Source: Paenibacillus sp. NAIST15-1
GTDB taxonomy: Bacteria > Bacillota > Bacilli > Paenibacillales > Paenibacillaceae
DNA length: 64,000 bases
Assembly (NCBI RefSeq): GCF_001894745.1
Contig: NZ_BBYF01000017.1
Span: 1-64,000, forward strand
Reading direction: 5' to 3'
Shown: positions 1 to 64,000 of the stretch, piece by piece
Position numbering within the stretch: the first letter of the stretch is position 1
How the letters are laid out: each line of letters opens with the position of its first letter
The notes under the pieces: generated by a model
Told to the model about the DNA's origin: nothing
Seen by the model: the letters and a program-made list of their open reading frames with translations, nothing else
Databases searched by the model: none
Translations under genes and position numbers: made by a program

Positions 1-3000
1 TTACAGAACACCATGACGCGCTGCGAATGGTGTTCACGCCTGCAGCGGATGGCAGTTATACTGCTTGGAACCGTGCCGTGAATGAAGGGGAAAGTTACGG
101 CTTGGAAGTCTTCGACTTCCGGCAAGAACAGATTCGGAAAAACGGTCGGCAGGGTACCGATTTACAGGAAGGACGGGAAGAGCTGGAGGAGCCGTCGTGG
201 AGTCGGTTAGTGGAAGCGAAGGCTCGCGAGCTGCATTCCGGCATCTCCTTAGAGACCGGTCCGCTCGTAAAGCTGGGCTTATTCCAATGCGGTGATGGCG
301 ATCATTTGCTCATCGTGATTCACCATCTCGTAATTGACGGTATATCCTGGCGGATCTTGCTGGAAGACCTCGCCACGGCGTACGAGCAGGTTGTACAAGG
401 GCGGGACATTCGTCTTCCGTTGAAAACCGATTCGTTCCAACTCTGGTCGCAACAACTGACTGCTTATGCTTCAAGTCCGGCTATGGAGGCGGAACGTGAA
501 TATTGGAGTCAGATGACGGGACGGGAGCAAAGACCATTGCCGAAGGATTACGATCAAGGCGGAGACACGGTCGAAAACAGCGCAACGTTTACCTTGCAAT
601 GGTCGCGGCGCGAAACGCAGCAGTTATTAACGCAAGCGAACCGGGCATACGGGACGGAGATTAACGATCTGCTGCTGACCGCACTGGGAATGGCGATTCA
701 AGAATGGACGGGCAGTGAGCAGGTTGCCGTCATGTTGGAAGGGCACGGCAGGGAATCCATCCTGCCGGATGTGGACGTAAGCCGGACGGTAGGCTGGTTC
801 ACGAGTGCGTATCCGGTCATGCTTGACATGCAAGCGGATCTGGATCTGCCGCGGTGCATCAAGCTGGTCAAGGAAACGCTGCGAAGCATTCCGCATAAAG
901 GCGTCGGGTACGGCATTTTGTGCTATCTGTCCCCATCGCGGGAGGATAGTATCCGGACGTTGGCGCCTGAGATCTCGTTTAATTACTTGGGGCAGTTCGA
1001 TCAGGACTTGCAGAGCAGCGCGCTTCAAATGTCTTCGCTTTCGTCCGGGGATGCGGCAAGCCGCAGGCAAAAAAGGGCAGCCACACTCGAATTTAACGGC
1101 ATGATCGCCGAAGGAACATTGACATTGAATCTGAGCTATAGCGCCGAGCAATATCGCAAAAAAACGATGCAGCAGTTGGGCAAACGGCTAAAGCATCATT
1201 TGCAGGAAGTGATTCGTCACTGCGCAGCAAAAGAATGCATAGAACTGACGCCTAGCGACGTGATGCAGCCAGACATGACGATTGAGGAACTAGAAGCGCT
1301 AGTACAGCGGAATCGTCACATCGGGGACATCGAGAATGTATATGCTTTGACGCCTATGCAGCAGGGAATGCTGTTCCACAGCCGTCTAGATCCTCAGGCG
1401 GGGGCTTATGTGAACCAAATGCTCATTTCGCTGCAGGGAGAACTGGATCTAATCGCATTGGAACGAAGCTGGAATAGGGTCATCCAGCGGCATGCGGTAC
1501 TGCGGACGAGCGTAGATAGCGGTTGGCGCGATCAGCCGCTGCAGGTGGTCTATCGAAGCCGTACCTTGAAGATTGATTATTCCGACCTATCGATGAAGAG
1601 TGCGGCGGAACAAGAGCAGGCGTTGGGCTTACTCAAGGAAGAAGACCGCAAGAAAGGATTTGCGGTAGAGGCGGACGGCTTGATGCGTGTAGCGGTCGTG
1701 CGTACGGGACTGGAGACGCACCAGCTGCTGTGGAGCTTCCACCATATTCTGATGGATGGATGGTGCTTGCCGATCGTGGTCAAGGAAGTCCTTGAAGTGT
1801 ACGCGGCCTTGTGCAAGGGAGAGCAGCCGCAATTGCTGCGAGTGAGCGAGTATAGCGAATATATACGCTGGCTGTCCGAACAGGACGCTCAAACGGCATC
1901 GAACTATTGGACAGACTTGCTTGGGGGCTTCGATCAAGCGGCAGAGCTACCGAGACGGCAGCGCCAAGTACAGGGATATGAAGCAAGGCGGGTGACCTGT
2001 TCATTGGATCGGAAGCGAACTGAACGGATCAGCCAAGCAGCACGAGAGCAGGGAGTGACGGTAAATACCCTGCTGCAGACGGCATGGGGACTGCTGCTGC
2101 ACAAATACAGCGGGACAAGCGACGCGGTATTCGGCAGCGTGGTGTCCGGCAGACCGGCAAATCTTCCTGGTGTGGAAGGAATGATCGGGCTGTTCATCAA
2201 TACGATTCCGGTTCGGGTGAAGTGCGAGCCGGGAGACACAGTAGCCCAAGTGTTGCAAAGAAATCAGGAGCAAGCGCTGGCGTCCCAAGCTTACGACTAT
2301 TATCCGCTGCATGAAATTCAAGCTCAAAGTTCGAAAAATCGAGAGCTGTTCCATCACATTCTGATATTCGAAAACTACCCGGTGGAGGAGCAGGCAGCAT
2401 CACTTGGAGATGCGGCTGGACTGAACATTACGGCAGTTCAAGCAGAGGAACAAACCAACTATGACCTGAATGTGATGATTATGCCTGGGGAAGAGCTGAC
2501 GCTTCATTTTGACTTCAATGCGCAGGTGTACGAACGAGATGGAATGGAGCGTTTGCAAAGACATTTACTGCAAATCACAGAACAGATTGCAGCGGACTCA
2601 AGCATTCCGGTACAGGAGCTGGAACTGCTGACAGCGGCTGAGAGAGAACAACTGCTCGTGCAGTTCAATGATACAAAGGCAGCGATTCCGGAAGAGGCAA
2701 GCATTCCTTCGTTGTTCGAGCGGCAGGCAGCACAGACGCCGGATCAACTGGCTGTCGTATGTGCAGACCAGCGGCTGACTTACCGGGAGCTGGAGGAGCA
2801 GGCGAACCGCATTGCCCAATGGCTGCAGGCTCATGGCATAACGGAGGGAGATCATGTAGGCGTGCTGATAAATCGTTCGCCGCAGCTCATCGCAGGGCTG
2901 TTAGGAATCCTAAAAGCCGGGGCCGCGTACGTTCCAATTGACCCAATTCTTCCTAAGGAGCGTATGGAGGCGATAATCCGGGATTCCGGGATGAAGGCAA

Positions 3001-6000
3001 TGCTTACCGATGCAGGATATGCGAAGACATTATCTGTCTTGCAAGATACATCGCTATGTTATTCATTACTTGTGGACGACCATAAACTGCTGGAAGAATA
3101 TCCTGCCGAGCCCGTTGGCGTGGAAATAAAACCATCCGGCAGCGCATACGTCATCTATACCTCTGGTACGACTGGCACGCCGAAAGGGGTCGTTGTGGAG
3201 CATCGAAACGTGGTGAATTTCATCACGGGGATGATCCGCGAGCTTCCGTTCGGGAAGCATGCTTCGATGCTGTGCGTAACGACGGTGTCCTTCGACATCT
3301 TCGCCGCAGAGAGCTGGGTGCCGCTGAGCTGCGGCATGCAGATCGTCCTCGCAAGCGAGGAAGCGCAGCAGGATCCAGCCGTACTGGGAGAACTGTTGAC
3401 TCAGCATCCGGTGCAGATGATGCAGATGACGCCTTCGCGTCTCATGCTGCTGCTCGGTAATGCACGGAGCGCGGCGCAGCTGCGGAGCGTCAAGACGCTG
3501 TTGGTAGGCGGGGAGGCCTTCCCTTCCAACTTGTATCGACAGTTGAAGAAGCATACGGATGCGACGCTGTACAACATGTACGGGCCGACAGAAACGACCG
3601 TGTGGTCCACGTTCGACCGCTTGGACGGGGAGGAGCGAATCAGCATCGGACGGCCGATGGCGAATACGCAGGTATATGTGCTGAACGAGGAGCTTCAACC
3701 GCAGCCGATTGGTGTGGCAGGAGAGCTCTGTATTGGTGGTGCGGGCGTCGCACGCGGATATTGGGCGCGACCAGAGCTGACGGCCGAGAAATTTGTTGAC
3801 AATCCGTTCGTCTCTGGAGAACGTCTGTACCGGACCGGGGATTTGGCGCGCTGGTTGCCAGCCGGGCGGCTGGAGCATCTGGGACGTATCGACCATCAGG
3901 TGAAGATTCGGGGATACCGGATTGAACTAGGCGAAATCGAAGCCAGCCTGCTGCGTATTCCGGGCGTAAGCGAAGCCGTCGTAACTGTTGTAGAAACGAA
4001 AGAGGAAAAAGATCATGCGGAGGAATTATGCGCCTATATAACAGGTGCAAGGGATGAGCAAATGCTTGCGGCAGTCGAGATCCGCGCCGCCTTGGCTGAA
4101 TCTTTGCCATCGTACATGATTCCATCGTACTTCGTGCAGCTGGAGGAGCTTCCGCTGACACCGAATGGCAAGGTGGATCGCCGGGCACTGCCGAAACCAT
4201 CGGGAAGTGGAACGGCAGCGGAATATACAGCGCCGCGAACCAACGCTGAGGCGAAGCTGGCGCAGTTGTGGCAGGAGGTACTGGGCGTTGAACGCGTAGG
4301 CATTCATGACAATTTCTTCGAGCTGGGCGGACATTCATTGAAGGCGATGACGCTCGTATCAAAGATTCACCAGTTGCTCGGAATAGAACTGCCGTTAAGA
4401 CAGTTGTTCCTTTCGCCAACGGTCGAAGGGCTGGCGGCTGCGCTGGAAGATGTGGAAGGAAGCGCGATGTATCAAGCATTGACTCCGGCAGGAGAACAAG
4501 AACATTACCCGCTGTCATCGTCCCAAAAACGGCTCTATTTCCTGCATCAATTAGAAGGAGCCGAGCTTAGCTACAACATGCCAGTGGCGCTGCGGCTTGA
4601 AGGAAAACTGGAACGGGTACAGCTTGAAGCAGCGCTGCATGCGCTCATTGCCCGTCACGAATCGCTACGCACTTCGTTTGCTATCATAGATGGCGAGCCG
4701 ATACAGCAGGTACAAGACAAATGGAGCTTCTCTGTATCTTATGAGGAAGCGGAGGAAAGCGACGTCGAGAAGCTCATCCAGGCATTCCTTCGCCCGTTTG
4801 ACCTAAGCGAAGCGCCACTACTGCGCGCAACCGTGTTGCGACTTGGTGAAATGCAGCACTTGCTGTTGATGGATATGCACCATATCATCTCGGACGGTGC
4901 GTCAATGAATATTTTGGTGACTGAATTTGTGAAGCTGTACGCGGGCGAAGCGCTGGATCCGTTAAAGCTGCAATACAAAGATTACGCCGTATGGCAGGAG
5001 AAGTACGCGCTTAGCGATGCTTACCGGGAGCAGGAACAATACTGGCTCGATCATTTCACGGGCGAACTACCGACTTTGCAGCTGCCAACCGATTTCACGC
5101 GTCCCGCTTTGCGCAGTTTTGCAGGCGACCGAGTTGATTTTAAGCTGGAGAAACCATTGTCGGAAGCGATCCAGCGGCTGGCACTGAACCAAGGGGTTAC
5201 CGTCTATATGGTATTCTTGGCGGCATACAGTACCCTGCTGTCCCGCTTGTCTGGCAACGAGGAGATTATTGTTGGCTCGCCGGTAGCCGGACGCCCGCAT
5301 GCGGATCTCGCAGGTATGATGGGGATGTTTGTCAATACGCTGGCTTTGCGCACATTCCCTTCCGAACAAAAAGCATTTGCCGAATACCTTGAGGAAATCA
5401 AGCAAACGTCGCTTGATGCCTTTGAACATGGCGAGTATCACTTTGAGGAATTAGTTGACCAAGTTGTCATCCAGCGTGATTTGAGCCGCAATCCGATCTT
5501 CGATGTGATATTCATGCTTCAAAATGCCGAAACCTTACAGCAGGATCTTTCGGATTTGAAAGTCGATTCTTATCCGCTTGCCGATACGCAGGCCAAGTTT
5601 GACCTCAGCTTAATGGTATCCGAGAGCGAGGCTGGCTACTACGGATCATTGGAGTTCGCTACCGCCTTGTTCACGCGGGAAACGATAGAACGATGGGCTG
5701 GTCATTTGACGGAGCTATTGAATCATGTGACGTCTGAGCCGGATACGACTCTCGGTGAAGTTAGATTAATGAGGGGAGACGATGAGCTCAATCAACTGAT
5801 GGCATACAGCGGCTTGCCTATCCAAACCAAGCCTCGAACGACGACGATTGATCGGCGATTTGAGGAAATAGCCGGCCTATATCCGGATCGGACGGCCATT
5901 GTAAGCGGTGATCGGCATCTCACTTATGCGGAGCTGTGGATACAAGCGAGTCTTGTTGCCGCTAGACTGCGGAGAGAAGGAATGCAGCCGCGGGCAGCCG

Positions 6001-9000
6001 TTGCCATTCTGGCGGAACGCTCAATCGAATTCGTCGTTGCGGTACTGGGAATATTGCAGGCGGGTGGAGTGTATGTGCCGCTGGATCCGGACGCGCCTGA
6101 GGAGCGTGGCCTGTATATCTTGGGCGATTGCGGAGCGGAATTCCTGTTGGCTGCACAAAAACGAACAGTTCCGGCGTCTTATCCGGGAACGGTCATCACA
6201 CTTGATAATGGAGATCTTCAGGATCAAGCTTTAGTAGCGCTAGAGGATTTGGAACGTTTGGAGCTTGAAGAAGCGCATGACTGTGGTTCTGATGAGCCGG
6301 CCTACATTCTATATACCTCGGGCACCACGGGGAGACCAAAGGGAGTGCTGGTAACGCACGGAAATGTACTTCATCTGGTGAATAACAATGGGTATGTTCC
6401 TTTCCATGACAATCATCGCTTCGCACAGACTGGTTCGGTAAGCTTTGATGCGGCTACGTTTGAAATTTTCGGAGCACTCCTGCACGGTGGATCCTTGCAT
6501 CCGGTTGAGAAAGACGTGCTGCTGGACGCGCGTCGAATAGGGGCGTTTTTGACGGAGCAAAGGATTACGGTTCTGTTCTTGACGACATCTCTCTTCCATC
6601 ATCTATCCGATGAGGATGCGGCTCTGTTTGCCAGCGTACAGCACCTGATTATTGGCGGGGAGGCTCTTTCGCCGAAGCATGCTTACGCTGTGAAGATGGC
6701 ATGTCCAAAGCTTATGATCTGGAACGGTTATGGACCTACCGAGAACACGACATTCTCGACTGCATTTGCAATCGAGGATGTCCATAGCAAAAACAACATT
6801 CCGATCGGCCGGCCGATTGAGGGGACGACAGCCTATGTATTAAGCACGGAGGGTCAGCTGCTCCCAGTCGGGGTGCCTGGGGAATTGTGTCTTGGGGGCG
6901 AAGGCGTAGCTGCAGGGTATTGGAATCTGCCGGAGCTTACACATGAGAAATTCATGCCGGATCCATTTATTGCAGGCGGAAGAATGTACAGAACTGGGGA
7001 TTTGGTGCGCTGGCTCTCGGACGGAACGCTCGAATATTTGGGAAGAATCGATCAGCAAGTCAAAATACGCGGCTATCGGATTGAACCTGGCGAAATTGAG
7101 GCACGACTCCTGCTTCATGCCGATATTCGCCAAGCGGCGGTCGTAACTTGGGCAGAGCCGGCTGGAAGCGAGGTTTTGTGCGCTTATTACGTAAGCAGCA
7201 AGCGCCTGGAACCAGCTGAATTGAGACATCACCTTAGCGTCGCTTTGCCTGAATATATGGTTCCTGCGCATTTCATGCATTTGTTGGAACTTCCGCTTAC
7301 GAGAAATGGCAAGCTTGATCGCATGGCGCTGCCCGAGCCAGAAAAGAATGCGGTATCGGACAGTGCGTTCCTGCCGCCGCAGACAGTAACGGAGATTAGG
7401 CTTGCGATGCTATGGCAGGATGTATTAGGGGTACAGCGGGTAGGTCTGAACGACAATTTCTTTGAACTAGGAGGCCAATCTTTACGAGCAATGACGCTGG
7501 TTTCACGGATTCATCAACAGCTGCATGCACAAATCAAGCTGCACGATGTATTCCAGGCGCCTACGCTTGAACGGATGAGCCAAATTATCGAATCATCGGC
7601 GGGCTCACCGTATGAAGATTTGATTCCTGTACCAAATCAAGATTACTATCCGTTATCCTCTGCCCAGAAACGGATGTATGTATTGCAGCAGCTTCAAGGA
7701 GAAGAACAGGCTTATAATATGCCGAACATTTTCCAATTGGAAGGGCCAGTTGATTTGGAGCGCATAAATGATGCGCTTCATGGCCTAATTAAGCGGCATG
7801 AGGTGCTGCGTACTTCATTTGAAATGGTGGAAGACAGTCCCGTTCAGCTCGTACATGATACGGTGGAATTCTCCGTTTCTTATACGGAGGCGAACGAAGA
7901 GGATGCAAGCCAGGCGATTCGCGAGTTTTACTTCCCATTTGATCTCACACGCGCTCCGCTGCTTCGCGTAGGACTGATACACTTGCAAGAGGAACAGCAC
8001 CTGCTGCTGTTCGACATGCATCACATCATTTCGGATGGCGTTTCGATGAGTATATTGATCAAGGAGTTCGGGAAGCTGTACTCCGGCGAGACTATGCCGT
8101 TCCCGCGCCTTCAATATAAAGATTACAGCACTTGGCAAAGCCGGTATGTGATGATGGAAGGTTACAAAAAACAGGAAGCGTATTGGTTGGGGAAATATAC
8201 GGGAGAGCTTCCGGTATTGGAATTGCCTCTAGACTACCCGAGACTGCCTGCACGCAGTTTTGCAGGAGACAGGGTGCATCTGGAATTGGATCTCCATCTT
8301 ACCGGAGAAATGACAAAACTAACGCAACATACAGGGACTACCTTCTACATGCTGCTATTGGCGGCATACAGTACGCTGCTGTCGCGTCTCAGCGGACAGG
8401 ACGATATCGTTGTCGGCTCGCCCACTGCTGGCAGGCCGCATGCAGATCTTGCTGATATGTTGGGCATGTTTGTAAATACACTAGCGCTGCGTACCAACCC
8501 GGCCGGCGAAAAAGAGTTTTTAAGCTATTTGCTGGAAGTAAAGGAAAACGCACTTGATGCGTTCGTCCATCAAGAGTATCCATTCGAAGAGCTGGTGGAA
8601 AAGGTTGTCAGTCGGCGGGATGTGAGCCGCAGTCCTCTATTTGATGTCATGCTTGTCCTGCAAAATATGGAGAAGGAGCAAATGGAGCTGGAACATGTCC
8701 GGTTGACCACCTATCCGTACGAAGGAATCGCTGCAAAGTTCGATCTCACGCTAACCGCCATTGAGCATGAAAAAGGGATGAGCCTTACTTTCACGTATGC
8801 TGCGGATCTGTTTGACCGTGCAACGATTGAACAATGGGCATCTTACTTTAAAGTGCTATTGGAATCGGCAGTATTGGATCCAAAGCAGCGGCTCGCGGAT
8901 TTGCCTTTGCTTGACGAAGAGGCGCGGCAGCGGATGCAAGCCTATACGCAAGGTGCATCAATGAATTGTTGTGATGAGCACACTTTGGATCAATGGTATG

Positions 9001-11429
9001 CAAAGCAAGCCAGAAGAACGCCTGATCGATACGCTGTCATTTGCGGTGAAAGCCGGATGACTTACAAGGAGTTGAATGAACAAGCCGACCGCCTCGCCGA
9101 GCTGTTGCTTGACAGGGGAGTAGGCCCGGATCGGATTGTCGGTCTCTTCCTGCCGCCATCTCCGGAATTAATCATCGGAATGCTCGCGATTTGGAAAGCC
9201 GGCGGTGCCTATCTTCCGATCGATCCTGAGGTGAATTCAGAGCGGTTGACATACATGCTGAAGGATTCGGAGACAGCCCTGCTGCTGACGATAAGCGAAT
9301 GGGAGTCCAGTCTGCATCTTCCGGTGGAGTGTCTGAGTTTGGATCGGCTTCCTGCAAAATCGTCGGGTGTCAGCAATGATAGGCTGAATGCAAGTCGCAG
9401 CTTGGACGATTTGGCATACGTCATTTATACATCGGGAAGTACAGGGACGCCAAAGGGCGTCAAAATTATGCATCGAAATGTGGCGGCTTATGCAACATGG
9501 TTTATCGAAGAAGCTGGCATTGTGGAGGAGGATCGTACGGCCCTTGTTTCCTCATTCGCCTTTGACCTGGGATATACGGCAGTATTTTCAGCTCTATTGT
9601 CCGGGACGGCGCTGCATTTGCCAGGTAAAGATACCTACATGGATCCGGAAAATTTGCTGGAGTACCTTATCCGGGAAAGAATCACTTACGTCAAAATGAC
9701 ACCGTCCCTGTTCGGTCTTCTTGTAAGAAGTCAGTGTTTTGCGGAGCATTCGGTTAACGACTATCTTCGTTTGGTCGTACTCGGCGGGGAGTCAATCAAC
9801 TGTGCAGATGTGGATCTGTTCTTTGCCAAGTATGAGTGTGCCGAAGTGATGCAGCATTATGGGCCGACGGAGACGACAATCGGTTCCATAGCAATGAAGA
9901 TGGATGTCGAACAGTTCCAAATTTTCCGGAACCGACCGGTATTAGGAAGACCGATTGCAGGCGAACAGGTTTTTATTGTCGACTCTAATGCAATACCAGT
10001 TCCGATGGGTGTTGTGGGGGAAATCGCAATTGGCGGACATGGAGTAAGCCGAGGCTATGTGAACCTGCCGGCTGAGACAGACAAGCGATTCGTGAGTCAA
10101 TCGATCGCTTCGAATCAGCGGTTGTACTTGACAAGTGATCGTGGCCGAGTACTGGCAAATGGTATGATCGAGTACTTAGGTCGCAGCGATCATCAAGTAA
10201 AAATCCGCGGTTACCGGGTTGAACTGGGAGAGATTGAAGCGCGGTTGAAGCAAATGGACAGGGTCACGGAGGTTGCTGTGTTGGCTATTCCGGATAGCCA
10301 GGGTATATTGGATTTGAGTGCATTTGTCGTGGCCGAAGGTCCAATCGACAAGGCAGAATTGTGGAAACAATTGCGTTTGCAGCTGCCTGACTATATGATT
10401 CCGTCTCGCTTCCATCAGCTTGAAAAGCTGCCGCTGACAGCCAACGGCAAGGTTGACCGTGCAACGCTGGCTAAGCATCAGATCTCGATGCCTGCAATTC
10501 AGCAGACTAAATATACGGCTCCTCGAAATTCACTGGAGCAAGCACTTGCCGATCTATGGCAGGAGGTATTGGGTATAGAACGTGTTGGAATTGAGGATGA
10601 TTTCTTCGAGATCGGCGGGCAGTCGTTGAGATTGATTCAGACAATTGGGAAGATTCGGCGAGAATTGAAGCTGGAAATTTCCCTTCGTGATGCCTTTGCC
10701 CATACGACCGTGGCAAAATTGGCGCAATATTTTGAAGCCCGGGGAAGTAAGGTTGAGGAACATATATGTTCGGTATGGAACCCGGATAACGAAGTATCCC
10801 TGTTCTGTTTCCCGCCAATTGTGGGGTATGGTCAGGTGTTCATGAAAATGGCGGAGGAACTGCAAGATGTTGCCGCGATTTACGCCTTTGACTTTATCGA
10901 AGCGGAAGATAGGATTCGCTATTATGCGAACCATATTCAGAAGTTACAGCCACAAGGAATGCTTCATTTGCTTGGCTACTCGGCAGGTGGAAATTTGGCT
11001 TTCGAAGTGGCCAAACAATTGGAGAGCGATGGGCGGGAAGTAGCTCATCTCATCATGCTAGACGCTTATCCGAGAAAGAACGTGCTCCAAGCTGCGGATC
11101 AGGCAGCGTATGTTGAGTCGCTGCAGGACGAAATTTCGCGTTTCATCGCTCATGTGCCTGAAGCAGACGGAGAGGAAGTACTTCAGAACATCGTCAAATA
11201 CAAGTCATGGGTTGACAGCGTGGCGACGACTGGAAGGACTCATGCCTGTATTCACTTGATTCGCTCGGAATATGCGGAAGAGCAGTCAACGCATAATTAC
11301 TGGGAGAACTGGACCTCTGGAGATCACAACCTGTATCAAGGAAGCGGGAAGCATGAAAAGATGCTGGAAGACGAGGATGCAAGCAGGAATGGAGCTATTA
11401 TCAGAACCATATTCCAGCGGGAAGTGTAA
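1..11429 (+). CDS. Non-ribosomal peptide synthetase, terminal subunit (5' end outside window)
   Basis: The frame is open from base 3, so the gene starts upstream; residue numbers count from the Met at base 27. Domains in order: epimerization (1-400; HHLVIDGISW, RTVGWFTSAYP), condensation of the kind that follows an E domain (435-870; HHILMDG), A1 (892-1390), T1 (DNFFELGGHS, Ser1437), C (from 1493; HHIISDG), A2 (1941-2435), T2 (Ser2485), C (from 2540), A3 (2987-3480), T3 (Ser3534) and a type I thioesterase (3590-3800; GYSAG with Ser3652, GDHN with His3767). Hand alignment to GrsA gives ten-residue codes DIAQLGMVWK (A1, closest to Gly), DAFFIGGTFK (A2, Val/Ile type) and DLTKVGHIGK (A3, the Asp code of surfactin synthetase). 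The peptide should therefore end D-Xaa-Gly?-Val/Ile-Asp and be released or cyclised by the TE. The domain calls are firm; the A1 substrate is a guess. Confidence 0.95.
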   Translation, partial: TEHHDALRMVFTPAADGSYTAWNRAVNEGESYGLEVFDFRQEQIRKNGRQGTDLQEGREELEEPSWSRLVEAKARELHSGISLETGPLVKLGLFQCGDGDHLLIVIHHLVIDGISWRILLEDLATAYEQVVQGRDIRLPLKTDSFQLWSQQLTAYASSPAMEAEREYWSQMTGREQRPLPKDYDQGGDTVENSATFTLQWSRRETQQLLTQANRAYGTEINDLLLTALGMAIQEWTGSEQVAVMLEGHGRESILPDVDVSRTVGWFTSAYPVMLDMQADLDLPRCIKLVKETLRSIPHKGVGYGILCYLSPSREDSIRTLAPEISFNYLGQFDQDLQSSALQMSSLSSGDAASRRQKRAATLEFNGMIAEGTLTLNLSYSAEQYRKKTMQQLGKRLKHHLQEVIRHCAAKECIELTPSDVMQPDMTIEELEALVQRNRHIGDIENVYALTPMQQGMLFHSRLDPQAGAYVNQMLISLQGELDLIALERSWNRVIQRHAVLRTSVDSGWRDQPLQVVYRSRTLKIDYSDLSMKSAAEQEQALGLLKEEDRKKGFAVEADGLMRVAVVRTGLETHQLLWSFHHILMDGWCLPIVVKEVLEVYAALCKGEQPQLLRVSEYSEYIRWLSEQDAQTASNYWTDLLGGFDQAAELPRRQRQVQGYEARRVTCSLDRKRTERISQAAREQGVTVNTLLQTAWGLLLHKYSGTSDAVFGSVVSGRPANLPGVEGMIGLFINTIPVRVKCEPGDTVAQVLQRNQEQALASQAYDYYPLHEIQAQSSKNRELFHHILIFENYPVEEQAASLGDAAGLNITAVQAEEQTNYDLNVMIMPGEELTLHFDFNAQVYERDGMERLQRHLLQITEQIAADSSIPVQELELLTAAEREQLLVQFNDTKAAIPEEASIPSLFERQAAQTPDQLAVVCADQRLTYRELEEQANRIAQWLQAHGITEGDHVGVLINRSPQLIAGLLGILKAGAAYVPIDPILPKERMEAIIRDSGMKAMLTDAGYAKTLSVLQDTSLCYSLLVDDHKLLEEYPAEPVGVEIKPSGSAYVIYTSGTTGTPKGVVVEHRNVVNFITGMIRELPFGKHASMLCVTTVSFDIFAAESWVPLSCGMQIVLASEEAQQDPAVLGELLTQHPVQMMQMTPSRLMLLLGNARSAAQLRSVKTLLVGGEAFPSNLYRQLKKHTDATLYNMYGPTETTVWSTFDRLDGEERISIGRPMANTQVYVLNEELQPQPIGVAGELCIGGAGVARGYWARPELTAEKFVDNPFVSGERLYRTGDLARWLPAGRLEHLGRIDHQVKIRGYRIELGEIEASLLRIPGVSEAVVTVVETKEEKDHAEELCAYITGARDEQMLAAVEIRAALAESLPSYMIPSYFVQLEELPLTPNGKVDRRALPKPSGSGTAAEYTAPRTNAEAKLAQLWQEVLGVERVGIHDNFFELGGHSLKAMTLVSKIHQLLGIELPLRQLFLSPTVEGLAAALEDVEGSAMYQALTPAGEQEHYPLSSSQKRLYFLHQLEGAELSYNMPVALRLEGKLERVQLEAALHALIARHESLRTSFAIIDGEPIQQVQDKWSFSVSYEEAEESDVEKLIQAFLRPFDLSEAPLLRATVLRLGEMQHLLLMDMHHIISDGASMNILVTEFVKLYAGEALDPLKLQYKDYAVWQEKYALSDAYREQEQYWLDHFTGELPTLQLPTDFTRPALRSFAGDRVDFKLEKPLSEAIQRLALNQGVTVYMVFLAAYSTLLSRLSGNEEIIVGSPVAGRPHADLAGMMGMFVNTLALRTFPSEQKAFAEYLEEIKQTSLDAFEHGEYHFEELVDQVVIQRDLSRNPIFDVIFMLQNAETLQQDLSDLKVDSYPLADTQAKFDLSLMVSESEAGYYGSLEFATALFTRETIERWAGHLTELLNHVTSEPDTTLGEVRLMRGDDELNQLMAYSGLPIQTKPRTTTIDRRFEEIAGLYPDRTAIVSGDRHLTYAELWIQASLVAARLRREGMQPRAAVAILAERSIEFVVAVLGILQAGGVYVPLDPDAPEERGLYILGDCGAEFLLAAQKRTVPASYPGTVITLDNGDLQDQALVALEDLERLELEEAHDCGSDEPAYILYTSGTTGRPKGVLVTHGNVLHLVNNNGYVPFHDNHRFAQTGSVSFDAATFEIFGALLHGGSLHPVEKDVLLDARRIGAFLTEQRITVLFLTTSLFHHLSDEDAALFASVQHLIIGGEALSPKHAYAVKMACPKLMIWNGYGPTENTTFSTAFAIEDVHSKNNIPIGRPIEGTTAYVLSTEGQLLPVGVPGELCLGGEGVAAGYWNLPELTHEKFMPDPFIAGGRMYRTGDLVRWLSDGTLEYLGRIDQQVKIRGYRIEPGEIEARLLLHADIRQAAVVTWAEPAGSEVLCAYYVSSKRLEPAELRHHLSVALPEYMVPAHFMHLLELPLTRNGKLDRMALPEPEKNAVSDSAFLPPQTVTEIRLAMLWQDVLGVQRVGLNDNFFELGGQSLRAMTLVSRIHQQLHAQIKLHDVFQAPTLERMSQIIESSAGSPYEDLIPVPNQDYYPLSSAQKRMYVLQQLQGEEQAYNMPNIFQLEGPVDLERINDALHGLIKRHEVLRTSFEMVEDSPVQLVHDTVEFSVSYTEANEEDASQAIREFYFPFDLTRAPLLRVGLIHLQEEQHLLLFDMHHIISDGVSMSILIKEFGKLYSGETMPFPRLQYKDYSTWQSRYVMMEGYKKQEAYWLGKYTGELPVLELPLDYPRLPARSFAGDRVHLELDLHLTGEMTKLTQHTGTTFYMLLLAAYSTLLSRLSGQDDIVVGSPTAGRPHADLADMLGMFVNTLALRTNPAGEKEFLSYLLEVKENALDAFVHQEYPFEELVEKVVSRRDVSRSPLFDVMLVLQNMEKEQMELEHVRLTTYPYEGIAAKFDLTLTAIEHEKGMSLTFTYAADLFDRATIEQWASYFKVLLESAVLDPKQRLADLPLLDEEARQRMQAYTQGASMNCCDEHTLDQWYAKQARRTPDRYAVICGESRMTYKELNEQADRLAELLLDRGVGPDRIVGLFLPPSPELIIGMLAIWKAGGAYLPIDPEVNSERLTYMLKDSETALLLTISEWESSLHLPVECLSLDRLPAKSSGVSNDRLNASRSLDDLAYVIYTSGSTGTPKGVKIMHRNVAAYATWFIEEAGIVEEDRTALVSSFAFDLGYTAVFSALLSGTALHLPGKDTYMDPENLLEYLIRERITYVKMTPSLFGLLVRSQCFAEHSVNDYLRLVVLGGESINCADVDLFFAKYECAEVMQHYGPTETTIGSIAMKMDVEQFQIFRNRPVLGRPIAGEQVFIVDSNAIPVPMGVVGEIAIGGHGVSRGYVNLPAETDKRFVSQSIASNQRLYLTSDRGRVLANGMIEYLGRSDHQVKIRGYRVELGEIEARLKQMDRVTEVAVLAIPDSQGILDLSAFVVAEGPIDKAELWKQLRLQLPDYMIPSRFHQLEKLPLTANGKVDRATLAKHQISMPAIQQTKYTAPRNSLEQALADLWQEVLGIERVGIEDDFFEIGGQSLRLIQTIGKIRRELKLEISLRDAFAHTTVAKLAQYFEARGSKVEEHICSVWNPDNEVSLFCFPPIVGYGQVFMKMAEELQDVAAIYAFDFIEAEDRIRYYANHIQKLQPQGMLHLLGYSAGGNLAFEVAKQLESDGREVAHLIMLDAYPRKNVLQAADQAAYVESLQDEISRFIAHVPEADGEEVLQNIVKYKSWVDSVATTGRTHACIHLIRSEYAEEQSTHNYWENWTSGDHNLYQGSGKHEKMLEDEDASRNGAIIRTIFQREV

Positions 11430-11452
11430 TGAAGAATAACGGTAAAGGTAGA

Positions 11453-11482
11453 AGGCGGGGGAGTTATTATCTCCCGTCTTTT
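11453..11482 (+). terminator. Terminator after the NRPS
   Basis: A GC-rich hairpin (GGGAG pairing with CTCCC around a TTATTAT loop) is followed by TCTTTTT, starting 24 bases after the NRPS stop codon. Confidence 0.6.
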
Positions 11483-11674
11483 TCCATATTTCACAAATAA
11501 GTAAAGAATTCTTTTAGATGTAGCTTCATAATATTCAGGGTGGCATGCCCAAGAGCAACAGCAAATCAAGCAACATTGGCATCATTTTTCGATCTTGAAG
11601 GAAGGAGATGAAAAAGGTTTGAAGTTTCGCATGGAGTTTCGCTTTAAACCATTATTTTTGGAGGTGCTACTGGT

Positions 11675-12574
11675 ATGTTCAACGAAAGGCCAATTATGAA
11701 AAGGACAAAATTAATGGCCGTCCTGCTCTCATTTTCTTTACTTGTTTCCTTGTCCGGAGTAATTGCGCTGCTTCCATCGAAGGCTTCTGCTGCAAGCTCT
11801 CCCGATGACAATTTTTCAGCAAAGACGCTAAAGTTCCTTCGTGCCAATACAGGACTTGATGGCGAGCAGTGGGACAATATTATGAAACTCATTAACAAAC
11901 CTGAGCAGGACTCGCTTAAATGGACCGAGTACTATGGGTACTGCGAGGACATTGATGATGATCGCGGGTATACAATCGGCATTTTCGGAGCCACGACAGG
12001 GGGAGACAACGACAAGCATCCGGACGGCCCGACTTTGTTCAAGGAATTCGACGCTGCTAGCGGTGCTTCTAAACCTTCGGTTGAAGGAGGCTTGTCCCGA
12101 ATTGGTGTTAATGGGTCAATGAAAGGATCGATATTGAAAATTAACGATAGCGAAAAAGTGTTCTGCGGCAAAATCAAAAATTTGCAAAACAATAGTGCGT
12201 GGAGAGAGGCAATGTGGCAAACCTTTTATAAGGTTTACATAAAATACAGCGTGGAGCAAGCGCGCCAACGCGGTTTCAATTCTGCGCTGACGATCGGTTC
12301 CTTTGTCGATACAGCCTTAAATCAGGGCGCTACTGGAGGTTCCGGAACACTTGAAGGCCTTTTGTCTCGTTCAGGCAAAAGTAACGACGAGAAGACATTT
12401 ATGAAAAAATTTTATGACGAGAGAACAAAAATCGTAGATACCAACCAATACAATCAGCCGCCTAACGGCAAGAACCGTGTGAAGCAATGGAGCCAACTGT
12501 GGGATATGGGGAAAGCAGACCTCAAGAACGCTGACGAAGCGGTCGTTAAAGTCACCAGTTGGAAAATGAAATAA
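11675..12574 (+). CDS. csn: Secreted GH46 chitosanase
   Basis: Endo-hydrolysis of chitosan outside the cell. The 299-residue protein opens with a Sec signal peptide (KR, a hydrophobic stretch at 13-33, then SKASAA) and continues with a mature part that closely matches the Bacillus circulans MH-K1 chitosanase as I remember it: SPDDNFS near the start, NTGLDGEQW, GYCEDIDDDRGYTIG, FVDTALNQGATGG, PPNGKNRVKQW. The Glu of GYCED (residue 91) is the expected catalytic acid. The ATG at 11675 has GGAGGTG nine bases upstream; an in-frame ATG at 11696 is less well placed. The gene is monocistronic, with a terminator on each side. With the collagenase and GH18 enzyme nearby it points to a saprophyte feeding on chitin, chitosan and protein. 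Confidence 0.95.
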   Translation: MFNERPIMKRTKLMAVLLSFSLLVSLSGVIALLPSKASAASSPDDNFSAKTLKFLRANTGLDGEQWDNIMKLINKPEQDSLKWTEYYGYCEDIDDDRGYTIGIFGATTGGDNDKHPDGPTLFKEFDAASGASKPSVEGGLSRIGVNGSMKGSILKINDSEKVFCGKIKNLQNNSAWREAMWQTFYKVYIKYSVEQARQRGFNSALTIGSFVDTALNQGATGGSGTLEGLLSRSGKSNDEKTFMKKFYDERTKIVDTNQYNQPPNGKNRVKQWSQLWDMGKADLKNADEAVVKVTSWKMK

Positions 12575-12577
12575 GTC

Positions 12578-12616
12578 AAAAATCCCGCGACCGTTGTTCG
12601 GATGCGGGATTTTTTC
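12578..12616. terminator. Bidirectional terminator between csn and the MFS gene
   Basis: AAAAATCCCGC pairs with GCGGGATTTTTT around a 15-base loop, with A-rich and T-rich flanks. It lies between two convergent genes and can serve both. Confidence 0.85.
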
Positions 12617-12640
12617 TGTCATCTTTTTGAAAGGTACAGT

Positions 12641-13489
12641 TTAATTCCATCTAACTATCATTAAAAAAGTGATGAAAAGAATGCAGCAGCCCGCTATAAA
12701 TGGAGCGAATAGATTGGCGTCAAATAAGAAACCAGCCAAAGTGGGGCCAACAATATTTCCAACGCTCATGTAAGCATTATTCATCCCGGCTACATCCCCC
12801 TGCTCATTGCCTGCCATCTTGGATAATTGCGTATTCAACGCTGGCCGAAGCATGGATACCGCAAAAAATATGATGGAAGTGACAAGGAATATGCTCCAAA
12901 AATGAGTAGCGAATAAAAGTACAATATAGGCAGTTGACATTAAGAGAAGAGAGCCTTTGATTACCTTCGTTTTACCGAATGCCTGAATGATTTTCGCGAC
13001 AAGCAATGCTTGCATGCCAACGCCGATTATCGCCCCGGTGGTTAGAATGATGGCAATATGCTGTGCTGTGAATTGGAATTGGGTCGTTACATATAAGCCG
13101 AGCACGGATTCATAATTGGCGAGTCCGAAAGTCATTACTAGTACAAGCATGAAGAGCATCGCATATTTGGATGTTATTGATTTGGCATACAGCATCCACA
13201 GCGCATCTCCAAGAGCGAACAGCAGCTTAGCAGCACTGAATATGACAAGTCCGGCAAGAATAAATGTTTTTCTCCCATATCGATCAGACAGGCTGCCTGT
13301 AAGCGGGGACAGCAGAAACTGAGTAATGCCGTAAGCGGCAACTAACAATCCCATCGCCTGACCGTTTGCGTCGAATTCGATGATCAATTCAGGCAGGATG
13401 GGCGTAATCAAGCCAACACCGGCCATCACAATAAATATATTGAGCATTAATATTGCGAGTATTTTGTTGTTTTTGAGAAAGGTAACCAT
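12641..13489 (-). CDS. Bmr/NorA-like MFS multidrug transporter with internal deletion
   Basis: 282 residues, against about 390 for Bmr of Bacillus subtilis. The first part matches TM1-3 of Bmr (GLITPILPE, ITQFLLSPLTGSLSDRYGRK with the MFS loop 2-3 motif). The second part matches TM7-12 (FGLANYESVLGLYV, ILTTGAIIG, LSKMAGNEQGDVAGMN, SVGNIVGPTLAGFLFD). Between them, at about residue 100-106 (LWMLYAKSITSKYAML), the roughly 100 residues holding TM4-6 and the central loop are missing, yet the reading frame is kept. A pump with half its N-terminal bundle missing is unlikely to work, so this is probably a recent pseudogene that still looks intact. RBS AAGGAGG lies seven bases before the ATG. Confidence 0.85.
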   Translation of the reverse strand: MVTFLKNNKILAILMLNIFIVMAGVGLITPILPELIIEFDANGQAMGLLVAAYGITQFLLSPLTGSLSDRYGRKTFILAGLVIFSAAKLLFALGDALWMLYAKSITSKYAMLFMLVLVMTFGLANYESVLGLYVTTQFQFTAQHIAIILTTGAIIGVGMQALLVAKIIQAFGKTKVIKGSLLLMSTAYIVLLFATHFWSIFLVTSIIFFAVSMLRPALNTQLSKMAGNEQGDVAGMNNAYMSVGNIVGPTLAGFLFDANLFAPFIAGCCILFITFLMIVRWN

Positions 13490-13554
13490 ACGAAAGCCTC
13501 CTTACTGGTGGACTGCACCACATGAATGATGATGTTTTAGCAAGTTGTAGAAAC

Positions 13555-13588
13555 CAAAAAACCTCCTTATCCATACTGGATAGGAGGC
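13555..13588 (-). promoter_or_regulatory. Attenuator-like hairpin upstream of the MFS gene
   Basis: On the minus strand, CCTCCTATCC pairs with GGATAAGGAGG (one bulge) and is followed directly by TTTTTT, about 66 bases before the MFS start. A perfect 12-bp palindrome CAGACATGTCTG sits just upstream. A Rho-independent terminator inside a leader suggests conditional read-through, as seen for several drug-resistance genes of Bacillales. No leader peptide with a convincing RBS was found. Confidence 0.6.
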
Positions 13589-13787
13589 AGACATGTCTGG
13601 ATACGTACCATCCAAAATACGCGAATAGAATAGAACTCGATCGATTTTAAACAACATTGTCGCTAAAATATGGGTTGTCCGTGTATTCGTAGATTTGGTA
13701 CGATAACGGAAAATAGGGCTACGACAAAGGAAACAAATGAATACATTAGAACTGGTGAATTCGTGAAAAGGGAAGGGGACCACGATC

Positions 13788-14246
13788 TTGCTGCAAATTA
13801 TCAATTTGAAAGACCGAATGGATTTACTGGAACAGGTGAGTCATTGGCTGTGGCAGCAATGGGCAAGCGATAAGCCCTACGAAGCGATCAAGTACGCGAC
13901 AGAACATCATGTCCATGTCGACCGTGTGCCGATGACATTCGTGGCTTTGCTGGATAAGCAGCCTGTAGGTACGGTATCGCTATGGATGAATGATTTTAAG
14001 TGTCGTCAAGATTTGTACCCATGGCTGGCGAGCTTGTATGTGACGGAAGCAGCAAGGGGACAAGGAGTCGCGGCTGCGCTTCAACAATATGTTGTACAAG
14101 AGGCAAAGCGGCTCGGATATGATAATTTATACTTGAACACGAATCATATTGGATTTTACGAAAGACAAGGTTGGGAGTTTGTAGAATCAGCGCCGCTGCT
14201 GGAAGGTGGTTATAAACGAATATACAGGAAAAAACTAACATATTAA
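13788..14246 (+). CDS. GNAT family N-acetyltransferase
   Basis: 152 residues with the acetyl-CoA binding region of GNATs: a beta-4 strand ending in LASLYV, then the R/Q-x-x-G-x-A loop (RGQGVAAAL) and the C-terminal NHIGFYERQGWEF strand-helix. The likely start is TTG at 13788, with AAGGGGA seven bases upstream; there is no ATG in the right place. It diverges from the MFS gene, and its own terminator follows. The substrate cannot be told from sequence. Confidence 0.88.
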   Translation: MLQIINLKDRMDLLEQVSHWLWQQWASDKPYEAIKYATEHHVHVDRVPMTFVALLDKQPVGTVSLWMNDFKCRQDLYPWLASLYVTEAARGQGVAAALQQYVVQEAKRLGYDNLYLNTNHIGFYERQGWEFVESAPLLEGGYKRIYRKKLTY

Positions 14247-14249
14247 TCG

Positions 14250-14280
14250 AAAGGGCAGCGGAGAGCTGCCCTTTATTTTT
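14250..14280 (+). terminator. Terminator after the GNAT gene
   Basis: AAAGGGCAGC pairs with GCTGCCCTTT around GGAGA, followed by ATTTTT. Confidence 0.88.
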
Positions 14281-14644
14281 GCCAAAAAGAGATATAATTT
14301 CTCTCAAATCCCCAGAATTAATGATTTATTCAATGGATGTTTTCCCTAGTTTGATGAAAAGGAAACTGATTTTGTATGCTCTTATTTTAGAGTGACCTCC
14401 TCATTACTTGCAAAATTCGACAATGTGATGAAATGGGTGAAAGCGCCCTTGTAAAGGTTTACGGGATTCGAATATGTATGGTCTTCGTCCTAATTCTGGG
14501 AAGAAGTTGCTGCGTCGAAAGTACTATTCGGAAATAAAAACAGGAATTTAGCTGCATGACTGTAGCTCTGTGTGACGCCGATATTAGGTTTATCGTTCAT
14601 CTATCGTGAACGTACACCAATATACACATGGGGGATAACTGCAG
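14281..14644 (+). other. Intergenic region upstream of the collagenase gene
   Basis: No gene seen in 364 bases. It presumably holds the collagenase promoter, but no clear -35/-10 pair stands out. A short dyad GTTCA-N7-TGAAC (about 14594-14610) lies 35 bases before the start codon and could be an operator. Confidence 0.4.
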
Positions 14645-17600
14645 ATGAAACATCAGACGAAACAACTGACGAAAAAACAGAAGAAACAACAGATGAAGGA
14701 GCAGATGAAACAACGAGCATGGATGAAGTGGACTTCGATTTTGTTGGCGGCCACTATCGCGACGGGGAGTACAGCGGGCTTCGCAGCAGCTGAGGAGCGA
14801 GGATTGCAGGTTCGGGAAGATGCCGCTCAGTTTGGAATTCACAATGTGATCGCACAGCAAGAACCTTCTGGATCTGATTTGCCGTCCGACATGGAAGGAA
14901 GACTGCCGATGGCGGAACAGTCTGAAGATCCAGGGATCCCGGAGCCGCCTGCCCGGGCTGTAAAGAGCATAAGCAAACAATCCACATACAGCATGGCCGA
15001 TTTGAATGCACTGTCGTATGAGGAGCTTACAGATCTGCTGGTAAGCATTGATTGGGAAAAGATTCCTGAGTTGTTCAAATTAAATGAGGATAGTCGACGT
15101 TTTTATGCGGACGAAAATCGCATGCAAGCGATCATTGATCGGCTGGAGGAGAGCGGAAGACGATTTACAACTGAGGATATGAAGGGTATTCCAACGTTGG
15201 TAGAGGTACTGCGTTCTGGTGTATACCTGGGGTATTACAATAAGGAGCTGAGTCGCCTTAATGAGCTGGATTTCCGTGAGAAAATGCTGCCTGCTATAAA
15301 GGCGATTATTGATAACCCGTCTTTTACTTGGGGAAATGAAGTGCAGCATTCAGTTATTTCGGCAACGGGCAGACTGATTTCTAACGTCACAGTTGATACG
15401 TATATCGTCAACCGGTTGACCGGACTGTTGTCAGACTTTACTGATCGCCAAGAGCAATTAGGAGGTAATTTCTTATCTGGAAAGGCCTTCTACGACGTAA
15501 TCCAGGGCGTCGGGTATGTTCTGATGTATCGCATGACCGAGCCGGATCAGAAGGCCGAATTCAAAGGCAATATAGACGGATATTTGGAGCAATTATTCCG
15601 TCTGGGGAGCGAAGGTTCCACAGCAGAGGATAAGAAATGGCTGACCAGCAATGCAATTTACTATTCTGGCGCGCTCGGGCATTATCATAGCGATCCGGAG
15701 AAAGCGAACCGGGTGCTGACGGACGTTATGCAGACGCAGCCGAAGCTTGGGGAGTTCTATTTCGTAGCAGCAGATCAGATTGCACGGAATTACGATGAGA
15801 AGGACGCTTTTGGCAACCGGGTTGATATCGACGAACTGAAGCAGCGCGGAAAGGAACATTATTTACCGCAGCGGGTTGAATTCGATGATGGCCAGATAGT
15901 GTTCCGGGCGGGGGGCCAATTGACCCAAGAGCAACTCCAACGCTTATATTGGGCGGCGAAAGAAGTGAAGGCCCAATTCCACCGGGTCATTGGCAATGAC
16001 AAGCCATTAGAGGCGGGAAATGCAGACGATGTACTTACGATCGTCATTTATAACAGTCCGGATGAATACAAGATGAACAAGTTCTTGTACGGGTACGACA
16101 CGGAAAACGGCGGTATTTATATCGAAGGGGTAGGTACCTTCTTTACGTATGATCGCACGGAAAATCAAAGTATTTATAGTTTGGAGGAGTTGTTCCGGCA
16201 CGAGTTTACCCATTATTTGCAAGCACGCTTTGAGGTGCCGGGCCAGTTTGGACAAGGGCCGTTGTATCAAGGCGGACGCATGCAATGGTTCGATGAAGGC
16301 GGAGCCGAATTCTTCGCTGGCGCCACGCGAATGGAGGGAATTAAGCCCCGCAAGTCGGTTGTCGGCTATTTGGTTGGTGACGAGCCGGGGCAGCGCTTCA
16401 CTGTGTCGGATACCGTAAATTCAAAATATGGATCATGGCAATTTTATAATTATTCCTTTGCATTATACGACTATTTATATCATCATGACTTTAATGCGAT
16501 GGATCGGATTCATCGTGCCATCCGGTACAATGATGCGAATGCTTATGAGCAGCAGCTCGCGTCCATAAGCGGCGATGCACGCACGAACGAATCATACCAG
16601 CGCTCTATCGACGAGGCGGTTGCTCGCTATGAAGAATTGTCGACACCGCTCGTATCTGACGACTATTTACAAGCGGTAGAGCAGAAGCCGGAACTCGAAA
16701 TTTACGATGAGATCACGAATGTGGCTGGACTTCGCAACAGAAGCGTTAAGAAAAGTAATTCTGGCTTGTTCAAATCGTACGAACTGCGCGGCACTTATGT
16801 CGGCGGTGCCTCTGCAGGAGTAGAACAAGATTGGCAGTCGATGAACAAGTTGACGGATGGCTTCCTGCAATCTTTGTCAGACAAACCATGGAACGGATAC
16901 AAGACGCTTACGGCATACTTTACTAATTACCGTGTTAATGATGAAGGCAATTTCGTTTATGATGTTGTGTTCAATGGCAAGCTTCCCGAAGGTGCAGACG
17001 GTGGGGATGTAGAATTGCCGGATGGCGGCACCAATCCCGGAAACGGCAACGAAGGCAACAATGGGGATAAAGACGGCGATCAAAAAGATACTGCGGATCG
17101 TGAGCCAAACGACACATGGAAGACAGCTGTTCGACTCGACGATACAGGAAAAACGATTTCCGGTAAATTGAGTAATAAGGATGCGCTGGATATTTATCGT
17201 TTTGACGCGAAGCAGGCAGGGGAATGGACGATCGAATTGGAATCGGCGCAGGAACTGGGAGTAGCTTGGGTGCTATTCCATGAGTCTGACCCGAACAATT
17301 ATCAGGCCTATCCGACTAAAAGGGAAGGGAACAGCTTAGCTGGCTCTATATCCGTTTCCGAGCCGGGAACCTATTATTTACACGTATATGCGGCAACAGA
17401 AGGAGATCAGTCGTATCGTCTGTCTGTTAAGTCGGAAGCGCAGCAACAGCCTGAACCAGAGGTGTCTTTATTTGAGGAGACTGAACCGAATGATGCGCCT
17501 GACATGGCTAATGGACCGGTACCAGTAGGCCGGACGGTAAATGGAACGCTTGAAGGAGACGACAAGCAGGATGTATTCATGATTGACTTGGACAAACCAA

Positions 17601-17809
17601 CATCGTTGAACATTGGATTGGAAAAGCAGCAGGGCGAACACGTAAATTGGGTGTTGTACCGCGAGGGCGATAATGAGCAAGTTCTGTATCCTGTTGATAT
17701 AGACGGAAATTGGATGAAGGGTCAAGTCGAAGCGGAACCTGGCCGGTATCATTTGTATGTGTATAAATTTGCCGATGAGGATGTTCGTTACAAGCTCGAA
17801 ATTCAATAA
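14645..17809 (+). CDS. Secreted M9 family collagenase (microbial collagenase)
   Basis: 1054 residues. A long, very basic Lys/Gln-rich n-region precedes a Sec signal (WTSILLAATIATGSTAGFAAA, residues 30-50). Residues about 110-400 match the M9 N-terminal activator domain (helical repeats). The peptidase domain follows, with the zinc motif HEFTH (His519, Glu520, His523) and the third ligand in WFDEGGAEFF (Glu551). After a helper region comes a Gly/Asn/Asp-rich linker (about 785-815) and two PPC (bacterial pre-peptidase C-terminal) domains, each opening with EPND and closing in a YYLHVYA- or YHLYVYK-type strand. No PKD domain was recognised. The ATG at 14645 has GGGGGA upstream with wide spacing. 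Secreted calcium-bound PPC domains help Clostridium collagenases bind collagen, and the same is inferred here. Confidence 0.93.
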   Translation: MKHQTKQLTKKQKKQQMKEQMKQRAWMKWTSILLAATIATGSTAGFAAAEERGLQVREDAAQFGIHNVIAQQEPSGSDLPSDMEGRLPMAEQSEDPGIPEPPARAVKSISKQSTYSMADLNALSYEELTDLLVSIDWEKIPELFKLNEDSRRFYADENRMQAIIDRLEESGRRFTTEDMKGIPTLVEVLRSGVYLGYYNKELSRLNELDFREKMLPAIKAIIDNPSFTWGNEVQHSVISATGRLISNVTVDTYIVNRLTGLLSDFTDRQEQLGGNFLSGKAFYDVIQGVGYVLMYRMTEPDQKAEFKGNIDGYLEQLFRLGSEGSTAEDKKWLTSNAIYYSGALGHYHSDPEKANRVLTDVMQTQPKLGEFYFVAADQIARNYDEKDAFGNRVDIDELKQRGKEHYLPQRVEFDDGQIVFRAGGQLTQEQLQRLYWAAKEVKAQFHRVIGNDKPLEAGNADDVLTIVIYNSPDEYKMNKFLYGYDTENGGIYIEGVGTFFTYDRTENQSIYSLEELFRHEFTHYLQARFEVPGQFGQGPLYQGGRMQWFDEGGAEFFAGATRMEGIKPRKSVVGYLVGDEPGQRFTVSDTVNSKYGSWQFYNYSFALYDYLYHHDFNAMDRIHRAIRYNDANAYEQQLASISGDARTNESYQRSIDEAVARYEELSTPLVSDDYLQAVEQKPELEIYDEITNVAGLRNRSVKKSNSGLFKSYELRGTYVGGASAGVEQDWQSMNKLTDGFLQSLSDKPWNGYKTLTAYFTNYRVNDEGNFVYDVVFNGKLPEGADGGDVELPDGGTNPGNGNEGNNGDKDGDQKDTADREPNDTWKTAVRLDDTGKTISGKLSNKDALDIYRFDAKQAGEWTIELESAQELGVAWVLFHESDPNNYQAYPTKREGNSLAGSISVSEPGTYYLHVYAATEGDQSYRLSVKSEAQQQPEPEVSLFEETEPNDAPDMANGPVPVGRTVNGTLEGDDKQDVFMIDLDKPTSLNIGLEKQQGEHVNWVLYREGDNEQVLYPVDIDGNWMKGQVEAEPGRYHLYVYKFADEDVRYKLEIQ

Positions 17810-17863
17810 TATTTAATTTCATAACAGGTAAGTTGGTTACCGAAGTGCTGCTGTAACCGAAAA

Positions 17864-17903
17864 AGCGAGCGTGTCACTCTTCATTGAGCGGCACGCTTTT
17901 TTT
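17864..17903 (+). terminator. Terminator after the collagenase gene
   Basis: AGCGTG pairs with CACGCT, extended by weaker inner pairs, and is followed by seven T. Confidence 0.8.
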
Positions 17904-18041
17904 CAGTTATCAAGCGTTTATCAAAATATATTTCCAATTTTATGAACCACAATTATACTTAGTAGAGTGAGTTTGGTGTAAGGAAATGAAAAAGTCTAGC
18001 GATGACCGACAAAAGGGGTAAATAGGCGGTGAATAATAGCT

Positions 18042-18479
18042 ATGAAAATATCAATCGAAGAAATCGATATTCAGAAAGAAGAAGAAATTATTATACGATG
18101 TCATGAAGTCACTGATGAAATCATGAGTCTGATAAGTCGGATAAAAGTAAAAAATAAGATGCTCATGGGCTTTCAAGAGGATACGATTCACCAAATCAAG
18201 CTCAGCGATGTGTACTATTTTGAATCGGTGGATAACAAGGTATTTATGTATTGCAAGGATAAGGTGTTTGAAGCGAAACAGAAGCTGTACGAGCTCGAAC
18301 AGGTAGTTGAGGGAAAGAAGTTTTTCCGCGCATCGAAATCTAGCATTCTCAATATCGCTAAAATATCGTACATCAAGCCGTCTATCAGCGGCAGGTTCGA
18401 GGCGAGAATGGATAATGGAGAGACGGTTATGGTGTCGCGTCAATATGTGCCGATTCTGAAATCGATGCTTGGTCTATAG
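18042..18479 (+). CDS. LytTR-family DNA-binding regulator
   Basis: 145 residues with no receiver domain. Residues about 45-145 form a LytTR domain: the IKLSDVYYFESVDNKVFMYC core, then FFRASKSSILNIAKISYI and the FEARMDNGETVMVSRQYVP strand pair. The N-terminal 40 residues are charged and of unknown role. It is followed 12 bases later by a DUF3021 membrane protein. In streptococci such LytTR genes are held inactive by the membrane partner (the HdrRM/BrsRM type of system); by analogy the pair here is a membrane-inhibited transcription switch. The RBS (GGCGG) is weak and 12 bases away. The targets are unknown. Confidence 0.9.
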   Translation: MKISIEEIDIQKEEEIIIRCHEVTDEIMSLISRIKVKNKMLMGFQEDTIHQIKLSDVYYFESVDNKVFMYCKDKVFEAKQKLYELEQVVEGKKFFRASKSSILNIAKISYIKPSISGRFEARMDNGETVMVSRQYVPILKSMLGL

Positions 18480-18491
18480 GGAGGGACGAAC

Positions 18492-18950
18492 ATGAATGTT
18501 TCAGAGATTGTAAAAAGCTTTGTAAGAAATTACTTGCTTGTATTTGCAGGCATTGTCATATTCATCACCCTGCTGAACCATCTAAATATATGGGTAGACG
18601 GCTCGGATGCTTCGATATTTTCTCTCGGTTTCCATCATATATACGCAATCATGATATGCGCTTTGGTGGGTGTCTTGCCAAGTCCTTTGTTCTATTATTC
18701 TGCTGATGATACAAGCGAAAAGGGAATGCGGTTGCGAATTTTGATCCATTTTGTGATCTTAGAAGTAGTGTTGCTTATTCTCACGAATTGGATGGGTTGG
18801 GTAACGGGAGTAGTTAACACTATGATACTCGCATTTGAAATCGCAATTATCTCCCTGCTTGTCCGTTGGCTTGAATGGAGCAGTGACAGGAAGGTCGCAA
18901 TGGAAATCAACGAGAAGCTACAAAAACTAAAAAATGATGAAGAACAATAA
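18492..18950 (+). CDS. DUF3021 membrane protein, partner of the LytTR regulator
   Basis: 152 residues with four hydrophobic segments (about 13-30, 48-68, 84-103, 108-128) and a short charged cytoplasmic C-terminus ending in a predicted helix (EINEKLQKLKNDEEQ). This is the usual topology of DUF3021 proteins encoded directly after LytTR genes. GGGAGGGACG precedes the ATG. The function is inferred from gene pairing: it probably sequesters or inhibits the upstream regulator at the membrane. Confidence 0.85.
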   Translation: MNVSEIVKSFVRNYLLVFAGIVIFITLLNHLNIWVDGSDASIFSLGFHHIYAIMICALVGVLPSPLFYYSADDTSEKGMRLRILIHFVILEVVLLILTNWMGWVTGVVNTMILAFEIAIISLLVRWLEWSSDRKVAMEINEKLQKLKNDEEQ

Positions 18951-18983
18951 GACGGGGAGGCAGCAGCTTACCTCGTCTTTTTT
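18949..18983 (+). terminator. Terminator after the LytTR/DUF3021 pair
   Basis: AAGAC...GAGG pairs with CCTC-GTCTT, with a three-base bulge, followed by TTTTTT. Confidence 0.7.
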
Positions 18984-19091
18984 ACAGCTTACTTTGTTAT
19001 TCATACAGCATAGTGTCGTTCATATTTACTCTGCACCAATCGTTATGTATGCTGATGCTGCACGAATGAAGCAGAGGAGGCTCGGATTTGG

Positions 19092-20408
19092 ATGATAGGA
19101 AACATCATATTGATTATTGCAGTTGTTTGTGAAGTAGCATTTGCAGTATTCTGCATTTGTACGAAGTCGTATCAGAAAAAGATCAAAGCCATGATAAGGA
19201 TTGGCGCTTTTGCAGCATTCCTAATTTTCACACTGGCTTCGGTCATCGAGTGGAGCTTCCGTTGGATGGGACTTGGACTGCTGCTGCTTGTCTGGGCGCA
19301 ACTTGGAGTATGGACGCTCATACGCAGCAAAGAGGAGCACAAAGAATATAAAAGCGGCCGCGTTATCAGGAATGCAATTGCTATGTTTATGCTCGTTGTC
19401 ATCACTATAACTCCTGCTCTCGTATTCCCGCAGTATCATTTGCTACCTGTTACGGGGAAATATCAAGTCGCAACCGCAACATACACCTATGTTGACAAAA
19501 ATCGTATCGAACAATTTACAGACACAGGAGAAAATCGGCACGTTAATGTTGAGTTTTGGTATCCTGAACAGGCAGACGGTACCTATCCGCTGTTGGTATT
19601 CTCTCCTGGTGCATTCGGCAGCAAAGAAAGCAATTATTCAGCCTATATGGAGCTTGCGAGCCACGGGTACGTAGTATGCTCTATTGATCATCCGTATCAT
19701 TCTTTTTATACGGAGTCCGAGGACGGAAACAGGGCGTTCATCGATCAGGGATATATGCAGGAAGTCTTTGGTGCCAACAAGGGAACATACACGGTAGAGC
19801 AGACCTATGGGCTTAATCAAAAATGGATGAAGCTGCGTACAGATGACATGAATTTTGTAATCGATACGATTTTGGAAAAAGCAAAAACGAGCAGTGACCA
19901 GGTTTATGCGCTAGTGAATACTCAAAAGATAGGTGTGTTTGGACACTCCATGGGCGGAGCAGCAAGCACTTGGCTTGGCAGGGAGCGTAATGATGTTGGC
20001 GCCGTTGTTAATATCGATGCTGCGATGTTTGGCGAGCTCGTATACAACAAGGAGACCGATGATTTTGCGGCAAGCAACAAGACCTATACGACTCCGCTTC
20101 TTAATATCTATTCTGACGCTGTGTGGGTACAACTCCTACAGCGCAACAGCAAATCCCCTTATGCAGCTAACAAAGTTATTGATAAAAACGGTAAAGTAGT
20201 GCATACCGTCCATTTCCAAGGAGCGGAGCATATGAGTCTTACCGACCTGTCCCTCATTTCCCCGCTAATATCTAATGTGCTGCAGGGCGGTAGGATGGCA
20301 GAAATTGATCCTTATTACTGTCTTGAGACGATGAATCATATTCTCGTACAGTTTTTCGATTGCTATCTCAAAGGGCAGGGCAGCTTCACATCTGCGGGAA
20401 CATATTGA
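19092..20408 (+). CDS. Membrane-anchored alpha/beta hydrolase (PAF-acetylhydrolase/dienelactone hydrolase-like)
   Basis: 438 residues. Three hydrophobic segments occupy about 1-20, 35-75 and 95-115, after which an alpha/beta-hydrolase domain begins (NVEFWYP, YPLLVFSPGAFGSKESNY, oxyanion region). The nucleophile elbow is GHSMGG (near residue 282) and the likely catalytic His is in QGAEHMSLTD (near 380). The fold and spacing resemble PAF-acetylhydrolase-like and dienelactone-hydrolase-like lipases. A GGAGG lies 11 bases before the ATG. Physiological substrate unknown; an esterase acting at the membrane surface is the safest reading. Confidence 0.85.
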   Translation: MIGNIILIIAVVCEVAFAVFCICTKSYQKKIKAMIRIGAFAAFLIFTLASVIEWSFRWMGLGLLLLVWAQLGVWTLIRSKEEHKEYKSGRVIRNAIAMFMLVVITITPALVFPQYHLLPVTGKYQVATATYTYVDKNRIEQFTDTGENRHVNVEFWYPEQADGTYPLLVFSPGAFGSKESNYSAYMELASHGYVVCSIDHPYHSFYTESEDGNRAFIDQGYMQEVFGANKGTYTVEQTYGLNQKWMKLRTDDMNFVIDTILEKAKTSSDQVYALVNTQKIGVFGHSMGGAASTWLGRERNDVGAVVNIDAAMFGELVYNKETDDFAASNKTYTTPLLNIYSDAVWVQLLQRNSKSPYAANKVIDKNGKVVHTVHFQGAEHMSLTDLSLISPLISNVLQGGRMAEIDPYYCLETMNHILVQFFDCYLKGQGSFTSAGTY

Positions 20409-20460
20409 TGGGCAAATCACTCTTAACTATTTCGATCCTCAACTTTTATCTTTTTTCATA

Positions 20461-20488
20461 TTGCGCTTCAGATCGTTTGTGCTATAAT
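20461..20488 (+). promoter_or_regulatory. Promoter of the cobalamin-riboswitch RNA
   Basis: TTGCGC (20461-20466), a 16-base spacer and a perfect TATAAT (20483-20488), placed just before the riboswitch aptamer. Confidence 0.65.
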
Positions 20489-20524
20489 AAATGTCGAATG
20501 GACGACCATTCACGTCATGCACAA

Positions 20525-20670
20525 CAGAAGAAGTTATAGACAATGGAAGTTTGGTGCAAATCCAACACGGTCCCGCCACTGTAATAGGCTGAATACTCGG
20601 TCTTAAGTCAGGTCTTTTGTCTAGTAACTTTGCCAGGCCAGTCATTTCGAGGCGAAAGTGACTGGTTTAC
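20525..20670 (+). promoter_or_regulatory. Cobalamin (B12) riboswitch aptamer
   Basis: The B12-box is plain at about 20551-20583: GTTTGGTGCAAATCC followed by GGTCCCGCCACTGTAA, matching the conserved core of the cobalamin riboswitch family. The downstream AAGTCAGGTC element also fits. A strong hairpin (CCAGTCA/TGACTGG with an inner TTTCG/CGAAA, 20638-20666) stands between aptamer and terminator. The edges of the aptamer are approximate. Confidence 0.88.
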
Positions 20671-20672
20671 AA

Positions 20673-20707
20673 GTCTAGTGACGATTGCGCCTCACTAGGC
20701 TTTTTTT
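20673..20707 (+). terminator. Riboswitch-controlled terminator
   Basis: GTCTAGTGA pairs with TCACTAGGC around CGATTGCGCC and is followed by seven T. It separates the aptamer from the ANTAR hairpins, so ligand-dependent termination would remove them. Confidence 0.85.
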
Positions 20708-20724
20708 ATATTTCTCGAAGGCAG

Positions 20725-20843
20725 TCGACAATGCAGTCGAGTTGGCCTGGTGGTCGCCGCCGAATATACGATGATGTACAAGCGAGGCAAGCGGGACGTT
20801 CTTCAACGAAGAAGAATCAGATGCACAATGATGTGCATGTCCC
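20725..20843 (+). promoter_or_regulatory. Three ANTAR-type hexaloop hairpins in the B12-controlled RNA
   Basis: Hairpin A: TCGAC-[AATGCA]-GTCGA (20725-20740). Hairpin B: TTCTTC-[AACGAA]-GAAGAA (20799-20816). Hairpin C: ATGCAC-[AATGAT]-GTGCAT (20821-20838). Each loop has six bases with A at position 1 and G at position 4, the ANTAR recognition rule. B and C are separated by TCAG only and are enclosed by GGGAC (20793-20797)/GTCCC (20839-20843), giving a compact three-way junction. Confidence 0.75.
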
Positions 20844-20894
20844 AACTTTTTCTTACTGAGATTTGTCGTAATGATGAACTCGACCCTATTGAGG

Positions 20895-20924
20895 TTGACG
20901 CATGTTTGCGTTACGATGTACAGT
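20895..20924 (+). promoter_or_regulatory. Promoter of eutG
   Basis: TTGACG (20895-20900), an 18-base spacer and TACAGT (20919-20924). Transcription would start near 20931, just upstream of the ANTAR leader. Confidence 0.5.
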
Positions 20925-20948
20925 ATAGATGATAATTGAATGATAAGT

Positions 20949-21028
20949 TGCACAATGGCGTGCACACGACATAACAAGCAAAGAGGCTTTTTGAAGGGAA
21001 CCATCCCTTTGAGAGGCCTCTTTTTTTG
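20949..21028 (+). promoter_or_regulatory. ANTAR antitermination leader of eutG (dual hairpin + terminator)
   Basis: P1 is TGCAC-[AATGGC]-GTGCA (20949-20964). P2 is AAGC-[AAAGAG]-GCTT (20976-20989). The terminator stem is built from AGAGGC inside P2 and GCCTCT (21016-21021), followed by T7, so P2 and terminator are mutually exclusive. EutV binding to P1/P2 should allow read-through into eutG. The 14-mer AAGCAAAGAGGCTT recurs in the two other eut leaders. Confidence 0.88.
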
Positions 21029-21056
21029 TTGCAACTACTCGTTGGAGGTGCTTTAC

Positions 21057-22199
21057 GTGGATAAACTTTCGATCAAAGCCGATCTCTATATGGGTCATGG
21101 CGCGCTGGATCGTCTGATGGAATGGCGTAATAAGCGGATTTTCATCGTTACCGATCCATTCATGGTCAAATCAGGGATGATCAACATGGTATTCGACCGA
21201 CTGCATGAGAGCAATGAGCAATATATTTTCAGCAATATCGTACCCGATCCTCCTGTTGAAATCGTAACTGAAGGTGTTGAGGCATTGGGTGCGTTCAACA
21301 CAGATTTAATCATTGCAATTGGCGGTGGATCTGCGATTGATGCGGCTAAGGCAATGAAGCTGTTTGCGCAGAAGCTGCTGAACCAGCAGGAGATTCCGTT
21401 CGTCGCGATTCCAACTACAAGCGGAACAGGATCAGAAGTGACATCGTTCTCTGTTATTAGCGACAAACAGAAAAACATCAAATACCCACTTGTGTCCGAT
21501 GATATGCTGCCGCAAGAGGCGATATTGGATCCAGAGCTAGTCAAGAGTGTGCCGGACTTCATTACGGCGGATACCGGAATGGACGTATTGACGCATGCGA
21601 TTGAAGCATATGTGTCTACTAAGGCAAATGATATATCCGATGCGCTCGCAGAGAAGGCTATCAAGCTGGTGTTTGCTTATTTGCCACGTGCATATAAGGA
21701 TGGTGGAGATTTAGAAGCACGTGAAAAAATGCATAATGCCTCCTGTATTGCGGGAATGGCATTCAATATTACATCACTGGGGCTGAATCATGGCATTGCG
21801 CATGTCGCAGGTGCCAAATTCAAAATTGCGCATGGCCGCATGAATGCGATGCTGCTCCCGCATGTTATTGAATACAATGCAAATTATAAACCAGGCTATG
21901 GCAGAGAAGAGAGCACAGCTGCAGCGGTTCGTTACGCAGAAATCGCGAAGAGCTTGGGTCTATCCGCACCGAATCCGAAGAGCGGTGTACGCAGCTTGGT
22001 GCAAGCTATCAAGCAGCTGCAGAAGCAATTGCAGATGCCGCAGACGCTGAAGGAATGCGGAGTTGAGAAGGCGCTGTTGGATGAAATGAGAGCGTCGGTT
22101 GCCGAAGGCGCGTTGAAAGACGGCTGCACCGCGACGAATCCTCGTGTACCAACAGCAGGAGATGTGGCTGAAATTTTGAACAAAATGTTTCAATCGTAG
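21057..22199 (+). CDS. eutG: Iron-containing alcohol dehydrogenase EutG
   Basis: Reduces acetaldehyde to ethanol with NADH, recycling NAD+ for EutE in the microcompartment. The family III (Fe-ADH) signature is clear: IAIGGGSAIDAAKAM (nucleotide loop), PTTSGTGSEVT, ADTGMDVLTHAIEAYVS, and the metal-binding GLNHGIAHVAGAKFKIAHG. I place the start at GTG 21057 (380 residues, GGAGGTG six bases upstream). Longer in-frame extensions run back through the ANTAR terminator, which cannot be coding. It is the first gene of the eut locus and has its own leader. Confidence 0.93.
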   Translation: MDKLSIKADLYMGHGALDRLMEWRNKRIFIVTDPFMVKSGMINMVFDRLHESNEQYIFSNIVPDPPVEIVTEGVEALGAFNTDLIIAIGGGSAIDAAKAMKLFAQKLLNQQEIPFVAIPTTSGTGSEVTSFSVISDKQKNIKYPLVSDDMLPQEAILDPELVKSVPDFITADTGMDVLTHAIEAYVSTKANDISDALAEKAIKLVFAYLPRAYKDGGDLEAREKMHNASCIAGMAFNITSLGLNHGIAHVAGAKFKIAHGRMNAMLLPHVIEYNANYKPGYGREESTAAAVRYAEIAKSLGLSAPNPKSGVRSLVQAIKQLQKQLQMPQTLKECGVEKALLDEMRASVAEGALKDGCTATNPRVPTAGDVAEILNKMFQS

Positions 22200-22228
22200 G
22201 TTTGCGTCGAATTTTGTCTGAATGTGTA

Positions 22229-22258
22229 TTGACAACGTTTGCAGTATTAAAATATAGT
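22229..22258 (+). promoter_or_regulatory. Promoter of eutSPVW
   Basis: A consensus TTGACA (22229-22234), an 18-base spacer and TATAGT (22253-22258). The expected transcript start (about 22265) coincides with the first base of the P1 hairpin. Confidence 0.75.
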
Positions 22259-22264
22259 AAAGGT

Positions 22265-22351
22265 AACACAACGGCGTGTTGCATACAAAACCAAGCAAAG
22301 AGGCTTCTTAAAATTCCTGTGTGAACTTTTAAGGGGCTTTTATGTTTTTTT
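22265..22351 (+). promoter_or_regulatory. ANTAR antitermination leader of eutS
   Basis: P1 is AACAC-[AACGGC]-GTGTT (22265-22280). P2 is AAGC-[AAAGAG]-GCTT (22293-22306). The rival terminator pairs AGGCTTCTTAAAA with TTTTAAGGGGCTT (several G-U pairs) ahead of a T7 run at 22345-22351. Confidence 0.88.
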
Positions 22352-22394
22352 ACAGCAATTTCACGTGTTTCTGACATGAGAGTGAGATGATGGT

Positions 22395-22751
22395 ATGGAG
22401 CAACACACTGAGAAACAACGCGTTATCCAAGAGTACGTGCCTGGTAAACAGGTCACGCTGGCTCATATTATCGCGAATCCGAATCCAGATATCTATAAGA
22501 AGCTGGGATTAGGGAATGACGCACATGATTCCATCGGAGTCATGACGATAACACCAAGCGAGGCGTCCATTATTGCAGCGGATATCGCGACGAAGGCGGC
22601 TGGCGTACAGATTGGCTTTGTTGATCGCTTCAGCGGATCACTCGTCATTACAGGCGATGTATCCTCTGTCGAATCCGCCATAAGTGAAGTGCTGTTTGGA
22701 CTGCAAAATATTTTAGGCTTCTCAACTGCTGCGAACATAACAAGAACGTAG
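22395..22751 (+). CDS. eutS: Microcompartment shell protein EutS
   Basis: 118-residue circularly permuted BMC-domain protein, forming hexamers in the facets of the Eut shell. The start [21 protein letters not shown] and the middle [29 protein letters not shown] are typical of EutS, which is about 111 residues in E. coli. The RBS is weak (AGTGAGATG). It lies first in the eutS-P-V-W transcript, behind an ANTAR leader, and its stop codon abuts the eutP start region. Confidence 0.92.
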
Positions 22752-22763
22752 GTGAAGAAGCTG

Positions 22764-23195
22764 ATGAGAAAAATTATTTTCGCCGGAAGTACCGGTTCTG
22801 GCAAGACGACTCTGTGCCAATGGCTGCATGGTCAAGAAATTGCCTATAAAAAGACGCAAGCGATTGAAAGCTTCGACCAAGCAATCGATACGCCTGGCGA
22901 GTGCATCGAGAACCGATATTTGTACAAGATGCTGCTCGTATCGAGCGTAGATGCTGACGTAATCGGGCTTGTGCAAGATTGCACGAAGGAAGATAGTTAC
23001 TTCCCACCCGCCTTTGCAACCGTATTTGCCAAGCCGGTCATCGGCGTGGTAACGAAGGTGGAACTGGCCGAGTCGCAGGAGCAAATCGCACAAGCGAGAG
23101 CTCATCTGCAGGCGGCTGGCGTGGAACAGATATTTGAAGTCTCGACGATAGAGAATGTGGGAGTGGAGGCGCTTCAGCAATACTTGGAGGCGTAA
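22764..23195 (+). CDS. eutP: EutP (PduV-EutP family) P-loop protein
   Basis: 143 residues. The Walker A loop GSTGSGKTTL is at residues 8-17, the switch-like DTPGE near 45 and a VVTKVEL motif in place of NKxD near 98. EutP proteins have been reported as acetate kinases as well as small GTPase-like proteins; the sequence does not decide this. ATG 22764 is favoured because AGGTG lies nine bases upstream and the P-loop then sits at the usual distance from the N-terminus. A GTG at 22752 is the alternative. Confidence 0.88.
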   Translation: MRKIIFAGSTGSGKTTLCQWLHGQEIAYKKTQAIESFDQAIDTPGECIENRYLYKMLLVSSVDADVIGLVQDCTKEDSYFPPAFATVFAKPVIGVVTKVELAESQEQIAQARAHLQAAGVEQIFEVSTIENVGVEALQQYLEA

Positions 23196-23272
23196 ACGGC
23201 TGATTCTATTATTACAAGAGGCGCAATACCAATAGACAAGCAAATAACGGCAGACAATGAGGTGCATGACAC

Positions 23273-23845
23273 ATGAATGGAAAAATTGTAATAGTCGACG
23301 ACGAACCTATTACAAGAATGGATATTCGTGAGATGCTCGAAGAGGCGAACTACAATGTAGTAGGCGAAGCTTCCGATGGATTTGAAGCCATCGAATTATG
23401 TAAGAAGCATCTGCCTGACCTCGTCATCATGGATGTTCAAATGCCCATCCTCGATGGGCTCAAGGCTAGTAAACGAATCTTATCAGAGCAGCTGGCAGGA
23501 GGAATTCTTCTCCTGACCGCCTTCAGCGACAAGCAGACTATCGAGAAAGCCTCGGCTGTCGGTGCGCTTGGCTATCTGGTAAAGCCGCTTGATGAAAAGT
23601 CGTTCATTCCCATGGTGGAAGTGACCATTGCCAAAGGCAAGGAGATACGCAAGCTGGAGCAGAATCTATCGAAGCTGACGCAGAAGATGGAAGAGCGCAA
23701 AGCAGTGGAGAAGGCGAAAGGGATCTTGATGAAGGAAAATGGCTATACCGAGGAGGAAGCCTATCAAACCCTGCGCAAATTAAGTATGGATAGACGATGT
23801 CCGATGATGGAAATCGCAACCACGATCGTCATGTCCTATGATTGA
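23273..23845 (+). CDS. eutV: EutV, response regulator with ANTAR RNA-binding domain
   Basis: 190 residues. The receiver domain is at 1-120, with acidic pocket Asp9/Asp10 and phospho-acceptor Asp54 in VIMDVQMP, and KPLDE near 106. After a coiled-coil linker comes an ANTAR domain at about 130-187 (AVEKAKGILMKENGYTEEEA, YQTLRKLSMDRR, EIATTIV). Phosphorylated EutV dimerises and binds pairs of A-x-x-G hexaloop hairpins in eut leaders to prevent termination; three such leaders and one decoy RNA lie in this window. The last eight bases overlap eutW, which indicates translational coupling with its kinase. Confidence 0.96.
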   Translation: MNGKIVIVDDEPITRMDIREMLEEANYNVVGEASDGFEAIELCKKHLPDLVIMDVQMPILDGLKASKRILSEQLAGGILLLTAFSDKQTIEKASAVGALGYLVKPLDEKSFIPMVEVTIAKGKEIRKLEQNLSKLTQKMEERKAVEKAKGILMKENGYTEEEAYQTLRKLSMDRRCPMMEIATTIVMSYD

Positions 23846-25286
23846 TTTCAAAGAACGAATCAAGCAGCTGTGCAGACTCCATACGGGGTTGTCTGAAGCG
23901 GATATGGCGTGGATATGCGAAATTGCGGAGTCTTTTGAACATACCGAGGTGCAAGACGATGTGTTCATTGATGTACTGTCCAGTGTATCGAACGAGGCTA
24001 TCGTCGTATATCATCGCCGTCCGAGCGAACGACAGTCCTTGTATGAGCGGCCAGTTACGGGAGAGAAGGCGCTGCGCGAGAATGAGCCTGGCGTTCTGAG
24101 AACTCTGGAGACTGGCATTATGTCGCAAGGCCTTGTCGCCAACACGCAGGAGAATCATCTGGTTCGGCAGACGGTATATCCGATGAAAAATCAAGATGGC
24201 GTCATTGCAGTTGTCATTTATGAAAAAGATGTGAGTGACAATATTCAAGCTCACTTCAATATGGCGGGAGCGCCGTATGAAGATGGCGAGATGTCTTCTA
24301 TGCTGACGGCTATGCTTCGCTTCAAGGATTCGCTTATCAATCAGTTGGAGGACGCTGTTCTCGTGTTTGACAAGCATGGATTTTTGAAGCTTAAAAATAA
24401 TCAGGCAGATGCGTATTATAGACAGCTTGGCTATTTGGAGGATATACAGGGCTTGCATTATGACAATTTGTCGCTCGATCAGACGATGTTCTCCGAGGTT
24501 ATGAAGCAGCATTCATCTTCGCCGTGTTGTCCATTGACGACAGATGTGAAGGCTGCAGGCCGTTACTTCCAAGTGAAGCGGCTATTCATTGAGGAGAAGG
24601 ATCTATGCGTAGGCGTCATTCTGCACGATGTAACCGAGATAAAGGACAAGGAAGCAGAGATCATCTCGAAGTCGGTAGCCATTCGGGAAATTCACCATCG
24701 AGTGAAGAACAATTTGCAGACGGTGGCATCCCTGCTGCGCATTCAAGGCCGACAGTGCAGTAGCCCTGAGGCTAAGAAATGTCTGGATGACAGTGTCAGT
24801 CGGGTATTGGCAATTGCGGCTACTCATGAACTGCTATCGACGGAAATCGATGCACAGGTAGATCTGCTCGATGTCATACGGCTCATTGCATCAAATATTG
24901 AGCGCTGCTTCGTTCATTGCCATGCTATCAAAGTGAACATCTCATCAACAGACAGTATTTGCTTAGATAGTGATCGTACCGTAGATATCGCGCTGATTGT
25001 AAGTGAGCTGCTGCACAATAGCTATGAGCATGCGTTCGGGGATTGTACAGAAGGTGAAATCACGATTACGGCGCAAGTCGAAGGAGGTCTTGTTACCGTC
25101 GTCGTTGCAGACAACGGAACAGGATTCGTGGTAGAAGAAGCTTCTCGCAAGAGCTTAGGGCTGTCGATCGTTCGCAGCTATGTGAAGGATAAGCTGAAAG
25201 GGAAGCTCACGATTGCATCAGGTGATAAGGGCACGGCTGTTACATTTACGTTCAAAAAAATAAATATTCGAACTACAAGGGCGTAG
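23838..25286 (+). CDS. eutW: EutW, ethanolamine-sensing histidine kinase
   Basis: 482 residues with no membrane segments, so a cytosolic sensor. Residues about 20-140 are GAF-like (the presumed ethanolamine sensor) and 155-270 PAS-like. The HisKA_2 dimerisation box has the phospho-acceptor His in IREIHHRVKNNLQTVASLL, near residue 285. The HATPase follows, with N-box ELLHNSYEHAF and G-boxes DNGTGF and KGTAVTF. It overlaps eutV by eight bases. Its stop codon (25284-25286) lies inside the P1 hairpin of the eutA leader, so ribosomes finishing eutW would disturb that hairpin. Confidence 0.95.
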   Translation: MIDFKERIKQLCRLHTGLSEADMAWICEIAESFEHTEVQDDVFIDVLSSVSNEAIVVYHRRPSERQSLYERPVTGEKALRENEPGVLRTLETGIMSQGLVANTQENHLVRQTVYPMKNQDGVIAVVIYEKDVSDNIQAHFNMAGAPYEDGEMSSMLTAMLRFKDSLINQLEDAVLVFDKHGFLKLKNNQADAYYRQLGYLEDIQGLHYDNLSLDQTMFSEVMKQHSSSPCCPLTTDVKAAGRYFQVKRLFIEEKDLCVGVILHDVTEIKDKEAEIISKSVAIREIHHRVKNNLQTVASLLRIQGRQCSSPEAKKCLDDSVSRVLAIAATHELLSTEIDAQVDLLDVIRLIASNIERCFVHCHAIKVNISSTDSICLDSDRTVDIALIVSELLHNSYEHAFGDCTEGEITITAQVEGGLVTVVVADNGTGFVVEEASRKSLGLSIVRSYVKDKLKGKLTIASGDKGTAVTFTFKKINIRTTRA

Positions 25287-25358
25287 TTTTAGAAGCAAAG
25301 AGGCTTAAAGTCAACCATATCCGGTGTGAATCGGAAGTGGTGCTTTAAGCCTTTTTTT
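25271..25358 (+). promoter_or_regulatory. ANTAR antitermination leader between eutW and eutA
   Basis: P1 is AACTAC-[AAGGGC]-GTAGTT (25271-25288), overlapping the eutW stop codon. P2 is AAGC-[AAAGAG]-GCTT (25293-25306). The terminator pairs GGCTTAAAG with CTTTAAGCC and ends in T7. No separate promoter is evident, so it appears to gate read-through from eutSPVW into the eutABC... genes. Confidence 0.88.
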
Positions 25359-25451
25359 GTTCGAATGGTGTTGTTCGAATGTTACCACAATGCGATTCAG
25401 GAACTATGCCCAGTGGAGTTAAACGGAAATCAATCGGTGGGGGTGAGGAAA

Positions 25452-26882
25452 GTGGAAGAACAATTGCTGAGTGTAGGCATCGATATGGGGACTTCTACGA
25501 CACAGATTGTGTTATCGAAGCTGCACATTCAGAACATGGCATCTTCCTTCACAGTGCCGCGATTGGTCATTACGGACAAAGAAGTTGTATATCGAAGCGA
25601 TATTTGCTTCACGCCTGTAATGGAGGACAATCGCATCGATATGCAGCAGATTCAGGTGTTTATTGAAGAGCAGTATGCGAAGGCTGGCATTCGCAAGGAA
25701 GATATTCAGACAGGCGCTGTCATTATTACGGGGGAAACAGCTCGCAAAGAAAATGCCAACGAAGCGGTACTTTCGCTAAGCGGTTTCGCTGGAGACTTCG
25801 TAGTTGCAACGGCCGGTCCAGATCTGGAGAGCATCATCGCTGCGAAAGGTGCAGGTGCCCATACGTACTCCAAAGAGCATTCGACTTCCATCGTCAATAT
25901 CGACATTGGCGGAGGTACGAGCAATCTGGCGCTATTTGCTAGCGGTGATCTCATCGATACAGGCTGCCTCGATATCGGTGGACGACTCATCAAGGTGGAT
26001 CAAGCTACACATGAAGTGACGTACATTGCACCGAAAATTAAGCAGCTGGCAGAGCGGAGAGGCATCAAGCTCGCACTCGGTCAGCGGGTAACTCCAACCG
26101 ACTTGGAGCCGATTATCGGAGAGATGGTCAAGCTGCTCGAAGAGAGCGTTGGACTGAGGCAGCCCGGCGACTTTTATGACACGATCATCACGAACAAAGG
26201 GATCAAGCTGGAACGTTCGATTCCGTGCATTTCTTTCTCCGGCGGCGTCGCGGACTACATTTATGAAGAGGCGACGGGCGATGTGTTCCAGTACGGTGAC
26301 ATCGGCATCTTGCTCGGCCGTGCCATCGCAGCGTCTCCGCTTACGGCGCAGATGACAGTGGCTCGGTCAGCTGAGACCATCCGAGCAACCGTAGTTGGAG
26401 CAGGGTCTCATACGACGGAAATTAGCGGCAGCACGATTACGTACACGGAAGAGAGCTTCCCGATTAAGAATATTCCGATTCTGAAGCTTGCTGCGGCAGA
26501 TGAGTCGGGAAGCAGTGAGACGCTGGCGCAGGCGATTGCCGACAAGCTGAATTGGTTCAAGCTGAACAATGATCTGCAGCGGGTTGCGATTGCATTGGAA
26601 GGGAAGAAGAGCCCCAGCTTCCAAGAGGTTCAGAAATATGCGCAAGGGCTGTATCAAGGCATGTCCGAGCTGCTGGAGCGGGATTATCCCCTCATCGTGA
26701 TCGTCCATCACGACATGGCGAAAGTGCTGGGACAGACGCTGTACGCCCTGCTTGACTACAAGAAGGATGTTGTCTGCATCGATAGTGTTGTGGTTGATAA
26801 CGGCGACTATATCGATATCGGCAAGCCGATTGCGAATGGTAAGGTGCTGCCAGTCGTCATTAAAACCCTCGTATTTCATTAG
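25452..26882 (+). CDS. eutA: EutA, reactivating factor of ethanolamine ammonia-lyase
   Basis: 476 residues. A Hsp70/actin-like ATPase fold is indicated by LSVGIDMGTSTTQIVLSKL at the start, NIDIGGGTSNLALFASG in the middle and CISFSGGVADYIY later. EutA expels inactive cobalamin from EutBC using ATP. GTG 25452 is chosen because it follows GGGGGTGAGG and begins directly before the first beta strand. Longer in-frame starts would run into the upstream terminator hairpin. It is the first gene of the long structural segment of the operon. Confidence 0.93.
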   Translation: MEEQLLSVGIDMGTSTTQIVLSKLHIQNMASSFTVPRLVITDKEVVYRSDICFTPVMEDNRIDMQQIQVFIEEQYAKAGIRKEDIQTGAVIITGETARKENANEAVLSLSGFAGDFVVATAGPDLESIIAAKGAGAHTYSKEHSTSIVNIDIGGGTSNLALFASGDLIDTGCLDIGGRLIKVDQATHEVTYIAPKIKQLAERRGIKLALGQRVTPTDLEPIIGEMVKLLEESVGLRQPGDFYDTIITNKGIKLERSIPCISFSGGVADYIYEEATGDVFQYGDIGILLGRAIAASPLTAQMTVARSAETIRATVVGAGSHTTEISGSTITYTEESFPIKNIPILKLAAADESGSSETLAQAIADKLNWFKLNNDLQRVAIALEGKKSPSFQEVQKYAQGLYQGMSELLERDYPLIVIVHHDMAKVLGQTLYALLDYKKDVVCIDSVVVDNGDYIDIGKPIANGKVLPVVIKTLVFH

Positions 26883-26887
26883 GGGAG

Positions 26888-27053
26888 GTTCAAAAATTTC
26901 GATTTTGATCACGAAGTGATACTGGTAGTAACTCGGCATCGAACATTGCGTTCACTCTCGAAATCCGCTGCTCATGTAGTCCCGACTACACTGCGCTGCT
27001 CATTCTTCGAGTTCTCACAATCTTCTCGGTGCTGAAAACCGAATTTTTTGAAC
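26888..27053. repeat. 166-bp MITE-like palindromic element between eutA and eutB
   Basis: The ends are imperfect inverted repeats: GTTCAAAAATTTCGATTTTG at the left, and the complement of the right end reads GTTCAAAAAATTCGGTTTTC. Internal dyads (CTCGAA/TTCGAG and a central GTAGTC-CC-GACTAC) allow the whole unit to fold as one long hairpin. It starts five bases after the eutA stop codon and ends 47 bases before eutB. No coding capacity, so any mobility would need a transposase supplied elsewhere. Confidence 0.7.
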
Positions 27054-27100
27054 TTTTATTATTAAGACAAATTGATTATGAGTTGGAAGGAGGAGCTTTT

Positions 27101-28465
27101 GTGATTTTAAAAACGAAGTTGTTTGGCCGCGTGTATCAGTTCAGCAGCCTTATGGAAGTTATGGCAAAAGCAAACGAGGAAAAATCAGGGGATACACTGG
27201 CTGGGCTGGGTGCTACTTCGTCCGAAGAGCGTGTAGCTGCGAAAGTAGTTCTCTCCCAAATTAAGCTGTCTGATCTGCGCAACAATCCAGCCGTTCCTTA
27301 CGAGGTAGATGAGGTTACCCGCATTATCCAAGATGGGGTTAATGAGCGCATTTACAGTGAAATTCAAAACTGGACGGTTGAAGAGCTGCGGGAGTGGATC
27401 TTGAATGAGAACACGACCGAAGCTGACATTAAACGCGTATCGCGCGGGTTGACAGCCGAAATGATTGCAGCGGTTGCGAAGATTATGTCCAACCTTGACC
27501 TGATGTACGGTGCGAAGAAGATTCGCATTGAGGCTACTGCCAATACGACGATTGGCCGTGCAGGTACGTTGTCCGCACGTTTGCAGCCGAATCACCCGAC
27601 AGATGATCCGGATGGAATCATGGCTTCCCTTATGGAAGGCTTGACCTTCGGTATCGGGGACGCCGTACTTGGTCTCAATCCAGTTGACGACTCGGTTGAG
27701 AGTGTAACACGTGTATTGAAGCGATTCGAGGAATTCCGTCAGAAGTGGGAGATTCCAACGCAAACTTGCGTTTTGGCTCACGTTACCACGCAAATGGAAG
27801 CGGTGAAGCGCGGCGCGCCGACAGGACTTATCTTCCAATCGATCGCCGGCTCTCAAAAAGGGAATGAAGCATTCGGCTTCAATGCCGACACGATTGCGGA
27901 AGCGCAGCAGCTTGTCTTGCAGCACGGGCAAGTAGCAGGGCCAGACGTCATGTACTTTGAAACAGGGCAAGGCTCGGAGTTGTCTTCCGAAGCGCATCAC
28001 GGCATTGACCAAGTGACGATGGAAGCGCGTTGCTACGGTTTTGCGAAGAAATACAATCCGTTCCTAGTCAATACTGTTGTTGGATTTATCGGGCCTGAGT
28101 ATCTGTACGATGCGAAGCAAGTCGTTCGCGCCGGCTTGGAAGATCACTTCATGGGTAAGCTGACAGGCGTCTCCATGGGTTGTGATGCTTGTTACACAAA
28201 CCATATGAAGGCTGACCAGAATGACTTGGAAAACTTGGCTGTGCTCTTATCTACAGCAGGTTGTAACTTCTTCATGGGCATCCCGCATGGCGATGATGTC
28301 ATGCTTAACTATCAGACAACGGGCTATCATGAAACCGCGACACTGCGTGAATTGCTTGGCTTGCGTCCAATCCGCGAGTTCGAACAATGGATGGAGAAGA
28401 TGGGCTTCATTGAAAATGGCAAGTTGACGAAAAAAGCCGGAGACGCATCCGTGTTTCTTAAGTAG
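27101..28465 (+). CDS. eutB: Ethanolamine ammonia-lyase large subunit EutB
   Basis: Splits ethanolamine to acetaldehyde and ammonia by an adenosylcobalamin radical mechanism, together with EutC. The 454 residues match the size of E. coli EutB (about 453). Recognisable parts are FGRVYQFSSLMEVMAKANEEKSGD at the start, LQPNHPTDDPDG, GDAVLGLNPVDDS, FETGQGSELSSEAHHG, MGCDACYTNHMKADQND and FFMGIPHGDDVMLNYQTT. The GTG at 27101 follows AAGGAGGAG by six bases. The preceding in-frame codons derive from the MITE-like element and are not part of the protein. Confidence 0.97.
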   Translation: MILKTKLFGRVYQFSSLMEVMAKANEEKSGDTLAGLGATSSEERVAAKVVLSQIKLSDLRNNPAVPYEVDEVTRIIQDGVNERIYSEIQNWTVEELREWILNENTTEADIKRVSRGLTAEMIAAVAKIMSNLDLMYGAKKIRIEATANTTIGRAGTLSARLQPNHPTDDPDGIMASLMEGLTFGIGDAVLGLNPVDDSVESVTRVLKRFEEFRQKWEIPTQTCVLAHVTTQMEAVKRGAPTGLIFQSIAGSQKGNEAFGFNADTIAEAQQLVLQHGQVAGPDVMYFETGQGSELSSEAHHGIDQVTMEARCYGFAKKYNPFLVNTVVGFIGPEYLYDAKQVVRAGLEDHFMGKLTGVSMGCDACYTNHMKADQNDLENLAVLLSTAGCNFFMGIPHGDDVMLNYQTTGYHETATLRELLGLRPIREFEQWMEKMGFIENGKLTKKAGDASVFLK

Positions 28466-28483
28466 GGAAAGGAGGAAGCTCAC

Positions 28484-29449
28484 ATGAACGAAAAAGATCT
28501 AAAATCGATGATTGAGTCGATATTGAACGAAATGGTAGGAAACGAGACGGTGCCGGCTGCAGAAGCAGTGAAGGAAGTCGTCACGAAGGCAGTGGAAGTG
28601 ACTGCTCCGCAAGAGGGAAAAACGGAGTTTGCCGTAGGTGGGCTGGTACAAGCCACCATGCCTGCAGAAGAGCAACTGGACGATGGCGAATGTCTGGATG
28701 ATATTACAGATATCGATCTGCGCAAGCTGCTGCTTGTACCGGATCCAGAGGACCGCGAAGGCTACTTGAAAATGAAAGAAAAAACACCTGCACGCCTTGG
28801 CGTATGGCGTGCAGGCCCACGATACAAGACAATTACGTCGCTGCGCTTCCGTGCTGACCATGCTGCAGCACAAGATGCCGTGTTCTCCTACGTGTCTGAG
28901 GACTTCGTGAAGGAAATGAATCTTGTGCCGATTGCGACAAAATGTCGGGACAAGGATGAATATATTACGCGCCCTGACTTGGGACGCCAATTCTCTGATG
29001 AAACGATTGCGACGATTAAACAGCGTACGACCAATCAGGCGAAAGTTCAGATTATGGTTGGTGATGGCTTAAGTTCCGCCGCGATTGAAGCCAATTTGCG
29101 CGACATCATTCCATCCATCACACAAGGTCTGAAGATGTATGGTTACGAAGTCGGCAATATCTTGTTTGTTAAGCATTGCCGCGTTCCTTCCATGGATGTC
29201 ATTGGCGATGTAACAGAAGCGGATGTCGTGTGTCTGCTCGTTGGCGAACGTCCAGGATTGGTTACCGCTGAATCAATGAGTGCCTACATCGCTTATAAGC
29301 CGACGGTAGGTATGCCTGAAGCGAGACGCACGGTTATCTCCAACATTCACTCAGGCGGTACGCCTGCAGTTGAAGCCGGCGCGCATATTGCAGAGCTGAT
29401 CAAGACGATGATTGACCGCAAAGCATCAGGTATTGATTTGAAACTGTAG
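28484..29449 (+). CDS. eutC: Ethanolamine ammonia-lyase small subunit EutC
   Basis: 321 residues, partner of EutB; it contributes to cobalamin binding. An N-terminal amphipathic helix ([16 protein letters not shown]) of the sort that targets cargo to microcompartments is followed by an acidic, Ala/Val-rich linker (to about residue 80). The catalytic part then follows: [64 protein letters not shown] and [29 protein letters not shown] precedes the ATG, 18 bases after eutB. It is somewhat longer than E. coli EutC (about 295), mainly because of the N-terminal extension. Confidence 0.96.
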
Positions 29450-29527
29450 CGTTCATTCCAATGTCGTTCAATAATCACGACAAGTTGAACACGCAATTTA
29501 TAAGCTATCGCAAGGAGGAAGGCACGT

Positions 29528-30181
29528 ATGAGAAACGAACCGATTCATGCAACGGTGCTCGGCATGAAGCTCATTTCCAACGTAAGCCTGGATATGGCAA
29601 GCAAGCTGGAGCTGAAGCCACACCATAAGAGCTTAGGTATTATTACTGCTGACATTGACGATGTCACGTACGTGGCATTGGATGAAGCGACAAAAGCAGC
29701 AGCCGTAGATGTTGTCTATGCAAAAAGCATGTATGCCGGATCGGCCAATGCTTCAACGAAGCTGGCAGGCGAGGTCATTGGTATTCTGGCAGGACCCAAT
29801 CCAGAAGAAGTGCGCAGCGGCATGAGCGCCGTTGCGGATTTCATCGAGAGCGGAGCGCATTTCGTGAGTGCAAATGAAGATAACAGCATTACGTATTTCG
29901 CTCACTGTGTATCCCGTACAGGAACGCACTTATCCGAGACAGCAGGCATCAAGGAAGGAGAAGCGATCGCTTACTTAATCGCTCCTCCACTTGAAGCAAT
30001 GTATGCACTTGATGCAGCACTGAAGGCCGCAGATGTGACAATTGCCGCTTTCTTCGGACCACCTTCAGAAACGAACTTCGGTGGTGCATTGCTTACGGGC
30101 AGTCAATCGGCCTGCAAGGCAGCATGCGATGCGTTCGCAGACGCTGTTCAATTCGTCGCAGACAATCCGACGAGTTATTAA
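29528..30181 (+). CDS. eutL: Microcompartment shell protein EutL (trimeric, tandem BMC)
   Basis: 217 residues, the EutL size. It opens IHATVLGMKLISNVSLDMASKLEL and contains SAVADFIESGAHFVSANEDN, HCVSRTGTHLSETAGI and FGPPSETNFGGALLTGSQSACKAACDAF. These are hallmarks of EutL, whose trimers have a gated central pore thought to admit larger molecules. AAGGAGGAAGG lies just before the ATG. Its stop codon is 11 bases before the next BMC gene. Confidence 0.95.
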   Translation: MRNEPIHATVLGMKLISNVSLDMASKLELKPHHKSLGIITADIDDVTYVALDEATKAAAVDVVYAKSMYAGSANASTKLAGEVIGILAGPNPEEVRSGMSAVADFIESGAHFVSANEDNSITYFAHCVSRTGTHLSETAGIKEGEAIAYLIAPPLEAMYALDAALKAADVTIAAFFGPPSETNFGGALLTGSQSACKAACDAFADAVQFVADNPTSY

Positions 30182-30192
30182 GGTAACGGGCG

Positions 30193-31122
30193 ATGAGAAA
30201 TAGTGCATTAGGATTGGTTGAGGTTAGGGGATATCTCGGAGCAGTCGCTGCCGCAGATGCCGCTTTGAAGGCAGCAAGCGTTACTTGCATCGGTGTTGAG
30301 ATCATCAATGGTGGATTGGTAACGGTGAAGCTCGATGGTGATGTCGGAGCTGTACAAGCTGCCGTTGACGCGGGAGCAGAGCTGGCCAAGCAGCTGGATG
30401 TACTTGTCACTCGTCATGTGATTGCTCGCATGCATGAAGAGACAGCAGCAATGGTTGCGACTCCGGATACTCCTGATGATGAAGGGGACAATCACTGTCA
30501 GGTGAAAGAGAGCGACAGCACGAGTCAAAATAAACAAGGCGAGGCGGAACTCGTCTCTGAGATTGCGGCTGAACATGAAGCTGTAACAGATACGAATGAA
30601 GCTAAGGATGTTGCAAATAAGTTCGCTGCAACGAGCATCAACGAAGCTGACGAGAAGAATTCCAGAGGCGAAAAGCATGATGCTTCGGATGATGTTTCGA
30701 AGTCGGTCAAGCTAGAGTCGACCGAAGGAAACAACAATGCAGCTGCTGCAACTGGCCAGGAACGCATATCTGGAATCACGGATTCCGTGATCGCAATACA
30801 AGCAGATGAAGCCCCTGCAGCTGAGGATGCTAATGATAAGGAAGAAACTGTTACTAAGTCTGAACAAGTAGCTGCTCCGAAGGTTTCGCAAGCGAAAGCA
30901 GAATCAACTGCTGCTAAGGCTAGCAACAGTACTGTTGAAGGTAAGACAAACGCTGGCATAACGAAAACCGCTCATGCTTCGAATTCTGCGGGTTTGAATA
31001 CGTCAACTGTTGGCGACAAGCAGAAGCAAGCTAGTACCGGTAATGGCGGCGCTGCACGCGTAAAGCCAGTGCCTTCACCAGCCGCGAAACGGAGCAAAAG
31101 CACAAAAAAAGCAAGTTCGTAA
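30193..31122 (+). CDS. BMC shell protein with a 220-residue disordered tail (EutK/EutM-like)
   Basis: 309 residues. Residues 1-88 are a standard BMC hexamer domain (ALGLVEVRGYLGAVAAADAALKAASV, GLVTVKLDGDVGAVQAAVDAGAELA, VIARMHEE). The rest is low-complexity, rich in Ala, Ser, Thr, Glu, Asp and Lys and poor in aromatics. It is strongly acidic up to about residue 215 and increasingly basic after it, ending in AKRSKSTKKASS. Enteric EutK also has a BMC domain plus extension, but there the extension is a small folded domain, which is not seen here. The tail could face the lumen as a cargo or nucleic-acid scaffold, or coat the outside; neither is proven. It lies between eutL and eutE in one transcript. 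Confidence 0.85.
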   Translation: MRNSALGLVEVRGYLGAVAAADAALKAASVTCIGVEIINGGLVTVKLDGDVGAVQAAVDAGAELAKQLDVLVTRHVIARMHEETAAMVATPDTPDDEGDNHCQVKESDSTSQNKQGEAELVSEIAAEHEAVTDTNEAKDVANKFAATSINEADEKNSRGEKHDASDDVSKSVKLESTEGNNNAAAATGQERISGITDSVIAIQADEAPAAEDANDKEETVTKSEQVAAPKVSQAKAESTAAKASNSTVEGKTNAGITKTAHASNSAGLNTSTVGDKQKQASTGNGGAARVKPVPSPAAKRSKSTKKASS

Positions 31123-31149
31123 AAAATGGAGTAGAGAGAAGGAATATTG

Positions 31150-32625
31150 ATGGAAACATTGGATAAAGACCTACGATCCATTCAAGAAGTCCGTGATCTG
31201 ATCAAGAAAGCGAAAGAAGCACAAGCCAAGCTTGCCGTCATGACGCAGGAGCAGATTAACGCAATCGTCAAGGCAGTAGCGGATGCTGGCTACAAGCATC
31301 GCGAGAAGCTCGCGAAGATGGCAAATGAGGAAACTGGCTTCGGCCGTTGGCAGGATAAAATCATCAAGAACTCATTTGCTTCGAAGCACGTGTATGCATC
31401 GATCAAGGACATGAAGACAGTTGGCGTGTTGAAGGATGACAAGGCACACAAGGTGATGGAGGTAGCGGTTCCAGTCGGCGTTATTGCGGGTCTGATTCCG
31501 TCTACGAATCCAACATCGACAGTTATCTACAAGGCGCTCATCGCGTTGAAAGCTGGGAACAGCATTGTGTTCTCTCCACATCCGAACGCGCTCAAGAGCA
31601 TTTTGGAAACAGTGAAGGACATCAGCGAGGCAGCTGTGCAAGCAGGTTGTCCGGAAGGTGCCATCGGCGTCATGACCGTTCCTACGATCCAAGGTACGGA
31701 TCAATTGATGAAGCACAAAGATGTTGCCTTGATTCTTGCAACTGGTGGAACAGCGATGGTCAAAGCCGCTTATTCCTCCGGTACGCCGGCAATCGGGGTT
31801 GGTCCGGGCAACGGCCCTGCCTTCATTGAGAAGAGTGCGAACATCCCGCTTGCAGTCAAGCGCATCATGGATTCCAAAACGTTCGACAACGGCACAATCT
31901 GTGCATCCGAACAATCCGTTGTTGTGGAAGCATGCAGTAAGGATGCGGTAATTGCGGAATTTAAAAAGCAGGGGGCTTACTTCCTTTCGAAGGAAGAGGC
32001 AGCACAGCTTGGCAAGTTCATTATGCGCGCCAATGGCACTATGAATCCGCAAATCGTCGGACGCAGTGTGGAACATATCGCGAAGCTGGCGAACCTGAGC
32101 ATTCCAGCAGATGCACGCGTGCTGATCGCAGAAGAGACACAAGTTGGACCGAAGGTTCCATACTCTCGCGAGAAGCTGGCTCCGATTCTTGCCTTCTACA
32201 CAGAAGACAACTGGGAAGCGGCATGCGAGCGCTGCATCGAGATTCTGCATGGCGAGGGTGCAGGCCACACGATGGTCATTCACTCCGAAAATGAAGAGAT
32301 CATTCGCGAGTTCGCATTGAAGAAGCCAGTATCCCGCTTGCTTGTGAACACACCGGGTACACTTGGCGGTATCGGCGCAACAACAGCAATTGCACCGGCG
32401 CTTACGCTGGGATGCGGTGCCGTTGGCGGCAGCTCGACATCCGACAACATCAGCCCACTTAATCTGCTCAATATCCGCAGAGTCGCTTATGGACTTCGCG
32501 AGATGGAAGATTTGATGGAGCAGGAGCAGCCTGTGGCTCAGCAAGATAAATTGGCAAGCCTTAATTTAGGAGACAAAGAAGAGCTGATCGGCATGATCGT
32601 CGCTCGTATTCTCGAAAAACTGTAA
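31150..32625 (+). CDS. eutE: EutE, CoA-acylating acetaldehyde dehydrogenase
   Basis: 491 residues. Oxidises acetaldehyde with NAD+ and CoA to acetyl-CoA inside the shell. The ALDH fold markers are PVGVIAGLIPSTNPTSTVIYKAL, the nucleotide loop ILATGGTAMVKAAYSSGTPAIGVGPGN and the catalytic Cys in NGTICASEQ. The N-terminal helix (RSIQEVRDLIKKAKEAQ) and C-terminal helix (KEELIGMIVARILEKL) are both amphipathic, and either could be an encapsulation peptide. ATG 31150 is preferred over the TTG one codon earlier; AGAAGGAA lies seven bases upstream. Confidence 0.95.
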   Translation: METLDKDLRSIQEVRDLIKKAKEAQAKLAVMTQEQINAIVKAVADAGYKHREKLAKMANEETGFGRWQDKIIKNSFASKHVYASIKDMKTVGVLKDDKAHKVMEVAVPVGVIAGLIPSTNPTSTVIYKALIALKAGNSIVFSPHPNALKSILETVKDISEAAVQAGCPEGAIGVMTVPTIQGTDQLMKHKDVALILATGGTAMVKAAYSSGTPAIGVGPGNGPAFIEKSANIPLAVKRIMDSKTFDNGTICASEQSVVVEACSKDAVIAEFKKQGAYFLSKEEAAQLGKFIMRANGTMNPQIVGRSVEHIAKLANLSIPADARVLIAEETQVGPKVPYSREKLAPILAFYTEDNWEAACERCIEILHGEGAGHTMVIHSENEEIIREFALKKPVSRLLVNTPGTLGGIGATTAIAPALTLGCGAVGGSSTSDNISPLNLLNIRRVAYGLREMEDLMEQEQPVAQQDKLASLNLGDKEELIGMIVARILEKL

Positions 32626-32732
32626 GTTGATAGATTCATGAGGATTCCTATTTATTTGTTTCACAACAATGGTAACTCAACACTTTATATACAATTAATT
32701 CTAATTTATTGACTACTAGGAGGAATTTTATT

Positions 32733-33023
32733 ATGGCAAACGCAAACGCATTGGGAATGGTAGAAACGAAAGGTTTGGTAGGCGCAATCGAAGCAGCAGA
32801 CGCAATGGTAAAAGCAGCTAACGTTACATTGATCGGCAAAGAGCAAATCGGTGCAGGTCTCGTAACTGTAATGGTTCGCGGTGACGTAGGTGCAGTTAAA
32901 GCAGCTACAGATGCAGGTGCAGCAGCAGCAGAACGTGTTGGCGAATTGTTGTCCGTACACGTAATTCCAAGACCACATTCCGAAGTGGACGCAATCTTGC
33001 CTAAGACAAAAACAGTAGAGTAA
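32733..33023 (+). CDS. eutM: Major microcompartment shell protein EutM
   Basis: 96 residues, a single BMC domain: [67 protein letters not shown]. This is the canonical hexamer of the Eut shell facets. The ATG at 32733 has a very strong AGGAGG seven bases upstream, fitting high expression. A 107-base AT-rich gap after eutE may hold an internal promoter (AT-rich TTTATATACAAT), but no clear -35 is present. Confidence 0.95.
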
Positions 33024-33132
33024 TTCGGATTCCGAACGAGTTTTATTGAAAGAGATGAAGCAGGATGCTGGCGTTAAGCTCGGCATCCTGCAACTCATCT
33101 ATCGTGATGAATCGGCTTGTTCAAGCCGAGAT
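33024..33132 (+). promoter_or_regulatory. Cluster of hairpins between eutM and eutT
   Basis: Three stem-loops lie in the 169-base gap: TTCGGA-T-TCCGAA (33024-33036), GCAGGATGC-N14-GCATCCTGC (33060-33091) and CGGCTTG-TT-CAAGCCG (33113-33130). None is followed by a U-run. RNA processing or stabilisation of the abundant eutM message is a reasonable guess, not shown. Confidence 0.5.
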
Positions 33133-33192
33133 AATTGGCGTTAACGAGATGGATTTGAACAACACGCATTCGCACGAGAAGGATGTGAGAAC

Positions 33193-34008
33193 ATGGCTCT
33201 GATTACGGAAAGCGAACTCCGCAAGCATTTTCGAAACCAGAATTTGAAGGATGTTGCCGTATATGAGACGGCGGCAGGTACAATTCTAACGCCGTCGGCC
33301 AAGAGCTTCTTGACCGATCACCAGATCGAACTCCGATATGTGACGGCTCCTGAACTTGGGGCGAATACGGCCACGGTGGAGGCACCATCGTCCACTAAGG
33401 AAGTTAAACTGCAGATTACGAAAAACCTGGATGTCGAACCTGCGACAGAAGGCAAGAAGCGATTTCGCACGCTGTATGGCGGTTTTTTGGAAACGAAGCC
33501 GGAGCATATGACCCATTTATATGGCAATATGCTTGTATTCAAGGATCATCCACGGATCCTCTTCCGCGGGAAGTTGGATTCACTAGAAACAAAATGTTTA
33601 GAAGCGCAAATTAGCTGCTTCAAGTTGAACATGACCAAGCTGGTCAATGATTTGGAAGAAATCTTGCAATTCGTACGGCGAGTCGTGCGATGCGAGGTAC
33701 TGAGTGAGAGCATTGAAGAGTTTCATTTGCTTGGGATGACAGCGAAGGAACTTCGAGAGCAATCTCATTTTCCTAAGAAGTACTTTGGATTGGAACATTT
33801 TCAACCCAGCTATGAAATGGGCGAAGCGGTTGTTGTTATAAATGCGTTGCGCACATTGACAAGGGAGACGGAACTGTTGGCTTATCAGGCCTTCAAGAAG
33901 GAGCATGGCGAAGCAGATCGCGAGGATATTATCCGTTCGCTGAACCGTTTGTCCTCCTTGTTCTGGATTATCATGTTCCGCATCCGTGTTGGACACTACG
34001 ATAAATGA
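33193..34008 (+). CDS. eutT: EutT-type ATP:cob(I)alamin adenosyltransferase
   Basis: 271 residues. Makes adenosylcobalamin, the cofactor of EutBC. It resembles enterobacterial EutT along its length: ITESELRKHF at the start, TILTPSAKSFLTDHQIELRYV, KPEHMTHL, HPRILFRGKLDSLE, VINALRTLTRETELLAYQAF and SLNRLSSLFWIIMFRI at the end. The Cys-rich metal motif (HX11CCX2C) of the Salmonella enzyme is absent: the residues before KPEHMTHL contain no cysteine pair. ATG 33193 has an AGAAGGATGTGAG upstream. Nine bases separate it from the next gene. Confidence 0.88.
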   Translation: MALITESELRKHFRNQNLKDVAVYETAAGTILTPSAKSFLTDHQIELRYVTAPELGANTATVEAPSSTKEVKLQITKNLDVEPATEGKKRFRTLYGGFLETKPEHMTHLYGNMLVFKDHPRILFRGKLDSLETKCLEAQISCFKLNMTKLVNDLEEILQFVRRVVRCEVLSESIEEFHLLGMTAKELREQSHFPKKYFGLEHFQPSYEMGEAVVVINALRTLTRETELLAYQAFKKEHGEADREDIIRSLNRLSSLFWIIMFRIRVGHYDK

Positions 34009-34017
34009 GGTGAAAAG

Positions 34018-34653
34018 GTGGATAACCAACTGGTAGAAAGCATTATTAACGAAGTGGTGAAACGTGTGCAGAATGAAGCCTGCTTCGAGGTGGAAGCATC
34101 CGGCAAGCATGTGCATTTGAACCGGGAAGCGATCGATGCGTTGTTCGGTGAAGGCTATCAATTGACGAAGGCGAAGGAGTTGTCCCAGCCTGGGCAATAT
34201 GCCTGTAAAGAACGCGTTACACTGATCGGTCCGAAGGGCTCACTGCATAACGTAGTCGTGCTCGGCCCTGAGCGCAAGGAATCTCAAGTTGAGGTATCAC
34301 TGACAGATTCTGTTGTGCTTGGTGTGTCTGTACTTGTAAAAGAAAGCGGCAAGCTGGAAGGAACTCCGGGCATCGTGATTGCTTCTGGCAGTAACATGAT
34401 TAGATTGGAAAAAGGACTCATCGCTGCACAGCGCCATATTCATGTGAAAGCTGAGGATGCTGAGAAGTTCAACGTGAAAAATGGCGAGATCGTACAGGTG
34501 AAAGTGTTTGGCAAGCGCCCGCTTATTTTTGACGATGTGCTTGTACGCGTCAGCTCCAACTATGAGACTTACATGCATATCGACTATGATGAGGCAAATG
34601 CATGCGGCTTTGCAAAAGGGACGAAGGGCATAATTGTAAAGCAGAGCATCTAG
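34018..34653 (+). CDS. eutD: Phosphotransacylase of the PduL family (EutD role)
   Basis: 211 residues; converts acetyl-CoA to acetyl-phosphate, regenerating CoA in the microcompartment. PduL features: an N-terminal amphipathic helix (LVESIINEVVKRVQNE) likely to be an encapsulation peptide, then the first zinc motif VEASGKHVHL, QPGQYACKERVTLIGPKG, VLGPERKESQVEVS, the second motif AAQRHIHVKAEDA and FDDVLVRVS near the end. It is unrelated to the Pta-type EutD of enterobacteria. The start is GTG 34018, with GAGGTG seven bases upstream. Confidence 0.92.
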   Translation: MDNQLVESIINEVVKRVQNEACFEVEASGKHVHLNREAIDALFGEGYQLTKAKELSQPGQYACKERVTLIGPKGSLHNVVVLGPERKESQVEVSLTDSVVLGVSVLVKESGKLEGTPGIVIASGSNMIRLEKGLIAAQRHIHVKAEDAEKFNVKNGEIVQVKVFGKRPLIFDDVLVRVSSNYETYMHIDYDEANACGFAKGTKGIIVKQSI

Positions 34654-34671
34654 GTTTAGGAGTGTGAAAAA

Positions 34672-35400
34672 ATGAACATAGAAGCTCAAGACCGAGCTGC
34701 AATCATTGAAGCCGTAGCAGCAGAGGTAATCAAAAGACTAGGGCAACAGGACAAGAAAGAACCGACTGCAGCGAGAAAGCAAGCGGTTCTTCTATCCATG
34801 GAAGCGGTACCGGAATTGGAGAGCCTACTGAACTCGCATGTTGATGTTCGTTATTATGATGAGACGCTCAGAGATTGTGATGTACTAATTATCCCTAAGC
34901 TATGCATTCAGCTGTTAGCCAACCTTGCTAACGGAATAAGTGCAGGCCCACGCGAACGATTTGTCTTGACGATGCTGCTTAAGGGACGAGAGGTTATCGC
35001 ACTCGAAGAAGGATTGCAGTATCGTAAATACAAGTCGACGGCACCTGTACTCTTGTACAAGATGTATGACGAGTTTGCGGCAAAGCTTAGTGCTTACGGG
35101 ATTCGGCTTGTAAAGGAGCAGGATCTTCCTGCAGCCTGCCTAGAGATTGGCAATGTCTCTGGAAAACTTCAAGCTGGACAACATGCAGTGGCGTCACAGG
35201 AAGATATTCGGGTTGAATCCGTAGTAGGCGACATAGCGTCTCATGCACTAGTGCTGAATCGCAAGGTTATTACGGAAGCGGAATTGAAGAAGCATCGTCT
35301 GCATAACGGAAAAGAAATTGTCATTGATCGGCACAGCATCATTACACCGCTCGCGCAAGACTACTTGCGCATGCAGAAGATGCAGGTGCACAGAAGATAA
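34672..35400 (+). CDS. Conserved Eut-operon protein of unknown function (TIGR02536-like)
   Basis: 242 residues. The N-terminal helix (EAQDRAAIIEAVAAEVIKRL) matches the encapsulation-peptide style of its neighbours. Then comes a Rossmann-like stretch (VDVRYYDETLRDCDVLIIPKLCIQLLANLANGI), as in flavoprotein-type proteins, with GPRERFVLTMLLKGREVIALEEGLQYRKYK. The C-terminal 60 residues (VLNRKVITEAELKKHRLHNGKEIVID, ITPLAQDYLRMQ) repeat a motif also found in the N-terminus of EutT here (TESELRKHF ... TPSAKSFLTDHQIELRY). Proteins like this occupy the same slot in Firmicute eut operons, but the function is not known to me. AGGAGTG precedes the ATG. Confidence 0.75.
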   Translation: MNIEAQDRAAIIEAVAAEVIKRLGQQDKKEPTAARKQAVLLSMEAVPELESLLNSHVDVRYYDETLRDCDVLIIPKLCIQLLANLANGISAGPRERFVLTMLLKGREVIALEEGLQYRKYKSTAPVLLYKMYDEFAAKLSAYGIRLVKEQDLPAACLEIGNVSGKLQAGQHAVASQEDIRVESVVGDIASHALVLNRKVITEAELKKHRLHNGKEIVIDRHSIITPLAQDYLRMQKMQVHRR

Positions 35401-35415
35401 CGGCGGGGTGAAACT

Positions 35416-35691
35416 ATGATCGTGGGACAAGTTACGGGAAGCCTGTGGGCGACCCGCAAGGACAACAAGCTGAATGGTCTGACCTTCCTGGTGGTCAAGC
35501 CGTTATCGAATCATGATGAACCCGTTCAGCGTGATTACTTCGTCGCGGCAGATAATGCAGGAGCGGGCATCGGTGATACTGTGCTCGTGACAACGGGAAG
35601 CGCAGCCCGTGCATCATTCACGAACTCAGACATACCAGTCGACGCGGTTATTGTCGGCATTGTGGATTCTATCGAGGTATCTCATGACTAG
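35416..35691 (+). CDS. eutN: Microcompartment vertex protein EutN
   Basis: 91 residues of the EutN/CcmL pentamer family, which caps the shell corners: MIVGQVTGSLWATRKDNKLNGLTFLVVKP, FVAADNAGAGIGDTVLVTTGSAAR and PVDAVIVGIVDSIEV. CGGGGTG lies eight bases before the ATG. Its last eight bases overlap the next BMC gene. Confidence 0.95.
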   Translation: MIVGQVTGSLWATRKDNKLNGLTFLVVKPLSNHDEPVQRDYFVAADNAGAGIGDTVLVTTGSAARASFTNSDIPVDAVIVGIVDSIEVSHD

Positions 35692-36229
35692 TGCAATCGG
35701 TGTGATTGAGCTGCGCAGCATAAGCAAAGGCTATGAGACGGCTGACCGCATGCTGAAGACATCTCCCGTCAGCGTGCATCATATGAAGCCGATCTGCCCG
35801 GGGAAGTTCCTCATTATGATGAGCGGAGACACGGCAGATGTTCAGGCTGCGATGGAAGCAGCCCGAGCGGAAGCAAGTGATTTCCGTATTAGCGATTTCG
35901 AGCTGCACGGTGTTCAGCCCGAAATCGTCGAGGGGCTGAAACGCAGCAACGCTTCACTACCTGTGGATGCGCTTGGAATTGTGGAGACTTCTACAGTGTC
36001 TTCCGGTATTTATGCACTGAATGAAGCACTGAAGCAAAGTGACATTCACGTGAAGAAAATGAATCTCGGCATGGCTATCGGCGGCAAGTTCCTCGCCGTA
36101 TTCACGGGTAGTGTGAGCGATGTCGAGCAGGGGATGAAGGTGTTCGTATCCTCCATGGATCAAAAGCGGATTATTCATTATTCCGTGATACCTTCCCCAT
36201 CCGAAGAACTTAAACAACACTTCCGATAG
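35684..36229 (+). CDS. Tandem-BMC shell protein with PduT-type cysteine
   Basis: 181 residues with two BMC domains (1-90 and 95-181), and so a trimer-forming pseudohexamer. It aligns with Salmonella PduT: AIGVIELRSISKGYETADRMLKTSPV, KPICPGKFLIMMSGD, DALGIVETSTVSSGIYALNEAL, VIPSPSEEL. The Cys of ICPGKF falls at residue 38, the position that ligates a [4Fe-4S] cluster in PduT's central pore. The start ATG at 35684 overlaps the eutN stop, which suggests coupling. An Fe-S centre in the Eut shell is inferred from this residue. Confidence 0.88.
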   Translation: MTSAIGVIELRSISKGYETADRMLKTSPVSVHHMKPICPGKFLIMMSGDTADVQAAMEAARAEASDFRISDFELHGVQPEIVEGLKRSNASLPVDALGIVETSTVSSGIYALNEALKQSDIHVKKMNLGMAIGGKFLAVFTGSVSDVEQGMKVFVSSMDQKRIIHYSVIPSPSEELKQHFR

Positions 36230-36230
36230 G

Positions 36231-36255
36231 TAGTTTAAAAAGCTCGCTTTTGATC
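36231..36255. repeat. Possible remnant of the MITE-like element upstream of eutH
   Basis: AGTTTAAAAAGCTCGCTTTTGATC matches about 17 of 21 positions of the left end of the repeat at 26888. No right end is seen, so it would be a solo or decayed terminus. Confidence 0.35.
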
Positions 36256-36281
36256 TTAGGTAAGAATGGAGGAGCACGTTC

Positions 36282-37397
36282 GTGGAGATTAATGAAATCA
36301 TCATATACGGCATGGTTATCTTCATGATTCTCGGTGCAATCGACAAATGCATCGGGTATAAGTTCGGATTGGGTCACCAGTTCGATGAGGGTATTATGGC
36401 AATGGGGTCGCTCACTCTAGCCATGGTGGGGATTATCTCTCTGTCCCCAGTATTGGCCAAGGTGCTAAGTCCGGTGGTCGTACCGCTGTACAGTGCGCTC
36501 GGCGCAGATCCAGCAATGTTTGCCACGACGCTGTTAGCCAACGATATGGGCGGGTTCTCACTCGCACAAGAATTGGCGCAGACGCCGGAAGCGGGATTGT
36601 TCGCGGGTACGATTCTAGGCGCCATGCTTGGGCCAACAATCGTATTCATTATTCCAGTCGCACTCGGCATTATTAAGAAGGAAGACCAGAAGTACTTGGC
36701 AACCGGCGTATTGGCTGGTATTGTTACCATTCCTCTTGGTTGCTTAATAGGGGGATTGGTAGCAGGCTACTCGATTTCAATGATTTTGACCAACCTAGTT
36801 CCAATCATCCTGTTCGCAGTGCTGATTGTGTTAGGCTTATGGAAATTCCCGAATGGAATGATTAAGGGCTTCACGATCTTCGGTCAGTTCATCGTCATAG
36901 TTGCGACGCTTGGACTAGCGGTTGGTATCACGCAGCAGTTGACGGATATTACAATCATTCCGGGACTTGCACCGATTGAAGAAGGAATTAAGATCGTTGG
37001 CGACATCTCCATTGTATTGGCTGGTGCTTTTGCGATGGTGTTCGTCATTACGAAGGTATTCAACAAGCCGCTTATGAAGCTGGGCAAAATGCTCGGTATG
37101 AACGAGATCGCTGCAGCGGGCTTGGTAGCAACGCTTGCTAACGTCATCCCGATGTTCGGCATGATGAAGGATATGGATGTGCGCGGTAAGGTCATCAACG
37201 TTGCATTCGCTGTCTCTGCCGCATTCGTATTCGGCGATCACCTCGGCTTTACGGCTGGGGTTGCGAAGGAAATGATCTTCCCAATGATCGTCGGCAAGCT
37301 TGTCGGTGGTATTACAGCGATTATCGTCGCTATGTTCTTGGCCAAAAAGTTGGCACCCGAACCGGAGCAGAAGGAAGAGCTTCCGGAATCGGTTTAA
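36282..37397 (+). CDS. eutH: EutH, ethanolamine transporter
   Basis: 371 residues, about ten hydrophobic segments. Typical EutH stretches are IIIYGMVIFMILGAIDKCIGYKFGLGHQFDEGIMAMGSL, FATTLLANDMGGFSLAQELA, GTILGAMLGPTIVFIIPVALG and FGDHLGFTAGVAKEMI. It brings ethanolamine into the cell, which matters most when little of it diffuses in uncharged. GTG 36282 follows GGAGGAG with a spacing of nine. Last gene of the operon; a terminator follows. Confidence 0.95.
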   Translation: MEINEIIIYGMVIFMILGAIDKCIGYKFGLGHQFDEGIMAMGSLTLAMVGIISLSPVLAKVLSPVVVPLYSALGADPAMFATTLLANDMGGFSLAQELAQTPEAGLFAGTILGAMLGPTIVFIIPVALGIIKKEDQKYLATGVLAGIVTIPLGCLIGGLVAGYSISMILTNLVPIILFAVLIVLGLWKFPNGMIKGFTIFGQFIVIVATLGLAVGITQQLTDITIIPGLAPIEEGIKIVGDISIVLAGAFAMVFVITKVFNKPLMKLGKMLGMNEIAAAGLVATLANVIPMFGMMKDMDVRGKVINVAFAVSAAFVFGDHLGFTAGVAKEMIFPMIVGKLVGGITAIIVAMFLAKKLAPEPEQKEELPESV

Positions 37398-37458
37398 TGA
37401 ATGGTATGGGCACTCTATCTCTCTATTTTATGTATATGGGCATGATATAAATTGTTTT

Positions 37459-37501
37459 GAACTCTTCTTTAGGTGTAATGCCTAAGAAGGGTTCTTTTTT
37501 T
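37459..37501 (+). terminator. Terminator of the eut operon
   Basis: GAAC-CTTCTT-TAGG pairs with CCTA-AGAAG-GGTTC around TGTAATG and ends in T9. Confidence 0.88.
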
Positions 37502-37574
37502 GATATTGGTTAGGGAAATAACTAACTCGGAGCCATACAATGTGGACAGTGGTGTGTCGGAAAGTGAACGTAGT

Positions 37575-37604
37575 CGGGTGCATGAATGAAATCTCATGCA
37601 CCCG
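37575..37604. terminator. Perfect 11-bp hairpin downstream of the GH18 gene
   Basis: CGGGTGCATGA pairs with TCATGCACCCG around ATGAAATC. No T-run follows on either strand, so it is a weak terminator or an mRNA 3' end stabiliser, 13 bases past the GH18 stop. Confidence 0.55.
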
Positions 37605-37616
37605 AATTAAGGATAT

Positions 37617-38594
37617 TTAGTTACTTCTCATGACATCAATTAATCTTTTTGTCCAGCTAAAGTCTGTTTTCGTAATTGAATTATCTCCGTATACTTTGCC
37701 ATCTCTATCGATGGCATAGATAAACATTCCGCCCTTAGGGCCATCTTTTGGCTGCCAAGCTGCATATTTGTAAGCTCTGCTTGTTTCAAATGGTTCCTGA
37801 GCATCACCCCAGTTTGCACCTAATTCTTCTTGAAAAGATATTCCCGGAAGAAATTGATCAGGGGAGATCGTATTTTTATAAGTTGCCCATGTAGTATCTA
37901 ATCTACTAGGGGTTCTGCCGTAAGCTTGAAGGAACAAATAGTCACAGAATGGAGCTACTTTTTTGAATAGGCTATGATTGTCTTTGTTTGTATCATAGAT
38001 AAGCAATTTGCCACTGTTCGACAATGGTCCTAAACGTTTAGACAGAGCTTCAAAAGTACCAGAAGCTTTTGTTTCTTTGTCTTGTGTTAACGTTTCCTCC
38101 ATATCAATGTCTAAGCCATCTAAATTGTAGGGAGTTATGTATTTATCAACTAAAGATTGCGCATGATTATCATATTCTTTGGATGTGGGCATTGTACCCA
38201 TACTAGGAACGTTATATAGCTCCCTTATATCTATCGTGCGTATCACTTTGGTTTGACGTTCGTGTAAGGCAGGCACATATGTATCACGAAGTGTGTCCCA
38301 AAATAACTTTTCATTTGTACCTGGGTTAACATAGTGGAAGACAGAAACGATATCGACTCCTTCAGGAATATCTGTCATCGCTGTCACATTAGGGTCTGGG
38401 AGAGTTGAATTTGCATCATGAGGCATTGTTACGTCACGCCATGTTCTGTAGTATGCCATCATTACAGGAGATTTTTGACCTTTGGTCAATTCGTTTGCTA
38501 AAGAAGTTGAAGGACTAGCTGAAACAACTGAGCCACTCACTAAAGATAAAATTAAAACGGCTGACAAGAGCAACAACATGGATGTTTTTTTCAT
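37617..38594 (-). CDS. Secreted GH18 endo-beta-N-acetylglucosaminidase-like protein
   Basis: 325 residues: signal peptide 1-26 (hydrophobic core LLLLSAVLILSLVSG, cleavage after SVVSA), then a GH18 barrel. The catalytic motif is LDGLDIDMEE, with Glu166 as proton donor and Asp162/Asp164 before it. FLQAYG further on is typical of the later barrel strands. The overall length and the VSVFHYVNPG start match EndoH/EndoF/EndoS-type enzymes, which cut the chitobiose core of N-glycans, better than chitinases. GAAAGGGAG precedes the ATG. A cre-like site upstream suggests carbon catabolite control. Confidence 0.85.
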   Translation of the reverse strand: MKKTSMLLLLSAVLILSLVSGSVVSASPSTSLANELTKGQKSPVMMAYYRTWRDVTMPHDANSTLPDPNVTAMTDIPEGVDIVSVFHYVNPGTNEKLFWDTLRDTYVPALHERQTKVIRTIDIRELYNVPSMGTMPTSKEYDNHAQSLVDKYITPYNLDGLDIDMEETLTQDKETKASGTFEALSKRLGPLSNSGKLLIYDTNKDNHSLFKKVAPFCDYLFLQAYGRTPSRLDTTWATYKNTISPDQFLPGISFQEELGANWGDAQEPFETSRAYKYAAWQPKDGPKGGMFIYAIDRDGKVYGDNSITKTDFSWTKRLIDVMRSN

Positions 38595-38999
38595 AAATGA
38601 TAACTCCCTTTCTTAGATGATAATTTACCACAATAAAGTAAGCGGTTACATTTCAGAGGAAATCATGTCTTCAGCGCTGTCCTTCATCCCATAAATTCAA
38701 AACCTCCCCAAAGAAGTATTCACCTTTTACGGTTTGACTCTCCATTGGCGCAAATTCCTGCTGCAAAAGTTGAGTCATTACTATTATCGTACAGAAGTAC
38801 AAAAAAGTGAAGTGAAATCGTGAAATTAATGCTATTTTTTGGATCAAGTTGCCACTATTTCTTCTCCCACAACCGGTTCATTCGGCGTGAATCCAGTAGT
38901 ACAGCCACATTGGCTATAAGGGGGAAAGGATATATATCCCTAGAAATAGGTTAGCCCCGGATTAGTTCCGAGGCTATTTTACCCACTTTATGACGTGCT
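38595..38999. other. Intergenic region between the GH18 and GrpB-family genes
   Basis: 405 bases without a gene. It contains the cre-like site (38637-38650), an AT-rich promoter region for the GH18 gene, and near 38952-38979 a hairpin AGCC-c-CGGA/TCCG-a-GGCT that may end the GrpB transcript. Confidence 0.5.
38637..38650 (-). promoter_or_regulatory. cre-like catabolite control site upstream of the GH18 gene
   Basis: On the minus strand, TGTAACCGCTTACT agrees with the CcpA consensus TGNAANCGNNNNCA at all fixed positions but the last. It lies 43 bases before the GH18 start codon. Confidence 0.55.
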
Positions 39000-39509
39000 T
39001 TAGGCATACCAATCTATTGCTTCTCTTTCAAGGTTCTTCACGAACGAATCCTTCCCGTCCATATAAGCTTCGATGTCATCAGGGTATTGTCGCGCTAGCC
39101 TTTCTTTTAAGCTGCCATATCGTGATGCAATGTCGGAGTGTATTCGCAAATAATCCCTTACTGCCAAATGACGATGAATATCTTCCGTGTTATCGAACTG
39201 AAACGTATGCACGTGATGGGTTCGATGATCTCCGCCCTTTCTGAAATACCGTCTTCCTTTCATGCCGAACTCGCCCATGCATTCGTAACCGAGTTCCTTC
39301 ATTTGCTCATTAAAAGAATCGATTCTGGTGATGTCCTTTACAACAGGCATCATATCGATTATCGGTTTGGCTTGTAACCCGGGTACTGAAGTGCTGCCGA
39401 TATGATGGATTTCGATCAACTCAGCTCCGAATATCGCTTTTATTTTTTGTGCTTCATCCTCGAACATACGATTCCAGTCTTCATTATATTTAGTGACGAT
39501 TACGTTCAT
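39000..39509 (-). CDS. GrpB family (nucleotidyltransferase-fold) protein
   Basis: 169 residues typical of the GrpB/UPF0157 family: VTKYNEDWNRMFEDEAQKIKAIFG, IHHIGSTSVPGLQAKPIIDMMPVV with the GS...D nucleotidyltransferase-like motif, then RRYFRKGG, HHVHTFQFDN and LAVRDYLRIH. A minimal nucleotidyltransferase fold is known for the family, but the cellular role is not settled. A GGAGGAG sits upstream of the ATG. Confidence 0.92.
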   Translation of the reverse strand: MNVIVTKYNEDWNRMFEDEAQKIKAIFGAELIEIHHIGSTSVPGLQAKPIIDMMPVVKDITRIDSFNEQMKELGYECMGEFGMKGRRYFRKGGDHRTHHVHTFQFDNTEDIHRHLAVRDYLRIHSDIASRYGSLKERLARQYPDDIEAYMDGKDSFVKNLEREAIDWYA

Positions 39510-39737
39510 CGCTACAGATCTCCTCCTTCGAACGAGCTTATATATGTTTAATCTGACAGTATTTATCTCTGTAGATATATCATAGGGGAAGCCAAATAGG
39601 AAGTAAACGCTCTAATTAGCGGCTCGTTCATCATCGGGATCGTTAACGAATGGTGTTTAGGTTATCATGATGAGAAAGACATCGCTCGCAGATGCAGCGA
39701 CTTGTTTCAATGTTATATCGGTAAGTAAGACATATGT

Positions 39738-39765
39738 GAAAAAGCATCCGCAGAACGGATGCTTT
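39738..39765 (-). terminator. Terminator of the acetate symporter operon
   Basis: On the minus strand AAAGCATCCG pairs with CGGATGCTTT around TTCTG and runs into TTTTT, 24 bases past the stop codon of the symporter gene. Confidence 0.85.
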
Positions 39766-39788
39766 ACGCAGTCAATATAAATTTTGGA

Positions 39789-41336
39789 TCACATCGCGGT
39801 ATCGATTCCCGTATTGGAGCGTACGAGAATTTCATCGAATTCGACTTGATTGTCGGCTTTTCCTGTTTTTCTCGACAATATGGTGCCGATATAACCAGCG
39901 ATGAAGCCGAGCGGAATGGAGACAATACCTGGAGTCGTGAGCGGATACAGTGCGTGTCCAACGAATATCGCCTTTCCAGCTTCAGGATGAAATACGTTCG
40001 GACTGACGAGAACGAGCCCCACGGAGGTGATCAGACCAACCACCATAGCCCAGATCGCACCATTCGTATTAAAACGCCTCCAGAAAATCGTATATAAAAT
40101 AACAGGAAGGTTTGCACTTGCTGCAACGGCAAACGCTAGCGATACGAGGAATGCAACGTTAAGATTTTGTGCAAATAAGGCTAGAATAATGGAAATCACA
40201 GATATCCCAATGGAAGCATAACGTGCCATATTGACCTGCTGCTTCTCTGTCGCTTGCCCTTTTCTCAAGATTTGATTGTAGAAGTCATGGGAGAAGGCAG
40301 CAGCAGCGGTAAGTACAAGTCCTGCTACAACGGCGAGAATGGTTGCGAAGGCGACAGCAGAAATAAATGCAAATAGCATATTGCCACCTAGTGCTTTTGC
40401 GAGGAGCGGAGCTGCCATGTTCCCTGCTTTATCCGCGGCGGTAATATCTCCATTTCCAACAAATGCAGCAGCCCCAAAACCTAGGAATATCGTCATCACA
40501 TAGAAAATACCGATAATCCAAGTTGCGTATACAACCGAGCTGCGAGCTATTTTCGCATTTTTAACCGTAAAGAAGCGGACAAGAATATGGGGAAGGCCTG
40601 CGGTTCCAAGTACTAATCCCATCGTTAAGGAGAGTGTATCAAGACCATCTTTATATTTAACACCGGGATTAAGGAATTTCTCTTTGAGTGGCGTTGCATC
40701 CTTGACATGATCAAACATGCCTGTGAGGCTCCAGTCGAATTTGTATAGCACAAGAATCGAGATAAGAAGTGTCCCGGCCATAAGGAGAATTGCTTTGACA
40801 ATCTGTACCCAGCTCGTTGCGTGCATCCCGCCAAAAGTGACGTAGATGGTCATAAGAACACCTACGATGATGACGGAGGTTGCAAAATCAATGCCGAGAA
40901 GCAGCTTGATCAAAGCTCCTGCCCCTACAAGCTGTGCAATCATGTAGAAGATGGATATGGCAATGGTATTAAACGCTGCGAATCCGCGAATTTTTGTCGT
41001 TTTAAAGCGAGCGGCAATCATATCCGCAAACGTATATTTCCCTAAATTTCGTAAAGGTTCTGCGACCAAGAAGAGGACGACTAAGTAAGCAACAAGGAAG
41101 CCGATGCTGTAGAAAAATCCATCAAATCCTGCTAGCGCAATCGATCCCGCAATCCCCAAGAACGAAGCCGCTGACATATAGTCCCCGGCAATCGCCATCC
41201 CGTTCTGCCATCCGGTTAAGCCGCCTCCAGCTGTATAGAATTCGCTTGCAGATTTACTCTTTTTCGATGCCCAATAGGTAATAATGAGTGTCACCGCAAC
41301 GATGGCTAAAAACATAATAAATGCAGCAGTATTCAT
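39789..41336 (-). CDS. actP: Acetate/solute:cation symporter (ActP/YwcA, SSS family)
   Basis: 515 residues, 13 membrane segments. Sodium:solute symporter features are SEFYTAGGGLTGWQNGMAIAGDYMSAASFLG, YTFADMIAARF, MGLVLGTAGLPHILVRFFTV and AFATILAVVAGLVLTAAAAFSHD. ActP-like carriers take up acetate and related monocarboxylates. The gene lies three bases after a DUF485 gene, the standard partner. The substrate is inferred from family and partner. Close to eut, it could recover acetate released from ethanolamine catabolism. Confidence 0.9.
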   Translation of the reverse strand: MNTAAFIMFLAIVAVTLIITYWASKKSKSASEFYTAGGGLTGWQNGMAIAGDYMSAASFLGIAGSIALAGFDGFFYSIGFLVAYLVVLFLVAEPLRNLGKYTFADMIAARFKTTKIRGFAAFNTIAISIFYMIAQLVGAGALIKLLLGIDFATSVIIVGVLMTIYVTFGGMHATSWVQIVKAILLMAGTLLISILVLYKFDWSLTGMFDHVKDATPLKEKFLNPGVKYKDGLDTLSLTMGLVLGTAGLPHILVRFFTVKNAKIARSSVVYATWIIGIFYVMTIFLGFGAAAFVGNGDITAADKAGNMAAPLLAKALGGNMLFAFISAVAFATILAVVAGLVLTAAAAFSHDFYNQILRKGQATEKQQVNMARYASIGISVISIILALFAQNLNVAFLVSLAFAVAASANLPVILYTIFWRRFNTNGAIWAMVVGLITSVGLVLVSPNVFHPEAGKAIFVGHALYPLTTPGIVSIPLGFIAGYIGTILSRKTGKADNQVEFDEILVRSNTGIDTAM

Positions 41337-41339
41337 GGT

Positions 41340-41681
41340 TTACCTCCCTTTCTCAGCAATAATTTGGTCGGAGGCTTTATCAAATGTAGATGCCTTTTTG
41401 TAGTAAATCATACAAAATGCCCAGGTCATCACAAATTGCAGTAAGGCAAAGACCCAAGCCCATGTAATACTGCCGTAAAAGGAATAATTCAAGATGTCCG
41501 TGTAGGATGTAAGGATCGGCAAGGCGAAATAGAAGCAAAGGAAGAAGATTGTGAAAGGAATAATGAAGGTTTTCTTGGTTCGAATCAGCATTCTGAAGCT
41601 ATCTGATTTCGCAATTGATGAGTATTGTTCGGGAGTTAATTCCTGCTTCGTGTGCTTGGCTGTTAACTTTTTACCTGCCAT
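41340..41681 (-). CDS. DUF485 membrane protein, partner of the symporter (YwcB-like)
   Basis: 113 residues: a basic N-terminal tail, then two membrane segments (about 42-62 and 75-97) with the family pattern RTKKTFIIPFTIFFLCFYFALPILTSY and GSITWAWVFALLQFVMTWAFCMIYYKKA. It always travels with ActP-like symporters and is thought to assist them. The ATG at 41681 has GAGAGGG seven bases upstream; a TTG two codons earlier is less likely. Confidence 0.9.
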   Translation of the reverse strand: MAGKKLTAKHTKQELTPEQYSSIAKSDSFRMLIRTKKTFIIPFTIFFLCFYFALPILTSYTDILNYSFYGSITWAWVFALLQFVMTWAFCMIYYKKASTFDKASDQIIAEKGR

Positions 41682-42074
41682 CAGCAATCCCTCTCATTCA
41701 ATGAGTATACCTGCATCGTACAAAAAAACGAAGCGCTTACAAAATACTCCGTGCAGTTAGAAGTGGCCACCACCTTTAATGTTCATGTAGATGTGTACAA
41801 CTTGTGAAAATATAATTCGAAGATATTATACTATAAAATGAATTGTTGTAAAGATATACCTGACTTATAACTTTATTTCAGTCCATTACGATTTGTAATC
41901 GTGAAGAGGTGTCTTCGAAATAGGCTTGATTGCTGATCTCATGCTGTGAAGTTGAATGTGTAACGTTATATGCACCATACTGGTGGTTTATACCTGTGTT
42001 TATAATTGAGGGAACTAGATAGGAAGTAAACGATCTGTTAAGATTCGAAGCAGAAGGGGGCGGAAGAGTAACCT
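41682..42074. other. Divergent promoter region between the DUF485 gene and the serine hydrolase gene
   Basis: 393 bases, no gene seen. It holds the cre-like site at 41728-41741 and AT-rich stretches (TATAGTATAAT on the minus strand near 41830) that may be the promoter for the symporter operon. The serine hydrolase RBS GAAGGGGG is at its right end. Confidence 0.5.
41728..41741 (-). promoter_or_regulatory. cre-like site upstream of the acetate symporter operon
   Basis: On the minus strand TGTAAGCGCTTCGT has the perfect cre core AAGCGCTT but differs at the last three positions. Acetate uptake genes are common CcpA targets, so it is worth listing at low confidence. Confidence 0.35.
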
Positions 42075-43082
42075 ATGAATAAGCCATGTACGCAGCATTT
42101 CGCAGCATTGAATGAATATGTTGAGCGGATTCAACATCAGATTTCAGCCACAGCAGCGGCTACCTATATTCTTCATAAGCAGAAAGTTGTTAACGAATGG
42201 TACTCTGGAACTCATGACAGGGCAGGGCAACGCATTGTAGATGCAGCGTCTCGCTTCAACGTTGCATCGGTGAGAAAAACATATCTAGCGTTCGTGGTCA
42301 GCTTAGCATTGTATGAAGGAAAAATCCGCAGCTTGGATGACTCTATCACGGACTACATAGACGACGACTACTTAGATATCACAGATCAACAAGTGGCAGC
42401 GATGCTGAGCGGGACGACGATACGGCATTTGCTGACTCATACGCATGGACTCCATCATTCGAATCGAAGATTGTTTTCTGCCGGTACCGACTGGGCCTAT
42501 AACAACATGGGTGTAAACATACTTATTAAGTTGATGGAGAAACTGTATGAGAAGCCGTTTGTCCACGTATTGGAGGAAACAGTGTTCCACCCGTACGGAT
42601 TTACAGAGACAGGATGGAGCAAAGAACGAAATGATAATCTGGTCTGGCTTCATGAAGAATATACGGATGATCAGGGGAATGATGGGAATTTATTTGTAAG
42701 TGCACATGAGTTGGCGAGATGGGGACGGCTTCATTTAGATAAGGGCATGTACGAGGGAACAAGAATCATTCCAGCAGAAATCTTCGAGCTGGCTACATCC
42801 ATATGTACTCCGTCTCAATTAGAGACGCATTTGCCGAGGAACGGTTTCTTCTGGTTTGTTCAGGATATTCCGCGCGCTGCATCTGAGCTGGGGGATCAGC
42901 TTCCGGGAGGTTCGTTTCAATCGCTCGGCATAACTGGCTGCGCTTGCCTTGTCATTCCGAAATATCAAACGGTGGCAGTAAGAATGTACAATCAACAGGG
43001 TGGAAATCCTGCAAGTTATGACTATTTAGAGGATATTAAAACGTTTGGCAATATGGTGTGCAATATGATCGAGAAAATGTAG
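42075..43082 (+). CDS. Serine hydrolase (beta-lactamase class C / penicillin-binding fold)
   Basis: 335 residues without a signal peptide. The active-site motifs of the family are SVRK (SxxK, nucleophile near residue 65) and YNN (near 140) in GTDWAYNNMGVNILIKLME. TIRHLLTHTHGLHHSN is the usual HLLTHTSGL-type segment. A C-terminal GSFQSLGITGCACLVIPKYQTVAVRMYNQ replaces the KTG triad. These proteins are mostly esterases or peptidases of unknown substrate. GAAGGGGGCGG precedes the ATG. Confidence 0.88.
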   Translation: MNKPCTQHFAALNEYVERIQHQISATAAATYILHKQKVVNEWYSGTHDRAGQRIVDAASRFNVASVRKTYLAFVVSLALYEGKIRSLDDSITDYIDDDYLDITDQQVAAMLSGTTIRHLLTHTHGLHHSNRRLFSAGTDWAYNNMGVNILIKLMEKLYEKPFVHVLEETVFHPYGFTETGWSKERNDNLVWLHEEYTDDQGNDGNLFVSAHELARWGRLHLDKGMYEGTRIIPAEIFELATSICTPSQLETHLPRNGFFWFVQDIPRAASELGDQLPGGSFQSLGITGCACLVIPKYQTVAVRMYNQQGGNPASYDYLEDIKTFGNMVCNMIEKM

Positions 43083-43128
43083 TGAAAACTGTGTTAGAAG
43101 GTTAGCATCAACTAGATATACAATAAAG

Positions 43129-43152
43129 AAGCTCTCGATATTTCGAGAGCTT
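43129..43152. terminator. Hairpin between convergent genes
   Basis: AAGCTCTCG pairs perfectly with CGAGAGCTT around ATATTT. An outer GGTTAG/CTAACC pair (43111/43155) can extend it. No clear U-run, so termination efficiency is uncertain. Confidence 0.5.
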
Positions 43153-43206
43153 ACTAACCTGATTCTCATTACATCATATGTATGACACAAAATTAGAACT
43201 ACTGTT

Positions 43207-44289
43207 TTATGTCACCAAATCTCCCTCGACAATCTTCGTCATATAGAGCTCTGGCTGTGCAAGGAAATCTTCGAAGCTGCATACGTCTCCGTATTCCTGA
43301 TGTTCTTCATCATAGTAGCCGACGCATTTCGTCTTTGGATTCCAGACAAGGAGAATCGAAGTATAATTATCAACTTCCGCGGTGAGACGCAGCAATTTCT
43401 TCCTTCCTGCCTTCATTTCAATCGTATCTGAAAAAGTAAAGAACTCGATGTAGCCGATTTCCAGCTCATTGTCAGGCAAATCGATTCGCAGCTTGTCTCC
43501 CATTAGAAAATCAATCAGTCCTTGCGGCAGCTTATAGCTCTTCAATGCCAATCTTTTATTTTCAATGTTATGATAATCAGCAGGCTCCAAGGACTTCAAA
43601 TACTCGGCCATCGCGGTATCTTTATTTTGCACAGCAATCGTATAGGCACGATCACCGCCTTTTTCACATATACACACGTCCGCTCCATGTTCAACTAAGT
43701 ATTGAACCATCTTCATATCGCCATTTCGTGCGGCAGTGGTTAAGGGGGTAGCACAATAAGGGAAGACCATATCCGGCTTATTGAAATTGATATCCACGCC
43801 ATGCTGAAGCATAAATTCAATTGTACGCCAATCCCGATCGTTAACGGCTTTACGTAGTGTATAGCCGCCATAACTGGCTGCATCCAAGCCAAGCTCATGG
43901 ATAAGCGGAAGGTTGTGCTTGTTCCCGTAATAAGCTTGTTGATAGGCATTGGACTTAAGCTGATCTAGGGCATCGACCTTGGCTCCATGTGCTACGATGT
44001 ATCTTATGATCTCCTCTTCACAATAGCGAACAGCGAGCAGGAAGGACGGTTCCTTCTTATGATTCAAATTCACACCATGCTCGATAAGCAATTTAATTAC
44101 CTCGAATTGTCCCGCAATTAAGGCTGCTTCTATCGGGATCACAGTCGTATATTGGCTTATTCTAATCTCTTGTTCCATATCCCAGCCCTGTGCAATGGCA
44201 TCGCGCAGCTCTGATAGATTGCCTTCATTGATGTGTCTGACAAGATCAGGAAGCGACGTATCGGTTCCAATGTCCTTTAGCTTAAACAT
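43207..44289 (-). CDS. Ankyrin-repeat protein, immunity-like
   Basis: 360 residues. Ankyrin repeats span about 45-230 (PIEAALIAGQFEVIKLLIEHGVNLNHK, FLLAVRYCEEEIIRYIVAHGAKV, ATPLTTAARNGDMKMVQYLVEHGADV, YTIAVQNKDTAMAEYL). The C-terminal 120 residues are a separate beta-rich part (ELEIGYIEFFTFSDTIEMKAGRK, VLVWNPKTKCVGYYDEEHQEYGDV). Ankyrin proteins are frequent in polyimmunity gene sets beside SUKH genes, as here. A protein-protein binding role is sure; an antitoxin role is inferred from neighbours. Confidence 0.82.
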   Translation of the reverse strand: MFKLKDIGTDTSLPDLVRHINEGNLSELRDAIAQGWDMEQEIRISQYTTVIPIEAALIAGQFEVIKLLIEHGVNLNHKKEPSFLLAVRYCEEEIIRYIVAHGAKVDALDQLKSNAYQQAYYGNKHNLPLIHELGLDAASYGGYTLRKAVNDRDWRTIEFMLQHGVDINFNKPDMVFPYCATPLTTAARNGDMKMVQYLVEHGADVCICEKGGDRAYTIAVQNKDTAMAEYLKSLEPADYHNIENKRLALKSYKLPQGLIDFLMGDKLRIDLPDNELEIGYIEFFTFSDTIEMKAGRKKLLRLTAEVDNYTSILLVWNPKTKCVGYYDEEHQEYGDVCSFEDFLAQPELYMTKIVEGDLVT

Positions 44290-44324
44290 CTCAACAACTC
44301 CACTCGTGTAAGAATCTACAGCAG

Positions 44325-44741
44325 TTATTCATTGACCGAAAACGTTGAGGCTATTAATTCAACATAGCCATCATATCCTGTAATCATATAATGCCTTAGA
44401 CCAAGCCTATTTTTAGGGTCATATTTTTTAACGTTTTCCTGTAGGTATGTAGAATTAACCACTTCATAAAAACCTAAATGATGAAATTTTTCTTGATCAG
44501 GGACATCAATATGATAACCATTATAATGATTCTCATAGAAAGGTACAGTTACGCATTTAGCTTCTGCCACTAGTGGGAAACAAATTTCAATATTCACACA
44601 CTTGTCCCAATCCATGCTTTGCGGATTTTTCAATGGTATAGCACCAACTTCAACTTTTACACCATCTGATTCTGTATAAACTACCTTTAGGTCAGTGGTG
44701 GATATTTTGAATTCGGGCATTACAGGTTTTAAAGTTAACAT
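44325..44741 (-). CDS. Hypothetical protein, possible immunity protein
   Basis: 138 residues starting at ATG 44741, which has GAGGA upstream; a TTG at 44786 would add 15 residues but has no RBS. It appears to be a soluble alpha+beta protein with many charged and aromatic residues (MDWDKCVNIEICFPLV, VPFYENHYNGYHIDVP, GFYEVVNSTYLQEN, LGLRHYMITGYDGYVELIAS). I do not recognise a family. It shares orientation with the ankyrin gene 36 bases downstream, so the two probably form a transcript. The base composition is more AT-rich than the eut genes, as in the neighbouring SUKH genes. Confidence 0.6.
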   Translation of the reverse strand: MLTLKPVMPEFKISTTDLKVVYTESDGVKVEVGAIPLKNPQSMDWDKCVNIEICFPLVAEAKCVTVPFYENHYNGYHIDVPDQEKFHHLGFYEVVNSTYLQENVKKYDPKNRLGLRHYMITGYDGYVELIASTFSVNE

Positions 44742-44917
44742 ATGTTTAAATCCTCGACTATATAAATTCTCAACGATTTCTATCAAAATTCAACTACATT
44801 AATTACAGCAGATTACTCCAAAAAGTTCAATCGCTAAAATAGCGGTTGTATCTAAATGTAGATTTTAGTGGGTGGGTATGCTACCGTATTTGCAGTACAG
44901 ACTGGAGGTTTTAGACG

Positions 44918-45676
44918 ATGAAGGATAGAGCTAATAGTGTATGGGTTGATATCGTGCTTGTTAAGTTGCCACCTGATGGCTTGAAGGGGCTGATACATCT
45001 TAGAGAAGCTTTGCAACTCACCACGAATGCAACACATTTATACCAACAATCTAAGTCATTGCCATATACGCTTATGGAAAAGGTGTATTTTGGAACAGCC
45101 GACAACTTAGTTAAACGACTAAAGAACCCAGAGATCCTTCAAATCATCGAAAGGGGTGATAGGGAGGAAGTGATATCCGTTGAAGCCCGAATCCCCGAGG
45201 AAGCCAAACAGATTCCAACCTTGCCGAAGCAGCTAGTAGAATTTATTAATCTTGATTTCTGCTTTGATTATATAGGAATGCTCCCAGCATATTACGCAGA
45301 CATAAATGATTTTAATAAAATACAGGAAGGCTATCGCTTTAACTCTCTCTCAGGGGAATTTCTCGTTTCAGATAAAAACGGCGATTGGCAAGATGGCTGG
45401 TATGTTTTCGCGGTGAACACGATGGACGATCCTTTTTGTATTGACTTTACTCAAAAAGATCATGGCTTTCCTGTCTACTTTTCATATCACGGAACGGGAA
45501 AGTGGGTTCCGATTAAAATTGCAGATACGTTAGAACAATTTGAACAGATTTTGAGAGTACTCAAAAGTAAAGATTTAGAGGTTCCCTTTGAATTAAGTGA
45601 ACTGTCTTTAGAAATTGATTTGAACAATGAATTTTGGGATGAAGTGAACGGAACGTGCAAAGAACTGGATCAGTAG
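44918..45676 (+). CDS. SMI1/KNR4 (SUKH) family protein
   Basis: 252 residues. The C-terminal 150 residues follow the SUKH pattern: LPKQLVEFINLDFCFDYIGMLPAYYADINDF, GWYVFAVNTMDDPFCIDFTQKDHGFPVYFSYHGTGKWVPIKIADTLEQFEQIL. The N-terminal 90 residues are an extra domain of unknown type. SUKH proteins mostly neutralise polymorphic toxins. GGAGG lies 15 bases before the ATG. It is divergent from the unknown gene at 44741. Confidence 0.75.
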   Translation: MKDRANSVWVDIVLVKLPPDGLKGLIHLREALQLTTNATHLYQQSKSLPYTLMEKVYFGTADNLVKRLKNPEILQIIERGDREEVISVEARIPEEAKQIPTLPKQLVEFINLDFCFDYIGMLPAYYADINDFNKIQEGYRFNSLSGEFLVSDKNGDWQDGWYVFAVNTMDDPFCIDFTQKDHGFPVYFSYHGTGKWVPIKIADTLEQFEQILRVLKSKDLEVPFELSELSLEIDLNNEFWDEVNGTCKELDQ

Positions 45677-45836
45677 TAAGGGCATGTATTTACATACATC
45701 GAATAAGCAATACGGCGTAGGGAGATCAATTTTAGCGAACGGCAATAATTATATTTTGCGTGGCGACGTTTGTGTTACGCCTTGTTTTGGATGTTTTGGG
45801 TGAACGCAAAGAATGCTTGTGAAAAGGGGTACCTAG

Positions 45837-46931
45837 ATGAGTTATTTTACTGAAGCTGATTTTAAAAACTTATGGAAGAGGGAAGGATCAGCGTATTTTA
45901 CCCTGCCACTGCCATCCGATGAGGAATTAGCAGCGTTGGAGCAACGGCTTGGCGTTAAACTTCCCGCTTCTTACATTGAGTTTGTGTCCACATCTCAAAA
46001 TGGTGGATTACTTAAACGCAATGGCTTTCCTATTCTTGATGGATCCGGCAATACGATTCGGCATGTAAAAATTGATTATATTAATGCAATCGGTCACCGT
46101 CCTGGAGATGAAAGTCTTCCAACGCACTATGCCGGACACAAGGCGCGTGATATGCCCCCGCTCTTCTATGACATTCCAAATCTATTGGAAATTTGCGGCA
46201 TCTTGGGTGCGCCTTATTATGATTTCTTTGTTTTAAACTATTTGGAGTGTGGGACAAGCGGGGAGCCGTCTGTAGCTTTCATAACTCGAAAAGTTCGACG
46301 TGGCAAAAACGGCGAACCTGTCAATGGAAAAGAAGACTGGCGGAATATTAACGAAACATATTATTGGGAATTGACAACCGTTGCCCCTACTTTTGATGCA
46401 TATATCAAAGACCTTATCGTTATGCCCAAACTGCCCGCCTTTGACTTTGCAGCATTAAAAGCACCATTGAAACAAGCCGCACAAAAATCATTCCGCGAAA
46501 TAATAAAAGCGCATGGACATGAAGTAATTATCTCTTTTGGCCTGTACGTTGATGATGAAGGCTCTATGGTAGCGGACGCGGCAAATACAAAAACACATTT
46601 CGAAAAACTTGTGGCTGAAGATCCCTCAGATAAGGATTATTTTGCTTACGCCACTAACGAATGGCGTTATGAAGGCACAAATTTTACGCTCGATTTGTTC
46701 GAGCCGATTTGCAACGAACTTGCCATGTATAGTGCGGCTTTGGGATCAGATGGCAAAATGAAACGTTTCCGCGATAAGTTGCTTGATCTTTGTACGGAGG
46801 TATTGGCGGAATTAAAAGCAGAGGATTTCTTCGCCAAAGAATATAATTCACCAGTCTTGCTTAGTGTCGGCGTTTCAAACGGCGATGTTTCTACTGCAAA
46901 AAGGAAAAAGATTCGCGCACTTTTGGCATAG
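45837..46931 (+). CDS. SUKH (SMI1/KNR4)-DUF4303 fusion protein
   Basis: 364 residues. Residues 1-200 form a SUKH domain (LPSDEELAALEQRLGVKLPASYIEFVSTSQNGGLL, GILGAPYYDFFVLNYLECGTSGEPSVAFI). Residues 215-364 match DUF4303 (AAQKSFREIIKAHGHEVIISFGLYVDDEGSMVADAANT ... FAYATNEWRYEG). Both domains are found in bacterial immunity proteins. The joined architecture suggests protection against more than one toxin family or fusion of two adjacent immunity genes. AAAAGGGG lies ten bases before the ATG. Confidence 0.82.
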   Translation: MSYFTEADFKNLWKREGSAYFTLPLPSDEELAALEQRLGVKLPASYIEFVSTSQNGGLLKRNGFPILDGSGNTIRHVKIDYINAIGHRPGDESLPTHYAGHKARDMPPLFYDIPNLLEICGILGAPYYDFFVLNYLECGTSGEPSVAFITRKVRRGKNGEPVNGKEDWRNINETYYWELTTVAPTFDAYIKDLIVMPKLPAFDFAALKAPLKQAAQKSFREIIKAHGHEVIISFGLYVDDEGSMVADAANTKTHFEKLVAEDPSDKDYFAYATNEWRYEGTNFTLDLFEPICNELAMYSAALGSDGKMKRFRDKLLDLCTEVLAELKAEDFFAKEYNSPVLLSVGVSNGDVSTAKRKKIRALLA

Positions 46932-47016
46932 TACTTGAAATAGTTCATCGTTTCGCAAAACTATTTAGGTCGTTGGGGCAAAAAGAAATTTTAAACAGTA
47001 GAATCAATCAAATTCC

Positions 47017-47053
47017 GACAAGCTCGAGCAACACGCTCTGGCTTGTTTTTTTG
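47017..47053 (+). terminator. Terminator after the SUKH-DUF4303 gene
   Basis: ACAAGC(T)CGAGC pairs with GCTC-TG-GCTTGT around AACAC, followed by T7. Confidence 0.82.
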
Positions 47054-47138
47054 CCAAATCCCGAAAAAGCTTTTATACAAAACAATTCAAAATTACGATG
47101 CATATAGTGATCATCGCTTCATCGGAATGAAAGTATAT

Positions 47139-47178
47139 ACTTCCTTTTGTAGGTAAAGTACACTTTAAGAAAGGAAGT
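47139..47178 (+). promoter_or_regulatory. Nested palindrome upstream of the VOC gene (operator candidate)
   Basis: ACTTCCTTT (47139-47147) and AAAGGAAGT (47170-47178) form an outer dyad; inside lies the perfect palindrome TAAAGTACACTTTA (47154-47167). Such AT-rich dyads are usual for HxlR- or MarR-type repressors, but no such regulator is encoded next to it. Confidence 0.5.
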
Positions 47179-47237
47179 TCATGGTAGTATAAGGTGAATA
47201 CGGAGTCAAGGTCTGATTTCTCATGATGGAGGTACCT

Positions 47238-47606
47238 ATGACGGTTAAACGAATCGTTGCCAATATAGCTGCATTGAATCTATCGGAAGCCAAGCGTTTC
47301 TACGAGGAAATATTGGGACTTGATCTCATGATGGATCACGGTTGGATTGCTACCTATGGAAATGACGCTCAAATGAGTGTTCAGATTAGTATAGCGTCAC
47401 AAGGAGGTTCAGACACGCCTGTTCCGGATGTGTCGATTGAAGTGGATGATGTCGATGCTGTCGACGCTGTTCTGGAAAAGATGGAGCTTGCTGGTTTCCC
47501 GATTGAATACGGGCCTGCAGATGAGCCTTGGGGAGTGAGACGCTTCTATGTGCGTGATCCTTTCGGTAAGGTTGTGAATATTTTGGCACATACCAGTCGT
47601 TCGTAA
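47238..47606 (+). CDS. VOC (glyoxalase/bleomycin resistance) family protein
   Basis: 122 residues, the size of a two-module VOC protein: VKRIVANIAALNLSEAKRFYEEILGLDLMMDHGWIATYG in the first module, PDVSIEVDDVDAVDAVLEKMELAGFPIEYGPADEPWGVRRFYVRDPFGKVVNILAH in the second. Metal-ligand positions are only partly conserved. The start at ATG 47238 has GGAGGT four bases upstream; an in-frame ATG at 47223 lacks an RBS. Substrate unknown. Confidence 0.85.
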   Translation: MTVKRIVANIAALNLSEAKRFYEEILGLDLMMDHGWIATYGNDAQMSVQISIASQGGSDTPVPDVSIEVDDVDAVDAVLEKMELAGFPIEYGPADEPWGVRRFYVRDPFGKVVNILAHTSRS

Positions 47607-47690
47607 TTGAGATTTCATATGAAAGATTCGCAAGTGCATTCCTACATAAAGCTTCATATAACGATGACATCGGAGAGGATTGAGTTCGAA

Positions 47691-48161
47691 ATGCAGCATG
47701 AGATGCGACAAAAATATCATGTGTTAGCCAGAGGCATTATTTTATCAGGGGAATACCTGCTAGTGGCACATTGTATTGGGATGGACAATACGTTCCTGCC
47801 TGGTGGACATGTTGAATTTCGGGAAGGAATGCAGGAGTCGCTGTCTCGTGAAATATTCGAAGAGATGGGCCTACAGTGTGAAGTGAAGCAGTATATTGGT
47901 GCGGTTGAAGCGGGCTATGAAGACAACAATGTTTATCATCAGGAAATCAATCATTTATTTATAACTGATGTACATGATATCGATCCAACTCGGAATCCCA
48001 GATCGATGGAAGCACATTTGGAGTTTTATTGGATTCATGTCAATGAGATGGACGAGCATAATCTGCTTCCGTATCCTGTTCGGGAAGCGGTTACACATTG
48101 TAAGAATGGCAATCGAACTCCCTTCTGGGGGAGCGACATTGTATCATCAGGGGAGTGCTGA
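47691..48161 (+). CDS. Nudix hydrolase
   Basis: About 156 residues. The Nudix box is GGHVEFREGMQESLSREIFEEMG, a full match to GX5EX7REUXEEXGU. It cuts a nucleoside diphosphate linked to some moiety; the substrate is open. The start is uncertain: ATG 47691 follows GGAGAGGA with a 12-base gap, ATG 47664 and 47607 lie upstream in frame. It overlaps the region just before the next GNAT gene. Confidence 0.85.
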   Translation: MQHEMRQKYHVLARGIILSGEYLLVAHCIGMDNTFLPGGHVEFREGMQESLSREIFEEMGLQCEVKQYIGAVEAGYEDNNVYHQEINHLFITDVHDIDPTRNPRSMEAHLEFYWIHVNEMDEHNLLPYPVREAVTHCKNGNRTPFWGSDIVSSGEC

Positions 48162-48166
48162 CCAGA

Positions 48167-48757
48167 ATGACAGAGTTAACAATTGATTGTGGCGACATAT
48201 TGCTGCGGGAGTATCGAATGGAAGATGTGGATGCTATATGTGCATTAACGCAGGAGCCTGCTATTTTGGAATTCTTACCGGATTGGAACGCATCGAAGGA
48301 GCAAAGGTTGGATTGGATGGCCAACTACGAGTTGGTAGAAAATAAACAATTTCTGCAGGCGGTTGCAGAAGACGGACACATTGGTGATCTTTGCCTACGC
48401 TTAGGAATTGTGCTGAAGGAGACAGGTGCGTTTATAGGATGGTGCGTAACAGGGATGAAGGATGAATTGCCGTCTCCGAATCGGGAAATTGCGTATGCAA
48501 TCTCTCAAGATTATTCCGGGAAGGGATATATGACGCAGGCGGCGCGAGCGCTTATCACCTATTTGTTCGAGAATACGGATGTAACTGAGCTGAATGCAGT
48601 TGCACGCTTGAACAATATTTCTTCAAATAAAGTGATCCAAAAGTGTGGGTTTATTCAGTATAGTGAGATCGATATCGACAAGCAGCCGCATTTGTATTAC
48701 AAGCTGCGCAAGTCTGAATGGACTGGGAAGCAGAAGTGTGAAGGAATGAATGTTTAG
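48167..48757 (+). CDS. GNAT acetyltransferase, RimJ/RimL type
   Basis: 196 residues with the ribosomal-protein-acetyltransferase layout: DILLREYRMEDVDAICALTQEP at the start, IGWCVTGMKDELPSPNREIAYAISQDYSGKGYMTQAARALITYLFE (acetyl-CoA loop SGKGYM) and NNISSNKVIQKCGFIQYSE at the end. ATG 48167 lies a few bases beyond the Nudix stop, with GGGGAG upstream. The acceptor is unknown. Confidence 0.88.
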   Translation: MTELTIDCGDILLREYRMEDVDAICALTQEPAILEFLPDWNASKEQRLDWMANYELVENKQFLQAVAEDGHIGDLCLRLGIVLKETGAFIGWCVTGMKDELPSPNREIAYAISQDYSGKGYMTQAARALITYLFENTDVTELNAVARLNNISSNKVIQKCGFIQYSEIDIDKQPHLYYKLRKSEWTGKQKCEGMNV

Positions 48758-48797
48758 CATCTAAGTATCAGAACAGTCCATATTGCTCAAGGAAGCT

Positions 48798-48926
48798 ATG
48801 ATTCAATTGTACATACGAATCGGATTAAGTATTAAGCACCATCCGCATGATTTACCTGAATATTTGGCTGCTTGGGAGTATTGGAAGGAACAAATGGCCG
48901 GGTATGTAAAAGAAGTTGATCATTAA
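48798..48926 (+). CDS. Small ORF of 42 residues, possible gene fragment
   Basis: AAGGA lies five bases before ATG 48798. The product is a short protein rich in Trp, Tyr and His (HPHDLPEYLAAWEYWKEQ), which reads like the C-terminal end of a larger protein. No family recognised; it may be a remnant. Confidence 0.3.
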   Translation: MIQLYIRIGLSIKHHPHDLPEYLAAWEYWKEQMAGYVKEVDH

Positions 48927-49068
48927 GAAACAGCGGACTGGGAAAGAAGAATGGCATCCTTATTCAGAAGGCGTTACTGTGAAACTAACTAGTATAGTGA
49001 GCCTGGGCATGCTTGTTCATGAAAAGATAGAGAATAACGACAACGAGAATAAATTGGAGGACAACAAC

Positions 49069-49500
49069 ATGGAAGCATACAGTTTGCATGAAATGGTCGT
49101 ACATCATACGAAGCTAGCCATTCAAATTGCTGAAAAGACGGGGCACACGCTGGACTTCAGCAGCGAGAGTATTCATCGGGTGGAAGACATATTGGATAAC
49201 TACGCGAATGATTATGCGAGTCATGATGATATGGTTAAGCCGCTCGATCGAGAGGTGTGGTCAATAGCGGCGATTTGGGGCATCTATGTAGGAGAGATTA
49301 TGAGGATTGAACTGGGCGAAGCATGCAGATGGGAAGAGGTTGATGGAGGGTACCTGTTGATTGCTCATGGAGCCCAGGCCAATCCGATAGGGAAGGCATA
49401 TAAACGCATCGTCAACGGTCCTGAGGATAATATCGTGTCGTTCTATGACATCATTGGGGAGAAAATGCGCGAGCATATCCAAAAAGGACAGGAGATCTAG
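49069..49500 (+). CDS. Hypothetical protein
   Basis: 143 residues from ATG 49069, with TTGGAGG ten bases upstream; earlier in-frame starts lack an RBS. Helical N-terminal part (LHEMVVHHTKLAIQIAEKTGHTLDFSSESIHRVEDIL), then WSIAAIWGIYVGEIMRIELGEACRWEEVDGGYLLIAHGAQANPIGKAYKRI, which looks like a conserved core. I cannot name the family. Sixteen bases from the next gene, so probably co-transcribed with the nucleotidase-like gene. Confidence 0.75.
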   Translation: MEAYSLHEMVVHHTKLAIQIAEKTGHTLDFSSESIHRVEDILDNYANDYASHDDMVKPLDREVWSIAAIWGIYVGEIMRIELGEACRWEEVDGGYLLIAHGAQANPIGKAYKRIVNGPEDNIVSFYDIIGEKMREHIQKGQEI

Positions 49501-49516
49501 CAGAGAGGAAAATGAT

Positions 49517-50509
49517 ATGGGGTATCACATCCAAGATAAATTGGTAGTGGCTGTAGCGTCGAGTGCGTTGTTTGATTTGACAGAATCAGATGCTGTTTTT
49601 CAGGAACATGGTGAAGAAGAATATCGGAAGTATCAGCGTGAGAATGAGAAGCGAGTGCTGAATAAAGGTGTGGCTTTCCCACTTATTAAGAGATTGCTCG
49701 GTCTGAACGATGCGGATATCGGTGATCAAGCCGTAGAGGTCGTTCTGTTGTCCCGCAATGATCCGGATACCGGCCTGCGCGTATTCAAATCGATAGAGTA
49801 TTATGGTCTGCCTATTACACGGGCGGTATTCGTCACGGGAAATGATCCGTTTGTATATATGGATGCTTTTAATGCGTCGCTCTTCTTGTCTGGCAATAAG
49901 GATGATGTGAAGCAGGCCGTTGAGTTGGGGTTGCCAGCGGGTTGCGTGTATCCGACTGATTATGTTGATGATGAGGAAGATGAAGAGCTCCGTATTGCCT
50001 TTGATTTCGACGGTATTATTGCAGATGATTCGGCAGAGGCTGTATATGAAAAGGGAGCAATTGAGCTGTTTCACCAGCATGAGCGGTTGAAGGCGGGAGA
50101 GCCGCTCCCTGCCGGGCCATTGTTGCGTTTCTTTCTCGAAATTTCCAAGCTGCAGCGGAGAGAGATCAATCGTAGAATTGAGAATCCAAATTATCGACCG
50201 AAAATAAGAGTAGCTATCGCGACGGCACGGAATGCGCCTGCGCATGAACGGGTGATTTCCACTCTACGAAAGCTGGATATTCGGATTGATGAAGCATTTT
50301 TCTTAGGCGGAGTTGAGAAGGAGCGGGTACTGAAAATCTTTAAACCACACATCTTCTTTGATGACCAGGTTGGGCATATAGAAGGAGTTGCGAGAATCGC
50401 ACCTTCCGTCCACGTCCCGTTCGGAGTAAGAAATGTTGAGGCAGTAGGCGAGACACGACAGAGCAGAGAACTTGCATCGATCCTCTTAACAGAAGGGGCT
50501 GAGATGTAG
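49517..50509 (+). CDS. 5'-nucleotidase (cytosolic NT5C-like, HAD fold)
   Basis: 330 residues. Opens KLVVAVASSALFDLTESDAVF, where the first HAD motif has lost its usual Asp pair. A second DFDG motif appears in LRIAFDFDGIIADDSAEAVY (near residue 165), followed by KIRVAIATARNAPAHERVISTLR, FFLGGVEKERVLKIFKPHIFFDDQ (DD motif) and VHVPFGVRN. This arrangement fits the cytosolic 5'-nucleotidase family (Pfam 5_nucleotid). Expected to dephosphorylate nucleoside monophosphates. ATG 49517 has GAGAGGA eight bases upstream. The stop overlaps the next start by one base. Confidence 0.85.
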   Translation: MGYHIQDKLVVAVASSALFDLTESDAVFQEHGEEEYRKYQRENEKRVLNKGVAFPLIKRLLGLNDADIGDQAVEVVLLSRNDPDTGLRVFKSIEYYGLPITRAVFVTGNDPFVYMDAFNASLFLSGNKDDVKQAVELGLPAGCVYPTDYVDDEEDEELRIAFDFDGIIADDSAEAVYEKGAIELFHQHERLKAGEPLPAGPLLRFFLEISKLQRREINRRIENPNYRPKIRVAIATARNAPAHERVISTLRKLDIRIDEAFFLGGVEKERVLKIFKPHIFFDDQVGHIEGVARIAPSVHVPFGVRNVEAVGETRQSRELASILLTEGAEM

Positions 50510-50955
50510 TGAGTCAGAACCGCGTAATAAAACATACTCACCTTGGAGTCTATGGTGTGATGATGAGAAATAATGAAATCCTGCTGATCAAAAAAGCAAG
50601 AGGCCCGCATACCGGTAAATGGGATCTTCCGGGTGGAAGAATTGAGTTTGGAGAAGAGCCCTATGCAGCGCTGCTACGGGAAATTGAAGAGGAAACAGGA
50701 ATCGCGAATTGTTCGGGAACGATACGAACCGCTCTCTCCTACACCCTGATTTATCCCTATGCTGAGGATACGTTAGAAGAGCTCCACCACATTGGCATCA
50801 TTTACAATGTAGACATACCTAATGATCATGAATTGAGAGTGGGCGGAGATGGGGAGGATTCACTTGGTGCTTGTTGGATTGCCATTGAAGATTTGCCCAA
50901 GTGTAAAGTTACTCCTTTTCTATCCTTATTGTTCGAGCTTGATGCTGTCATTTGA
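50509..50955 (+). CDS. Nudix hydrolase (MutT-like)
   Basis: 148 residues. Nudix box GGRIEFGEEPYAALLREIEEETG is complete, preceded by LLIKKARGPHTGKWDLPGG. GTG start at 50509 overlaps the upstream TAG, so translation is probably coupled to the nucleotidase; GGGGCTGAG lies upstream. A pairing of nucleotidase and Nudix enzyme suggests nucleotide-pool cleaning or salvage. Confidence 0.9.
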   Translation: MSQNRVIKHTHLGVYGVMMRNNEILLIKKARGPHTGKWDLPGGRIEFGEEPYAALLREIEEETGIANCSGTIRTALSYTLIYPYAEDTLEELHHIGIIYNVDIPNDHELRVGGDGEDSLGACWIAIEDLPKCKVTPFLSLLFELDAVI

Positions 50956-50965
50956 ACGAAAAAAT

Positions 50966-51008
50966 ACGAACGTTCGTTCTTTTGTTTTGTGAGAAAATGT
51001 GGTATAGT
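50966..51008 (+). promoter_or_regulatory. Promoter with SOS-box-like palindrome
   Basis: ACGAACGTTCGT (50966-50977) is a perfect palindrome, and CGAAC-GTTC-GTTCT reads like the Gram-positive LexA box CGAAC-N4-GTTCG with one end mismatch. It touches the -35 region (TTTTGT) of a promoter whose -10 is TATAGT (51003-51008). Confidence 0.45.
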
Positions 51009-51014
51009 TAAAAT

Positions 51015-51137
51015 CTGAGATAGGAAGAAAAGAGGACTTCGTGAGAGTTCTATCCCTTAGATCCGTTTTTGAATAGCTGCATAACTAAACGTACTGCAAC
51101 CCACCTTTCGATATTCGCTAGATGTGGGTTGTTTTGC
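51015..51137 (+). ncRNA. Candidate small RNA or structured leader
   Basis: After the promoter at 51003-51008 come a possible nested hairpin (GATAG...CTATC enclosing AGGAC/GTTCT) and a terminator, GCAACCCAC pairing with GTGGGTTG followed by TTTTGC (51096-51137). No ORF with an RBS lies inside. It could be a 120-nt sRNA or an attenuated leader of the GNAT gene at 51188. No known RNA family was recognised. Confidence 0.4.
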
Positions 51138-51187
51138 ATCCTATTATTAGAAGAGGAATAAGTGGAACATCATACGAGGTGACAATA

Positions 51188-51736
51188 ATGGAGAATACGA
51201 TCATCAAGCAAGATTACTTAGCTCAGGAATATCTGATTTGCCAGGCGACATCTGAGCATTTTGAGGCAATGCTGAACATATTTCTAGAGACGGCTGAGTG
51301 GCTCCACAGCAAGGGAATAAGACAATGGGGACATTTTCTTGACGGATACGGCAGAGATGATATTACAGCGAGCATTGACAGTGGATCTGCCTATGTTGTA
51401 TTGCAAGGAGATACTGTGATTGGCACGGTTTGTGTGCTCATGGAACCAGAAGAGTGGGATCTCCATATTTGGCCTGATACCGACCTAGGAGATTCTGTAA
51501 TGATTCATCGCTTGGCCGTGTCACGAGACTATGCTGGGGCGGGGATAGGCAAGCATATCGTAGCGTGGGTAGAGAATGGCTTGCAATTTCTTTCTGGCAA
51601 GAAGTATATCCGGCTGGATTGCGTTGGTGATAATGAGAAGTTGAATGCGTATTACGTGACACAAGGCTTTGAGAAGGTAGGGAGTACAGACGGTCATAGC
51701 AAATACCAAAAGGAAATTGGAGTTGTCGTTCCATAA
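51188..51736 (+). CDS. GNAT family N-acetyltransferase
   Basis: 182 residues: LICQATSEHFEAMLNIFLETAEWLHSKGIRQW at the start, then MIHRLAVSRDYAGAGIGKHIVAWVENG, which is the strand-4 and acetyl-CoA loop (R/Q-x-x-G-x-G/A variant YAGAGIG), and NEKLNAYYVTQGFEKVGS at the end. ATG 51188 with GAGGTGA nine bases upstream. The substrate is unknown; small GNATs of this type often act on antibiotics or amino acid derivatives. Confidence 0.9.
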   Translation: MENTIIKQDYLAQEYLICQATSEHFEAMLNIFLETAEWLHSKGIRQWGHFLDGYGRDDITASIDSGSAYVVLQGDTVIGTVCVLMEPEEWDLHIWPDTDLGDSVMIHRLAVSRDYAGAGIGKHIVAWVENGLQFLSGKKYIRLDCVGDNEKLNAYYVTQGFEKVGSTDGHSKYQKEIGVVVP

Positions 51737-51775
51737 TCGTTGTATAAATGCTATATATTGAAGGGAGATGCGGGC

Positions 51776-52258
51776 ATGGAGGCAATACTTGTTGATAAAG
51801 GGTCGATGATGGCAGTAGGTGTTTCTTTACAAGCGATCTTGCCAATTGAACGGGAAGAAAGAAATATCCCGAAGCTTCACGATGCATTCGAAAGTCGGAT
51901 AAGTGAAATCGAACACCGAATGAATAATGATTCGATTGGTATCTTTATCGATCCACCCAATTATGATTACAGAACGGATCCCTTCACATGGATGGCTGCT
52001 TTAGAAGTATCTTCATTAGAAAACATCCCCGAAGGAATGAGTTCGATTACCCTTCCTGCCAGCACTTATGTTCGAGCTGCCTATCAAGGACAACCTCATG
52101 AAGCTTATCGAGTCTATGACTTTTTATATAACTGGATTAAGCAATCAACCTATGAACTTGCTGATTCATACGGCATTGAAATTCGAAGAGTATCTGTCGA
52201 AGGCGATCAAGGAGAAGAAATTATCGAGTTGATGCTGCCTGTAAAATCAAAATCGTGA
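51776..52258 (+). CDS. GyrI-like / AraC effector-binding domain protein
   Basis: 160 residues with no DNA-binding domain. MEAILVDKGSMMAVGVSLQAI at the start, IGIFIDPPNYDYRTDPFTWMAALEV in the middle and MSSITLPASTYVRAAYQGQPHEAYRVYDFLYNWIKQS near the end are the usual blocks of stand-alone GyrI-like effector domains, which bind small molecules. AAGGGAG lies nine bases before the ATG. Its stop overlaps the next short gene. Confidence 0.8.
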   Translation: MEAILVDKGSMMAVGVSLQAILPIEREERNIPKLHDAFESRISEIEHRMNNDSIGIFIDPPNYDYRTDPFTWMAALEVSSLENIPEGMSSITLPASTYVRAAYQGQPHEAYRVYDFLYNWIKQSTYELADSYGIEIRRVSVEGDQGEEIIELMLPVKSKS

Positions 52259-52518
52259 AGAGCGTGGGGATGAACGCCGTTTGGAATAGCAAAAATCAAA
52301 TCTTAGATGTCAGTAAGGTAAATCGGATATACAAATTTTCATTTTTATCGATTTCTCAAATTTATGAACTAACAAAATCAGCTGGGGTCGAATCGGTACA
52401 AACTATGGCGAGCAAGTCTCAAAGTGAGACTGTATTTCACCTTTCAAAAGGTATGGAAAGCATATCGCCTGAATGGTCGTCCGATTTATACGCAGTAAGT
52501 TATGATTATGACACATAA
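52255..52518 (+). CDS. Hypothetical 87-residue protein
   Basis: GTG 52255 overlaps the upstream stop by four bases (GTGA), suggesting translational coupling; ATG 52270 after GCGTGGGG is an alternative. Residues 18-50 look helical (ILDVSKVNRIYKFSFLSISQIYEL). No family recognised. Probably an accessory product of the effector-domain gene. Confidence 0.55.
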   Translation: MKSVGMNAVWNSKNQILDVSKVNRIYKFSFLSISQIYELTKSAGVESVQTMASKSQSETVFHLSKGMESISPEWSSDLYAVSYDYDT

Positions 52519-52578
52519 TACAACTGGATCCTATTTTATCTGAATGTCATTTAACTAACTTGAGGGGATCGATGTACT

Positions 52579-53532
52579 ATGATTCGTGTATTGGCTGTGA
52601 CGGATAAGTTAGAATTGAGAAGGGATATTACCTTAGAGGAGCTTAAGCAGATACAAGCAAAGTGGTACTGGGTCGACTTCAATGAACCTTCGCCTGAAGA
52701 AGCGTTGCTCCTGGAGCAGTATTTTCATTTCCACCCGCTGGCAGTTGAAGATTGCTTGCATCATTTGCTGCAGCGGCCGAAAGTTGATCATTATGAAAAC
52801 ACTCATTTTTTTGTTCTGCACTCACTCCACCCTCATACATTTGCGGCGGAAGAAGTGGATTTGTTTTGGGGAGACAATTTTATTGTAACGTTTCATTTGA
52901 ATCCGTCACAGGAAATCGACGACGCATGGAATCGCATTGCGGAGAATCAGCAGTTGTTCGAAGCTGGCCATGTGTATGCGGCTCATTTGGTTATTGATAA
53001 GTTAGTCGATCAATATTTCCCTGCGGCCTATCAGCTTGAAGATCAATTGTCTGACATTGAATCCAAAGAGGGGAAAGACTCTATCCAAAGCGTGATGAAC
53101 GACATATTTGAAATCAGATCCAAGCTGTTAAAACTGCGAAAAACGATCTTGCCGATGCGGGAATTGATGTACCGAATCATTAATTCCGAGCGCATCGAAG
53201 GCGTAAAGACCAACATGCTCTACTTCACAGATATTTATGACCATTTGCTGAAGCTCTCCGAAATGATTGAATCGAACCGTGAGATGACTGCTGATATGAG
53301 AGACAGCTATATGTCCTTAAACTCCAATCGAATGAATACGATCATGAAGACATTGACTGTCATAACGACCATTTTTATGCCACTAACTTTCATAGTTGGA
53401 ATATACGGTATGAACTTTGATAACATGCCTGAGCTTCATTGGAAATGGGGTTATTTTATCGTTTTGGGAATTCTCGTTGGCGGCGGCATTGGAATGTACG
53501 CATGGTTCAAAAGAAAAGGCTGGTTTGATTAA
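52579..53532 (+). CDS. corA: CorA-type magnesium/cobalt transporter
   Basis: 317 residues. Soluble N-terminal domain with VEDCLHHLLQRPKVDHYENTHFFVLH, a long stalk helix (DIFEIRSKLLKLRKTILPMRELMYRII), then two C-terminal membrane segments flanking the selectivity motif YGMNF. Ends with the basic tail FKRKGW. Forms pentamers that let Mg2+ in. TTGAGGGG lies 11 bases before the ATG. Confidence 0.95.
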   Translation: MIRVLAVTDKLELRRDITLEELKQIQAKWYWVDFNEPSPEEALLLEQYFHFHPLAVEDCLHHLLQRPKVDHYENTHFFVLHSLHPHTFAAEEVDLFWGDNFIVTFHLNPSQEIDDAWNRIAENQQLFEAGHVYAAHLVIDKLVDQYFPAAYQLEDQLSDIESKEGKDSIQSVMNDIFEIRSKLLKLRKTILPMRELMYRIINSERIEGVKTNMLYFTDIYDHLLKLSEMIESNREMTADMRDSYMSLNSNRMNTIMKTLTVITTIFMPLTFIVGIYGMNFDNMPELHWKWGYFIVLGILVGGGIGMYAWFKRKGWFD

Positions 53533-53832
53533 GGCCCTAATTATTGTTGGGGAAATAAGAAATATAGACAAGCAACGACAAGATTTTCTGATGAATATGC
53601 TTGAACAGAGGTTAGTCTAACTCCCGATGTAAGATTGTCCATAATGTTAGCAATAAATTGCAGCCCATGAGCGGGTTCGGCTAGAGATTTTTTTCTATTG
53701 TTTCTCGTTGATTTTGATTCGTTGTGGATTTGTGAGTAGAATGATTTTTCTGAACGTTCAAGGAGGGGTAATCCGATGGAACCTTCTCCTTGGTATTCAA
53801 AATAGAAGAGCTACATGGGGGAAGTATGAAGG
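53533..53832 (+). other. Intergenic region between corA and a GNAT gene
   Basis: 300 bases. The only candidate is a nine-residue ORF (MEPSPWYSK, 53776-53805) with a strong AAGGAGGGG upstream, which could be a leader peptide of the following GNAT gene or a gene remnant. Nothing else seen. Confidence 0.4.
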
Positions 53833-54261
53833 ATGGACACGATAATGAACTTAGCAAGCTCTTCCGATTGGGAGCAAGTGCGTGAATTGCTGGCTCTATG
53901 CATGTATCCTAATGAGGAGAAGATTAATAGACAGGCTGAGATGTATCAGAGCGATGAATCTCTGCAATTGTACGGAATGATGGTTCAAGAGGAGTTGGTT
54001 GGACTCATAGGAATTAGCAAACACTCGTACGGAGAAGCCGTATTGCAGCATATTGCGGTTAAACAAAATCATAGAGGCCAAGGTATCGGCCGCTCGATGA
54101 TCAATGAATTTATGAAGAGCAATAATATCACTAGACTTGAAGCAGAAACGGATAATGATGCAGTCGGCTTTTACCGGGGAGTAGGCTTCGAGATTACAAG
54201 TCTTGGAGAGAAGTATCCAGGCGTAGAGCGATTTTTGTGTATTTTGAAGCGCCTGAAATAG
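53833..54261 (+). CDS. GNAT family N-acetyltransferase
   Basis: 142 residues: an N-terminal helix pair (DWEQVRELLALCMYPNEEKINRQAEMY), then LVGLIGISKHSYGEAVLQHIAVKQNHRGQGIGRSMINEFM with the acetyl-CoA loop HRGQGIG, and NDAVGFYRGVGFEITSLGEKYPGVERF. The RBS (GAAGG or the more distant GGGGGAAG) is not ideal. Substrate unknown. Confidence 0.88.
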   Translation: MDTIMNLASSSDWEQVRELLALCMYPNEEKINRQAEMYQSDESLQLYGMMVQEELVGLIGISKHSYGEAVLQHIAVKQNHRGQGIGRSMINEFMKSNNITRLEAETDNDAVGFYRGVGFEITSLGEKYPGVERFLCILKRLK

Positions 54262-54382
54262 CAGCATTGAGGAGAGGAGGTAGGATACGGTTTCATTTTC
54301 AGCAAATGATTCAAGAGCAGGCGAATGAAATTGCGTATAACTAGAATTATCCGGAGATATATTCCTTCTGCCGAATAATGCA

Positions 54383-54426
54383 AAACAGGAAGCAGTTGAT
54401 ACCGCAATCTGCTCCCTGTTTGTTTC
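54383..54426. terminator. Terminator between the GNAT gene and the frameshifted gene
   Basis: AAACAGG-A-AGCAG pairs with CTGCT-C-CCTGTTT, followed by GTTT. Usable on both strands. Confidence 0.7.
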
Positions 54427-54514
54427 AACCCGTTAGTTTCATATATGCTTTGTTTTAGTTGTTTTGTTTATGGATGTGTTCTCTTCCGAAATATACATCT
54501 CTATTTTATTGGGC

Positions 54515-54936
54515 CTAGCCTAATTCCTTAATTCGCCTGATTCCTTGCACGATCCGCTCCTTCAGACTCTCCTGCAGAGAGTAAATGACCGGTGCAGAAG
54601 GGATGTCGAATTTCAGATGGGAGTGAGGAATTTCCGTGAGTATGGTGCCGATTGCGTTGCCTTGCTTGTCATGGATTACGTTCCAAAATATTCTTGATCT
54701 GTTGTCTTCCGTCCCCCATTTCTCAAGGGAGTTGCGAAAAATCAAGCGTTCCGCGATAACGAAGTCATTTTCTTCGAGCTTCTCCACAGTACTGAAACCG
54801 GCATCTTCCAGCTGTTTGAATATGAACGGCATAATTCGTACAATGATCTCCATTCGGACTCGATAAAACGGTTTGCCGTCTTACTAATTTCTTCGATCGT
54901 CATGTCTTGCCGGAAAACCAGAAATTCTTTCTTCAC
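54515..54936 (-). pseudogene. Frameshifted gene of unknown function
   Basis: Two overlapping minus-strand frames read as one protein. The first starts at GTG 54936 (AAGGAGG ten bases upstream) and reads VKKEFLVFRQDMTIEEISKT up to ANRF. The second continues FYRVRMEIIVRIMPFIFKQLEDAG and on to IRRIKELG at 54515. The switch falls at the A-run 54865-54868 (TTTT on the coding strand); one more T would join them without a break. Either a single-base deletion has broken the gene or the run is a sequencing or slippage site. The family is not recognised. Confidence 0.65.
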
Positions 54937-55093
54937 CAACAATCGCCTCCTTCACTTCAATGCAATTCTATTGTATTACATGCAAGCCAATTCAAAGGTT
55001 AAGCAAAAAACAAGAAGGAATATCAACCATTATTATTGAAAACCTTATAACTTTGTTTAATCTTGAATGCTTGTTATGAGGAGAGGTGAAGCG

Positions 55094-55846
55094 TTGAGGA
55101 TGCGTCCCAAAAAAATGGCGGCGAGATTCATGATTAGCGCCAGTACCATAAGGAATTACGAGGCTAAAGGCCTTATACCTCCAGCTGAACGATCATCGAA
55201 TGGCTACCGTATTTATACAGACCAGCACGCAGCCTATTTGTCGTGTATTCAAGCGATGGCCCCGGCATTCGGAATGGAAGTAACGACCGAGGTGGTTCGT
55301 TGTCTCCGTCAAGGCAAGCCGCAAGATGCAATGTGGATCATTAGGGACACAGAAATCGTTTTATATGAGGAAAAAGAGAAATTAGAGAGGTTAATCCAGG
55401 ATATTCGTATACAAGCTGAACGAAATAGTTCTCCTTATGACGAAGAGCCGTTCACCATCAACGAAGCATCCGAACTGACACAGGCACCTAAATCGGCGAT
55501 CCGCTACTGGGAGCAAGCAGGATATGTAACGGCGGATAGGAACCCTGACAACTGTTATCGCCGATATAGTAGATCCCATTTGCTAAAAATCAGGTTGATT
55601 CAAGTGCTGCAAAGCTCCGTGTATTCAGAAGATACTGTGAATTTTAAGCAATCCCTTGCGTTGGTCAAACATACGGATCTTCAGGGGCTCATCAATGTGG
55701 CTGCGAATGTTAGGACTTATTTAGATAAAATGATCGAGTCCCAGATGTGCGGGGTATCTTATTTTTACCAATTGATGCAGTTTACAAGGACGAGGTCTAC
55801 GACAGGGAACATTCAACCAGGCTCGAAGAATGGAATTGAGGAATAG
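55094..55846 (+). CDS. Transcriptional regulator with two MerR-type DNA-binding domains
   Basis: About 250 residues. The first MerR helix-turn-helix is at 8-65 (AARFMISASTIRNYEAKGLIPPAERSSNGYRIYTDQHAAYLSCI), a linker with a coiled coil follows, and a second MerR domain is at about 125-185 (TINEASELTQAPKSAIRYWEQAGYVTADRNPDNCYRRYSRSHLLKIRLIQVL). Most MerR proteins carry one such domain and dimerise; here one chain may bind both half-sites. The start is TTG 55094 or ATG 55100; GAGAGGTG lies upstream. No metal-binding Cys pattern. The target may be its own promoter or nearby GNAT genes. Confidence 0.85.
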   Translation: MRMRPKKMAARFMISASTIRNYEAKGLIPPAERSSNGYRIYTDQHAAYLSCIQAMAPAFGMEVTTEVVRCLRQGKPQDAMWIIRDTEIVLYEEKEKLERLIQDIRIQAERNSSPYDEEPFTINEASELTQAPKSAIRYWEQAGYVTADRNPDNCYRRYSRSHLLKIRLIQVLQSSVYSEDTVNFKQSLALVKHTDLQGLINVAANVRTYLDKMIESQMCGVSYFYQLMQFTRTRSTTGNIQPGSKNGIEE

Positions 55847-56130
55847 ATCATGGCCTCGGGAAAAGCATGTGGACACGATTCAAAGCGATGATTATCTTCA
55901 TCTGATTATAGACACGATGAGTAACCGGAAGGTTGGTTATGTAATTGTGGCTGGATGTGAAGGAGCATAACGTACGTGTGAAGCATATCTACGCAGCTGC
56001 GGGATTTCGAGTAGGGATGTTAAGAGAGTGTATTCGAACGGCGCATTCCTATGAGACCTTGATTATCATGGGAATGCTGAAGCGAGAGTGTCGCCCGCAG
56101 GATGGTGAATTCTACCGTTTGAAGCTTTGA
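55847..56130 (+). pseudogene. GNAT acetyltransferase remnant with internal deletion
   Basis: Two GNAT pieces in different frames abut. First: WPREKHVDTIQSDDYLHLII and MSNRKVGYVIVAG (the middle of a RimL-like GNAT). Second: LWLDVKEHNVRVKHIYAAAG and on through ECIRTAHSYETLIIMGMLKRE, the C-terminal end. The expected 40-60 residues with the acetyl-CoA loop are missing, and the join falls in GTGGCTGGATGTG near 55950, where the frame changes. The N-terminus is also gone. Dead gene. Confidence 0.75.
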
Positions 56131-56262
56131 ATTACTCGTCTATCGAATGTATAATAATGGAATACACAATTTTTATCCACAACCCAGCCTTAGAGAATAT
56201 TTATCTGATGTGCGGGGTTCTTTTTATTTCAATTTCAAGCAAACAGAAAGGTGATAGATAAG

Positions 56263-57141
56263 ATGCAGAAGCAGACGGGAATACAACTGGCTGTGGAGCA
56301 ATTCGACAGGAAAGATACTAAAGGACTCATTGCTTTGTCCGCTTCGATTGGGTGGGATTATGATGAACAGGATATTCAGACGATTATGTCATCTGGCACG
56401 GTATGGGGACATCGCAATGAGCAAGGCGACATTATTTCAAGTGCTGCTATTCTTACCTACAAGCCTGGATTGTCTACCATTGGCATGGTTATCGTTGATC
56501 AACGCTATAGAGGGCTGGGCTTAGGGAGGGCGGTTGTTCAAGCTTGTATGGACGCTGTTGATAACAGCGATACCATAATGCTGATTGCAACGGAAGAAGG
56601 CCGACCTTTGTATGAAGGCATGGGGTATCATATCGTGTCGTACGTCAATAAGCTTGTATGTTCTAGCTACAACACATTATCTAATCGGAGTGATTCTGTC
56701 TCTGAAATGCGTACCATGCCGCTAGGGTTGGAACACTTCCCTGGGATTCGTGAACTGGATCAGTTGGCCGTTGGAGCAGACAGAGAGACATTCCTATCTG
56801 CTCGCTGGAAACAGGCGAAGCAGGGGGTAGTTGTACTGGATAACAAAGGTACTCTGATCGGGTATGGATTTGCCGTTCAAGGCCCGAAGTATCTCGTTCT
56901 TGGACCAGTGGTAGCTGTACAGCAGGAAGCGGCATCAGCCATGATTCATTACTTGGCCGAAGGTAACCGGGGCAAGCTGCTTCGTATTGATGTGCCAGAG
57001 GAACAACCTGAATTTATCGAGCTTTTGAGACAGGCTGGTTTTGAGAGAGAGACTCATCCTCCGGTGATGATTAAGAATGCACAACAGCTGCCGGCAAGAA
57101 ATCGTACACTATACGGGATTGCAGCGCAAATATTTGGATAA
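56263..57141 (+). CDS. GNAT acetyltransferase with C-terminal second GNAT-like domain
   Basis: 292 residues. The first half is a GNAT domain: GLSTIGMVIVDQRYRGLGLGRAVVQACMDAV with acetyl-CoA loop RGLGLGR, then GRPLYEGMGYHIVSYV. The second half (about 165-290) resembles the extra domain of YitH/Eis-like tandem acetyltransferases (YGFAVQGPKYLVLGPVVAVQQEAASAMIHYL, FIELLRQAGFERE). ATG 56263 with AAGGTGATAG upstream; GTG 56251 is an alternative. Substrate unknown. Confidence 0.87.
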   Translation: MQKQTGIQLAVEQFDRKDTKGLIALSASIGWDYDEQDIQTIMSSGTVWGHRNEQGDIISSAAILTYKPGLSTIGMVIVDQRYRGLGLGRAVVQACMDAVDNSDTIMLIATEEGRPLYEGMGYHIVSYVNKLVCSSYNTLSNRSDSVSEMRTMPLGLEHFPGIRELDQLAVGADRETFLSARWKQAKQGVVVLDNKGTLIGYGFAVQGPKYLVLGPVVAVQQEAASAMIHYLAEGNRGKLLRIDVPEEQPEFIELLRQAGFERETHPPVMIKNAQQLPARNRTLYGIAAQIFG

Positions 57142-57220
57142 CGGGTGGAACTAGGTCAGAAGTGTCTTGCCCATACGCGTGTAGCTGGTCAACGACAATG
57201 TAAACTGAGGTGAAATGAAT

Positions 57221-57370
57221 ATGGAGTGGTCTGCTCTTATTATTTCGTTTTTCTTCTTAGCTACACTCGTCAGAATTGAAATTCACACCAAGAAGAAGCT
57301 TGATAATGATAAGAAGATAATGAAACAGCTTCAGGATATCTTGGATGAATTAAAGAACATGAAGAATTGA
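57221..57370 (+). CDS. Small membrane protein, 49 residues
   Basis: Begins MEWSALIISFFFLATLVRIE (one membrane helix) and continues with a Lys-rich amphipathic tail (KKLDNDKKIMKQLQDILDEL). GAGGTG lies eight bases before ATG 57221; an in-frame ATG at 57215 is too close to it. The stop is 13 bases before the next gene, so co-transcription is likely. Such single-TM proteins with a coiled tail are common in Bacilli; function unknown. Confidence 0.7.
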   Translation: MEWSALIISFFFLATLVRIEIHTKKKLDNDKKIMKQLQDILDELKNMKN

Positions 57371-57383
57371 AGGAGGAAGCAAG

Positions 57384-57941
57384 ATGATATCAACATTTCC
57401 TAGATTAGAAACGGACAGAATGATTCTACGGCAGCTCAGGTCGGAGGATGCGCCCAATCTATTCGAGAACTTCTCAACGGACGAAGTAACGCAGTATTAT
57501 AACTTGGAAAATTTCGTGGCGATTGAACAAGCCGAACAATTAATAGAGAGATGGAACCAACGATTTGAGGAAGGACAGAGCAGCATTCGCTGGGGAATTG
57601 CACTTCGATCGGAGGATAGAATCATTGGGACTTGCGGCTATCACAACTGGCGGAGAGCAGATTGCAAAGCCGAGATAGGATACGAATTGAATCCAAGCCA
57701 TTGGAATAAGGGCCTGATGACGGAAGCATTGAACCGCATAGTCGCATTTGGATTTGAGGAGATGCAATTAAACCGAATCGAAGCCTATGTGTTTGGAACA
57801 AATACGGCTTCACAAAAACTGCTTGAGAAGTCCGGATTCCACCAAGAAGGATTGCTGCAGGAGTGCTATCGCAAAAATGACAGGTTTATAGATGCTATTC
57901 TATTTGCCAAGCTTCAAAAGGATCATGCAGAAAACATATAA
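57384..57941 (+). CDS. GNAT acetyltransferase, RimJ/RimL type
   Basis: 185 residues, a near-textbook RimJ/RimL-like protein: PRLETDRMILRQLRSEDAPNLFENFSTDEVTQYYNL at the start, IIGTCGYHNWRRADCKAEIGYELNPSHWNKGLMTEALNRIVAFGFEEM (acetyl-CoA loop WNKGLMTEA), then NRIEAYVFGTNTASQKLLEKSGFHQEGLLQE. AAGGAGGAAG lies seven bases before the ATG. It may acetylate ribosomal proteins, other N-termini or small amines. Confidence 0.93.
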   Translation: MISTFPRLETDRMILRQLRSEDAPNLFENFSTDEVTQYYNLENFVAIEQAEQLIERWNQRFEEGQSSIRWGIALRSEDRIIGTCGYHNWRRADCKAEIGYELNPSHWNKGLMTEALNRIVAFGFEEMQLNRIEAYVFGTNTASQKLLEKSGFHQEGLLQECYRKNDRFIDAILFAKLQKDHAENI

Positions 57942-58052
57942 AAGATGAAGTGATACTGTACACCCCTCACTCGCATGTAGTACACGAATCAGTTACGCGG
58001 AGAAGCGAGAACAATGAAGCTAGTGTGTACAATTAGGTTAGGTAGGTGTTGC

Positions 58053-58787
58053 ATGAAGAAAATAATATCGATTGTGGTTGTTGTCTTGCTTTTGTCCTTT
58101 GTGTTTTTCGTCTATACGGAAATGGAAGGATTACCTTGGAAACATGCTGAAGTAAAGCGGAAGGCAATCGATTATATGAAACAAAAGTACAATATGGATG
58201 TTGCAGCGGAAGGAAGTTCTTATAATTTTAAATTTAAAGTATATACAGCGAAAGTATATAACGTGAAGGATTCGAACAAAGCGATTATTCGTGTGGACGA
58301 TGATAGTGACTTCGACGCCGAGGGCAACTATGTTGGGAAGCGATTGCAAGACGATTATACCCTTGTGTATTGGTCTGAATCTATTCGCGATGGACTGCAA
58401 GTAAAGCATCCTGATCTGTTCAAGCTTCAAGATATTGAGTCGATTCAGATTGAATACGCATATTACACATTATCACTTACCGAAGGGCTTAGCGGTGATC
58501 AGGATCAGGATGGGGTGCACATTCCGGTAAAGCCCAAGGATGTTCCTGAATTGTTTATTCGATTGAAGTCTGTCGATATAGGCGACCATGTGTTGGAGCA
58601 ATTGCGTGAGGTAATCAATGATATGGTGAGAACCTCTCAACCAATGGGTGTCTTCGTTAGGGCAGCTGAGACGAAAGGGACTCAAAAAAATGAAATCTCA
58701 AAGACCGAAATGCTTCATCTAGAGCACGATCAACTCAAGCCTATCCAATCTATTGAGGATTTGAAGAAGAACATAAAGCTCTTGTAA
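58053..58787 (+). CDS. Membrane-anchored hypothetical protein (YfjL-like)
   Basis: 244 residues. A basic start plus one hydrophobic segment (IISIVVVVLLLSFVFFVYT) gives an N-terminal anchor or uncleaved signal; the remaining 220 residues lie outside. Its soluble part begins EVKRKAIDYMKQKYNMDVAAEGSSYNFKFKVYTAKVY, like the YfjL-type proteins of Bacilli whose role is unknown. The ATG 58053 has TAGGTAGGTG eight bases upstream. Followed by a strong terminator, so monocistronic. Confidence 0.75.
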   Translation: MKKIISIVVVVLLLSFVFFVYTEMEGLPWKHAEVKRKAIDYMKQKYNMDVAAEGSSYNFKFKVYTAKVYNVKDSNKAIIRVDDDSDFDAEGNYVGKRLQDDYTLVYWSESIRDGLQVKHPDLFKLQDIESIQIEYAYYTLSLTEGLSGDQDQDGVHIPVKPKDVPELFIRLKSVDIGDHVLEQLREVINDMVRTSQPMGVFVRAAETKGTQKNEISKTEMLHLEHDQLKPIQSIEDLKKNIKLL

Positions 58788-58796
58788 GGGAGCGCC

Positions 58797-58848
58797 GAGC
58801 TGTCTCAACTGTCATTACGCTAATGACATGAGGCAGCTCTTTTTTTGT
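58797..58848 (+). terminator. Terminator after the YfjL-like gene
   Basis: A long stem, GAGCTG-t-CTCA-ac-TGTCATT pairing with AATGACA-TGAG-g-CAGCTC, ends in T7. It isolates the TOMM genes from upstream transcription. Confidence 0.92.
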
Positions 58849-58991
58849 TGCAGTAGGACTGGGCTGTACGCGAGTCATAGTGAAGCGGACGTCGACATAC
58901 GTTAACAATGACATTTCTAGGTCGGATTCACGATAACGAAGCGAATCGAATTCAATGAAATATAGGTGTTTGTGGGAAAGGAGGATTGTTT

Positions 58992-60566
58992 ATGTCTAAG
59001 CAAGAGAAGGGAGTACTTGCTATTGGCTCGGGATCCATGCTGGATTCATTGGTTAAAACCTGGCATAAAGCGGGAAACTTCACACTGACGGTTTGCACAA
59101 CTGACACGGAAACTCCCGATCATGTTGCATTTGCGGTATATCAGGAGCCTGACGAACAGGGAGGATTGACCCCAAATGTCACGATGAAACGGAGAGATCT
59201 CAAACAAGATTGGCGCAGTATTATTCGACCATACCGTTTTATCCTATACGCTGCCCAACTTGATAATTTGGCTGAATGGAGAGACCTTCAGGATGCATGT
59301 GAATTGGAGGGGAAACCCCTTCTGTCTGCGATAACCTTACGTGGGGTTGGATTAGTTGGGCCATTGTTAGATGTGGACGGAACAGCACGACCAGAAGCGG
59401 TGTGGCGGAGCCTGCACCCGACCGTGTTCCGAAGTGAGAATGAGCAACAGAGCTTCTCGTTAACGGCACTTCATATTCTTACAAATCTGGTTGTGCATGA
59501 ATATCATCGGGAAGTGACAGCAGGAAGAGACGGGAATTGTAGAGATCAATGCTATATTCTTGATCCGAACAGCTTAACAGGGAGCTGGCATTCCATTCGT
59601 TCACATCTCATCGATGTTGAACGAGGGAGTAAGGCGGCTTGCCGTATATTTACAGTGGATGAAATCATCACAGCAAGTACTGAGCGAATGAATGATTCAG
59701 ATTGGTATACCAGCTTCGCAGATATGACTTCCTCTTCAATTGGAATTTTTCACAAATGGGAAGAGGCGGGAATTGTGCAGCTTCCTCTCGCACAATGCAT
59801 GGTTCAGCCGATTGATCCGGCATCTGAATCATTTGTCCGACTACTGCCAGCAATCATATGCAGTGGATTGACACATGAAGAGGCTCGACGTGAGTCGGGG
59901 CTTGCAGGATTGGAAGCGTATGCGGCACGTTTATTACCGTTTCTGTTCCCTGTATCGGGGAATGATCATGTGGCTGCTATCGGTGTAGGTGCTGGTTGTG
60001 AGGCAGCTGAAGCTGTTGGACGGGGAATTAGGGCATGCTTGACGAAACGGTTGCAGGATCGTATTGACCGCAGCCGACACGGAGCGAGTCAGATGATCGT
60101 ATCGCGACTGCGATTTGAACATGTAGCAGACAGCCGCTGTCAGTATTATTTGCAGTCGCTAGGTATCATGGGAGTTGAGTCTATTATTGCGGTTGGGGAG
60201 CCGCTGCTAGGTTATCCGGTAGTATGGGCCTATTCGAGGGATAATTGGTATGGAAGTGTGGATGTAGATTTCACAATTGCGCTTCGCCAGGCCCTTCAGA
60301 AGGCGCTAAATCAGGTTGAGGGGCATGCGTCCGATCTATTTCTAGTTCAATGCGAAGAAGATAATTCAATGAACACGGCCGCAATCCCTCATATTTCCTA
60401 TCCGTTCACATCTGCTTATTGGATAGCAACGGTGCAAAGAGTATTGGAGAAGAACAAGAAGAACGATTCGTGCTTCGAAATATATGATTTACACAGCAGT
60501 TCTTTCCTGGGTACAGAGGCATTCTTCGTATGTGGAGTGCGGCTCAGAGAGGAGGGCTCTACGTGA
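58992..60566 (+). CDS. Putative thiazole-containing bacteriocin maturation protein (ThiF-like, TIGR03693 type)
   Basis: 524 residues. It opens with a Rossmann-like strand (KGVLAIGSGSMLDSLVKTWHKAG) as in E1/ThiF-like proteins but lacks their catalytic Cys and zinc motifs. Middle: FILYAAQLDNLAEWRDLQDACELEGKPLLSAITLRGVGLVGPLL. The C-terminal half (SQMIVSRLRFEHVADSRCQYYLQSLGIMGV ... FFVCGVRLREEG) looks like a degenerate YcaO-side partner. Proteins of this sort are encoded beside the cyclodehydratase in the heterocycloanthracin-type TOMM loci of Bacillus. AAAGGAGG lies seven bases before ATG 58992. It overlaps the next gene by four bases (GTGA), so both are made together. Exact role unproven. Confidence 0.75.
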   Translation: MSKQEKGVLAIGSGSMLDSLVKTWHKAGNFTLTVCTTDTETPDHVAFAVYQEPDEQGGLTPNVTMKRRDLKQDWRSIIRPYRFILYAAQLDNLAEWRDLQDACELEGKPLLSAITLRGVGLVGPLLDVDGTARPEAVWRSLHPTVFRSENEQQSFSLTALHILTNLVVHEYHREVTAGRDGNCRDQCYILDPNSLTGSWHSIRSHLIDVERGSKAACRIFTVDEIITASTERMNDSDWYTSFADMTSSSIGIFHKWEEAGIVQLPLAQCMVQPIDPASESFVRLLPAIICSGLTHEEARRESGLAGLEAYAARLLPFLFPVSGNDHVAAIGVGAGCEAAEAVGRGIRACLTKRLQDRIDRSRHGASQMIVSRLRFEHVADSRCQYYLQSLGIMGVESIIAVGEPLLGYPVVWAYSRDNWYGSVDVDFTIALRQALQKALNQVEGHASDLFLVQCEEDNSMNTAAIPHISYPFTSAYWIATVQRVLEKNKKNDSCFEIYDLHSSSFLGTEAFFVCGVRLREEGST

Positions 60567-62518
60567 ACACTGTCCTGGTGATTGGAGAGGGATTACTTGC
60601 GGATGTCGTATATGCACAGTTAATGGATCAATGCGATTACAACATAACAAGATTGACGAATCACAATGAAGGAATTCCAAGTACAAGTATGAGCATCGCA
60701 TTGGTGCTTCAGGATCAAGAAAACCTTGGCTTGCTGTTGGAAATGAATGAGAAGCTTCAGCAATCGGGAATTCCGTGGATATCGGCTTATTTGAGTGGGG
60801 AAGAAGGGTTCGTTGGTCCAATGAACTGGCCAGGTGCATCCGGATGCTTCCAATGCGCAGACATTAGAATGTCGATAGCGGGCAGCAATACTAATGCAAC
60901 TAATGACATGCTTTTGATGCTGGTTAACCCTGACTATGTCCCTCGAGTTGAATCGGACATTGAAGTGACAGGGTATCGATTTATGGCTCAGTTACTTGTT
61001 GAGGAGACATCGAAATGCGTAAACGGACACAGTCTGTGTACCGACAGTCACATTTATATGATCAACTTGCACAGCTTGAACTGTACGCGGCATTATATTC
61101 TTCCTTATGGTGCTTGTCCAGTATGCGGCCAGCTAGAAGAAGATTCGCCGGAAGCAGCGAGTATTGTGCTTAAACCATCTCCCAAGCTGGATAATAGCTA
61201 TCGGTGTCGTTCCATGAATGAATTACAGGGGGTTCTGTTCAACGACTATTGGGATCGTCGATCTGGCTTATTTAACGACTTAGAGTTGCATCTTTCTTCT
61301 GTATTTGCAGATGCAGTCGTCAATCTCCCGCTCGGCTATTACGATGAGGTGACAGGGGGACGTTCCCATTCGTTCATGAACAGTCAGCTTGCTGCCATAT
61401 TAGAGGGATTGGAACGTTATTGCGGCATCACACCCCGCGGTAAACGTCTAGTTGTGTTCGATAGTTACAACCAACTGAAGGAAATTGCTATGGATCCTGC
61501 TACAATTGGGCTTCATGCACAAGAACAATACGAACAGGAAGGTTTTCCGTTTGCCTCCTTTGATCCAGATACTCCTATTGAATGGGTGTGGGGTTATTCA
61601 TTTTTACAGGAACGCCCCGTTCTAGTTCCTCATCTAGTAGCCTATTACAGCTTAGGGCACGAAGGGAGTTTCGTGTATGAAACCTCTAACGGCTGCGCAT
61701 TAGGAGGCAGTCTGGAAGAAGCGGTGTTGTATGGCATATTTGAGGTAGTTGAACGAGATGCCTTCTTAATGACTTGGTATGCGAAGCTCCAATGCCCAAG
61801 GCTTGATCCATGTTCCTCAGGGGATGAGGAGCTGGTCCTCATGATTCAACGGATCAAGGCTGTCTTAGGATATGAGGTGTTGTTGTACAACATAACAACG
61901 GAGAATGGGATTCCGAGCATCTGGTCGATTGCTCGGGGAACACCAGAACATGAAGTGAGTGTAGTCTGTTCTGCGGGAGCTCATCTTGACCCGATACGAG
62001 CAGCTAAGAGTGCTGTCCATGAACTTGCGGGGACGATCTCCATGGTTGAAAAACGTTGGAAGGAACGTGGTTCGGAAGCACTGTCTATGTTTATGGATCC
62101 GTATGAGGTACAGCAGATGGAAGATCATACCTTGCTGTACAGTTTGCCAGAAGCAGCGGAAAGACTTCACTTTCTGTTAGAGGAGCAGCGTCCAGTCCGT
62201 TCTTTTGCCGAAGAATTCCAAACACCAGTGGTTCCGGTCAGTACAGATGTAACAGAAGAGCTGGAGGAAGTTCTTGAAGTGTTCCGTCGATTGCAATTAG
62301 ACGTGATTGTTGTTGATCAATCGTCCAGCGAGACGCTACGCAATGGCCTACACTGCGTGAAAGTGCTGATTCCAGGCATGCTTCCAATGACTTTTGGCCA
62401 CCATCTACGTCGATTGGAGGGGATTGACAGAGTGTTGGAAGTACCGATGAAACTTGGATATGTGGATCGCAAGCTTACACGTGAGGAACTGAACCCTTAT
62501 CCGCACCCATTTCCGTAA
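60563..62518 (+). CDS. TOMM leader-binding/YcaO cyclodehydratase fusion
   Basis: 651 residues, two parts. Residues 1-210 form the ThiF/E1-like leader-binding part of TOMM cyclodehydratases, with two CxxC pairs (Cys95/98 in CFQC, Cys185/188 in CPVC) that should bind zinc. Residues about 225-651 are the YcaO domain, which activates backbone amides with ATP to turn Cys/Ser/Thr into azolines: SFMNSQLAAILEGLERYCG, TSNGCALGGSLEEAVLYGIFEVVERDAFLMTWY and the C-terminal proline motif PYPHPFP, characteristic of azoline-forming YcaO proteins. GTG 60563 follows GAGAGGAGGG by six bases. No precursor peptide and no SagB-type dehydrogenase lie in the window. Confidence 0.93.
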   Translation: MNTVLVIGEGLLADVVYAQLMDQCDYNITRLTNHNEGIPSTSMSIALVLQDQENLGLLLEMNEKLQQSGIPWISAYLSGEEGFVGPMNWPGASGCFQCADIRMSIAGSNTNATNDMLLMLVNPDYVPRVESDIEVTGYRFMAQLLVEETSKCVNGHSLCTDSHIYMINLHSLNCTRHYILPYGACPVCGQLEEDSPEAASIVLKPSPKLDNSYRCRSMNELQGVLFNDYWDRRSGLFNDLELHLSSVFADAVVNLPLGYYDEVTGGRSHSFMNSQLAAILEGLERYCGITPRGKRLVVFDSYNQLKEIAMDPATIGLHAQEQYEQEGFPFASFDPDTPIEWVWGYSFLQERPVLVPHLVAYYSLGHEGSFVYETSNGCALGGSLEEAVLYGIFEVVERDAFLMTWYAKLQCPRLDPCSSGDEELVLMIQRIKAVLGYEVLLYNITTENGIPSIWSIARGTPEHEVSVVCSAGAHLDPIRAAKSAVHELAGTISMVEKRWKERGSEALSMFMDPYEVQQMEDHTLLYSLPEAAERLHFLLEEQRPVRSFAEEFQTPVVPVSTDVTEELEEVLEVFRRLQLDVIVVDQSSSETLRNGLHCVKVLIPGMLPMTFGHHLRRLEGIDRVLEVPMKLGYVDRKLTREELNPYPHPFP

Positions 62519-62648
62519 GGGATGTTGAACGAACGGCATTCGGATTGACTCCAATGATTATTCATGATTCATGCATGAGGACGCAAAAACGAGGTGGTAT
62601 TGAAATAAACATACCGGTAAAATAAGTGAATGAGAAGTTGATTCCATG

Positions 62649-62687
62649 AAACAGCGATTGGGATATGTTGAGCTCAATCGCTGTTTT
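62649..62687 (+). terminator. Terminator after the TOMM genes
   Basis: AAACAGCGATTG pairs with CAATCGCTGTTT around 14 bases and ends in TTTT. The 130 bases between the YcaO stop and this hairpin contain no ORF that looks like a TOMM precursor. Confidence 0.85.
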
Positions 62688-62794
62688 GATCTATTTCTAA
62701 ATGCTATCTGATAAGAAGCCGACCATTTCTTTTTCAAAATAGAAATAAATGATTAATAGGGATGACATTCCATAGTGAGAGAGGTATATCTATC

Positions 62795-63418
62795 ATGCAT
62801 CTATTATTTGAAAAGCTTGTGCAAGAAATTGAGTTCACGGGAAATATGAAGCAGGATATTCAACAGTTTCTAACCGCAAATCATAGCCCGGGCACTGCAG
62901 AGCATTGTATGGATGTAGGGACAGAAGCTAGAAGAATCGCGCAATTATATTATGCTGATCCGGAGAGAGCGGAATTGGCGGGATGGCTGCATGATATAAG
63001 CGCCGTATTTCCTAACGAGGAACGCATTGAGGCGGCGAGGCAGCTAGGAATTGATATACTGCCCGAAGAAGAGCAATTCCCGATGATCATCCATCAGAAG
63101 CTATCCAAGGTGATGGCCCGGGACATATTTGGCGTTCAGGATGCCGAAGTGCTGGATGCGGTGGGCTGCCATACTACGCTGCGAGCCGATGCCTCGCAGC
63201 TTGATCTTGTCCTATTTGTTGCCGACAAGATTGCATGGGATCAGCAAGGCATTCCTCCTTATATCGAGGAATTACATCATAATCTCGCAATATCGCTGGA
63301 ACATGCGGCGTTTGCTTATATTCAATATTTATGGGATCGCAAGGACACACTGAAGGTCATCCACCCTTGGCTTGCAGATGCTTATGAACAATTACATGTA
63401 CAATTGAATGCGGAATGA
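62795..63418 (+). CDS. HD-domain hydrolase (YqeK-like)
   Basis: 207 residues. HD motifs: SPGTAEHCMDVGTEARRIAQLY (first His), ELAGWLHDISAVFPNEER (HD pair), then IIHQKLSKVMARDIFGVQDAEVLDAVGCHTTLRADASQLDLVLFVADKIAWDQ with the later His and Asp ligands. Close in design to YqeK, which splits Ap4A, but longer and isolated from nadD, its usual partner. ATG 62795 with GAGAGAGGT upstream. A near-perfect terminator follows, so it is monocistronic. Confidence 0.85.
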   Translation: MHLLFEKLVQEIEFTGNMKQDIQQFLTANHSPGTAEHCMDVGTEARRIAQLYYADPERAELAGWLHDISAVFPNEERIEAARQLGIDILPEEEQFPMIIHQKLSKVMARDIFGVQDAEVLDAVGCHTTLRADASQLDLVLFVADKIAWDQQGIPPYIEELHHNLAISLEHAAFAYIQYLWDRKDTLKVIHPWLADAYEQLHVQLNAE

Positions 63419-63428
63419 AGTTGCAATG

Positions 63429-63469
63429 TGGAGTGGTCTGACGCAGTAGGCGTCAGACCACTCCATTTT
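63429..63469 (+). terminator. Terminator after the HD-domain gene
   Basis: TGGAGTGGTCTGACGC pairs perfectly with GCGTCAGACCACTCCA around AGTAG, followed by TTTTT. Confidence 0.95.
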
Positions 63470-63678
63470 TCGTTAGCTGCTACCGGAAATTTGAAAGAGA
63501 AATGGGGCTCCCACTTAGTTCGAATCTAGTATAAATTGGATTATATCTTGTGGTATTGGTAGAATAAAGAATGGTTGAAGGAAGTTTTTCGATTTTACTA
63601 TTGACTATCGGAATATTGAAATAGCCACCAAAGCATATTGGGAACGGCTGGAGTTGAGGGAAAGGTGGATGGAGTAAC

Positions 63679-64000
63679 TTGAATGTATGGGATGTATTAG
63701 GGATTGAGCCAACGGAAGATGATTCTGTCATCTCAAGCGCTTATGCGAAGAAGCTGACGCTAGAGCATCCGGAAAATGACGCACAGTGGAAAGAAATGCT
63801 GCATGAAGCGTATGAAGTAGCGTTGAAGCTGGCGCGCAAAAGGTCAGCAGCAACAGAAGCTTCTAACATGAGGCTGAACGATCATGGTGAACGGTTGGAA
63901 GATCCATTTGTACATAAGACGATTGCAAGAGAAGAGGTTGCTGTGAGCACAGCTTATCCTTATGCTGCAAATCCGATTCAGGTATTTCTAGTCCGAGTAT
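63679..64000 (+). CDS. J-domain-like protein, 3' end outside window
   Basis: At least 107 residues from TTG 63679 (GGATGGAG upstream) and open to the right edge. The start NVWDVLGIEPTEDDSVISSAYAKKLTLEHPEND followed by AQWKEMLHEAYEVALKLA is the layout of degenerate J-domain proteins in Gram-positive and some proteobacterial genomes. The HPD tripeptide needed to stimulate DnaK is replaced by HPE, so it is probably a J-like protein without full co-chaperone activity. What follows residue 65 is low in known features. The rest is unseen. Confidence 0.75.
   Translation, partial: MNVWDVLGIEPTEDDSVISSAYAKKLTLEHPENDAQWKEMLHEAYEVALKLARKRSAATEASNMRLNDHGERLEDPFVHKTIAREEVAVSTAYPYAANPIQVFLVRV

Follow-up and report, generated by a model that had tools for sequence, protein, structure and literature searches.

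A putative riboswitch-controlled decoy RNA for EutV with four hexaloops upstream of the eut operon in Paenibacillus

Introduction

The RNA EutX of Enterococcus faecalis combines an AdoCbl riboswitch, a terminator stabilised by AdoCbl and downstream EutV hexaloops on one transcript (PMC5821096), and besides the dual motif it carries one extra single G4 hexaloop (PMC8934654). Rli55 of Listeria monocytogenes contains a B12 riboswitch and has a short form of ~200 nt and a long form of ~450 nt, the latter with an ANTAR element that sequesters EutV (PMC8079631). In the E. faecalis eut leaders the hairpins are spaced 5–12 nt apart, and mutation of A1 or G4 in eutP reduced induction (PMC3369931). According to the E. 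faecalis EutV–RNA structure paper, in which PDB entry 6WSH is named, G4 stacks on Tyr164 while A1 is described without a specific contact, a single hexaloop is the minimal site, one EutV dimer is unable to contact both hexaloops of one RNA, and gel shifts are consistent with two dimers per dual hairpin (PMC8934654).

Here we analyze a locus in a stretch of 64,000 nucleotides from Paenibacillus sp. NAIST15-1 (hereafter the window), for which a sequence-only reading had proposed that a B12 riboswitch controls an RNA decoy for EutV. A survey of open-licence papers by their titles and abstract openings yielded no description of the element that names Paenibacillus or Brevibacillus. The candidate decoy resembles EutX in placing a riboswitch, a terminator and EutV hexaloops in series, with a separate, terminator-controlled eutG (PMC5821096), and resembles Rli55 in combining a B12 riboswitch with predicted short and long forms (PMC8079631), although its predicted long form measures ~355 nt compared with ~450 nt in Rli55 (PMC8079631). 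With the ANTAR dual-hairpin leaders it shares G4 hexaloops on short stems (PMC3369931). It is set apart from EutX by its four loops, which are divided between two domains and accept either A or G at position 1, and by the closing helix of an apparent terminator around the last two of them, whereas the EutX site, as far as the account in PMC5821096 goes, is not associated with a terminator.

Results

A riboswitch and a terminator precede the hexaloops

The element is located upstream of eutG-eutS-eutP-eutV-eutW, on the same strand and ~200 nt before eutG. Its parts in the window are as follows.

20461..20488, plus strand: promoter-like site of the decoy RNA, TTGCGC - TATAAT with extended -10 (consensus match)
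20495..20512, plus strand: 5'-terminal hairpin GAATGG/CCATTC (alignment and fold)
20519..20670, plus strand: AdoCbl riboswitch aptamer (RF01482, 107.6 bits, E 1.3e-19, model positions 1-149)
20671..20707, plus strand: riboswitch terminator T1 (MFE -13.6 kcal/mol, z -3.7)
20714..20786, plus strand: domain A, with closing helix (CTCG/CGAG in the window), H1, a middle hairpin and H2 (RNAalifold, except the closing helix)
20725..20740, plus strand: EutV loop H1, AATGCA (alignment columns)
20749..20761, plus strand: conserved middle hairpin separating H1 from H2, without ANTAR likeness (RNAalifold; 99 % of cells paired)
20767..20778, plus strand: EutV loop H2, TAC-GATGAT-GTA, 3 bp in the window (alignment columns)
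20793..20843, plus strand: domain B, a three-way junction with H3 and H4, likely the 3' terminator T2 together with the U-run (fold, alignment)
20798..20817, plus strand: EutV loop H3, AACGAA (alignment columns)
20821..20838, plus strand: EutV loop H4, AATGAT (alignment columns)
20847..20851, plus strand: U-run of T2, TTTTT (a run of four or more T in 20/21 genomes)

The AdoCbl aptamer heads the predicted transcript, with the promoter-like site just 5' of it. Its RF01482 score of 107.6 bits exceeds the gathering threshold of 50 bits, and the TTG...TATAAT motif is found upstream in 21 of 21 genomes with unchanged spacing. Between the riboswitch and the EutV loops lies T1, which none of 200 shuffles equalled in stability and whose stem has 9 bp in 20 of 21 genomes and 6 bp in L047. 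Judged by sequence, T1 competes with a pairing to an aptamer strand: its 3' arm (ACTAGGC) can pair with the 3' strand of aptamer helix P1 (GTCTAGT), forming an antiterminator helix of 7–9 bp in 15 of the 21 genomes and of just 5 bp in the other six. This pairing suggests an off-switch, in which AdoCbl should favour P1 and hence T1. The full 361-nt RNA folds with a z of -4.0 (0/100 shuffles); its full-length MFE structure joins the 5' side of the aptamer to the 3' U-run, an arrangement that the decoy model does not account for.

The 5'-terminal hairpin (20496–20511) was considered as a further, G1/G4 hexaloop; its first and last loop bases pair, which converts the loop into a tetraloop, and it was left uncounted.

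The tail carries four G4 hexaloops

Behind T1 follows a tail of ~142–144 nt, composed of hairpins and ending in a U-run (at 20851). Taken as a whole, the 142-nt tail (20710–20851) surpasses its shuffles in stability only modestly, with a z of -1.85 and 11 of 200 shuffles equalling it. Within 20710–20851 there are three hexaloop hairpins that have A1, G4 and a stem of 5 bp or more, compared to a mean of 0.03, and 0 of 5000 dinucleotide shuffles reach three; admitting A or G at position 1 in the same test raises the mean to 0.07, with one shuffle in 5000 reaching three. Three A1/G4 hexaloops (AATGCA, AACGAA and AATGAT) behind a cobalamin aptamer and a terminator had been reported from the sequence alone, and the RF01482 match, the folds and the shuffles bear out each of these parts, but the loops number four: H2 (GATGAT) had been overlooked because its loop begins with G. 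The sequence-only reading had also proposed a search with cobalamin and ANTAR covariance models. The cobalamin model matches, whereas no Rfam ANTAR family matched at the hairpins within 20001–21500; up to an E value of 5 the AdoCbl aptamer was the only Rfam match in this interval, with no curated ANTAR family to help.

Because the scan patterns for H2–H4 presupposed G4 (or A1 and G4), loop counts are quoted from the alignment columns. Over the four loops of 19 aligned sequences, G4 is present in 75 of 76 cases (H1, 18/19; H2, H3 and H4, 19/19 each), the exception being H1 of L047, which is lost, its columns forming no hexaloop. At position 1 the 76 loops divide into 57 with A and 19 with G, and positions 3, 5 and 6 are variable. 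The two loop pairs differ at position 1: H1 and H2 each have A in 10 and G in 9 sequences, whereas A1 is found in 18 of 19 sequences in H3 and in all 19 in H4. Pooled, this gives A1 in 20/38 and G4 in 37/38 for H1/H2, against A1 in 37/38 and G4 in 38/38 for H3/H4. RNAfold pairs A1 of H4 with U6 in the window; T occupies position 6 of H4 in only 5 of 19 aligned sequences, so this pair is not conserved. Two added genomes (L093 and L094) have four G4 loops too, as found with patterns that presupposed G4 for H2–H4.

When given the plain MAFFT alignment and no structure, RNAalifold recovered the four hexaloop hairpins, the outer stem of H1 and the middle hairpin, and left the closing helices of domains A and B both unpredicted. 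These two helices are also the weakest paired parts of the structure-fitted alignment described below, with 74 % of cells paired in domain A (unpaired, for example, in L049, L051 and L052) and 77.5 % in domain B.

A terminator-like helix encloses the last two loops

Domain B is closed by GGGAC (20793–20797) and GTCCC (20839–20843), followed in the window by AAC, which offsets the T2 U-run from the helix. The junction alone (20785–20851) has a z of -3.4, and none of 200 shuffles is equally stable. H3 and H4 are joined by TCAG (CAG with H3 drawn at 7 bp), so the sequence-only description of two hairpins with this linker, closed by GGGAC/GTCCC before a U-run, was accurate; the H3–H4 linker measures 2–5 nt in 21 of 21 genomes, mostly below the range of the E. 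faecalis leaders. The closing helix is short (3–7 bp), and 18 of 21 genomes retain its GGGA/TCCC core. L038 and L094 have shorter matches, GGG/CCC and GGA/TCC, which were read by eye where the script picked another helix, and in L047 the closing helix is degenerate and the U-run is missing, making it the sole genome of the 21 without at least 4 T.

The retention of the closing helix and the U-run in most of the 21 genomes supports, at the level of sequence, the earlier suggestion that the junction doubles as the 3' terminator. In the ANTAR leaders P2 overlaps the terminator (PMC3369931), whereas in the decoy the terminator helix would enclose the loops. With H3 and H4 inside the T2 closing helix, the mutual exclusion with a terminator that characterises P2 of an ANTAR leader does not apply; moreover, the decoy loops overlap no competing terminator of a downstream gene, as T2 encloses them and eutG is served by a promoter-like site and leader of its own. 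Domain B has the look of a terminator built around the EutV loops rather than in competition with them.

The element accompanies one type of eut operon

A EutV search at E 1e-20 matched 59 of 197 family genomes, with many of the matches to other response regulators; the top 19 comprise the window and 18 further loci, with an identity of at least 92.6 %. Promoter, aptamer, T1 and hairpins align across these 19 sequences. The aptamer is accompanied by the tail in 21 genomes, namely 18 of 19 from the same genus and three others of the family, and the gene order eutG-S-P-V-W is kept in the 20 genomes besides the window. RF01482 scores over the cut-off just upstream of the tail in 18 of the 19 genus genomes and in all three of the others (G026, G262 and G265). 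Close relatives that have a conserved eut operon but lack the hairpins, which the sequence-only reading had named as evidence against itself, were looked for and not encountered.

A covariance model of the tail, built from the 19 sequences (the window and 18 loci), matched 19 of 19 genus genomes, 18 of them at 118 bits or more and G059 at 35.9 bits. Among 295 family genomes 22 were matched, the 19 of the genus plus G026, G262 and G265, each with the operon, while in the set of 398 class genomes the matches were limited to the own genome and G603 (31.5 bits); these family- and class-wide searches used stricter filters, and weak relatives may be missed. G059, the nineteenth genus genome, has neither a EutV match at E 1e-20 nor an aptamer. 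What it retains (L092:5980-6190) is a truncated decoy RNA from which most of the aptamer and H1 are gone, and none of 13 query proteins matched in the 14 kb around this remnant, a single case in a fragmented assembly.

On a structure-fitted alignment of 26 rows, 5 of them weak or remnant, 91 % of cells pair, compared with 34–44 % in slid versions. Both sides changed in 26 of 40 pairs, against a shuffled mean of 14.7 (0/500) and 5–14 in slid versions, counts that are inflated since fitting biases the alignment towards the structure, and the shuffles ignore relatedness.

In 18 more distant Paenibacillaceae loci (L053–L070), whose EutV-like regulators are 41–51 % identical, no Rfam match was obtained over 14.5–16.5 kb each, while eutS and eutP matched in 15 of 18 and eutW in 18 of 18. 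As these loci come without the AdoCbl aptamer, the decoy is apparently tied to one type of eut operon. Separately, five of the 19 genus genomes (G153, G024, G106, G069 and G048) have a second RF01482 match (91–103 bits) away from the eut locus.

The eut operon has its own promoter-like sites and leaders

The genes and leaders downstream of the element are listed below.

20895..20924, plus strand: eutG promoter-like site, TTGACG - TACAGT (consensus scan; TTGAC...TA-A-T in 21/21 genomes)
20949..20989, plus strand: ANTAR dual hairpin of the eutG leader, P1 TGCAC-AATGGC-GTGCA, P2 AAGC-AAAGAG-GCTT (scan, present in 21/21)
20980..21030, plus strand: eutG leader terminator, its 5' arm overlapping P2 (fold, scan)
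21057..22199, plus strand: eutG, Fe-dependent alcohol dehydrogenase (PF25137, PF00465; name from its place in the operon)
22229..22258, plus strand: promoter-like site of the eutS leader (scan)
22263..22306, plus strand: ANTAR dual hairpin of the eutS leader, AACGGC and AAAGAG (scan)
23273..23845, plus strand: eutV, response regulator with ANTAR domain (PF00072 and PF03861)
23838..25286, plus strand: eutW sensor kinase (PF12282, PF07568, PF02518)
25270..25306, plus strand: ANTAR dual hairpin of the eutA leader, AAGGGC and AAAGAG (scan)

The product of eutS is EutS-like, and EutA, EutB, EutC and more microcompartment proteins are encoded further downstream. Elsewhere in the window, a 3800-aa ORF (27–11429) resembles a multi-module peptide synthetase, as read from its translation.

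Dual-hairpin leaders precede eutG, eutS and eutA in each of the 21 genomes, 63 in total, and in all 63 P2 lies within an alternative helix of 9–16 bp. A T run right behind this helix was flagged in 43 of the 63, the run being elsewhere short or counted into the helix by the script. The P1 loops have A1 in 63 of 63 cases, with position 1 left free in the scan, and the P2 loops have A1 in 40 and G1 in 23, with the scan admitting A or G only; G1 therefore occurs in operon sites of these genomes too. The eutA leaders have linkers of 4–5 nt. Judged from its sequence, the dual hairpin of the eutG leader is not part of the decoy but a competitor for EutV, and as a promoter-like site and a canonical leader belonging to eutG itself lie downstream of the element, the decoy RNA is probably a transcript separate from eutG. 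The EutX/Rli55 logic that the sequence-only reading had invoked agrees with this arrangement, in which a single unit next to eutVW unites the riboswitch, the terminator and the EutV loops, and eutG has a separate putative promoter.

The same genome encodes a EutV with RNA-binding residues. The protein shares 64 % identity with its E. faecalis counterpart in PDB 6WSH, and 9 of the 11 RNA-contacting or plug residues named in PMC8934654 are identical, including R142, K149, E160, Y164 and M172; the differences are N173D and R177P. As a counterpoint, A1, which is sensitive to mutation in E. faecalis eutP, is replaced by G in about half of H1 and H2.

A pattern search of the own genome with AAGCRNNGNGGCTT returned 17 matches, compared with 9 for the reversed pattern. 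Of eight loci taken from these matches one (L222) has a P1 hairpin, and three further matches are the leaders of the window. L222:1440-2200 (contig C5 near 90297) is a fourth EutV-type dual-hairpin leader, located before a stand-alone eutQ (PF06249, 222 bits) on a contig other than that of the eut operon. Its P1 loop is AAAGGC, and its P2 loop, AAAGAG, overlaps a terminator-like inverted repeat behind which the script found no 5-T run. The 201-base leader stretch of eutQ was matched in 17 of 19 genus genomes, with no match in G048 or in G059, the genome without a EutV match. A weaker second match in the own genome (G000:C5:110945-111030; 85 % over 87 query bases) is possibly another EutV target.

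Related arrangements occur in other lineages

An AdoCbl aptamer with G4 hexaloops behind it is also present at the EutV loci of Brevibacillus, E. mundtii and a group resembling Streptococcus; the wider contig scan comprised at least 80 loci, of which L095, L097 and L098 were analyzed. In E. mundtii (L098) a script scan found the aptamer, three R1/G4 hexaloops and then two hexaloops resembling the eutG leader. In L210–L212 the aptamer lies on the strand opposite to eutG and is followed in each by R1/G4 hexaloop hairpins, with the fewest (one) in L211. The riboswitch strand of Streptococcus sanguinis is likewise opposite to eutG (PMC5821096), and partly from this arrangement and a MarS RNA match in L211 we infer that L210–L212 are streptococci.

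In G603, of the Brevibacillus kind (genus g67), four R1/G4 hexaloops precede the leader. The final decoy hairpin, GGTACAC-AATGGC-GTGTACC, has a 7-bp stem followed by T7 and would be a terminator tipped by a EutV loop. In three other g67 genomes, of the Brevibacillus laterosporus type (G427, G397 and G363; L205, L206 and L207), genes for a DUF4430 lipoprotein and an ECF-like S-component lie between T1 and three G4 hexaloops, which follow a few bases past the stop codon; the tail model still scores 40–47 bits. The Pfam assignments come from the proteins of L097, a B. laterosporus locus, only, the ECF match being at 29.2 bits below the cut-off of 30.7. In g67, a riboswitch-led transporter mRNA may double as a EutV decoy, and EutX could have begun as the 3' UTR of an mRNA for B12 transport, or the descent could have run the other way.

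A second eutG-S-P-V locus of G603 (L209, contig C29) had no Rfam match in 10 kb, and the EutW query was without a match there at E 1e-5.

Discussion

Given the parts of the element, their structure, their conservation and their linkage to eutV, we estimate at about 0.86 the probability that the decoy RNA is a regulatory RNA in its own right, a four-loop version of the EutX/Rli55 type. From these features we infer the start site, the B12-dependent lengths, EutV binding and titration, and the activity of T2 as follows. Transcription would start near 20495. With AdoCbl bound, P1 would form and T1 would fold, producing a short RNA of ~210 nt without EutV loops. Without AdoCbl, the 3' strand of P1 would pair with the 3' arm of T1, and the polymerase would read on to T2, producing an RNA of ~355 nt with four G4 hexaloops. 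The loops of this long form would bind phosphorylated EutV and draw it away from the leaders of eutG, eutS and eutA, as well as the distant eutQ. In the leaders, the EutV loop P2 and the terminator would be mutually exclusive, and the terminators of leaders deprived of EutV would remain closed. Because the closing helix of domain B encloses both of its loops intact, EutV binding should leave 3'-end formation undisturbed. The two loop pairs, the purine-tolerant position 1 and the terminator helix around intact EutV loops appear to be new in this variant.

The sequence-only reading had suggested that the geometry of the junction may give one RNA a firmer grip on a EutV dimer, so that the three-way junction would be a special high-affinity clamp. 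In favour of such a clamp, the tight junction is conserved and its loops are nearly strict (A1 37/38, G4 38/38), and yet one dimer cannot contact both hexaloops, with gel shifts that fit two dimers per dual hairpin (PMC8934654), and H1 and H2 are also conserved though outside the junction. We regard the clamp as very unlikely and this part of the earlier proposal as lacking support from the structural account. As one dimer cannot span both loops, it is more likely that the extra loops provide more EutV sites rather than a tighter clamp.

Another explanation is the ordinary arrangement of a cis-acting leader, in which the riboswitch and hairpins govern read-through into eutG directly. The strand is shared with eutG, the distance is only ~200 nt, and read-through of T2 is possible. 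In 21 of 21 genomes, however, eutG is separated from the element by a promoter-like site and by a full ANTAR leader including its terminator, and AdoCbl would shut eutG off, contrary to the need of the pathway for this cofactor. Furthermore, the riboswitch is opposite in direction to eutG at L210–L212, and for E. faecalis a cis-acting leader was abandoned, as riboswitch and terminator are on separate transcripts (PMC5821096). Control of eutG in cis is, in our estimate, very unlikely.

A EutV-responsive antiterminator, in which binding at H3/H4 opens T2 and the transcript enters the eut operon, is highly improbable: its loops adjoin a U-run as in the leaders, but the closing helix encloses H3 and H4 without competing, so that binding has nothing to exclude, and the linker is 2–5 nt, where a 3-nt linker drastically cut E. 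faecalis eutP induction (PMC3369931), an argument tempered by the 4–5 nt linkers of the eutA leaders of these genomes.

The enclosed loops of domain B and the loop-tipped hairpin of G603 raise the possibility, which we put forward tentatively and with some doubt, of a class of decoys with regulator loops built into intrinsic terminators, such that a terminator-opening protein cannot open the end of its own decoy. The alignment brings together many natural EutV loops, in which G4 is almost fixed while the decoy admits A or G at position 1, and G1 recurs in P2 of the operon leaders (23 of 63), a pattern that fits the structural claim that G4 is contacted and A1 is not. Two questions are thereby opened to direct test, namely if paired loops are required in a EutV decoy and if a terminator with the loops inside it is blind to the antiterminator protein. 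With this candidate, the sequestration of a response regulator under riboswitch control would extend to Paenibacillaceae and Brevibacillus.
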